The translations under genes were made by a program, and so were the position numbers. A stretch of 26,377 nucleotides of DNA, from positions 1-26,377 of IMG/VR virus record IMGVR_UViG_3300043446_002735; one strand, written 5' to 3'. Shown here in pieces: positions 1 to 26,377 of the stretch. The DNA is from a virus. Numbering within the stretch: the first letter of the stretch is position 1; each line of letters starts with the position of its first letter. Under the pieces are notes generated by a model, which saw only the letters and a program-made list of their open reading frames with translations, was not told the origin of the DNA and ran no database searches.

Positions 1-1929
1 AGTGAAAACAACCGAGACGTAGACACCATCAAGTATTTCTCAGACTATGTGGCCGGTAAGATTCCCCGGGCGGCACTACGCAGTTTCGTTAAACAAGCAC
101 AGTTGGAACGCAGACTCAAGCGCGATCCAACAGAGGGAGAACGATACTGGTGGCGCATAGACAAAGAAGGTCGTGGCCGAGATGGTGCCAGTATCGAACT
201 TGTGGCTGCCAGCAAAAAGGAAGCACTGGAAAAAGCCAGAGAGGAATGGAGAATTCCCGCTGGCAGCACAGCAATGAGCCGAGCAGAAGCATATCCCCTG
301 CGTCCATACCAAGAAACTACAGCACAGTTTGCTACAAACACTGGCCTGACCTTGAACGGTCGCCCCAGCAATCCCGACGGCCGTTATGTGATTGTGCCTG
401 AACAGGATAGACAAACAGTATACTATAGATTCCAGGCTGCTGGACCTGATGATGCTAACCTAGTGTTGAGACAGTGGCGACAAGCATATCCTGGTAGAGT
501 ATGGCTGACCTTGCGAGATGACAATGGTGTGCTGGGTCAACCCCAAGGCACAGCCACGCCACGATTTGGCCTTTGGGACTTCAGTGAGGGCGGATTCATC
601 AACAGTCAGGGTAGGGTAGGTCAAGGTGGTCAACTGATTGGTGGCGATAGTTTCGACACCGCACGTGAAGCGGCTCGACGCAATGGGCTTGTCAGCCGCA
701 TTGACATGGGCGAAGTTGAAATTCGCAGAATCCCACAACAACCGGGACAACAAGGTCAAGGTAACTGGGGTATCTGGATGCGTGATGCCAATCGTTTTTC
801 ACGTGCGCCCGATCAACCCGACAACAATGTATTGCGTAGATTCCCCAGTCGCGAAGCCGCTGAGCAGTTTATTCGACAAGGTCGAGAAAATAATCCAAAC
901 ATGCGAACCGACATTGAAGTTCGCGAGATTGAACCAGAATTACCAGACCTGTTCCCAGAACTGCCACGCAGATCAGCAAATCAACTTTCACAAACCGACA
1001 TAGAGAATCGTCTGGGTTGGGGCGGTCAGGCCGCAGATGCCAACTATGAAGTTGTGAATCGTGCTACCATGCAGCCAGTGTTCCGTTTTATTGCGAACAC
1101 ACCTGAAGAGGCCAATACCAAGTATGCTCAAATATTAGGGGCCATGGGCATGCCACCTGAAACTGAAGATTACGGCTATAGAGACATTGTGGTGCCCGGC
1201 AGCACCATAGACCTACAGCGTCGTCTCGCGGCACAATCTGATCCATATCGATCTGTACCTATACCAGGTGTGACTGACGTTGAACTTGACATTCCCATGG
1301 CCGACAGAACCGATGGCAGCAACAATAACTATGAACTTTATAATAGGCTAACGGACCAAGTCATTGACACATTTCCGGCTCGCAACGACAGTGAAGCACA
1401 GGTTCGCCTAAACGATTTCCGAGACTTCAGTGCGTTGGCAAGACAAAATCCTCAATGGGATGTGGGTGTTCGCCGTGGTCCTGGTGTGGATAATACTGTG
1501 GCACAGACCCGTGACCAACAGCAGGGCGGCATTGTTGACGTCGCCGGCGAAACTCCTTCGGCCACTGGAGAGTTCACAGGCAATTGGCTTATATTAGATC
1601 CCGATGGCAATGAAATACATCGCTTCTCGGGTGTAGGCAATGTTCAAAGTGATGCTAACCGTGTGGCCATGCAATGGTTACGACGAAACCCAAGACACAT
1701 GCAAGACGGAGTTGAAATCGCTCCCGAAATGAGCAACTTTCCTAGCCGAGGACGAGAACTTGTTGGTTGGAGCGTGAGATTGCCCGATGGTCAAGAAGTC
1801 GCACAATTCCTTGGCAGCGAATACAGCCGAGATGATGCTAACAGTCTTGCCGCGGAGTATCTGCGTCAACAAGGTATGGGCGTGAGTGGTGAAGGCTTTA
1901 CAGTCGAACCTGTGTGGAGAGAGGTATGA
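1..1929 (+). CDS. Tandem-repeat protein, probable virion-associated (5' end outside window)
   Basis: The frame is open from base 1, so the gene begins upstream; the GTG at 49 is just an internal Val codon. The visible 642 residues contain about eight degenerate repeats of 45-60 residues, roughly at 47-86, 128-171, 188-244, 254-311, 347-400, 443-492, 527-576 and 588-642. Each has a strand with an aromatic residue and a polar turn (as in WLILDPDGNEIHRF), then a helix with a 'dAn..a..wl' pattern, ending in a second strand such as VEIAPE or FTVEPVW. I read this as a beta-beta-alpha-beta repeat. Composition is rich in R, Q, N and D, with no signal peptide or membrane segment. The next gene starts inside its stop codon (ATGA). 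Function is unknown; position beside LxE-tagged proteins suggests a structural or packaged protein. The coding call is sure, the role is not. Confidence 0.85.
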   Translation, partial: SENNRDVDTIKYFSDYVAGKIPRAALRSFVKQAQLERRLKRDPTEGERYWWRIDKEGRGRDGASIELVAASKKEALEKAREEWRIPAGSTAMSRAEAYPLRPYQETTAQFATNTGLTLNGRPSNPDGRYVIVPEQDRQTVYYRFQAAGPDDANLVLRQWRQAYPGRVWLTLRDDNGVLGQPQGTATPRFGLWDFSEGGFINSQGRVGQGGQLIGGDSFDTAREAARRNGLVSRIDMGEVEIRRIPQQPGQQGQGNWGIWMRDANRFSRAPDQPDNNVLRRFPSREAAEQFIRQGRENNPNMRTDIEVREIEPELPDLFPELPRRSANQLSQTDIENRLGWGGQAADANYEVVNRATMQPVFRFIANTPEEANTKYAQILGAMGMPPETEDYGYRDIVVPGSTIDLQRRLAAQSDPYRSVPIPGVTDVELDIPMADRTDGSNNNYELYNRLTDQVIDTFPARNDSEAQVRLNDFRDFSALARQNPQWDVGVRRGPGVDNTVAQTRDQQQGGIVDVAGETPSATGEFTGNWLILDPDGNEIHRFSGVGNVQSDANRVAMQWLRRNPRHMQDGVEIAPEMSNFPSRGRELVGWSVRLPDGQEVAQFLGSEYSRDDANSLAAEYLRQQGMGVSGEGFTVEPVWREV

Positions 1930-3191
1930 GAGCCCGAGAATTTGTTAAAGAATCAATAGATGCTGACCAAGTGCTCGACTATGTAAAACGTACACACGCA
2001 CCTGAAAAGTTTGACATCGAGTACAGCATAACTGATCATCCTAAATGGGAATTAGAATCCATTCCTCTGTCAAAATTAAAACTGGACCCCGATGGTGAAG
2101 CACAAGATCCCTATGGTCGTGTGAACTGGGTTGACTATGACAAAGTACGTGATTTAGTTCCCAAGATTGGATCAGTATTAAAGAGCAGACCCATTGTGGT
2201 TGATTCTCAAGGTTGGATAATTGATGGCAATCATCGTGCTATGGCTGCTGTGGAAGCAGAATTGACCAGTGTACCTGCTCTTGTACCTGTTGATTTAAAC
2301 GAAGGTTTAAAAAGCAAACTGGCAGGAGCCGCTCTTGCAGGTGGTATGGCTCTGGGCGCGGGCGGCGCCAATGCCATGGACTGGAAAGACGCCGCAATGA
2401 CCGGTGCTATGTTTGTGCCTGGTATAGGACCAGCAGTCAAAGCCTACAATGTTGGCAAGAGTTTGTATCAAGCAGGGGCAGCCGCTAAACAATACAGAGA
2501 TGCTGACAAAGATTTGAAAACACTGGCAGCGCAACAAAAATCTAGGCCAAACCAATCATCAACAGTGGATTACGATCCTAACTATAAGGCCGAGATTGAG
2601 CCAGTGGATGAAGATGTACCACAGCCAGGTGATTTCAAGTTGATGGGACAAAACTTGTTCTTGAAGAATCTAGCAAGAAATTTAAAACAACGATACCCCG
2701 ATGCCACTGTCAAACTATCAAGTGACCGTGTGACAGCATACCACAACAAGGGAGACGATGAAGCCCTGACTGTGATGGGCACCGAAGTCATGGACAGCGG
2801 ATATATTGGTGTTGGACTAGACGATGCGTTTACAGAATCGTTTCAAGGAGTGCTGGTTCCCACTATTAAACAAACAACAGAACAACTGTTGGCTGCCAAT
2901 CCAGGAACAAAGCCTGCATTGTTTTTGAGTACCGACAATTGGAACCCAGATGCTTGGAATCACATTGCCACAAAATTAGGGTATAGACTTGTGGCGGATG
3001 ATGAGCCATTGGATGAAAACTTTGCAGACGGCAAGGTAAAAGGTAAGAGTCGTCCGGGCCGCGTAAAACGTGCAGGTGCCAGTTGTGCAGGATCAGTCAC
3101 AGACTTGCGAGCCAAAGCAAAAAAGTATGGTGGCGAACGTGGCCGCATGTATCACTGGTGTGCCAACATGAAGGGTGGTAGAAAGAAATGA
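1926..3191 (+). CDS. ParB/sulfiredoxin-like + GNAT-like multidomain phage protein
   Basis: The start is the ATG at 1926, overlapping the previous stop and preceded by a purine-rich GGAGAGAGG; a GTG at 1914 is less likely. The 421 residues fall into parts. Residues 1-10 (MRAREFVKES) look like a T4 capsid-targeting peptide. Residues 30-125 resemble a ParB/sulfiredoxin-type fold with IIDGNHRAMA at 98-107. Residues 128-190 are Ala/Gly-rich and hydrophobic. Residues 235-358 resemble a GNAT fold, ending in AWNHIATKLGYRLV. Residues 365-421 form a basic tail with GASCAGS and YHWCANMK, a C-terminal module I recognise from other T4-type aquatic phages. LxE tripeptides (LNE at 124-126, LDE at 362-364) sit at domain joints. 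Enzymatic activity cannot be inferred; packaging into the head is a hypothesis. Confidence 0.8.
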   Translation: MRAREFVKESIDADQVLDYVKRTHAPEKFDIEYSITDHPKWELESIPLSKLKLDPDGEAQDPYGRVNWVDYDKVRDLVPKIGSVLKSRPIVVDSQGWIIDGNHRAMAAVEAELTSVPALVPVDLNEGLKSKLAGAALAGGMALGAGGANAMDWKDAAMTGAMFVPGIGPAVKAYNVGKSLYQAGAAAKQYRDADKDLKTLAAQQKSRPNQSSTVDYDPNYKAEIEPVDEDVPQPGDFKLMGQNLFLKNLARNLKQRYPDATVKLSSDRVTAYHNKGDDEALTVMGTEVMDSGYIGVGLDDAFTESFQGVLVPTIKQTTEQLLAANPGTKPALFLSTDNWNPDAWNHIATKLGYRLVADDEPLDENFADGKVKGKSRPGRVKRAGASCAGSVTDLRAKAKKYGGERGRMYHWCANMKGGRKK

Positions 3192-3652
3192 AAGTTAATG
3201 ATATCATATTAGAAGTGTTTGACCAACCCTATGCTTTCAGATGGGACAACACTCAAGACGATCCTGATCAGGATCCCCACTACGATGCCTATGTAAAACT
3301 ACCCGACGGCGGCCACCTGGAAATCAATTTCTACACTGATCCTGGTGTTGATGGCGATGAGGATTGGGTTGTGGAATTTTGGCGAGACCGCAGTCTTGGC
3401 ATTACCGGAGCCGGTGATCAACAGCGTGTGTTTGCCACAGTGCTCACAGCCATTGGCCAATTCATAGAAATGGAAGAACCCGAAACCCTGCGTTTCACAG
3501 CCGACAAAGATGTTGAGCCCGGGCAAAAACCCATGAGCCGAACCAACTTATACGACCGACTGGTACAACGCTATGCTCAGGCCTGGGGGTATAGATTGGA
3601 TCGCAGTGACATGGCCGATACCACAGTTTACGAACTATTCAGAATAAGATGA
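3188..3652 (+). CDS. Conserved phage protein, unknown function, LxE-type N terminus
   Basis: 154 residues, starting at an ATG that overlaps the previous stop (ATGA) with GGTAGAAAG upstream. The N terminus MKVNDIILEV carries I-L-E at residues 7-9, matching the (L/I)xE cleavage consensus of T4 prohead protease. The body is acidic and aromatic, with alternating beta-like segments (LEINFY, WVVEFW), then a Gly-rich turn GITGAGDQ, a helix (VFATVLTAIGQF) and a C-terminal part with SRTNLYDRLVQRYA followed by WGYRL. I know this architecture only as an uncharacterised family in T4-type aquatic phages. No catalytic motif, signal peptide or membrane helix is visible. Confidence 0.8.
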   Translation: MKVNDIILEVFDQPYAFRWDNTQDDPDQDPHYDAYVKLPDGGHLEINFYTDPGVDGDEDWVVEFWRDRSLGITGAGDQQRVFATVLTAIGQFIEMEEPETLRFTADKDVEPGQKPMSRTNLYDRLVQRYAQAWGYRLDRSDMADTTVYELFRIR

Positions 3653-3873
3653 TACCATACCAAAACAACCTCAATGGCTCGCAATACAACCTGCAAGAAT
3701 CGGTAGTGCCTGGCTTTCATGTTTACCAGGCTCGAGTCAAGGTCAAAAACGAACTCTATACCAACTCAATGGATGTGGCCATATTTGCCAAAAACCCCTC
3801 AATGGCCCGCCAGTTACTAATGGCACAATACGGTAAGGAATCAGTAATTACCAACGTGGTTCAGATTGCCTGA
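3649..3873 (+). CDS. Small conserved phage protein, unknown function
   Basis: 74 residues, ATG overlapping the stop of the upstream gene (ATGA), so probably translationally coupled. After a polar N terminus with L-Q-E-S at residues 15-18, the protein has a strand (FHVYQARVKVK), a second strand (SMDVAIFAKNPS) and a helix (MARQLLMAQYGKE), ending in a strand VITNVVQIA. The pattern resembles a small beta-beta-alpha-beta unit and is similar in size and order to the repeats of the protein encoded at 1-1929. Function unknown. The tight spacing and coding-like composition make it a real gene rather than a chance frame. Confidence 0.7.
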   Translation: MIPYQNNLNGSQYNLQESVVPGFHVYQARVKVKNELYTNSMDVAIFAKNPSMARQLLMAQYGKESVITNVVQIA

Positions 3874-3884
3874 TACATAAGTGC

Positions 3885-4676
3885 ATGATTGATTTATGCA
3901 CTGTAGTGTTTCAGGATGAACTAGACATTTTAAAACTACAAGCCCAGAGTGTTGAACTGTACGGTCATGACATTGGTGTGATCCGTGTGATCACCAACGA
4001 CGATTCCACTGTGGACCCTGCTTGGTGGGGAACACTTGCCGATCAAGTACAAGTGTTACACAGAAGTCAATTTGGCGACCACTGGAGCCACAACGGTTGG
4101 GTCAGTCAACAGGCACTGAAAATTCTAGGATCTGCTGACAGTCGTAATCCCTGGACCATGATACTGGACGCCAAAACCATACTGGTCAAACCCATAGACA
4201 TATTTGACTCACAAGATCGACCACAGGTGGGACAGCTTGACATATTCCCTGTGTTTGCCGAGAGCCAATCTATTGTGAATCAGTTGTTTGGCATTGACCT
4301 GCAACGCCAATTGGGTCCTGGCGGGGTTCCATTTTTTGTACATAACCAACAGGCACGTGACATGATCGACCATTTGCAATCCACCACGCAAATGGTATTT
4401 GCTGAGTGGTTCCAGTTGCAAGGCATGCTCACAGAATTCATGCTGTACTCGGGTTATTTGCAAAGCAAGGGTCTGGTAGATAAATTATACAACACCAAAA
4501 AAACAGCCATGACTGTGTGCAATGTGTGTCACAGCGAAGTTGCTGACTGGAATCGAAAATTTGCCATGATGACCAAGGCCACTACAGTGAGTGTTCATAG
4601 AAACGCCTGGCACCAACTGTCTGCACAGCAACAAAAACAATACATTGATTTTTTACAATCGCGAGGTATCAAATGA
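3885..4676 (+). CDS. Glycosyltransferase-like protein (DUF6492-type)
   Basis: 263 residues. The start ATG at 3885 has no good Shine-Dalgarno sequence. The N terminus (IDLCTVVFQDELDIL) and PWTMILDAKTILVKP at 89-103 follow the pattern of DUF6492-like GT-A proteins, where the LDAKT segment stands in the place of the metal-binding DxD strand. Here the motif is D-A-K rather than D-x-D, so metal binding and activity are uncertain. No signal peptide. It overlaps the following PIG-L-like gene by 4 bases, and both are followed by an SGNH-like gene, forming a three-gene carbohydrate cassette between structural genes. Likely role: sugar transfer or recognition in the infected cell; acceptor unknown. Confidence 0.65.
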   Translation: MIDLCTVVFQDELDILKLQAQSVELYGHDIGVIRVITNDDSTVDPAWWGTLADQVQVLHRSQFGDHWSHNGWVSQQALKILGSADSRNPWTMILDAKTILVKPIDIFDSQDRPQVGQLDIFPVFAESQSIVNQLFGIDLQRQLGPGGVPFFVHNQQARDMIDHLQSTTQMVFAEWFQLQGMLTEFMLYSGYLQSKGLVDKLYNTKKTAMTVCNVCHSEVADWNRKFAMMTKATTVSVHRNAWHQLSAQQQKQYIDFLQSRGIK

Positions 4677-5188
4677 AAGCACTGTGTCTTGTGGCACACC
4701 CAGATGACTGTGTGATTTTTGGTTACAGTTACATGCATAATCATCCCGAAATGACCTGGACCATTTGTTACCTAACATACTCGGAGTGGAATCCACGTGG
4801 TCGAGAACTCAAAGAGTTTTGGTACAAAAGAGGAATTGCCTGTATTTTCTTGGGCTACACAGACGACCATCGCGACATTGAAAACAAAAAAATCAGTTTC
4901 AATCAAGAACAAGCACGTAGAGAAATTGGCAACATAATCAAGCCCTATGACTTGGTACTCACACACGATGAACACGGAGACTATGGACACATTCATCATG
5001 AGTTTGTTCATCACTGTGCCCGGCAGCATCCCAACTTGGTGACATTTGCTCCACCAGGTCAGGGTCGTGAATACACCCTACCCCCAGGCACGTATAGCCT
5101 AGAAGAATTGCCACTGCATGGCAATATTGTCCGGGACTTTCACCCCACTCAACATCGCAACAGTTACAAGGAATTGCCATGCACTTAA
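4673..5188 (+). CDS. PIG-L/LmbE family deacetylase
   Basis: 171 residues, starting in an ATGA overlap. The N-terminal AHPDD at 8-12 is the signature zinc site of PIG-L/LmbE N-acetyl-sugar deacetylases (His9, Asp12; Asp11 as the usual catalytic base). The second cluster THDEHGDYGHIHH at 97-109 supplies the third zinc-binding histidine and the family's C-terminal motif. The length is short compared with typical members of 220-270 residues, and the C-terminal part after residue 125 is brief. Family members remove N-acetyl groups from GlcNAc-containing glycans or glycolipids. The substrate here is unknown. Neighbouring glycosyltransferase-like and SGNH genes fit a joint role in building or trimming a glycan. 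Confidence 0.8.
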   Translation: MKALCLVAHPDDCVIFGYSYMHNHPEMTWTICYLTYSEWNPRGRELKEFWYKRGIACIFLGYTDDHRDIENKKISFNQEQARREIGNIIKPYDLVLTHDEHGDYGHIHHEFVHHCARQHPNLVTFAPPGQGREYTLPPGTYSLEELPLHGNIVRDFHPTQHRNSYKELPCT

Positions 5189-5988
5189 TGATAGCCGGCT
5201 GCTCATTTTCAGCAGTATCACAGTCACACCCGGGCACAGCATGGTCAGAGTTGCTGGCTGCTAGACTGGGATGGCGACTGACTAACCTAGCACGTCAAGG
5301 CTGTAGCAATGGCGGGGTGCGTGTGCAGATTGATGAAATCCTGCGCCAACGCCCTACATTTGCCATTGTCACGCCCACGTTCTGGGACCGAATGGAAATT
5401 CCCGCTGCCGCCGCACCATTTGACTGGAACAAAAGCACCAACGGATGGAATTGCGAAATACAAAAACATCTGCAGGATCGCACACTCAAAAATGGCTACC
5501 GACGTGAAGATGGCATAGACAATGTCAACTATGGCCACAACAATTACAACATGATCTGTGAGACTATCTATACCTTGGCAGAAAACTTTGACCACCCTTA
5601 TCGTTCGGGGCTGATTAGTAAAACCGCTCAAACCGCTGTGCGTCACTATATCGATGGCATTTATGATTCAGAGTGGAAAAAACAGCAGGATGAATGGATC
5701 ATCAAAGAAGGCATCTATGAACTGTATCACAGTGGTATAAATTTTTTGTTTGTGCCTGTGTTGTTATGGCCCTTTGATCCTGAGTTGGGCAATGGTCAGT
5801 GGCGCAATGTCATCTCTACCATTCCTGACCGCATGATCATGTTCAATGGAGAAGAATCTATCATGCCCATTTGTGGCAACAACAGTTTTGAGGGTGAAGA
5901 TCCAGGTTACCATTCTGGGCCGTTGGGTCAGCAAATTATTGCTGACAACTACTATCGCAGAATCACGCAGGATTTTGGATTAGCCTAA
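5179..5988 (+). CDS. SGNH/GDSL-like hydrolase
   Basis: 269 residues. ATG at 5179 is preceded by AAGGAA at a good distance and overlaps the upstream gene by 10 bases; a second in-frame ATG at 5188 is possible. The N-terminal MIAGCSFS at 4-11 resembles block I of SGNH hydrolases with the nucleophilic Ser, LARQGCSNGG at 37-46 resembles blocks II/III (Gly and Asn of the oxyanion hole), and GYHSGPLGQQIIAD near 244-257 resembles block V with the catalytic His and a preceding acidic residue. SGNH enzymes deacylate or acylate sugars and lipids; in phages they occur on virion proteins or as glycan modifiers. It ends 7 bases from the convergent radical SAM gene, leaving no room for a terminator. Confidence 0.65.
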   Translation: MHLMIAGCSFSAVSQSHPGTAWSELLAARLGWRLTNLARQGCSNGGVRVQIDEILRQRPTFAIVTPTFWDRMEIPAAAAPFDWNKSTNGWNCEIQKHLQDRTLKNGYRREDGIDNVNYGHNNYNMICETIYTLAENFDHPYRSGLISKTAQTAVRHYIDGIYDSEWKKQQDEWIIKEGIYELYHSGINFLFVPVLLWPFDPELGNGQWRNVISTIPDRMIMFNGEESIMPICGNNSFEGEDPGYHSGPLGQQIIADNYYRRITQDFGLA

Positions 5989-5995
5989 CAGTCAT

Positions 5996-6979
5996 TTATC
6001 GCCCACAAGAGTTCACACACTGATAAGGTCTACCTTCAGCAATGCTGGCATGGGCCCAGGCCTGTTCCACTGAGTCAAACCACTGTAAGCAATGTTCCAG
6101 CGGATATTGTAGTGCGTTGTTTTCATGTACCATGGCGGCCAATTCTTGATTGCCTGGGTGAGCCATGGTCTTGGGGTAAAATCCCAGATAGCAACAGGGG
6201 TAAACAGTGCCGTCGGCAGCCAAGTATATTTCACGATCGCGTTTGTGTAAGCAGTCAAAAGACAAATTGGTTTGATCTTTATCAAACTTTGCGTTCTTAT
6301 TGTACCAGGTCACGTGCCCTTGCAGTAGATCTTGGACGTTGGGAGTGTGGTCATCTTTGGGTCCAATCCAGTGACTGAAAGTGCCATCACGATCAAACAC
6401 AGGTCCACGGTCTCGGCCATCATAGATGTTTTCAAACTGTAAAAATCCCAGGTCTTTGGCCATTTCTCGGCACTGTGACTCTTGATGACGATTGTGGTCA
6501 AACGGCACAAATCTCCACACAGCCCGGCCACCTGCTTGAATGTAAGCAGTGGCATTGTCTATCACACGGGACCATTCTGTGTCTTGACGATACAGACTGT
6601 GTGTATCTGCTAACCCGTCTATAGCAAAGCCAATGGTAACAAGTGGATGGGCCAATCTGCTCCACCAATTGGCACTGCGAGCACTGCCATTGGTGTTTAT
6701 CTTTACCTGTACATCATGGCCCGTGATGTATTGTACTATTTCCAGTCCCCAGCGACTCAGCGCAAAGTCACCTAGATTACCATTGAAGTTGACCACATCT
6801 AGTTGTGAAAGAAATTCAGGACTGAAAATTTTTTGTATATCTGATAAACTTAGTTCACAGTCGGGATAACCTGAATTGTAATCGCTGCCCCGGTAGTTGC
6901 GCATGCACATGGGACACCTAGCATTGCACCGTGTGGTTATTTCCACATGTACACGGCGAATGTCTGACAGTTTCAACAT
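5996..6979 (-). CDS. Radical SAM protein with SPASM-like C terminus
   Basis: The only clear minus-strand gene. I place the start at the ATG at 6979 (MLKLSDIRRVHVEITTRC); an upstream TTG at 7060 would overlap the divergent gene. The 327 residues have the CxxxCxxC cluster at Cys18, Cys22 and Cys25, which binds the [4Fe-4S] cluster that cleaves S-adenosylmethionine. A TIM-barrel core includes VKINTNGS at 92-99. C-terminal cysteines at 243, 262, 263, 297, 321 and 325 (DGTVYPCC, CVNSC) look like a SPASM/twitch auxiliary-cluster domain. SPASM proteins modify peptides or sugars; the substrate is unknown. It is longer than QueE and has the SPASM tail, so it is not a convincing preQ0-pathway QueE. A late-type promoter abuts the start and no Shine-Dalgarno is visible. 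Confidence 0.8.
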   Translation of the reverse strand: MLKLSDIRRVHVEITTRCNARCPMCMRNYRGSDYNSGYPDCELSLSDIQKIFSPEFLSQLDVVNFNGNLGDFALSRWGLEIVQYITGHDVQVKINTNGSARSANWWSRLAHPLVTIGFAIDGLADTHSLYRQDTEWSRVIDNATAYIQAGGRAVWRFVPFDHNRHQESQCREMAKDLGFLQFENIYDGRDRGPVFDRDGTFSHWIGPKDDHTPNVQDLLQGHVTWYNKNAKFDKDQTNLSFDCLHKRDREIYLAADGTVYPCCYLGFYPKTMAHPGNQELAAMVHENNALQYPLEHCLQWFDSVEQAWAHASIAEGRPYQCVNSCGR

Positions 6980-6984
6980 GTAAA

Positions 6985-6992
6985 TATTTATA
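6985..6992 (-). promoter_or_regulatory. T4-type late promoter for the radical SAM gene
   Basis: On the minus strand this reads TATAAATA, an exact match to the T4 late-promoter octamer. Only five bases separate it from the ATG at 6979, so a transcript starting at the usual distance would be nearly or wholly leaderless. Confidence 0.6.
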
Positions 6993-7004
6993 GGAGCATA
7001 TTTT

Positions 7005-7012
7005 GATAAATA
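7005..7012 (+). promoter_or_regulatory. Late-promoter-like site (GATAAATA)
   Basis: GATAAATA fits the relaxed NATAAATA late consensus of marine T4-type phages. It sits four bases before the ATG at 7017 and faces away from the minus-strand late promoter at 6985-6992. The closeness to the start codon makes its use uncertain. Confidence 0.4.
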
Positions 7013-7016
7013 TCTA

Positions 7017-7322
7017 ATGCCAACAGAATTTGTATTAGCACTTGCTGACGTCAACTGCAACTGGTCGGGTGAACCGCCACGCTACAGATGCTATGTCAAC
7101 GACGAGTTGTTTACAGAACGCACATGGATTTGGGTTGATCGCTACTTAGAAGAGCAGATACCGATACAGGCATCACCGGGTCAGTACCTCATACGTTATG
7201 AACTGGTAGACGTTGAAAATGCCCAACTAACTGTTGATAATTTTAGAATACAACACGGACCTGCTAGTATAGAGCAAACAGGCTGTGTAACAATACAGGA
7301 GTCCCAGTATGAAAATGCATGA
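7017..7322 (+). CDS. Small beta-rich conserved phage protein, unknown function
   Basis: 101 residues, divergent from the radical SAM gene with 37 bases between start codons. No in-frame alternative start lies nearby. AGGAG at 6992-6996 is 20 bases from the ATG, too far for a normal ribosome site. The sequence PRYRCYVNDELFTERTWIW, then LEEQIPI, GQYLIRYELVDVE and LTVDNFRI reads as alternating beta strands, consistent with a small beta-sandwich such as a carbohydrate-binding or Ig-like domain. I recognise the pattern only as an uncharacterised phage family. No catalytic motif. It overlaps the next gene by 14 bases. Confidence 0.7.
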   Translation: MPTEFVLALADVNCNWSGEPPRYRCYVNDELFTERTWIWVDRYLEEQIPIQASPGQYLIRYELVDVENAQLTVDNFRIQHGPASIEQTGCVTIQESQYENA

Positions 7323-7530
7323 AATCATGGAAACCGCCTCTGCAGGCGCCAGTTGCGCAGGTGGAGTAGCACCGGTGGCCACACCCCTGGGCATGCTGTC
7401 AAGATCAGGCGGAACCATGCTGTCAGGTAAATATGTAACGAGTTCGGACCCCACGCCGAACACGCCTAAAGAATACAAAAGGAACCGAAATCGTGCTCGC
7501 GGACAGTTTAAAAATTCTATTAGCAACTGA
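7309..7530 (+). CDS. Small Gly/Ser/Thr-rich phage protein with IxE N terminus
   Basis: 73 residues. AGGAG at 7297-7301 lies seven bases before the ATG, a strong ribosome site. The first residues MKMHEIMETASAG carry I-M-E at 6-8 followed by small residues, resembling a capsid-targeting peptide. The segment GASCAGGVAPVA at 13-24 shares the GASCAG string with the C-terminal module of the protein at 1926-3191. The tail is basic (YKRNRNRARGQFKNS), which would suit DNA or scaffold contact. Its 3' end overlaps the Dps-like gene by 38 bases in another frame. Function unknown; packaging into the head is an inference. Confidence 0.7.
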   Translation: MKMHEIMETASAGASCAGGVAPVATPLGMLSRSGGTMLSGKYVTSSDPTPNTPKEYKRNRNRARGQFKNSISN

Positions 7531-7936
7531 ATACGCATTCAGTATCAAAGCCCAACTGTTCCATTGGAATGTGGAGGGTCCTGATTTTGCACAACTGCAT
7601 GAGTTTTTCGGAAACCTATATGAAGAAGTCTACGACGGTTCCATAGACAAAACAGCAGAATACATTCGCGCCCTGGGCGACTACTCGCCAGGCAGTTTTG
7701 AACGCTTTGCAGAATTATCCACTATCAAAGGGCAAACAAAAATCCCACGTGCCCGTCTCATGATTGAAGAATTATTGGCCAACAACGATCAATTGCTTGA
7801 TTTACTCAACGAAACATTTGCCACTGCTGAACAAGAAAATCAGCAAGGCATTGCAAATTTTATAGCAGAACGCATCGATGCTCATCAAAAGCACGGCTGG
7901 ATGCTGAGAAGTTTCTTGAAAGATGAGAGAGCATGA
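7493..7936 (+). CDS. Dps-like ferritin-family protein
   Basis: 147 residues with a GTG start, preceded by AAAAGGAACC at suitable spacing; no ATG fits. The core HWNVEGPDFAQLHEFF at 24-39 is the Dps signature, with His24 and His36 at the 12-residue spacing of the E. coli ferroxidase ligands His51 and His63. Asp52 and Glu56 match Asp78 and Glu82. The equivalent of Asp67 appears to be Gly40 or Asn41, so the di-iron site may be altered. Family members form 12-subunit cages that oxidise and store iron and often bind DNA. In a phage the role could be protection of DNA from oxidative damage. It overlaps the next gene (ATGA). Confidence 0.8.
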   Translation: MLADSLKILLATEYAFSIKAQLFHWNVEGPDFAQLHEFFGNLYEEVYDGSIDKTAEYIRALGDYSPGSFERFAELSTIKGQTKIPRARLMIEELLANNDQLLDLLNETFATAEQENQQGIANFIAERIDAHQKHGWMLRSFLKDERA

Positions 7937-8706
7937 CAGATCCCATATATGGAATAATCGAACGCCTGGCCTTGATTGAGGGTAAAACAACTCCAGTCAC
8001 AGTGAAGCATGGTTTGAACGCACAACAACGATCAGCAGGACAATTGCCTGCATTGTTCAAGCCCACAAATATTTCACCTACCTTGGCCAAGAAACCCTAT
8101 CAAAATCATCCCATGGATGGCCGACTGGTTGGCGACAGTGTAGAACCCAAACGGTCACCGCTGGAAGAAGCCATGCAAGAAGTTGAAGAAGACATGATCA
8201 GTCGTGTGAAAGGCCAGTTTGCTGACTACTTGGAGAAACTGGAAAAAGAACATCATCTTGACAGACATCTTGTGAACAAAGCCAAGCATGATTTAAAAAT
8301 TGGCGATGACGGTGAAGTGGACGAACAGGATGAAGAAGACGCTGCCGACAGCGACGAAGAAGAAATTGATGAGAATGCCACCTGGGATCAAGATGTACAA
8401 CCCATTGGAGATCCTGCTGACACAGAAGTAGCACATGGTATTGAAGACCACTTGGCCGCGGCAGTGGCCGCACCAGCCGCACCAATGTCGGCTGTGAGCG
8501 AATCGCCGGCAAAAACATACACCCTTGAAGATGGCACCTGCTTGGAGTGCTGGGGCGATGATGACCGCGGTTACGAAGTTCGTCATGGTGAACGTAGATT
8601 ACCCACACGTTTTCCAAACCTCGGCCATGCTGACATGGCAGTTCGACTGTTTCAAAAGCGCAGACAGAAACAGGACCTAAGTCAGGATTATATAGAAGAA
8701 CGATAA
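7933..8706 (+). CDS. Acidic phage protein, unknown function
   Basis: 257 residues, ATG overlapping the Dps stop codon. The first 17 residues contain I-I-E at 8-10 and L-I-E at 14-16 followed by Gly, again matching (L/I)xE. A predicted helical stretch (about 75-120, many E, K and L) may form a coiled coil. Residues 125-155 are extremely acidic (repeated D and E), followed by an Ala/Pro-rich linker near 175-190. The C terminus (YTLEDGTCLECWGDDDRGYEVRHG and following) looks like a small folded domain with a hydrophobic helix. High acidity plus a coiled coil resembles head scaffold or DNA-mimic proteins, but no family is recognised. Confidence 0.75.
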   Translation: MTDPIYGIIERLALIEGKTTPVTVKHGLNAQQRSAGQLPALFKPTNISPTLAKKPYQNHPMDGRLVGDSVEPKRSPLEEAMQEVEEDMISRVKGQFADYLEKLEKEHHLDRHLVNKAKHDLKIGDDGEVDEQDEEDAADSDEEEIDENATWDQDVQPIGDPADTEVAHGIEDHLAAAVAAPAAPMSAVSESPAKTYTLEDGTCLECWGDDDRGYEVRHGERRLPTRFPNLGHADMAVRLFQKRRQKQDLSQDYIEER

Positions 8707-8707
8707 T

Positions 8708-11700
8708 ATGATAGTAGACCAATTATTCACCCCCAAACTCATTCGCGAAGGCGAAGTATACGACCTAGGTCGTGAATACGGTGCACCTGCTCCGGGCAAG
8801 AAGCCACTGCCACGTGGCGGTAGTATTCCAAGACGCCATGATGACGAACCAGACTTCATGGACCCAGACCAACGTAGACTACGTGCTGACCAAGAGCGTG
8901 TCAAGAAGGCACAAGATGAATATCATGCCAAAAAAGGTGTGGCGGAAAGCAATACTAATATAAGTCGACTACAGCAAAGGATTGATAATGCATATAGTCG
9001 CATTTACAACAGGGGAGACAATGGGCTAGAATATATGATGGGACACGACCAATACATTTCTGGCCTAATGGACAGATATCTTGACGACACGCTGTTTGCC
9101 GCATCTAACCCTAAACATTTGAAGTTGTTAGCAAACAGTTTAGAGACAATTGCCAATGACATGGAAGAGGACTTAGTAGAAGGAGGTGTGGCGGAAGGCA
9201 CAGAGGACATGCCTTTTGGTTCTGTAACACAACCTGACCAAACACAAACATACGTGGCACCTTCTAGACAAGACATTTGGGACAAGGCTGAATTAACCAA
9301 TCGTCAAGCCGAAGTAAGAGATTACAAACAAACCTTGTTGCGGTATGCAAGAAAAAATGGTCGCCAGGCCGCAGAGCAAGCCTGGGCTGAAAAGACCGAT
9401 GTAAAAATGACCATTGAAGAAATACTGGAATTTTTAGATGCCACTATTGCCGATCCTGGCCTCACTCCCGAGGAATTCCTGGGCACTCAAGGACTGGAAG
9501 AAAACGCCGGTCAAGACAGCAAGTCTTGGATGGACAGCATTCGACAACAACATCCTGATGTGCGATTTGTGCAGGCAAAAATGCCAGGTGCACCTATTAT
9601 AGCCTTGGTCAATGGCAAGCCTGTGGCACAGTTTGATACCAAAAAAGGTGTGGCCGAAGGGCGGCTTAATAAACAACGCCGACTCAACGAAGCCATGCTC
9701 ATGGAAGATCCCATCTATCGCAATTTCAAGCGTGTGGGTCGTTACATTGCTGAACGCAAGATGAGCGAAAAAGAAATCTTGCAAGTGTTTGCTGATGCCG
9801 AAGCAGGCATGACTGACAAGGCCACCGGAGCCAACCGTACGTTCCTGGGTCGTGGCAAAGACACTGCCATGGACTTTGCTGGTGGCGTGTCCAATGCGCT
9901 CAACAGCGTATGGTCTGGTATACAAAACTCAGTGCCTGTGTCTGCTGTGGATGTGGCCTACGATCAAGCCACTGACGCACTTGCTGGTCTCACAGGTGGC
10001 CAAAAAGGCGCCGTGATGCAGGCCATCAAGAAGTATCGCAATCTAGCCAAACAATATCCCAAAACAGCCGGTCTTGCCAAAGGAGCCTTGGTTGCTATCA
10101 CAGGCTTGGCCACTGGCGGCGCCAGTTTGCCTGCTGTGGCTGCATTGGTGTATGGTTTGGATTCGGCCATCAAAGGAGAGAAAGCGTCAGACATTGCACT
10201 CAAGGCCGGTGGAGCAGCTGCCACTGCCTGGGCTGGTCAAAAAATTGCGTCGGCATTGGGCGGTCAACCCACAGGCACTGATGCTGGTGGTCTTGATCCC
10301 AGCCAATTCCCTGCTTTTGACGACGAAGGCAACTTGATGCCTGGATTTCATATCAATCCAGAAACTGGCTCAGCATACTACAATCCCAATATCCCCAACG
10401 AAGTCAGTGCCCTGTCTGTGCCCACTGATGCTGGCCTAGCCGGCACACCCATGGGAGGTGGTACCTATACAATACAAAACGGTGACCAACTTGGCTACAT
10501 AGCACAGGCCAATGGCGTCAGCGTTGAAGACATTAGAGGCCTGAATCCTCAGATTGACTTCAGCAAGCCATTGCGACCTGGCATGGAAATACAGTTGCCT
10601 GTGGCTGGCACTCCAGGTCAAGGTTCAGTATGGCAAGGTTATCAAGGCGGCATGTATGGCGATAAAGTTGCTGGCGCTACATCCAATGCTGGCCAAGGTT
10701 TGCCAAGTCACGCAAGTGCCGCAGGCGATTACGGCACAGGCGGGGGAGCACCCATTGACTACACCTCGCCTGGACCAGAAAGCATAGACAGTCTAGGTAA
10801 CAAACTAGAATATGGTATTCCTGTCAATGCCAAAGGAAGTTTTGTCCCACCTAACCCAAATTTGCCGCCACAAGAACTTGCCGCTCAACAAGCCGCCTAT
10901 GATGCCTGGAAATCGGATTTCATGCGTCGTTTTCCAAATGCTTCACCAGGTCCCGATGGCTCTATGTTGAGTTTCAAGCCAGGCCTTGCACCAATGCAAA
11001 TCTTGCAAAAGCCAACATTACCAGCAGGTGTTCAAGAATCAGTCAAGTTTAAAATAATTCCTGCTGATCGTTTGATTGACCAAAAGACCACAGTATTGGC
11101 CTGGGCATTGAATGAAAGTGTGGGACGAAAAGGCAACAGCATTAGTTTAACCACTCTTGGCACTTACACAGTGTTTGAAAACGTTCGAAGAGTAGCCAAA
11201 GCAGTGAATGTAATGGAACTTAAAGGTGTGCCTGGTAGTTCACGCCCTGCTTACTACCGTCCAGACATGCCCGGCGGTCCTGGCAAAGCCAGCAAGCCAG
11301 GAATAATCGGCCGTGGCCTCAACTGGTTGGACAAAGCCGCTGGCAAAGTTGGCGGCGCTCTAAGCAACTTTGGACATCAGTTTACGACCGGTGTAACCAA
11401 AGAAAAACTCAAGATGAACTGGCATCAGGCCGGCAAACCCAGCGACTCAGATCAATTGGCCGCTTGGTTGGTCAAACAAGGTGTGCCACAAGAAGTTGTG
11501 ACCAGTGTGTACGGCAAAATGGGTATTCCTTACACCGCACCGGCTGTGCAAGCCGCACCACAACCCGCAGGTCAAACACCTGCAGCCACTGACACCACCA
11601 CAGGTGGCGCACAACGATCTGCCTATGCCGGCACCAATCCAGCAACTGGTAAAGCCTGGACAGGCGATGAGTTGAGAAACAAGTTTTTCCCTGCACAACC

Positions 11701-12313
11701 AGCGGCCGCGGCACCTGCAGGCGCTGACTCCACTGCATCTAGCACTGCCGCCCCATCAGGTCCAACACCAACACCTTCTGGCACCAAAACTGCTGCCGGC
11801 ATATTCCCGGGTGAAGATCCACAAGGCCCTAACTATGTTGGACGTAGAGAAGTTGCTCGTCGTCAAGCCGCACGTGCCGCGGCAGCCGCGGCCAAGCCTG
11901 CCGCGCCCAACTTTGCTCAACAAAATGCCGGATACGCCAAAGTCAACATGCCAACAACAATGACTTATTCTGGTATACCAGCATTGAAACCAGGTGCGGC
12001 CAGTGCCACAGCACCCGCAGCCAAAAAAGTGCCCACTCAGGCAGAAAAGGATGCCTACGTCAAATCAATTGGCGCTCCTGCTTTGCCTGAATCGCGCCTT
12101 GCCGCTGTTTTGAGAAAGCCTGTGGAAGAAATGTTACACATGGTTGAGACCAAAGAAGATGTGCAACGTATCAAACAATTTGTTGATGAAACATTTGTAC
12201 GCTATGGAGCCATGAACGAATCAGCATTTGCTGAGCGTGATCAAATACTCAAACATGTAGCACAAATAGGCGCTCAAAAGCGTAGAGAACACAGCCAGAG
12301 AATGGCCACCTAA
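8708..12313 (+). CDS. 1201-residue LysM-containing modular protein, probable virion protein
   Basis: The largest gene here. The N terminus MIVDQLFTPKLIREGE has I-R-E at 12-14. Three GVAE motifs at residues 77-80, 160-163 and 314-317 separate early modules. Residues 455-515 are Ala/Gly-rich and hydrophobic. A LysM domain lies at about 586-632 (YTIQNGDQLGYIAQANGVS, then LNPQ and PLRPGMEIQLP), a known peptidoglycan/chitin-binding module. Further on are a module around KLKMNWHQAGKPSDSDQLA, a long Ala/Pro/Thr linker and a charged helical C terminus from about 1115. No catalytic motif for a hydrolase is evident. The mix fits a cell-wall-binding tail or packaged protein. It ends the presumed structural block; a promoter follows. 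Confidence 0.8.
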   Translation: MIVDQLFTPKLIREGEVYDLGREYGAPAPGKKPLPRGGSIPRRHDDEPDFMDPDQRRLRADQERVKKAQDEYHAKKGVAESNTNISRLQQRIDNAYSRIYNRGDNGLEYMMGHDQYISGLMDRYLDDTLFAASNPKHLKLLANSLETIANDMEEDLVEGGVAEGTEDMPFGSVTQPDQTQTYVAPSRQDIWDKAELTNRQAEVRDYKQTLLRYARKNGRQAAEQAWAEKTDVKMTIEEILEFLDATIADPGLTPEEFLGTQGLEENAGQDSKSWMDSIRQQHPDVRFVQAKMPGAPIIALVNGKPVAQFDTKKGVAEGRLNKQRRLNEAMLMEDPIYRNFKRVGRYIAERKMSEKEILQVFADAEAGMTDKATGANRTFLGRGKDTAMDFAGGVSNALNSVWSGIQNSVPVSAVDVAYDQATDALAGLTGGQKGAVMQAIKKYRNLAKQYPKTAGLAKGALVAITGLATGGASLPAVAALVYGLDSAIKGEKASDIALKAGGAAATAWAGQKIASALGGQPTGTDAGGLDPSQFPAFDDEGNLMPGFHINPETGSAYYNPNIPNEVSALSVPTDAGLAGTPMGGGTYTIQNGDQLGYIAQANGVSVEDIRGLNPQIDFSKPLRPGMEIQLPVAGTPGQGSVWQGYQGGMYGDKVAGATSNAGQGLPSHASAAGDYGTGGGAPIDYTSPGPESIDSLGNKLEYGIPVNAKGSFVPPNPNLPPQELAAQQAAYDAWKSDFMRRFPNASPGPDGSMLSFKPGLAPMQILQKPTLPAGVQESVKFKIIPADRLIDQKTTVLAWALNESVGRKGNSISLTTLGTYTVFENVRRVAKAVNVMELKGVPGSSRPAYYRPDMPGGPGKASKPGIIGRGLNWLDKAAGKVGGALSNFGHQFTTGVTKEKLKMNWHQAGKPSDSDQLAAWLVKQGVPQEVVTSVYGKMGIPYTAPAVQAAPQPAGQTPAATDTTTGGAQRSAYAGTNPATGKAWTGDELRNKFFPAQPAAAAPAGADSTASSTAAPSGPTPTPSGTKTAAGIFPGEDPQGPNYVGRREVARRQAARAAAAAAKPAAPNFAQQNAGYAKVNMPTTMTYSGIPALKPGAASATAPAAKKVPTQAEKDAYVKSIGAPALPESRLAAVLRKPVEEMLHMVETKEDVQRIKQFVDETFVRYGAMNESAFAERDQILKHVAQIGAQKRREHSQRMAT
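8928..8943 (+). repeat. Direct repeat copy A encoding a K-K-G-V-A junction
   Basis: CCAAAAAAGGTGTGGC, identical over 16 bases to the copy at 9639-9654. It encodes the first of three GVAE motifs in the 1201-residue protein. Confidence 0.75.
9185..9196 (+). repeat. Shorter repeat copy encoding GVAE
   Basis: GGTGTGGCGGAA, identical to bases 8936-8947, encodes the second GVAE motif. The flanking lysine codons of copies A and C are absent. Confidence 0.6.
9639..9654 (+). repeat. Direct repeat copy C encoding a K-K-G-V-A junction
   Basis: Identical over 16 bases to 8928-8943; encodes the third GVAE motif, 711 bases downstream of copy A in the same frame. Confidence 0.75.
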
Positions 12314-12395
12314 CTCAGCCCTTAGGACCGAGTGGGCGGCTTCTGCCTGGGCCAAAGGATTCGCTACCCGGCGGCCCAAAATGAGCACATACACC
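12314..12395. other. GC-rich intergenic spacer with possible RNA structure
   Basis: This 82-base spacer holds short complementary segments: GCCC at 12318-12321 with GGGC at 12334-12337, GGGCC at 12349-12353 with GGCCC at 12373-12377, and CTCA at 12314-12317 with TGAG at 12382-12385. Together they could form a branched structure ending the LysM transcript. There is no T-run, so a classical terminator is not supported, and it does not have the conserved features of a tRNA. Confidence 0.3.
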
Positions 12396-12423
12396 TTGAC
12401 ATCTCCTAAAACTCTGTTATAAT
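12396..12423 (+). promoter_or_regulatory. Consensus sigma-70 promoter with extended -10
   Basis: TTGACA at 12396-12401 and TATAAT at 12418-12423 are perfect -35 and -10 hexamers, 16 bases apart, with TG one base before the -10. The predicted transcript start near 12430 lies within the right arm of the inverted repeat at 12401-12438. It drives the DsbA-like gene at 12445, probably early in infection by host RNA polymerase. Confidence 0.85.
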
Positions 12424-12438
12424 AACGTTTTAGGAGAT
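12401..12438. repeat. Perfect 12-bp inverted repeat around -10 box and ribosome site
   Basis: ATCTCCTAAAAC at 12401-12412 and GTTTTAGGAGAT at 12427-12438 are exact reverse complements with a 14-base spacer holding TATAAT. The right arm contains the Shine-Dalgarno AGGAGA (12432-12437). In a read-through RNA the arms would pair and hide the ribosome site; in RNA started at the local promoter the left arm is missing. It could instead be a protein operator. Confidence 0.85.
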
Positions 12439-12444
12439 TTCTCT

Positions 12445-12705
12445 ATGTCAGCAAAAACATTCAACGGCGAGCAAAAACTCAAACTCACCCAAATCATCAA
12501 CGAAGGCATGGCCGTCATGCATGAAATTGACACACTTCAAGGTGGGCTTAATGATACCATCAAAGCCGTGGCCGAGGAACTGGAAGTCAAGCCTGCTATC
12601 TTGAAAAAGGCTATCAAACTGGCACACAAAGCCGAATTTGGTCGAGAAAAACAAGATCACGAAACACTTGAGACTATTCTCGAGACTGTGGGCAAGACGC
12701 TATAA
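12445..12705 (+). CDS. dsbA: DsbA-like dsDNA-binding protein (late transcription)
   Basis: 86 residues, ATG seven bases after AGGAGA. The all-helical, charged sequence has a helix (LKLTQIINEGMAVMHEIDTL), then NDTIKAVAEELEVKPAILKKAIKLAHKAEF and an acidic C-terminal helix. Size and pattern (D.. KA.AEEL.VK......A...A.K) match T4 DsbA (89 residues), a small double-stranded-DNA-binding protein that stimulates late transcription, and its relatives in T4-type phages. This is family recognition by eye, not a search. Control is notable: a consensus sigma-70 promoter within an inverted repeat that also covers the ribosome site. The gene's end overlaps a late-promoter octamer. Confidence 0.55.
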   Translation: MSAKTFNGEQKLKLTQIINEGMAVMHEIDTLQGGLNDTIKAVAEELEVKPAILKKAIKLAHKAEFGREKQDHETLETILETVGKTL

Positions 12706-12708
12706 ATA
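12701..12708 (+). promoter_or_regulatory. T4-type late promoter upstream of DNA polymerase
   Basis: TATAAATA overlaps the stop codon of the DsbA-like gene and lies 69 bases before the polymerase ATG. Exact match to the T4 late octamer. Confidence 0.6.
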
Positions 12709-12777
12709 TCTGTTCAGCAGACGAGTCGCTCACGTTACGAGCATGTAGCACGGCACACCAGCCACAAATGGAGACTA

Positions 12778-15438
12778 ATGAGTTATATTGACGCACTATT
12801 TGATCGTGAGCACGATCGCATACACACAGTAGAACGCCGCAATGGCGAACGGGTTTATCGAGAGTTCCCGGCCAATTATGTTTTCTACTATGATGATCCC
12901 CGGGGCAAGTTCCAAAGTATCTATGGCACACCTGTCGCAAGATTCTCCACACGCAACAACAAGGAGTTCCGCAAGGAAGTTCGCGTTCACAGCCATAAGC
13001 CGCTGTATGAAAGCGACATCAATCCAATCTTTAGATGCCTTGAAGAAAACTACAAAGACCAAGATGCGCCTGAACTTCACACAGCGTTTTTTGACATTGA
13101 GGTGGCTTTTGATCAAGAACGTGGTTTTAGTCCGGTGGAAGATCCTTTTAATCCAATTACTGCAATCTCGGTCTATCTAGACTGGCTGGATCAACTGGTC
13201 ACATTGGCAGTGCCACCCAAGCATTTGAGTTGGGCCACTGCACAAGAACTAGTGGCCGAGTTTGAGAACACAATTCTGTTTGACAACGAAGCAGACATGA
13301 TCAAAACATTCTTGGATCTAATTGATGATGCAGATGTGCTCAGTGGGTGGAACTCCGAAGGCTATGACATTCCCTATACCGTAAACCGAGCCACTCGTGT
13401 GTTATCCAAAGATGACACACGTAGATTTTGCCTGTGGAACCAACTGCCCAAGAAACGAGTGTTTGAACGCTTTGGCGCAGAGAACGAAACCTATGACTTG
13501 ATCGGTCGTGTGCATATGGACTATATGCAACTGTATCGCAAGTACACCTATGAAGAGCGTCATTCATACTCGCTGGATGCTATTTGTGAATATGAACTAG
13601 GCGAACGCAAAACACAGTTCGAAGGCACACTGGATCAATTGTACAATCAACACTTTCGCACGTTCATTGAGTACAACCGCCAAGATACTGCTTTGATCGG
13701 TAAGTTGGACAAAAAACTGCGCTTTTTGGATCTGGCCAACGAACTGGCACATGCCAATACTGTGTTGCTCCAGACCACTATGGGTGCTGTGGCTGTGACT
13801 GAACAGGCCATTATCAATGAAGCACACGAACGTGGCATGGTTGTGCCCAATCGCAAGCAACGACTCACTGATGAAGACACACAGGCCGCAGGCGCCTATG
13901 TGGCCTATCCCAAGAAAGGTGTGCATGAGTGGATTGGATCAGTTGACATCAACAGTTTGTATCCGTCAGCCATTCGGGCCATGAACATGGGACCAGAAAC
14001 TGTGGTAGGACAACTGCGGCCCGTCATGACTGATCATTTGATACAATCCAACATGGCCAAGGGCATGAGTTTTGCGGCTGCCTGGGAAGGCATCTTTGCC
14101 AGTTTAGAATACACAGCCGTGATGAATCAAGAGCGTGGCACAGAGATTACCATCGACTGGGAGAACGGCGAAGAGAGTGTACACAGTGCCGCAGAGATTT
14201 GGAGCATCATATTTGATTCAAATCAACCTTGGATCTTGACCGCCAATGGTACTATTCTCTCATTTGAGAAAAAGGGTATCATTCCCGGCCTGTTGGAGCG
14301 TTGGTATTCGGAGCGCAAAGAACTACAAGCCAAGAAGAAGGAAGCCAAAGATGCCAAAGAAATTGCATTCTGGGACAAGCGACAACTGGTTAAAAAGATT
14401 AACCTCAACAGTCTCTACGGCGCTATCCTTAACCCGGGTTGTCGTTTCTTTGACAAACGTATTGGACAATCCACAACACTTACTGGTCGTTCGATTGCGA
14501 AACACATGGACGCTTATCTTAACGAATGCATCACAGGCCAATATGATCATGTCGGAGCGGCAGTCATCTACGGAGATACTGACTCATGTTATTTTTCAGC
14601 CTGGCCTGCGATTAAGAACGAAGTTACGGAAGGACGCATGGCGTGGAGTAAAGAGATTTGTATCCAACTGTACGACAGCCTTGCTGAACAAGTAAATGCA
14701 AGTTTTCCTGCGTTTATGGAGCAAGCATTTCATTGTCCCCGAGACATGGGTTCGCTAATCAAGTGTGGTAGAGAGACTGTGGCAGACCGTGGCTTGTTTA
14801 TCACCAAGAAACGCTATGCTGTCAACGCCATTGACATTGAGGGCAAGCGACTGGATGTAGAAGGTCGGATTGGCAAGACCAAGGCCACCGGACTTGACCT
14901 GAAACGTTCAGATACACCCAAAGTTATTCAGGACTTCTTGTTAGAAATTCTAAATAAACTACTTGCTGGTGCAGGTCGAGATGAGATTGTGGAGCGTATT
15001 CGTGAATTCAAGTATGAGTTCAAAGAGCGTCCTGGCTGGGAAAAAGGATCACCCAAGCGTGTGAACAACTTGACCAAGTATGCAGCCGAGGAGGCACGAC
15101 TGGGCAAGGCCAATATGCCAGGGCATGTGCGAGCCGCAATCAATTGGAATCAACTGCGCAAGATGAATGGAGACAACTACTCAATGCAGATCGTAGATGG
15201 TATGAAAACTATTGTGTGCAAACTCAAGTCAAATGCCTTGGGTTGGACATCAATTGGTTATCCCACAGATGAACAACGCCTGCCTGAGTGGTTCAAGCAA
15301 TTGCCGTTTGACGACGGCGAGATGGAGGCCACTGTGGTGGACGGCAAGGTTGACAACTTGTTGGGCGTGTTGGATTGGGATTTGGCCTCGGCCACCAACA
15401 CAGAAAATACATTTACCAGTTTGTTTGATTTTGAATGA
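12778..15438 (+). CDS. 43: Family B DNA polymerase (T4 gp43-like)
   Basis: 886 residues, about the size of T4 gp43 (898). ATG at 12778 follows GGAG. The 3'-5' exonuclease motifs are present: FFDIE at 104-108 (Asp106, Glu108), WNSEGYDIP at 191-199, and YNRQD at 299-303. Polymerase motifs follow: DINSLYPS at 390-397 (motif A), KKINLNSLYG at 539-548 (motif B) and YGDTDS at 598-603 (motif C), then KKRY at 677-680. The last residues TSLFDFE resemble the C-terminal clamp-binding peptide of T4 gp43 (which ends in SLFDMFDF), fitting the sliding clamp gene downstream. All catalytic residues appear intact. It replicates the phage genome as part of the gp43-gp45-gp44/62 holoenzyme. Confidence 0.97.
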   Translation: MSYIDALFDREHDRIHTVERRNGERVYREFPANYVFYYDDPRGKFQSIYGTPVARFSTRNNKEFRKEVRVHSHKPLYESDINPIFRCLEENYKDQDAPELHTAFFDIEVAFDQERGFSPVEDPFNPITAISVYLDWLDQLVTLAVPPKHLSWATAQELVAEFENTILFDNEADMIKTFLDLIDDADVLSGWNSEGYDIPYTVNRATRVLSKDDTRRFCLWNQLPKKRVFERFGAENETYDLIGRVHMDYMQLYRKYTYEERHSYSLDAICEYELGERKTQFEGTLDQLYNQHFRTFIEYNRQDTALIGKLDKKLRFLDLANELAHANTVLLQTTMGAVAVTEQAIINEAHERGMVVPNRKQRLTDEDTQAAGAYVAYPKKGVHEWIGSVDINSLYPSAIRAMNMGPETVVGQLRPVMTDHLIQSNMAKGMSFAAAWEGIFASLEYTAVMNQERGTEITIDWENGEESVHSAAEIWSIIFDSNQPWILTANGTILSFEKKGIIPGLLERWYSERKELQAKKKEAKDAKEIAFWDKRQLVKKINLNSLYGAILNPGCRFFDKRIGQSTTLTGRSIAKHMDAYLNECITGQYDHVGAAVIYGDTDSCYFSAWPAIKNEVTEGRMAWSKEICIQLYDSLAEQVNASFPAFMEQAFHCPRDMGSLIKCGRETVADRGLFITKKRYAVNAIDIEGKRLDVEGRIGKTKATGLDLKRSDTPKVIQDFLLEILNKLLAGAGRDEIVERIREFKYEFKERPGWEKGSPKRVNNLTKYAAEEARLGKANMPGHVRAAINWNQLRKMNGDNYSMQIVDGMKTIVCKLKSNALGWTSIGYPTDEQRLPEWFKQLPFDDGEMEATVVDGKVDNLLGVLDWDLASATNTENTFTSLFDFE

Positions 15439-16376
15439 AACTCAGTGATATTGTTGCACAACTAAACTTGTTAGATTCCCTTGATGTTGCAAGAGAATGC
15501 AGTGTTGCCTTGGGCAAGATAGACAACATTGTGCATGTGGTCTCCGAACAGGCAAACTCATATCAAACCACCAGAGACAGTATTGTCAAAACACATCAAG
15601 ACATAGCCAATGGTATCTCAAAATTTTCTGCTCAATTGCAAAGTTTGAAACAGGATCTAAGATCTGAGATCGAACAGCGCGAACCGGAATACCTAGACCA
15701 CAGTTGGCATGTGTATCGAGAAGAAATGATTCACGACAGTGCAGACACGATTCTAAATAGACGCATGCGAATTGATGACGAAGATGATATTGTGCTAAGA
15801 ACACGACTGAAAAATTTAACCGATTGGCGGTTGCCAGGCATGATTCTTCGCCCGGGTGTGGAAAACTATATCGAAGACATGGTACCATTGGATCCGCTGT
15901 ATGTTGTGGATCACAGCACTGACCTAACTCAACCTGCTATCAGCAAGTTTACTCCAGAGTATCAACGTAGACTGCGTGAGTATATCATAAATGACTGGGC
16001 TGATGGACCAATCTTGGCCAAACTACCCAACAATCAGTTTGGCACAATATTTGCCTATCACTACTTCAATCACAAACCCATGCCTGTGATCTGTAAATTC
16101 CTAACAGAGTTTTATGAAAAATTGCGACCCGGAGGCACAGTGCTTATGACCTACAACAACTGTGACCTAGCACACGGAGTGACACGTGCCGAACATGTAT
16201 GGATGCTGTATACCCCCAGACGACTGATTGAACGACATGCAGTTGGTTTGGGATTTGAATTGATCCAGGCCTATGATGGCCGAGGCGATGTGAGTTGGCT
16301 AGAATTGAGAAAACCCGGAGACCTTACTTCATTGAGAGGTGGCCAGACTTTAGCCAAAGTACTTGCAAAACCCTGA
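15435..16376 (+). CDS. Coiled-coil protein with SAM-methyltransferase-like C terminus
   Basis: 313 residues, coupled to the polymerase gene by an ATGA overlap. Residues 20-85 are probably coiled coil. The C-terminal half resembles a class I methyltransferase: YVVDHS at 156-161 where strand 2 ends in the ribose-binding acidic residue, FGTIFAYHYFNH at 202-213 as motif IV, and LRPGGTVLMTYNNCD at 230-244 as the post-motif LxPGG. Motif I, normally GxGxG, is degenerate (ILRPGVENYI at 137-146), so SAM binding may be weak or lost. The target is unknown. Sitting between polymerase and clamp, it may act on nucleic acid or be a structural partner of the replisome. Moderately sure of the fold, not of the activity. 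Confidence 0.6.
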   Translation: MKLSDIVAQLNLLDSLDVARECSVALGKIDNIVHVVSEQANSYQTTRDSIVKTHQDIANGISKFSAQLQSLKQDLRSEIEQREPEYLDHSWHVYREEMIHDSADTILNRRMRIDDEDDIVLRTRLKNLTDWRLPGMILRPGVENYIEDMVPLDPLYVVDHSTDLTQPAISKFTPEYQRRLREYIINDWADGPILAKLPNNQFGTIFAYHYFNHKPMPVICKFLTEFYEKLRPGGTVLMTYNNCDLAHGVTRAEHVWMLYTPRRLIERHAVGLGFELIQAYDGRGDVSWLELRKPGDLTSLRGGQTLAKVLAKP

Positions 16377-16391
16377 CTAAAACTGTATACT
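16363..16391 (+). promoter_or_regulatory. Sigma-70-like promoter of the sliding clamp gene
   Basis: TTGCAA at 16363-16368 and TATACT at 16386-16391 are 17 bases apart, overlapping the end of the upstream gene. AGGAGA at 16400-16405 then precedes the clamp ATG at 16411. Confidence 0.65.
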
Positions 16392-16410
16392 TTAACCTTA
16401 GGAGAAACTT

Positions 16411-17133
16411 ATGAGAGATTACTTGTTAGACTTGGTAGAACACACTTATGATTTGGGCTGTATTGACCTGATCAAGATTGTGGGCGACACCAGCAAAACT
16501 GAAATTGTGGGTCTAGCCGAAGACCTTAGTGTGGTTATTCGTGGCAACTTCCACAATCCTGTGGCAGACTTTGTGGGCACATTTGGTATGCCTAACTTGG
16601 GCAAACTGAAAACTTTGTTGAATCTCCAAGAATACAAGGAAGATGCCAAACTCACTATCACCAAACGTGCTGATGGTGAGCCCGATGGCGTTAACTTTGA
16701 AAACAAAATAGGCGACTTCCAAAACAACTATCGTTTGATGGCGTCAGGCATTGTTACTGAAAAGTTAAAAACTGCCAAGATTCGTCCTGTGACCTGGCAC
16801 ATTGAATTTGAACCAACCAATGCGGCCATTCAACGACTGAAGTGGCAAATGAGTGCCAATGCAGAAGAAGCCAACTTCCAGGCCAAAACTGAAGGCAATG
16901 ATCTCAAATTCTTCTTTGGTGATCATTCAACCCACTCAGGTAACTTTGTGTTCCACCCAGGTGTAACTGGTCAACTCAAACGTGCATGGGCTTGGCCTGC
17001 CAAACAGTTTGTGAGCATCATGGATTTGACCGGCGACAAAACTGTGCGTATTTCTGATGATGGCGCCGCACAAATCACAGTAGATTCTGGGTTGGCTGTT
17101 TACAACTACCTCATTCCAGCACAAAGCAAGTAA
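16411..17133 (+). CDS. 45: Sliding clamp, T4 gp45-like
   Basis: 240 residues compared with 228 for T4 gp45. It has its own sigma-70-like promoter and a strong Shine-Dalgarno AGGAGA. The pattern matches gp45 of marine T4-type phages, for example GMPNLGKLKTLLNLQEYKED around residues 57-76 and repeated alternating strands in both halves, with a basic/aromatic patch GQLKRAWAWPAKQF near 188-201. There are no catalytic residues in this family. The trimeric ring tethers DNA polymerase to DNA, and in T4 it also activates late promoters together with gp33 and gp55, which fits the late octamers in this window. Its stop overlaps the dpdA start (TAATG). gp44 and gp62 loader genes are not in the window. 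Confidence 0.75.
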   Translation: MRDYLLDLVEHTYDLGCIDLIKIVGDTSKTEIVGLAEDLSVVIRGNFHNPVADFVGTFGMPNLGKLKTLLNLQEYKEDAKLTITKRADGEPDGVNFENKIGDFQNNYRLMASGIVTEKLKTAKIRPVTWHIEFEPTNAAIQRLKWQMSANAEEANFQAKTEGNDLKFFFGDHSTHSGNFVFHPGVTGQLKRAWAWPAKQFVSIMDLTGDKTVRISDDGAAQITVDSGLAVYNYLIPAQSK

Positions 17134-18698
17134 TGACCGAACCCGTTGTTCAAGATAATCTAACGGCCAAGCAGAGTGACTATGCAGTCTTTCTGCCTGC
17201 TATCTCTGGCTTTTACGCTACGTTTATAGGCAAGCAAAGAAATGAACAATATGTCGATCCGGCGAGATTTCCACAGGGCCTCACTGATATGGAACAACTT
17301 AACTGGCTTAACAGCCAAAGGTCGTTATTCCCATACCGGTGGAGCCTGTACTCGGGTGGACATGCAAACCTTGATCTCTCTAAACAAGACTGGTCGGAGG
17401 ACATGGTTCGAAATCGTGAGCCAGGCACGTTTATATTGGGAGACTCTGGTGGGTTTCAAATTGCGAAAGGTTTGTGGGAGGGCGATTGGCGAGCCAACTC
17501 AGGTTGTCCTAAAGCACAACGCAAGCGTGAACTTATTTTAAATTGGCTAGACAACGTTGCTGACTATGGCATGATCTTGGATATTCCCACATGGGTTATT
17601 CATGACAAGAAGGCATCAGCGGCGTGTCAAATTACCACACTACAAGAAGCAGTGGACGCAACCAAGTTCAACAATGAATACTTTATGAAACATCGCAAAG
17701 GTGTTCGCAATGGTGGTGCTAAGTTCTTGAATGTGTTGCAAGGTGACAATCACACTTCAGCAGATCAATGGTATGAAACCATGAAAGAATACTGCGATCC
17801 TCAAAAGTATCCGGACACACACTTTGATGGTTGGTCAATGGGTGGACAGAACATGTGTGATGTACACTTGGTACTTCGCAGACTGGTAGCCTTGCGCTAT
17901 GACAATTTACTTCAAGAAGGCCGGCATGATTGGATGCACTTCTTGGGAACCTCCAAACTGGAGTGGGCTGTTTTATTAACTGTAATTCAAAGGGCCGTAA
18001 GAAAATATGTCAATCCTGCATTTACAATCTCGTTTGACTGTGCCTCGCCATTCTTGGCCACAGCAAACGGACAAGTCTACTTTGAAAACGTCTTCGAACA
18101 CGACTCAAAATGGTCGTATCGCATGGCTCCTTCAGCCGATGACAAAAAATATGCAACAGACACACGCAGGTGGTCAACAGGAGTAGTGGCAGACGGAATC
18201 TATCCGCGCTGGCAAGACTCGCCCATCAGCGACCTGCTGACAATGAAAGATATCTGTATCTATAAACCAGGCGACTTAAACAAGATTGGCAAGGAAGGCA
18301 AAACATCCTGGGACAGTTTCTCTTATGCTTTGCTCATGGGTCATAATGTTTGGATGCACTTGACAGCAGTACAAGAAGCCAACCGACGCTTTGACGCTGG
18401 CGAACATCCGGCTATGATGCGGCGAAGTGGAGGAGACTATGCCCGGTTTGAAGACATTGTGGAAGCAATATTTGCGGCGCCAGATCGTGAAACTGCCGAA
18501 GCCATTATTGAACAGTATGACTCATACTGGATGGAGATTGTGGGCACACGAGGATTCAAGGGCAAGAAAACCAAAAACGCTCGAACTCAGTTCAACGCAT
18601 TGTTCGAATTCGAAGAAACTGACACTGTACAACCCAATGATGATAGTGTACAATTAGACACATCAGCACTAGATCAATTAGAGCATGAACAGACCTGA
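17133..18698 (+). CDS. dpdA: DpdA-like DNA 7-deazaguanine transglycosylase (TGT family)
   Basis: 521 residues. The core is a TGT TIM barrel: GDSGGFQ at 103-109 (general base Asp104), MILDIPTW at 147-154 (Asp150, as base-recognition Asp156 of bacterial TGT), LQGDN at 202-206, GWSMGGQ at 233-239, and FDCASP at 301-306 with nucleophile Asp302 followed by NGQVYF as in TGT. The CxCxxC...H zinc site of bacterial tRNA TGT is absent, and the protein is longer than the usual 370-380 residues, with an extra C-terminal part from about 410. These features point to DpdA, which replaces guanine in DNA with a preQ0-type base, rather than a tRNA enzyme. FolE and QueD genes downstream support this. Expected effect: protection from host restriction. 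The DpdA subgroup cannot be assigned by eye. Confidence 0.85.
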   Translation: MTEPVVQDNLTAKQSDYAVFLPAISGFYATFIGKQRNEQYVDPARFPQGLTDMEQLNWLNSQRSLFPYRWSLYSGGHANLDLSKQDWSEDMVRNREPGTFILGDSGGFQIAKGLWEGDWRANSGCPKAQRKRELILNWLDNVADYGMILDIPTWVIHDKKASAACQITTLQEAVDATKFNNEYFMKHRKGVRNGGAKFLNVLQGDNHTSADQWYETMKEYCDPQKYPDTHFDGWSMGGQNMCDVHLVLRRLVALRYDNLLQEGRHDWMHFLGTSKLEWAVLLTVIQRAVRKYVNPAFTISFDCASPFLATANGQVYFENVFEHDSKWSYRMAPSADDKKYATDTRRWSTGVVADGIYPRWQDSPISDLLTMKDICIYKPGDLNKIGKEGKTSWDSFSYALLMGHNVWMHLTAVQEANRRFDAGEHPAMMRRSGGDYARFEDIVEAIFAAPDRETAEAIIEQYDSYWMEIVGTRGFKGKKTKNARTQFNALFEFEETDTVQPNDDSVQLDTSALDQLEHEQT

Positions 18699-19212
18699 CC
18701 ATGACACAGCCAACTTCTTTGTTGGCACAGAAGTAGAACGCACGCCTGCATTTGGCAAAAGAACATTGTTTGTTGTGGGCGTTCAGCCCATAGATCAAAT
18801 CATAGAACGCATTGCCGAAAACAACAATTACATTGATCAATCCCGACATATTCAACATATCTTCTTTGGTGCCAATCACAGTTTCCATCCTGCCAACAGA
18901 TTGGAATGGCAACGTTGGGAAAGCATGATTGAACCATTCCTTGGCGATGGCCACTTGTGTAGCCTAGACATTCCCATCACGCATGTGGAGGAATTCAATG
19001 ACGGTCCTTTGTGTGACTACAGAAACTTCATTCCACAAATTCGAGTAAGCATTCCATATACAAAACTATGGAACTATAATACAATGTTAAAAATAGATGA
19101 CCGAGACTTTGACGCTACCAATCCTGGTGTTTGGTGCCACAGTCTACATACTCTAATGAGCCGTGATACATTTACATCATGGGACGACTATCGTGAGGAC
19201 ACAGTTATCTAA
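18685..19212 (+). CDS. Conserved phage protein overlapping dpdA, unknown function
   Basis: 175 residues, starting 14 bases before the dpdA stop, so probably co-translated with it; only a weak TTAGAG precedes the ATG. Clear conserved-looking blocks are FFVGTEVERTP at 11-21, TLFVVGV at 27-33, HIFFGANHSF, IPYTKLWNYNTMLKIDDRDF and NPGVWCHSLHTLM. The alternating strands and helices suggest a compact alpha/beta fold with invariant-looking His, Cys and Asp. I recognise it as a family common in T4-type cyanophages but with no known function. The overlap with dpdA makes a link to base modification possible, though unproven. Confidence 0.75.
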   Translation: MNRPDHDTANFFVGTEVERTPAFGKRTLFVVGVQPIDQIIERIAENNNYIDQSRHIQHIFFGANHSFHPANRLEWQRWESMIEPFLGDGHLCSLDIPITHVEEFNDGPLCDYRNFIPQIRVSIPYTKLWNYNTMLKIDDRDFDATNPGVWCHSLHTLMSRDTFTSWDDYREDTVI

Positions 19213-19613
19213 TGGCAACATATCCCGCAATCATGGGTGCCAAGGCCAGTGCCCGACGACATAAGATGAATCAAATCTATGGCGGTACAACAGCCCCCAC
19301 AGTTAAACCAGCGAGAAAATATCAACCAAAAGGACCCAATATGTTTAAAAGAATGATCAGAGGCTTGATCACTTGGAGCATGAACGATCGCCAGCCGGAA
19401 GAGATCCAAATATCTGACCGTGAAGAAGTTAGAATCAGTTCCACAGGCATTAGATTTGAAGTATACAGAGCCAACGGTGGCACAGTGATTGAAACTCGTC
19501 GCATGGATCGTAGATCGGGTGACAATGTGTTTGAACTACATGTGATCTCAGCGGATCAAGACATTGGCGAAGCAATTGGCAAAATCATAACCTTGGAGGC
19601 ACTCAAAGCATGA
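19212..19613 (+). CDS. Small basic phage protein, unknown function
   Basis: 133 residues, start overlapping the previous stop (TAATG). The first 55 residues are basic and disordered-looking (KASARRHKMNQ, KPARKYQPKGP), then a short amphipathic helix (FKRMIRGLITWSM) and a beta-rich half (EVRISSTGIRFEVYRANGGTVIETRRMD) that ends in a helix. No motif recognised. It is part of a tightly overlapping run from dpdA to about 20.1 kb, which suggests one transcript. Confidence 0.7.
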   Translation: MATYPAIMGAKASARRHKMNQIYGGTTAPTVKPARKYQPKGPNMFKRMIRGLITWSMNDRQPEEIQISDREEVRISSTGIRFEVYRANGGTVIETRRMDRRSGDNVFELHVISADQDIGEAIGKIITLEALKA

Positions 19614-20062
19614 ACCAGCGAGCACAAGCACTGACAGAACAACGTGAAAGGATCAAGCAACATGCCGAACGTAAAATCTGGGTCACCTTCCGCAAAGAAG
19701 GAATCCACCGATATCCTGCTGCCGCAACTGATCCTGCATTGGCGACCGGCGATGAGTATGATGTGTCTTTTCTTGGTGTGCCTCATAGACATATCTTTCA
19801 TTTTAGAGTTTGGATTGATGTATTGCATAACGATCGCGATATCGAATTTATTCAGTTCAAACGATGGTTAGAAAACTTGTACAAGGACGGCATCTTGCAA
19901 CTGGATTACAAAAGTTGTGAAATGATGGCCGATGACTTGTACGCAGAAATATCAGCACGTTATCCTGATCGTGCTGTATGGATTGAGGTGGCCGAAGATG
20001 GTGAGAACGGCGCCTTGATCAAATATGAAATTTCTCGCCCTAGTCTTTCAATCAAAATCTAA
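19610..20062 (+). CDS. Possible T-fold (PTPS/QueD-like) protein
   Basis: 150 residues, ATGA overlap with the upstream gene. The first 25 residues form a charged helix. The body reads like a tunnelling-fold unit: VPHRHIFHFRVWIDV at 57-71 where PTPS/QueD has its HGHxxxV strand, then RDIEFIQFKRWLENLY at 75-90 where QueD has the DF..LK helix, YKSCEMMADDLYAEI at 99-113 where QueD has the T.EN.A helix, and VWIEVAEDGENGALI at 119-134 where QueD has the V.V.ET strand. The order and spacing fit, but the HGH zinc motif is HRH and no catalytic Cys precedes it. It could be a divergent pterin or deazapurine enzyme or an inactive relative. Known to me only as an uncharacterised T4-type aquatic phage family. 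Confidence 0.65.
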   Translation: MNQRAQALTEQRERIKQHAERKIWVTFRKEGIHRYPAAATDPALATGDEYDVSFLGVPHRHIFHFRVWIDVLHNDRDIEFIQFKRWLENLYKDGILQLDYKSCEMMADDLYAEISARYPDRAVWIEVAEDGENGALIKYEISRPSLSIKI

Positions 20063-20072
20063 GGAAAATAAA

Positions 20073-20297
20073 ATGGCCAAGCCATCATTCAAACCCAATC
20101 CTCGTGTGGCTGAGATCTTCAACGATCTAGAAGTGTACTTGGAGTTCTGCCAGGACTATGGGTATCGTTACAACGAGTCGGACTTGTACAACTTCAAGAG
20201 TTATGCCTGGCAACAGTTCAACAAGTGGCACCAAGGCAAGAATGCCAAGAACATGTGGAGTGAGGATGCTCGACGCTTTGCAGGTTTTAGGAACTGA
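20073..20297 (+). CDS. Small conserved phage protein, unknown function
   Basis: 74 residues. I choose the ATG at 20073 because AAGGAA lies five bases upstream; a longer frame from 20025 overlaps the previous gene. The sequence is rich in aromatic residues and Asn/Lys, with a helical pattern (VAEIFNDLEVYLEFCQDYGYRYNESDLYNFKSYAWQQF split across two helices) and a basic segment KWHQGKNAKNMW. No known domain. I recognise it as a small protein recurring in T4-type aquatic phages. Confidence 0.7.
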   Translation: MAKPSFKPNPRVAEIFNDLEVYLEFCQDYGYRYNESDLYNFKSYAWQQFNKWHQGKNAKNMWSEDARRFAGFRN

Positions 20298-20299
20298 GC

Positions 20300-20743
20300 A
20301 TGGGTGCCGCAAGAGAAAAAGATCAAGCGGACTTTGACTTAGAACGCTTTGTCAACATGTTTGATGAAGCCATGACAAGTTCGGATCCGCGTGTGATCGA
20401 AACACTACGCAGTCTCATGATGATTGTGGCCATGACCCGTCCAGAATCAAATGACATACACAGCGAACGCAAAGGTCCACTACGCAGAGCGTTTGAAGAT
20501 ATGAATCATCTTTGGAAACGCTTGGAACAAATGGAACAAGAACTCCGTCAAATGCATCAGCGTATGAGTCGTGAGTTAGGGCCACGAGTAGAGGCTTGGC
20601 CAGAGCACGAAGAAAAATACAAAATGATGGCGGCCTCACAAATGGCACAGAGCATTGATGACGATGTAATGAGGAGCATTGCCCGTCAAATCAACTCGCC
20701 TGGACTAAATCTGGCTCGACCCAAAGGACTACTAAAAAAATGA
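20300..20743 (+). CDS. Helical coiled-coil phage protein, unknown function
   Basis: 147 residues. It begins two bases after the previous stop and its stop overlaps the glycosyltransferase start (ATGA). Mostly helical and charged, with a clear heptad-like stretch around residues 60-95 (FEDMNHLWKRLEQMEQELRQMHQRM) predicted to form a coiled coil. The C terminus is basic (LARPKGLLKK). No family recognised; possibly an adaptor or oligomeric partner of a neighbouring gene product. Confidence 0.7.
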   Translation: MGAAREKDQADFDLERFVNMFDEAMTSSDPRVIETLRSLMMIVAMTRPESNDIHSERKGPLRRAFEDMNHLWKRLEQMEQELRQMHQRMSRELGPRVEAWPEHEEKYKMMAASQMAQSIDDDVMRSIARQINSPGLNLARPKGLLKK

Positions 20744-21942
20744 GAAAACTATTTTATATGGCCTTGGAAAGTTACGAAGCCCGCTACACACTACAACTAA
20801 CAGAGTGGAATCGACGTGTGTTTGAACGTCGTGGCTTGGACGTGGTTTATGTTCCTGGCACAACCATTGACAACACACAGGCCATCTCTGTAGGACAGGT
20901 GTTGGACGCACATGGTCGCAGTTATTTCTCAATGAGTCAGATGATGAACTTGGTTCAAATGATGAAGAACGGCAAAGTCACTGGTGAGGATGTGATCTAC
21001 TTTGAAGACATGTTCCAGCCGGGCATCGAGTCATTGCCTTATATCATGGATCAAATTCCCCAGGCTCAACGTCCACAAGTGTGGGTACGCTGTTTGGCAC
21101 AGGCCATTGACCCCGATGACTTTGTGCATGTCTGGGGCATGGCAGGATGGATGAGTACATATGAAAAAATGGTCAATCACTTTGTTACAGGAGTTCTTGC
21201 TACCAATGAGGAGATGGTCGCACACATGCGAATCGCAGGCTGGACAGCCCCGATCTATAACATATCTGGATTGGCATTCGGAAAGAGCGAGGTCCTGGAA
21301 CGCATCGGCGGCAGTGAAAAAATCACACCGTTTGGCGATCGTCCACGACGGGTCGGCTTCGCGGCTCGTTTTGATCAGGAGAAGCAGCCGGGCTTCTTTA
21401 TGGACCTCATTGAAATGTATGGCAAACTCACCAGCGAGCCATGTGAGTTTGCAATATACAGTGGCGGACCTTTGCGATCCAACAACCCAGAGTTTGTTGA
21501 ACGTGCCCGCCGTATGGAGGCACAAGGCCTACTCCGGATCTATGACAATATAATCAAGAACGAATACTATGCTCTACTGAACAATACTCGTGTGCTGTTT
21601 AATTGTGCTCTTCAAGACTGGGTCAGCAACACAGTTTCCGAGGCTGACACTCTTGGCTGTAATGTTCTTTATCCTGCCTATCGTAGTTTCCCCGAAACTT
21701 TTGCCAATGATTCTAACCGACTTTATGTTCCTTGGTCAATAGATGATGCTTATCACAAACTGCAAAACCTCTTGCGTGAACCGCATCACAACATGGGTCT
21801 TATCAGTGATTGGAACAACGGAACTGTGGATCGTATCGTTGATATCATCTCTGGGCAAGGTGAGCAATGGAATAGAGCAGGCAACCGCTATCGTGACCAT
21901 GTTGCTCATGAAAAATACCAAGTAAGAAAAATCGAAGAATGA
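20740..21942 (+). CDS. GT-B fold glycosyltransferase
   Basis: 400 residues. The N-terminal half has YFEDMFQPGIESLPYI at 87-102 and EEMVAHMRIAGW at 157-168. The C-terminal half has the GT4-like pattern: VGFAARFDQEKQPGFF at 205-220 at the start of the second Rossmann domain, FNCALQDWVSNTVSEADTLG at 287-306, where Glu301 stands in the position of the nucleotide-sugar-binding Glu of the EX7E motif, and VLYPAYRSFPE. I recognise this protein as a common glycosyltransferase of T4-type cyanophages. The sugar donor and acceptor are not known; a GalE-like epimerase overlaps it downstream and could supply the donor. Targets may be phage DNA, virion or host surface. Confidence 0.8.
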   Translation: MRKLFYMALESYEARYTLQLTEWNRRVFERRGLDVVYVPGTTIDNTQAISVGQVLDAHGRSYFSMSQMMNLVQMMKNGKVTGEDVIYFEDMFQPGIESLPYIMDQIPQAQRPQVWVRCLAQAIDPDDFVHVWGMAGWMSTYEKMVNHFVTGVLATNEEMVAHMRIAGWTAPIYNISGLAFGKSEVLERIGGSEKITPFGDRPRRVGFAARFDQEKQPGFFMDLIEMYGKLTSEPCEFAIYSGGPLRSNNPEFVERARRMEAQGLLRIYDNIIKNEYYALLNNTRVLFNCALQDWVSNTVSEADTLGCNVLYPAYRSFPETFANDSNRLYVPWSIDDAYHKLQNLLREPHHNMGLISDWNNGTVDRIVDIISGQGEQWNRAGNRYRDHVAHEKYQVRKIEE

Positions 21943-22889
21943 GTGTTGTAATTGTCACCGGCTCAGCCGGATATATTGGAGGACAAACTGTTTTGCAGTT
22001 GAAAGACGCAGGACACGAAGTCTATGGCATTGATCGTAGAGAACCTCCCCGGCATTTGGCCGGCGTTTGTGATAGATTCTTGTACCAAGACTTTGCCAGT
22101 GATGTGGCGCTGAGTTGGATCATTGCCAAACAACCGGATGCTATTATTCACTGTGCTGGCACAAGCCTAGTTGGTCCTTCAGTGTCAGATCCCGCAGAAT
22201 ACTACAACAACAATGTGGCCAAGACACTGAAGATGCTGGACATTGTTCGCCGTAGTTTGCCCCGAACTAGATTTATTTTTAGTTCAAGTGCTGCCACATA
22301 TGGTGAGCCTATAATGGTACCGTGTCATGAAGTCGATCCTTGCCAACCAGTAAGTCCATATGGTGAGAGCAAACTCATGATTGACATGATACTAGAATCA
22401 TATCACCGAGCATATAACCTAGACTATGTATCATTTCGCTACTTCAATGCCTGTGGTGCTGATCCACAAGGACGGCACGGACAAGAACCCGGTGCCACAC
22501 ATTTGATTGCACGATACTTGGAAGCCACAAGAGATGACGGACAGTTTAAAATATACGGCGTGGATTATCCTACTGATGACGGGACCTGCATACGCGATTA
22601 TGTTCACGTTGATGATATCGCGCGAGCACACGCTTTGGCCTTGTACCGAGAGATTCCTGCGGGCATCTATAACCTTGGATCAAATTCGGGACACTCAGTC
22701 AAACAAGTAATACAACGTGCAATGGACATCACCGGCAAGAATCCCAACATTCAAATTGGTGAAGCCCGTGCTGGAGATCCGCCCATGCTCACTGCCAGCG
22801 CAGACAAGTTCAACTTGGTAGCAGGTGCTTGGCGGCACCATGATCTGGATGCCATGATTCAACATGCATGGAATTGGTATGTTCGATAA
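21939..22889 (+). CDS. galE: NAD-dependent UDP-sugar 4-epimerase (GalE-like)
   Basis: 316 residues, ATGA overlap with the glycosyltransferase gene. An extended-SDR protein: TGSAGYIGG at 7-15 binds NAD, SSSAATYGEP at 115-124 holds the catalytic Ser/Thr, and YGESK at 141-145 supplies Tyr141 and Lys145. RYFNACGADPQGRHG at 167-181 and IRDYVHVDDIA at 218-228 are typical of UDP-glucose/UDP-GlcNAc 4-epimerases. It is slightly shorter than E. coli GalE (338). It would interconvert UDP-glucose and UDP-galactose (or the N-acetyl forms), supplying a nucleotide sugar to the adjacent glycosyltransferase. The exact substrate cannot be read from sequence. Confidence 0.85.
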   Translation: MSVVIVTGSAGYIGGQTVLQLKDAGHEVYGIDRREPPRHLAGVCDRFLYQDFASDVALSWIIAKQPDAIIHCAGTSLVGPSVSDPAEYYNNNVAKTLKMLDIVRRSLPRTRFIFSSSAATYGEPIMVPCHEVDPCQPVSPYGESKLMIDMILESYHRAYNLDYVSFRYFNACGADPQGRHGQEPGATHLIARYLEATRDDGQFKIYGVDYPTDDGTCIRDYVHVDDIARAHALALYREIPAGIYNLGSNSGHSVKQVIQRAMDITGKNPNIQIGEARAGDPPMLTASADKFNLVAGAWRHHDLDAMIQHAWNWYVR

Positions 22890-23475
22890 AATCTTTAAAT
22901 TTGAACAGGCGCTGGCCAAATTTACTGGAGCACCTTATGCTGTCATGACCGATTGCTGTACACATGCAATCGAGTTGTGCCTGCGATATGAGCAGGTGAG
23001 AGAATGCCAATTCACTCCTTACACCTATCTAAGTATTCCTATGACCATGCACAAGTTGGGCATCCAATATCAATATTTGGATCATGCCTGGCAACGTTGG
23101 GTCGGTGAGTATCCTTTTGTAAACACACGAATCTGGGACAGTGCCCGACGGTTAGAAAAGAACATGTATCGGCCAGGTGCCATGCAGTGTGTGAGTTTTG
23201 GACATGACAAACCTTTACATATAGGCCGTGGTGGTGCTATACTACTTGATGACAAAACAGCGTATGATGCACTGATTTGTATGAGGTATGATGGACGCGA
23301 TCTAAATATCAAGCCTTGGGCGGAGCAGAAGGAATTTAGAGTTGGTTATCACTACAAGCCTACTCCAGAAGAAGCCCTGCAAGGTCTTGCACTGTTGGAA
23401 GGACTCAAGGAATATTGTGCTCCGCCCCGCGAAATTTTGTATCCAGATTTAAGAACAATCACTATCAAGGACTAA
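22864..23475 (+). CDS. Shortened DegT/DnrJ/EryC1/StrS-like aminotransferase
   Basis: 203 residues from the ATG at 22864, or 198 from 22879; either overlaps galE. Recognisable elements of sugar aminotransferases: FEQALAKFTGAPYAV at 13-27 (family opening), IWDSARR at 90-96 with Asp92 at the PLP ring nitrogen, SFGHDKPLHIGRGGAIL at 111-127 with Lys116 as the PLP Schiff-base lysine, and VGYHYKPTPEEALQGLALLE at 160-179 for the family's GYNYRM block. Family members are about 370-400 residues; the C-terminal small domain is missing here. The frame is intact with no sign of a frameshift, so it may be a compact enzyme or a degraded relative. Function presumably on a nucleotide sugar made by the GalE-like neighbour. 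Confidence 0.7.
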   Translation: MHGIGMFDKIFKFEQALAKFTGAPYAVMTDCCTHAIELCLRYEQVRECQFTPYTYLSIPMTMHKLGIQYQYLDHAWQRWVGEYPFVNTRIWDSARRLEKNMYRPGAMQCVSFGHDKPLHIGRGGAILLDDKTAYDALICMRYDGRDLNIKPWAEQKEFRVGYHYKPTPEEALQGLALLEGLKEYCAPPREILYPDLRTITIKD

Positions 23476-23476
23476 A

Positions 23477-24214
23477 ATGACAGAACCAGTATCAGTAAAC
23501 AACATTGACGACAAAGGCTACGAATCTGCGTATCTGTCAGATGCTATTCGTGCTCGCATGAAACGAGACGGCAAGAGGTTTTGGGCCGGCGACAATATCA
23601 GCGATTACTTGCACGACTCAGACAGAGAGCATTTGATCGACGAAGCAACAGCGGCATTTGAAACTGTGCTGGATCGATTGCTGATTGATAGAGAAACAGA
23701 CCCCAACAGTCAAGGCACGGCTCGCCGCTTGGCCAAGATGTACTTTAATGAAATAATGGCAGGACGTTATGAACCAGGACCAGATGCAACATGTTTTCCC
23801 AATGATTCGGCGGACCGTTACGAAGGTATGCTGGTTGTTCGCAGTGAGTTGCGCAGTATGTGCAGTCATCATCACCAACCCGTTGCTGGTGTTGCTTACA
23901 TTGGCATTTTGGCCGCTGGTAAACTCATTGGATTATCAAAGTACACAAGAATCGCACAGTGGTGTGCCCGACGTGGCACTCTCCAGGAGGAACTTTGTAT
24001 TGACATTGCTCGGGAAATACAAAGAGCCACTGACTCGGAAAATGTAGGCGTGTATATTCAAGCCACACATGGCTGTTGTGAGAACCGTGGTATCATGGCA
24101 CATTCAAGTCTTACTCAGACCACTGTGTTACGAGGCTTGTTCAAAACAGATGCAGGTGTAAAAAAAGAATTCATGGACAATATCAAACTACAACAAGACT
24201 TTGCGCCGAGATAA
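23477..24214 (+). CDS. folE: GTP cyclohydrolase I
   Basis: 245 residues, one base after the previous stop. Zinc ligands Cys129 and His132 lie in SMCSHHHQP (129-132) and the third in HGCCENRG (Cys200), matching Cys110, His113 and Cys181 of E. coli FolE. GLSKYTRIA at 152-160 and QATHGC are family signatures. The N-terminal 45 residues are extra compared with the core. FolE converts GTP to dihydroneopterin triphosphate, the first step of both folate and preQ0 synthesis. With DpdA upstream and QueD downstream, the likely role is feeding 7-deazaguanine production for DNA modification. All active-site residues appear intact. Confidence 0.93.
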   Translation: MTEPVSVNNIDDKGYESAYLSDAIRARMKRDGKRFWAGDNISDYLHDSDREHLIDEATAAFETVLDRLLIDRETDPNSQGTARRLAKMYFNEIMAGRYEPGPDATCFPNDSADRYEGMLVVRSELRSMCSHHHQPVAGVAYIGILAAGKLIGLSKYTRIAQWCARRGTLQEELCIDIAREIQRATDSENVGVYIQATHGCCENRGIMAHSSLTQTTVLRGLFKTDAGVKKEFMDNIKLQQDFAPR

Positions 24215-24218
24215 ACAA

Positions 24219-24623
24219 ATGATATCATACGCAACTCTCAAAGCCGCCCAAGATGGCAAAGTAGCACCTTGGACCAACACAGTACCCGAACTGTCAAATA
24301 CTCACGTTGCTGTGTTCCGTGATGCATATCCTGTTGCAGAGGGTCATTTATTGTTTGTGCCCCGAGCCAACACCGATGAATCTATTGTGGTAGCCCTGGG
24401 ATTGGCTTTGTTGACCGGACGACAAATGGTTCAAAACAATCAGTGCGATGCATTCAATGTGGGATTGAACATGGGCACGGCTGCCGGTCAAACTGTGATG
24501 TATCCACACGTACACTTGATACCAAGAATTCATGGAGATACTCCGGACCCTGTGGGCGGTGTGCGTGGTGTCATACCCGGCCAGGCCAATTACAAAAGCG
24601 ATCTGTATCAACAACCTATATAA
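24219..24623 (+). CDS. HIT-family nucleotide hydrolase-like protein
   Basis: 134 residues from ATG 24219; an upstream TTG at 24201 would overlap folE. The histidine triad region reads GQTVMYPHVHLIPR (90-103): the second and third histidines (His97, His99) are present, but the first of the H-x-H-x-H is Tyr95. The middle His is the catalytic one in HIT enzymes, so nucleotidyl hydrolysis is possible. The following GDTPDPVGGVRGVIP at 106-120 is typical of bacterial HIT proteins. HIT enzymes act on dinucleoside polyphosphates or nucleoside phosphoramidates. Between FolE and QueD, it may handle a nucleotide by-product, but no direct link to preQ0 synthesis is known. The stop codon overlaps a late-promoter octamer. 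Confidence 0.8.
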   Translation: MISYATLKAAQDGKVAPWTNTVPELSNTHVAVFRDAYPVAEGHLLFVPRANTDESIVVALGLALLTGRQMVQNNQCDAFNVGLNMGTAAGQTVMYPHVHLIPRIHGDTPDPVGGVRGVIPGQANYKSDLYQQPI

Positions 24624-24626
24624 ATA
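24619..24626 (+). promoter_or_regulatory. T4-type late promoter upstream of queD
   Basis: TATAAATA overlapping the stop of the HIT gene, 78 bases before the queD ATG. With the sigma-70 promoter at 24660-24688 it would give queD both an early and a late start. Confidence 0.55.
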
Positions 24627-24659
24627 TTCTTTTCAGCGGCCTGTCCGGCATCATCCCGC

Positions 24660-24688
24660 TTTACAAACTCTGCTGCCTATGCTACAAT
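24660..24688 (+). promoter_or_regulatory. Sigma-70 promoter with extended -10, upstream of queD
   Basis: TTTACA at 24660-24665, 17-base spacer, TACAAT at 24683-24688 with TG one base before the -10. AGGAGG at 24693-24698 follows, close to the expected start of the transcript and six bases before the ATG at 24705. Confidence 0.75.
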
Positions 24689-24704
24689 ACATAGGAGGAC
24701 AACA

Positions 24705-25202
24705 ATGCAACCTGTAGTTTATAAATTCACGAGTACCAAAGAGTACCACGACGCCTTTCCCTGTGCGTATCGTCAGTGGCGAGCAGACTCGCACTGCAAC
24801 CTAATTCACGGTTACAGTTTCTCAATGAAGTTTTACTTTGGCACAGACCACTTGGATGTGCGCAACTGGGCCGCCGACTACGGCGGACTCAAAGAACTTA
24901 AAAAGACACTGGAAGATCAATTTGACCACACCCTGTTGGTAGCACAAGATGATCCAGAATTGGAAACTTATAAATTGTTACAATCAAAGAACATGGCCAA
25001 ACTCACCATCTTACCCAGACTGGGTTGCGAAGGTTTGGCTGACATGCTTTACCGATATGTCAATGGAGTTTATATTCCTGACATGTGGGGACCGGGCGAA
25101 GCCGAAAGACTGTGGTGCTATCGCGTAGAAGTTCGCGAAACACAATCAAACATGGCTTTCCGCGAAGGGCATCGTGAGTGGAATGAAGATTTATTTGTTT
25201 GA
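24705..25202 (+). CDS. queD: QueD-like 6-carboxytetrahydropterin synthase
   Basis: 165 residues with a near-perfect AGGAGG ribosome site. The T-fold pattern is clear: CNLIHGYSFSMKFYF at 31-45 (Cys31 as the catalytic Cys position), FDHTLL at 73-78 (Asp74, His75), the substrate-anchoring Glu109 in RLGCEGLADML, and VEVRET at 141-146 with Glu145. The zinc site departs from the norm: the usual HGH reads HGY (His35, Tyr37) and the first zinc His appears as FPCAY, so metal binding may use other residues such as His30. QueD turns dihydroneopterin triphosphate into 6-carboxytetrahydropterin, the second step of preQ0 synthesis after FolE. A folate-type PTPS role cannot be excluded. Confidence 0.8.
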   Translation: MQPVVYKFTSTKEYHDAFPCAYRQWRADSHCNLIHGYSFSMKFYFGTDHLDVRNWAADYGGLKELKKTLEDQFDHTLLVAQDDPELETYKLLQSKNMAKLTILPRLGCEGLADMLYRYVNGVYIPDMWGPGEAERLWCYRVEVRETQSNMAFREGHREWNEDLFV

Positions 25203-25213
25203 TAATATACGTA

Positions 25214-25221
25214 TATAAATA
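25214..25221 (+). promoter_or_regulatory. T4-type late promoter for the GT2-like gene
   Basis: TATAAATA eight bases before the ATG at 25230, with only T-rich sequence between and no Shine-Dalgarno. A transcript from it would have almost no leader. Confidence 0.6.
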
Positions 25222-25229
25222 TTTTTCCA

Positions 25230-26120
25230 ATGACAAATGAATATAGTATAGCAGTTTTACTGCCCACTCGTAGTCGCACCGATGCACTAACCACCAGTGT
25301 GACCAGCATTGTAGATCTAGCCAATGACATTTCACGGATACAACTGATCTTTGGATTTGATGATGATGACCAAACTGGATTGAATCATTTTCGCACAGTG
25401 ATTCAACCATATCTGGACAAGCACGATGTGGATTACGAGGCACAGTCTTTCAAAAGCATGGGCTATGCAGGACTCAATCAATACTACAATCATTTGGCCA
25501 AGTCAACTTCGGCAGACTGGCTGTTTGTGTGGAACGATGATGCTGTGATGCAAACCAAAGGATGGGACAGTGTGATTGAACAGTACACTGGCCAATTCAA
25601 ACTGTTGAAGGTTCACACTCACAACGATCATCCTTACAGTATATTTCCCATTGTGCCACGAGCCTGGTACGATGTAACACACCGCCTCAGCAGACATCAA
25701 ATGATTGATGCTGAACTCAGCCAGTTGGCATTCTTATTAGATATTATGCAGGTCATTGATGTTGATGTTGTACACAATCAAGTTGAACTGACCAATGATA
25801 CAACAGATCCACTCAAACCCAAATTGAGATTCGAAGGCAATCCCACACATCCCTTGGATTTTCATCATGTGCAAAACAGTGCGCAACGCTATAGCGATTG
25901 TGACACAATCGCAGAATACATGCGTTCAATTGGCCTCAGTACCGAGTGGTGGGAAAGTGTCAAGAGTGGAAAAAGTTATGCCTGGGAAAAATTGGTCGCA
26001 TTGGATGTGAATCGTCAAATGAGTCAGTTTGTAATGGAACTTGACGAACGCGGTCAAGTGGTGTCCTACAAACCAGATCCCAAGAGTGAAGCGGTCAGGA
26101 AAACGTTTGCAAAACAATAA
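25230..26120 (+). CDS. GT2-like (GT-A fold) glycosyltransferase
   Basis: 296 residues. The start SIAVLLPTRSR at 6-16 is the first strand and nucleotide-binding loop of GT-A enzymes; FGFDDDDQTG at 41-50 and WLFVWNDDAVM at 97-107 hold acidic clusters, the second in the place of the metal-binding DxD. The middle (YSIFPIVPRAWYD at 136-148) fits an acceptor-side segment. The C-terminal 90 residues are charged and helical. No transmembrane segment. It has a late-promoter octamer right before the ATG and overlaps the next gene, suggesting a late-expressed sugar cassette. Sugar and acceptor unknown. Confidence 0.7.
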   Translation: MTNEYSIAVLLPTRSRTDALTTSVTSIVDLANDISRIQLIFGFDDDDQTGLNHFRTVIQPYLDKHDVDYEAQSFKSMGYAGLNQYYNHLAKSTSADWLFVWNDDAVMQTKGWDSVIEQYTGQFKLLKVHTHNDHPYSIFPIVPRAWYDVTHRLSRHQMIDAELSQLAFLLDIMQVIDVDVVHNQVELTNDTTDPLKPKLRFEGNPTHPLDFHHVQNSAQRYSDCDTIAEYMRSIGLSTEWWESVKSGKSYAWEKLVALDVNRQMSQFVMELDERGQVVSYKPDPKSEAVRKTFAKQ

Positions 26121-26377
26121 CATTACACACAGCAGTTTGACCACCCATTGCTTGATCACCAAAGCATCGGTTGGAAAAATACTTGATTTCGGTCAACATG
26201 CCTATGCTGACACATTTATTCGCCCGGACCAATTGCATCTCAGCGAGCCTGTGTTTCCATTGCAAGTGTATCTCAACTCAGACTCCGGCTGTATACAACT
26301 GGGTTATGTGAGTCGTGCTCAAGATCGTTACAATCTCTACAGTTACAGTTACACATCCAGCAACAGTCAAACAGCAA
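26107..26377 (+). CDS. Start of a sugar C-methyltransferase-like gene (3' end outside window)
   Basis: An open frame runs from a TTG at 26107 (AGGA six bases upstream, 14-base overlap with the GT gene) to the window end, about 90 residues. ATT at 26122 or TTG at 26137 are other possible starts. The sequence KILDFGQHAYADTFI, SEPVFPLQVYLN, GCIQLGYVS and YNLYSYSYTSSNS follows the N-terminal putative zinc-binding domain of the TylCIII-type C-methyltransferase family (vLdlG..PlaD.F, fPL.v..C..C.lvQL, Y.Y.SS). One Cys is seen near the start (HCLIT) instead of the usual CRxC pair, so zinc binding may be reduced. The SAM-binding domain would lie downstream. It fits the preceding sugar genes. Confidence 0.6.
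   Translation, partial: MQNNNITHSSLTTHCLITKASVGKILDFGQHAYADTFIRPDQLHLSEPVFPLQVYLNSDSGCIQLGYVSRAQDRYNLYSYSYTSSNSQTA

What the first reader, a model, noticed from the sequence alone, without database searches (positions are those of the whole stretch)
1926..8750. Capsid-targeting-like (L/I/V)xE N termini on six proteins
Six proteins in the structural block have (L/I/V)xE near the N terminus: VKE|S (1926), ILE|V (3188), LQE|S (3649), IME|T (7309), LIE|G (7933) and IRE|G (8708). T4 internal proteins carry a short peptide (such as MKTYQEFIAE) cut by gp21 after (L/I)xE. MRAREFVKES and MKVNDIILEV look very similar to it. The inserted enzyme genes (3885, 4673, 5179, Dps) lack the motif. Inference: a set of head-packaged, protease-processed proteins that may be injected into the host. 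The pattern was noticed after the fact.
Basis: partly seen in the sequence, partly recalled or inferred. Interest (0 to 1): 0.7.

Follow-up and report, generated by a model that had tools for sequence, protein, structure and literature searches.

The report
Head-packaged phage polyproteins with cleavage tags
A group of large, uncultured T4-type phages appears to put a nine-residue 'pack me into the head' tag on many unrelated proteins and to string others into polyproteins that the head protease should cut into separate pieces, some of which begin with host secretion signals; this is a sequence-based inference that can be tested directly.

Summary
The six motifs are real and correctly placed. 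The loose (L/I/V)xE count is not significant in this window (10 vs 6.7 expected, P=0.13), but the full T4-like form is (3 vs 0.09; 8-9 vs 0.5-0.7 in two 260-340 kb relatives). The peptide heads 25 unrelated families and resembles T4 MKTYQEFIAE.

The larger finding is polyproteins. Relatives, and window genes 1926 and 8708, contain unrelated modules joined at [LIVM]xE| junctions, often QGVAE|G. The same module follows the N-terminal tag in one phage and QGVAE in another (48 cases). One module is preceded by E in 31/31 contexts and by [LIVM]xE in 27/31. TAT or Sec signal peptides often start just after the junctions. All 13 related records with an intact gp23 encode gp21.

Best reading: gp21-processed, head-packaged effector polyproteins. 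Five of six sites are supported; 7933 is not. Packaging, cleavage and injection are inferred, not shown.

The parts
1926..1952 (+). N-terminal capsid-targeting-like peptide MRAREFVKE of p1926, predicted cut after E9
   Evidence: Relatives MRAREFVRE|D (L041), MRAKEFVRE|D (L036), MRATEFIIE|S (L193); T4 IPII/IPIII MKTYQEFIAE|A
1953..2303 (+). p1926 module 1, ParB-like (aa 10-126)
   Evidence: PHROGs ParB-like families E 3.6e-6 and 5.3e-6; same module internal in L023/L021/L102, where LTE lies 3-4 residues upstream of the aligned start
2304..2612 (+). p1926 module 2 (aa 127-229), begins with Sec-like signal peptide GLKSKLAGAALAGGMALGAGGANA right after LNE126
   Evidence: Homologous starts after LDE|G, LTE|G, LAE|G, MEE|G in L122, L283, L236, L040
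2613..3017 (+). p1926 module 3 (aa 230-364), folded alpha/beta domain, identity unresolved (weak acetyltransferase hits)
   Evidence: AlphaFold model, pLDDT 81-86 at aa 241-270, dips under 50 at 1-7, 112-128, 207-235, 358-375; Foldseek best E 0.1
3018..3188 (+). p1926 module 4 (aa 365-421), basic Cys-containing module NFADGK..., after LDE364
   Evidence: 31/31 distinct homologous contexts have E at P1, 27/31 [LIVM]xE; stand-alone tagged forms L150, L201, L215, L235 and GVAE|NFADGK in L022
3188..3214 (+). N-terminal peptide MKVNDIILE of p3188, predicted cut after E9
   Evidence: Same domain follows MRATEFITE| (L198) and QGVAE| inside a polyprotein (L291)
3215..3649 (+). p3188 mature domain (FDQPY family, phrog_16075 match 6.8e-11)
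   Evidence: 15/15 distinct contexts have E before it, 14/15 [LIVM]xE
3649..3699 (+). N-terminal peptide MIPYQNNLNGSQYNLQE of p3649, predicted cut after E17
   Evidence: Replaced by MRAKEFVNE|S (L007/L005) and MRAHEFCLKE|G (L018) at the same junction
7309..7332 (+). N-terminal peptide MKMHEIME of p7309, predicted cut after E8
   Evidence: Relatives MRAREFIAE|T, MRANEFILE|T, MRAAEFVKE|D, MRAYEIME|N; sequence after the cut resembles the predicted gp23 cut LKE|NASAGSTASGNIAT
7978..7980 (+). E16 of p7933 (LIE|G): probably not a cut site
   Evidence: E kept but P3 not aliphatic in many homologues; no module swap
8708..8749 (+). N-terminal peptide MIVDQLFTPKLIRE of p8708, possible second type of targeting peptide
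   Evidence: MIVDQLF.PKPLKE|[GN] in relatives; polyproteins elsewhere start MFVDDLFDQKTLTE|A, MIINNLFQE|S, MNLNNLFE|N
8936..8947 (+). GVAE linker 1 of p8708 (KKGVAE80|S)
   Evidence: modules gained or lost here between close relatives
9185..9196 (+). GVAE linker 2 of p8708 (GGVAE163|G)
9647..9658 (+). GVAE linker 3 of p8708 (KKGVAE317|G)
   Evidence: homologous module is N-terminal after MIIRDLIIKE| in L027
9683..9691 (+). LNE328|A before the conserved p8708 core (xLMEDPIY)
   Evidence: 25/25 distinct contexts have [LIVM]xE here
10466..10600 (+). LysM domain of p8708 (aa 587-631)
   Evidence: Pfam PF01476 E 1.1e-8, above cut-off

Best explanation
This phage belongs to a group of large, uncultured T4-type phages. 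Its (L/I/V)xE sites are most likely recognition sites of the T4-type prohead protease gp21. Inferred steps: (1) a short N-terminal peptide, typically MRAxEF(I/V)xE, draws otherwise unrelated proteins into the prohead core, as the T4 capsid-targeting sequence does; (2) gp21 cuts after the E; (3) multi-module proteins such as 1926 and 8708 are cut again at internal [LIVM]xE| junctions (LNE|G, VDE|D, LDE|N, GVAE|G, LNE|A), giving separate small proteins inside the head; (4) these are delivered with the DNA; (5) modules whose new N terminus is a TAT or Sec signal peptide may then be exported by the host. Shown by sequence: the shared tag, its attachment to unrelated domains, the interchange of tag and linker at one boundary, the [LIVM]xE consensus at junctions, signal peptides just after junctions, and gp21 next to gp23 in relatives. 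Inferred: targeting, cleavage, injection, export.
For: Tag scan: at least 120 stretches vs 4 with E and F swapped; P1=D gave 17 and P1=K 47 stretches, most of them not tag-like starts. 121 tagged proteins fall in 25 clusters by their mature parts. T4 IPII/IPIII start MKTYQEFIAE|A; L/I-x-E is the published gp21 motif and the first 10 residues of IPIII suffice for packaging (PMC9026906). Junction consensus found from downstream homology only: NFADG module E 31/31, [LIVM]xE 27/31, flanks near background; xLMEDP 25/25; FDQPY 14/15 [LIVM]xE, 15/15 E. Tag-linker interchange, 48 cases. Module starts have [LIVM]xE within 6 residues in 471/708 non-GVAE homologues vs 109/854 at a control position. ORFs with two or more GVAEG: 45 vs 0 for scrambled forms. 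TAT signals after [VLM]AE| inside polyproteins, and MRAREFIAE|IDRRGFLKAL. A tagged ADP-ribosyltransferase, ART-PolyVal 4.7e-14, parallels T4 Alt. gp21 beside gp23 in all 13 records with intact gp23. All four [LIV]xE sites of p1926 lie at or within 2 residues of low-pLDDT stretches between predicted domains.
Against: No virion proteomics or cleavage data for this group; no cultured homologue of p1926, p8708, a GVAE polyprotein or the commonest tagged family. gp21 is not on the window. Cultured T4-superfamily phages, including the nearest by DNA polymerase, show no excess of the tag (5 matches vs 4 control). The GVAE linker is unusually conserved in DNA (GCG 79% vs 7% background), so DNA copying contributes. 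Some p3649 homologues keep MRAxEF-like starts but lack the E site. A third of homologous module starts (237/708) have no nearby [LIVM]xE.
Confidence: 0.78

Rival explanations
1. The linkers are dispersed DNA repeats or recombination points that shuffle modules, and the encoded GVAEG is a by-product with no proteolysis.
For: Linker codons are strongly biased: GGT 88% vs 37%, GTG 75% vs 29%, GCG 79% vs 7% background.
Against: The same boundary is kept by quite different peptides (MRAxEFxxE, LDE, MAE, VSE, IKE) that share only P3 aliphatic and P1 Glu; GVAD/GVAQ/GVAK variants are rare; signal peptides follow the E.
Confidence: 0.1
2. Sites are cut by a protease other than gp21 (another phage or a host protease), before or after injection.
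For: Polyvalent proteins have been proposed to be processed by zincin-like peptidases (PMC5512222); gp21 is not on the window.
Against: Junction consensus equals the published gp21 motif L/I-x-E, and gp21 accompanies gp23 in all 13 informative relatives.
Confidence: 0.06
3. MRAxEF(I/V)xE is a targeting or translation-start peptide for another destination (tail, membrane, replication compartment) and not for the head.
For: No localisation data; many tagged proteins are of unknown function.
Against: Close match to the T4 tag, including EF(I)AE; a tagged ADP-ribosyltransferase parallels T4 Alt; the p7309 site resembles the gp23 cut region.
Confidence: 0.04
4. Chance: a common short motif noticed after the fact.
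For: The loose motif is not enriched significantly in the window (10 vs 6.65, P=0.13); 7933 and 12445 look like false positives.
Against: Strict-motif, collection-scan and downstream-anchored tests all exceed chance by a wide margin.
Confidence: 0.02

Closest known systems
T4 internal proteins IPI/IPII/IPIII and Alt with capsid-targeting sequences cut by gp21
   Same: Short N-terminal peptide ending in (L/I/V)xE, shared by unrelated mature proteins; EFIAE core; gp21/gp22/gp23/gp67-type head module in relatives; a tagged ADP-ribosyltransferase like Alt.
   Different: Different consensus (MRAxEF, one residue shorter); many more protein families in the group; internal junctions joining several modules.
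Polyvalent proteins of phages and plasmids (Iyer et al. 2017, PMC5512222)
   Same: Multidomain proteins of unrelated activities thought to be injected with DNA; one tagged protein matches Pfam ART-PolyVal.
   Different: That paper proposes processing mainly by embedded zincin-like peptidases; here repeated [LIVM]xE junctions point to the head protease acting in trans.
T4 scaffold gp22 and SPN3US/phiKZ head proteins, cut at several sites by the prohead protease (PMC5694885)
   Same: One precursor cut several times after xxE by a related protease.
   Different: There the multiple cuts remove scaffold or propeptides; here the pieces are folded, reusable domains.
Phage P1 DarB N-terminal capsid signal (PMC9024508)
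   Same: N-terminal peptide that sends an effector into the head.
   Different: No shared consensus among P1 Dar proteins; unrelated sequence.

Membership tests
T4-type capsid-targeting sequence | Short N-terminal peptide ending in (L/I)xE | tested here: met
   1926, 3188, 3649, 7309, 8708; 7933 has the letters but its P3 is not conserved
T4-type capsid-targeting sequence | Same peptide on unrelated mature proteins | tested here: met
   25 clusters among 121 proteins
T4-type capsid-targeting sequence | Targeting residues 4 and 7 of IPIII (PMC9026906) | tested here: inconclusive
   F7 corresponds to the conserved F of MRAxEF if aligned from the cut; Y4 has no clear counterpart
T4-type capsid-targeting sequence | gp21-type S77 protease in the same phage | tested here: inconclusive
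   Present in all 13 related records with intact gp23; the window is a fragment without a head module
T4-type capsid-targeting sequence | Protein found in virions, trimmed after the E | not testable with these tools
   No proteomics for uncultured phages; no cultured homologue
Polyvalent proteins | Several domains of unrelated activity in one polypeptide | tested here: met
   p1926 ParB-like plus signal-peptide plus basic modules; G003 protein with TAT signal and TonB_2, L313 GNAT
Polyvalent proteins | Injected into the host with the DNA | not testable with these tools
   Inferred only
Polyvalent proteins | Embedded peptidase domain as the processing enzyme | tested here: inconclusive
   No peptidase reported among Pfam matches of nine polyproteins; not a defining feature of all members

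The most novel reading that the evidence does not exclude
A group of T4-type jumbo phages encodes modular effector polyproteins, packed into the head by an N-terminal tag and cut by the prohead protease at repeated [LIVM]xE| linkers, which frees individual effectors and exposes TAT or Sec signals so that the host exports some of them to its periplasm after injection.
Probability: 0.5. Interest if true: 0.85.

Novelty: new variant of a known kind. Interest (0 to 1): 0.72.

Why it matters
If true, one nine-residue tag and a two-position junction rule would predict the injected protein repertoire of a large group of uncultured phages from sequence alone, would extend the T4 capsid-targeting system from a few internal proteins to a modular polyprotein, and would suggest that phages can use head maturation to expose secretion signals. 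Each step is testable with peptides, one protease and reporter fusions.

Tried and rejected
Loose motif count in the window: not significant, so dropped as evidence. 7933 and 12445 rejected as likely false positives. Hydrophobic-core proximity test: 5 of 12 vs 2.1 expected, suggestive only. Foldseek of the p1926 model: no match with E<=0.001; whole-model pTM 0.37, so only domain limits were used. Cultured relatives: no homologues of p8708, a GVAE polyprotein, the commonest tagged family or p1926 in the phage collection. Atu_ph07 virion proteomics (PMC6102473) could not be used as a test: that phage has no tag excess and its supplementary table is not held. A literature search for GVAEG gave no phage paper; only open-access PMC was searched.
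Full report
OBSERVATION. Over 30 called window genes the loose motif in the first 20 residues is not significant (10 vs 6.65 expected from shuffled N termini, P=0.13). The stricter T4-like form is: 3 vs 0.09 in the window, 9 vs 0.68, 8 vs 0.51 and 6 vs 0.50 in relatives G001, G002 and G003; in G004 it is 2 vs 0.24. My gene caller is a simple heuristic, so start sites carry some error.

WHAT PHAGE. The window is a 26 kb IMG/VR fragment. Its DNA polymerase is nearest to Phosso, Atu_ph07 and 121Q/GAP32-type jumbo phages at 42-49% identity. Sixty-four loci with relatives of p8708 were fetched. Relatives of 178-340 kb carry gp20, a gp67-like gene, gp21, gp22 and gp23 in T4 order. Among the larger records reached by tag, linker or TAT searches, ten have gp23 and gp21 close together, and with G001, G002 and G004 this makes 13 of 13 with an intact gp23; records without gp21 lack gp23 too, except one cut at its end. 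In the scrambled-linker control set, one of twelve records matched gp21.

THE TAG. T4 IPII and IPIII begin MKTYQEFIAE|A. Homologues of 7309 begin MKMHEIME|T, MRAREFIAE|T, MRANEFILE|T or MRAAEFVKE|D; those of 3649 swap MIPYQN...LQE|S for MRAKEFVNE|S or MRAHEFCLKE|G at the same junction. P1=D gave 17 and P1=K 47, most not tag-like starts, and several of the tag-like K cases have LSE, LAE, LKE or QGVAE within a few residues. The mature parts of 121 tagged proteins fall in 25 clusters, one of them with 66 members. One tagged protein is an ADP-ribosyltransferase (ART-PolyVal 4.7e-14), the activity of the T4 internal protein Alt. Records reached independently of the tag also carry it: by my count of the match list, 30 matches in eleven such records against 1 in the reversed control; eight cultured T4-superfamily phages show 5 vs 4.

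POLYPROTEINS. p8708 has three GVAE sites. Relatives have up to eight QGVAE|G linkers between unrelated stretches of about 50-250 residues. In the loci held, 45 ORFs have two or more GVAEG and none has two or more of the scrambled forms; E-to-D, Q or K variants are rare. Between close relatives of p8708 whole modules come and go next to these sites. The same domain follows the N-terminal tag in one phage and GVAE in another in 48 cases, including the window's 3188 domain. Homologues of linker modules that are not themselves behind GVAE have [LIVM]xE within six residues of the boundary in 471 of 708 cases, against 109 of 854 at a position 25 residues on.

JUNCTION RULE WITHOUT CIRCULARITY. Three modules were located by their downstream sequence only. 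Before NFADG: E at P1 31/31, [LIVM] at P3 27/31, positions P7-P10 at background. Before xLMEDP: [LIVM]xE 25/25. Before FDQPY: E 15/15, [LIVM]xE 14/15; background [LIVM] 0.22, E 0.06. Contexts are distinct but not phylogenetically independent. The published gp21 motif is L/I-x-E (PMC9026906); T4 Alt is cut near both ends (PMC5694885).

p1926. Its only four [LIV]xE sites (E9, E126, E229, E364) divide it into tag, ParB-like module, signal-peptide module, an unidentified folded domain and a basic Cys-containing module. Homology supports the boundaries at 9, 126 and 364; no homologue of module 3 was found. The AlphaFold model (mean pLDDT 59, pTM 0.37) has pLDDT below 50 at 1-7, 112-128, 207-235 and 358-375, so the cut sites lie in or within two residues of poorly ordered stretches.

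SIGNAL PEPTIDES. A scan for EIDRRGFLK, chosen without reference to linkers, gave 27 stretches and 23 printed contexts. Most internal ones sit four residues after [VLM]AE|G, D or A; one reads MRAREFIAE|IDRRGFLKAL; a few have no such site and at least one is a chance match (L514). A G003 module matches TAT_signal and TonB_2 directly after VAE|G. Such signals normally act at an N terminus (general knowledge), so cleavage would make sense of their position. The broader hydrophobic-core test was only suggestive (5 of 12 vs 2.1 expected).

INTERPRETATION. Gp21-type processing of head-targeted proteins and polyproteins explains all of this. The main rival, a DNA-level repeat, has real support (GCG 79% vs 7% background at linkers) and probably describes how modules spread, but does not explain the tag-linker interchange or the P3/P1 rule at non-GVAE junctions. 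Packaging, cleavage, injection and export have not been shown.

KNOWN AND NEW. The tag is a T4-type capsid-targeting sequence in all features I could test. The polyprotein arrangement resembles polyvalent proteins (PMC5512222), for which processing by embedded zincin-like peptidases was proposed. I found no paper on [LIVM]xE-linked head polyproteins, but only open-access text was searched.

Noticed in passing
window 8936-8950, 9185-9199, 9647-9661: The GVAE linker is conserved at DNA level (GGTGTGGC.GAA), with the rare Ala codon GCG at 79% in unseeded linkers against 7% background: a dispersed in-frame repeat that may drive module shuffling.
   Followed up: partly
window 7309-7527; G001/G002/G004 gp23: The p7309 family after its predicted cut (E|NASAGASSAGGIAPV) resembles the N-terminal region of gp23 after its predicted cut (E|NASAGSTASGNIATL).
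   Followed up: no
window 12445-12702: DsbA-like protein has QIINE|G in a helix conserved in all homologues: a false positive of the loose motif.
   Followed up: yes
window 3885-7060: Block of non-tagged genes, with a minus-strand radical SAM gene (phrog_21308, 7e-22), between tagged genes 3649 and 7309; its presence varies in relatives.
   Followed up: no
IMG/VR loci L122-L241: Commonest tagged family (66 of 121) is a 120-130 aa protein with the signature LNRVMMAxAxxDG, often as an adjacent pair; function unknown, no match in the cultured phage collection.
   Followed up: partly
L005/L007/L018/L124/L236/L299/L074 p3649 homologues: Some homologues keep an MRAxEF-like start but lack the xE site (for example MRAQDFIKTVQG), as if targeting and cutting were separable.
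   Followed up: no

Follow-up and report, generated by a model that had tools for sequence, protein, structure and literature searches.

The stretch of DNA analyzed herein (the window) is an entire IMG/VR record of 26,377 bases, and all features described below lie on its + strand. Its central part contains three genes in the order polB, a PCNA-fold clamp, and then the gene under study. The first (12778..15438) encodes a family B DNA polymerase (PHROG DNA polymerase, 6e-195). The second (16411..17133; phrog_12062, 240 aa) lies directly upstream of the third and encodes a sliding clamp, the predicted fold of which matches PCNA (E 2e-10, TM ~0.7); hhalign gave no match between this gene and gp45, and the likeness to PCNA is confined to the predicted fold. 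The clamp gene is the same-strand upstream neighbor, at a distance of no more than 1.5 kb, in 161 of 180 loci. The third (17133..18698), designated TGTL, encodes a predicted DpdA-type DNA guanine transglycosylase, an assignment based on fold, profile comparison, and invariant catalytic residues.

Further downstream lie gene X (18685..19212), a 175-aa companion that adjoins TGTL in 111 of 114 loci; a conserved companion, phrog_17812 (19610..20062; 121/121 loci); a GT-B-like glycosyltransferase with a weak Pfam GT1 match (20740..21942; 99/100 loci); an NAD-dependent nucleotide-sugar epimerase (21939..22889; Pfam Epimerase, 2.5e-54; 43/43 loci); and a short sugar aminotransferase of the DegT/DnrJ type (22864..23475; Pfam, 3e-15; 42/42 loci). 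These are followed by the GTP cyclohydrolase I gene FolE (23477..24214; Pfam GTP_cyclohydroI, 3.2e-38), a part-time companion with a HIT domain (24201..24623; Pfam HIT, 9.9e-9; 27/36 loci), and a QueD-like PTPS gene of the phage HGY type (24705..25202; Pfam PTPS, 6e-16; PHROG QueD-like, 5e-36). The initial annotation had placed folE and queD near TGTL, and both are borne out by Pfam (queD also by PHROG). It had also described the modification genes as dispersed among replication and sugar genes; the neighbors are indeed of these kinds, but they look like parts of the modification system itself.

Sequence and predicted fold of TGTL

The TGTL reading frame is intact, with an ATG start and 521 aa. 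Its motifs GDSGGFQ, LDIPTW, and FDCASP occupy residues 103-109, 149-154, and 301-306, respectively. By homology with TGT, D104 of DSGGFQ (17442..17459) would be the general base, and D302 of FDCASP (18033..18050) the nucleophile. The 65 family members compared, at identities down to ~25%, show no variation at D104-Q109, D150, or D302. A CxCxxC...H zinc site is absent from the TGTL of the window and is not conserved across the family, whereas E. coli TGT has its CxCxxC zinc motif at residue 302. The motifs and the CxCxxC check agree with the original description of a TGT-like protein with intact catalytic residues and a missing zinc site. Comparison with a close relative gave an uncorrected pN of 0.046 and a pS of 0.55, values that show strong purifying selection on the ORF.

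The predicted structure (pLDDT 89.8) is a TIM barrel of the TGT type. A fold search of the PDB with this model returned 21 matches at E<0.001, all of them TGT or arcTGT, and the viral fold matches include DpdA2 of nt-1. A TGT fold can be assigned to the model with high confidence, while PDB sequence searches with the TGTL protein or its profile gave no match.

Relationship to DpdA and tRNA TGT

A profile comparison against DpdA and tRNA TGT had been suggested as a check. In HMM-HMM alignment, TGTL is closer to phage DpdA2 (probability 97.5) than to E. coli TGT (86), with unrelated ORFs at background. At the sequence level, the similarity is remote and is seen between profiles only, as BLAST of TGTL against the DpdA2 proteins of nt-1 and KVP40 found nothing significant. 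None of the Pfam, PHROG, NCBIfam, and PADLOC models matched TGTL, and its profile did not match 9g DpdA (DpdA1). Since DpdA1 and DpdA2 proteins likewise fail to match Pfam TGT, the missing Pfam match is no argument against TGTL. With neither a model match nor BLAST similarity to DpdA2, we read TGTL as a new, sequence-divergent DpdA-type subfamily of a jumbo T4-related phage lineage, with single phage sequences standing in for the DpdA3 and DpdA4 of Cui et al. 2023. Specifically, TGTL matched none of the ORFs of at least 200 aa in Campylobacter phage NCTC12673 or in bases 1-50000 of HVTV-1, each a single target sequence; a DpdA3 was sought in NCTC12673, and none was identifiable. In IMG/VR, at least 599 stretches match TGTL.

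Genes for deazaguanine precursors

Among 24 longer relatives, FolE is present in 23, and queE lies downstream of the PTPS gene in 20; in the four remaining contigs, FolE is missing or the contig stops at FolE or at the PTPS gene. QueE is missing from the window because the contig ends before the queE position, and its absence from the lineage was rejected. By contrast, the absence of QueC noted for the window holds for the lineage, as it was found in none of the 24 longer relatives. Of the two sources proposed for these enzymes, the rest of the genome or the host, the former fits QueE in this lineage but not QueC. The weak QueC matches in relatives comprise one NAD synthase and, below the cut-off, PP-loop proteins. 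QueF was not found in the TGTL lineage either. FolE, QueD, and QueE co-occur with TGTL, which is one of the marks of the DpdA functional class. Without QueC, however, preQ0 is not assured as the product, and making it may require host QueC, preQ0 uptake, or another step. An importer of COG1738 (a preQ0-type transporter) occurs in some relatives, and in one of them (L161) PTPS is fused in frame to the COG1738 transporter.

The PTPS of the window has HGY instead of HGH and retains one of the three histidines that bind the metal in canonical QueD. Its closest cultured relative is that of ACP17 (55%), and the nearest cultured homologues belong to DpdA phages. We considered whether the HGY form replaces QueC and rejected this, as the single QueD-like gene listed for each of Iggy and R5C is of the HGY form although both phages have QueC; the PTPS of the window is therefore treated as a phage variant of QueD. 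In the HGY comparison, the argument rests on 9g QueD, which works in E. coli (PMC6884629), rather than on the E. coli QueD row.

Related modules in cultured phages

The Acidovorax phage ACP17 keeps FolE, QueD, QueE, gene X, and the glycosyltransferase, but has DpdA2 in place of TGTL. This exchange among the same partners supports an equal function for the two proteins. In ACP17, gene X lies between FolE and DpdA2; gene X and QueC were never found together. The glycosyltransferase homologue is directly 3' of DpdA2 in ACP17 and directly 3' of TGTL in PA5oct, where the TGTL homologue also lies close to QueE. In Vibrio 2.275, the TGTL homologue is close to QueF, YhhQ, QueC, and FolE.

A putative clamp-interacting peptide

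The polymerase of the window carries FTSLFDF (15412-15432) at its C-terminus, a T4-type clamp-interacting peptide with the motif found in 73 of 80 unique relatives. The C-terminal tail of TGTL, which is disordered (low pLDDT), contains FNALFEF (18591..18611), a putative peptide with the same motif as its own PolB; only two ORFs in the window have such a motif. It recurs in 106 of 144 unique TGTL tails versus 2.5 by shuffling, well above both chance and background, although these loci are kin and the counts are not independent trials. The glycosyltransferase at 20740 lacks a clamp tail, which is present in 2 of its 135 relatives. The tails of DpdA2 (SLEDLF) and DpdA1 (QELF) resemble that of TGTL, and a clamp-type peptide ends most environmental DpdA2 tails and all DpdA1 tails examined; it is missing from KVP40 and nt-1 DpdA2 and from bacterial homologues.

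Discussion

It is very probable that this fragment and hundreds of relatives specify an enzyme for exchanging guanines in phage DNA for a modified base. The annotators' view of a DNA-modifying phage gains support from the proximity of TGTL to DpdA2, the predicted TGT fold, and the genome context, which points to DNA rather than tRNA as the substrate. From the fold, the catalytic residues, the conserved gene set, the tail motif, and the synteny, we infer the following scheme, which as a whole we consider likely. FolE, QueD, and QueE (encoded just beyond the window) would make 7-carboxy-7-deazaguanine or a product thereof. TGTL appears to be tethered to the phage sliding clamp (the gene at 16411) by its polymerase-like tail motif and would thereby reach nascent DNA, excise guanine through D302 and D104, and then insert the deazaguanine. 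Gene X and the glycosyltransferase would probably modify the base before or after insertion, and the modified DNA would resist host restriction.

Two rival readings can be set against this scheme. TGTL might be a phage tRNA-guanine transglycosylase, with FolE, QueD, and QueE raising tRNA queuosine in favor of late translation; the TGT fold fits, queuosine synthesis uses the same three enzymes, and QueF and QueA are unnecessary if the host finishes the pathway. We consider this quite improbable, given the missing zinc site, the closer match to DpdA2, the locking of TGTL to polB and the clamp together with its clamp-type tail, and the partners (X and the glycosyltransferase) common to TGTL and the DpdA2 of ACP17. 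Still harder to credit is a role of the que-like genes in folate or pterin synthesis, with no connection to TGTL. FolE also acts in folate synthesis, and sugar genes of unrelated appearance stand in between; but QueE, for which we know of no folate role, accompanies FolE and PTPS, PTPS can be fused to the COG1738 transporter, and its closest cultured homologues are in DpdA phages.

The tail deserves separate consideration. Even if TGTL acts on DNA, the motif might have another role or reflect the common descent of neighboring genes, for clamp binding is a prediction, and the exact F-x-x-L-F is missing from some members of the family and from the DpdA2 proteins of KVP40 and nt-1. This appears unlikely, as the motif matches the known clamp-interacting peptide of T4 (PMC12746103), sits in a disordered tail, moves to the extreme end in relatives in which it is lost internally, and has separate origins in DpdA2 and DpdA1, in forms suited to their clamp type.

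Tethering of TGTL to the clamp would explain modification of DNA right after it is copied. Cui et al. 2023 reportedly conclude that DpdA inserts 7-deazaguanines post-replication. To our knowledge, how DpdA finds new phage DNA has no explanation, and a polymerase-like clamp tail would be a simple answer. As the DpdA2 and DpdA1 tails are alike, such tethering may be general among phage DNA transglycosylases. A broader proposal, which we consider less likely than not, combines general tethering in three sequence-distinct families with replacement of the QueC step by X and decoration of the inserted base by the glycosyltransferase. If so, the QueC-less module of this phage, PA5oct-like phages, and ACP17 would yield a glycosylated 7-deazaguanine, so far undescribed in DNA; X and the glycosyltransferase in themselves suggest chemistry beyond the known bases. 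Moreover, the TGTL family is common in IMG/VR, and none of Pfam, PHROGs, and NCBIfam detects it. Many phages whose DNA is modified have therefore probably been overlooked, among them PA5oct, Paride, and other cultured jumbo phages of Pseudomonas.

Among known systems, bacterial tRNA-guanine transglycosylase (Tgt) has the predicted fold and the catalytic Asp motifs in common with TGTL, but differs in its CxCxxC zinc site and tRNA substrate. T4 alpha-glucosyltransferase modifies phage DNA and binds to the sliding clamp, although in T4 its dominance over the beta-enzyme owes more to other causes than to this contact (PMC13216743), a point against the present scheme; unlike TGTL, it transfers glucose onto hydroxymethylcytosine and is unrelated to TGT. 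DpdA1 of 9g and Iggy is likewise a DNA transglycosylase and has polymerase, clamp, FolE, and QueD as neighbors. It differs from TGTL in its length of ~315 aa and in being accompanied by QueC and a bacterial-type beta clamp, and no relation between the two sequences is detectable. DpdA2 (KVP40.0122, nt-1, and ACP17 gp123) differs in its internal insertions and, in KVP40 and nt-1, in having QueC and QueF (KVP40) and no clamp-type tail. Nonetheless, it is the closest to TGTL by profile, likewise lacks the zinc site, and shares the DSGG and D-S-S/A catalytic motifs as well as FolE, QueD, and QueE alongside.

Assignment of the TGT-like protein

The TGT-like protein (TGTL) has 521 residues, is encoded at 17133-18698 on the plus strand, and carries the motifs GDSGGFQ, LDIPTW and FDCASP. 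The initial annotation had located it there, together with folE (starting at 23477) and a QueD/PTPS gene (starting at 24705), and all of these features were recovered at those positions. The ORF is under purifying selection (uncorrected pN 0.046, pS 0.55, against one close relative). D104-Q109, D150 and D302 are invariant in the family, and the zinc motif is absent from TGTL, in agreement with the annotation's remark that it lacks the zinc site of tRNA TGT.

TGTL matched no Pfam, PHROG, NCBIfam or PADLOC model and no PDB sequence; the missing model matches are uninformative alone, because phage 9g DpdA and KVP40 DpdA2 are likewise missed by Pfam TGT. With a structure predicted from 65 family sequences (mean pLDDT 89.8), all 21 solved structures matched by Foldseek at E <0.001 were TGT or archaeosine TGT, and the viral-model matches included the Vibrio 2.275 homologue, a "tRNA guanine transglycosylase" of Achromobacter phage Motura, and nt-1 DpdA2. 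The initial annotation had favored DpdA over tRNA TGT, and profiles bore this out. In profile-profile comparison, TGTL reached 97.5% with the DpdA2 profile and 86% with E. coli TGT; 9g DpdA1 gave no match. Among 161 ORFs, the TGTL profile scored KVP40 DpdA2 at 74, E. coli TGT at 50 and the best unrelated ORF at 23; in the reverse direction, the DpdA2 profile ranked a bacterial TGTL-family member above E. coli TGT. From fold, profiles and residues, we therefore class TGTL as a DpdA-type enzyme, by sequence neither DpdA1 nor DpdA2. It may coincide with DpdA3 or DpdA4, reportedly subfamilies of Cui et al. 2023.

A TGTL-like enzyme on a contig binned as Bacilli (L120:1-9922) matches the TGTL family at 83 bits yet also has the zinc motif, and so forms a bridge between TGT and that family. 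It lies in a PTPS-QueE-FolE-QueF-TGTL-QueC cluster of about 6.5 kb, and its C-terminus is NSLFDF.

Distribution of the family

The window spans a whole IMG/VR record (26,377 bases) and is probably one piece of a larger phage. The polymerase has its nearest relatives in jumbo T4-related phages (Sinorhizobium Phosso, 49%; Agrobacterium Atu_ph07, 47%; Vibrio 2.275, 46%). Two scans of IMG/VR each returned at least 599 matching stretches, with 599 and 598 confirmed relatives among the matches listed. Only 13 records of cultured phages carry TGTL, namely 11 PA5oct-like Pseudomonas phages (including Paride and MIJ3), Phosso and Vibrio 2.275. In Limnohabitans, Polynucleobacter, Sphingomonas and relatives, bacterial homologues have integrase or phage genes as neighbors. 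Some form two-gene cassettes (loci L106, L108, L109, L110, L113, L116; L111, L112, L114, L118) close to integrases, to prophage genes or to an OGG-like glycosylase, the partner being an unknown protein of 540-590 residues or a divergent one of 500-520 residues. No que genes lie near these cassettes, which are possibly an uncharacterized defense or element-protection system.

The window also encodes, at 7493-7936 and 5996-7060 (minus strand) respectively, a Dps-like protein and a radical-SAM protein that weakly matches maturase-like and viperin-like proteins. A probably spurious tRNA-Thr call by ARAGORN (11536-11634, minus strand) lies antisense within a long ORF (8708-12313).

Deazaguanine pathway genes

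Among 24 longer relatives, FolE was found in 23, PTPS in 22 and QueE in 20; the four without QueE either lack FolE or lie on contigs that stop at the FolE or PTPS gene. QueE identity is backed by NCBIfam and PHROGs. The TGTL homologue of PA5oct has QueE as a neighbor, and that of Vibrio 2.275 has QueF, YhhQ, QueC and FolE. Neither QueC nor QueF turned up in any of the 24 relatives, one of them a 331-kb contig, or in PA5oct or Phosso. The initial annotation had called QueE and QueC absent from the window; QueE does occur in the lineage. Judged by gene content, the phage-encoded pathway would thus end at 7-carboxy-7-deazaguanine, unless it is carried further by the host, by uptake or by an unrecognized gene.

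In four relatives, a COG1738 (YhhQ-type, preQ0) transporter gene adjoins PTPS. The two are separate genes in relatives G008 and G010, and are fused in frame in one locus (L161:9185-10207). The window's PTPS (24705-25202) is a phage variant of QueD (HGY motif) in which, of the three histidines that are canonical metal ligands, two are tyrosine; Iggy, ACP17 and R5C have this type as well. Many relatives, though not the window, carry a KedN5-family B12 radical-SAM methyltransferase between PTPS and a glycosyltransferase (L004:17212-19137; contigs G012, G002, G016). Radical-SAM genes are numerous in these phages, with 17 matches in the 331-kb contig.

Proposed association with the replication clamp

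TGTL follows a DNA polymerase gene and a gene with a predicted PCNA fold. In 161 of 180 loci this clamp gene precedes TGTL on the same strand by no more than 1.5 kb, the median gap being about 35 bases. At its C-terminus TGTL has a tail predicted to be disordered, and F-x-x-L-F occurs in 106 of 144 unique tails (2.5 expected from shuffling), but such locus counts are not independent trials because the loci are related, and the weight lies on comparisons between unrelated families. The same kind of motif ends 73 of 80 polymerases. Within the window only the polymerase and TGTL have F-x-x-L-F (two of 25 ORFs), and in three long contigs it falls in the last 75 residues of 12 of 588 proteins, including all three polymerases and all three TGTLs. 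Paired tails are alike in Vibrio 2.275 (PolB NNTDLFDW, TGTL NNNDLFGW) and PA5oct (FDSLFGW, FNSLFDV). Tails that have lost the internal motif can carry a similar one at the extreme C-terminus (loci L057, L226, L234). The T4 polymerase C-terminus, SLDFLF, is a clamp-interacting peptide (PMC12746103), and the RB69 peptide was crystallized on gp45 (PMC3012046). Synteny and tails together suggest DNA, rather than tRNA, as the substrate of TGTL. In the literature searched, DpdA and "sliding clamp" appeared together in two papers, and neither title nor abstract of these pointed to clamp binding by DpdA.

Similar tails occur in other DpdA families. L[F/Y] is the ending of 46 of the 54 unique tails of environmental DpdA2, and an SLxxLF-type peptide that of 45; in ACP17, PolB ends in SLDDLFE and DpdA2 in TLDELFE. 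The 11 unique tails of DpdA1 have L[F/Y] at the end without exception; most are QELF-like and resemble the beta-clamp peptides of bacteria. In 9g and Iggy, the gene for a beta clamp is a neighbor of DpdA. The background for such ends is 2.7% of the 588 proteins. KVP40 and nt-1 DpdA2 are exceptions without a clamp-type tail. A precedent for the putative clamp binding by TGTL is T4 alpha-glucosyltransferase, a DNA-modifying enzyme known to bind the clamp (PMC13216743). At 37 loci DpdA2 has a GT4-like glycosyltransferase as a neighbor (e.g. L262:7227-8606, L294:8601-10001), with a clamp-type SLxxLF tail in all 37; this suggests a clamp-tethered DNA glycosyltransferase acting on deazaguanine.

Comparison with ACP17

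Gene X (18685-19212, plus strand) overlaps the end of TGTL and has no recognizable domain; of the 114 loci that extend far enough downstream, 111 have it. Of 100 loci, 99 carry a glycosyltransferase resembling the one at 20740. X never co-occurred with QueC in the loci and genomes examined (eight QueC loci, 16 more, plus genomes), and it may supply the step after 7-carboxy-7-deazaguanine. The initial annotation rightly read the module and its likely purpose, putative DNA modification. It had placed the modification genes among replication and sugar genes, which seem to belong to the system and not merely to surround it.

The only cultured phages with X are PA5oct-like ones and ACP17; in ACP17 its neighbors are FolE on one side and DpdA2 on the other. 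The glycosyltransferase directly follows TGTL in PA5oct and DpdA2 in ACP17; QueC is absent from ACP17 as well. The partner set FolE-X-transglycosylase-glycosyltransferase-QueE, with the nearest PTPS (55%), is thus retained in ACP17 with DpdA2 replacing TGTL, and this exchange is the best evidence that TGTL would do what DpdA2 does.
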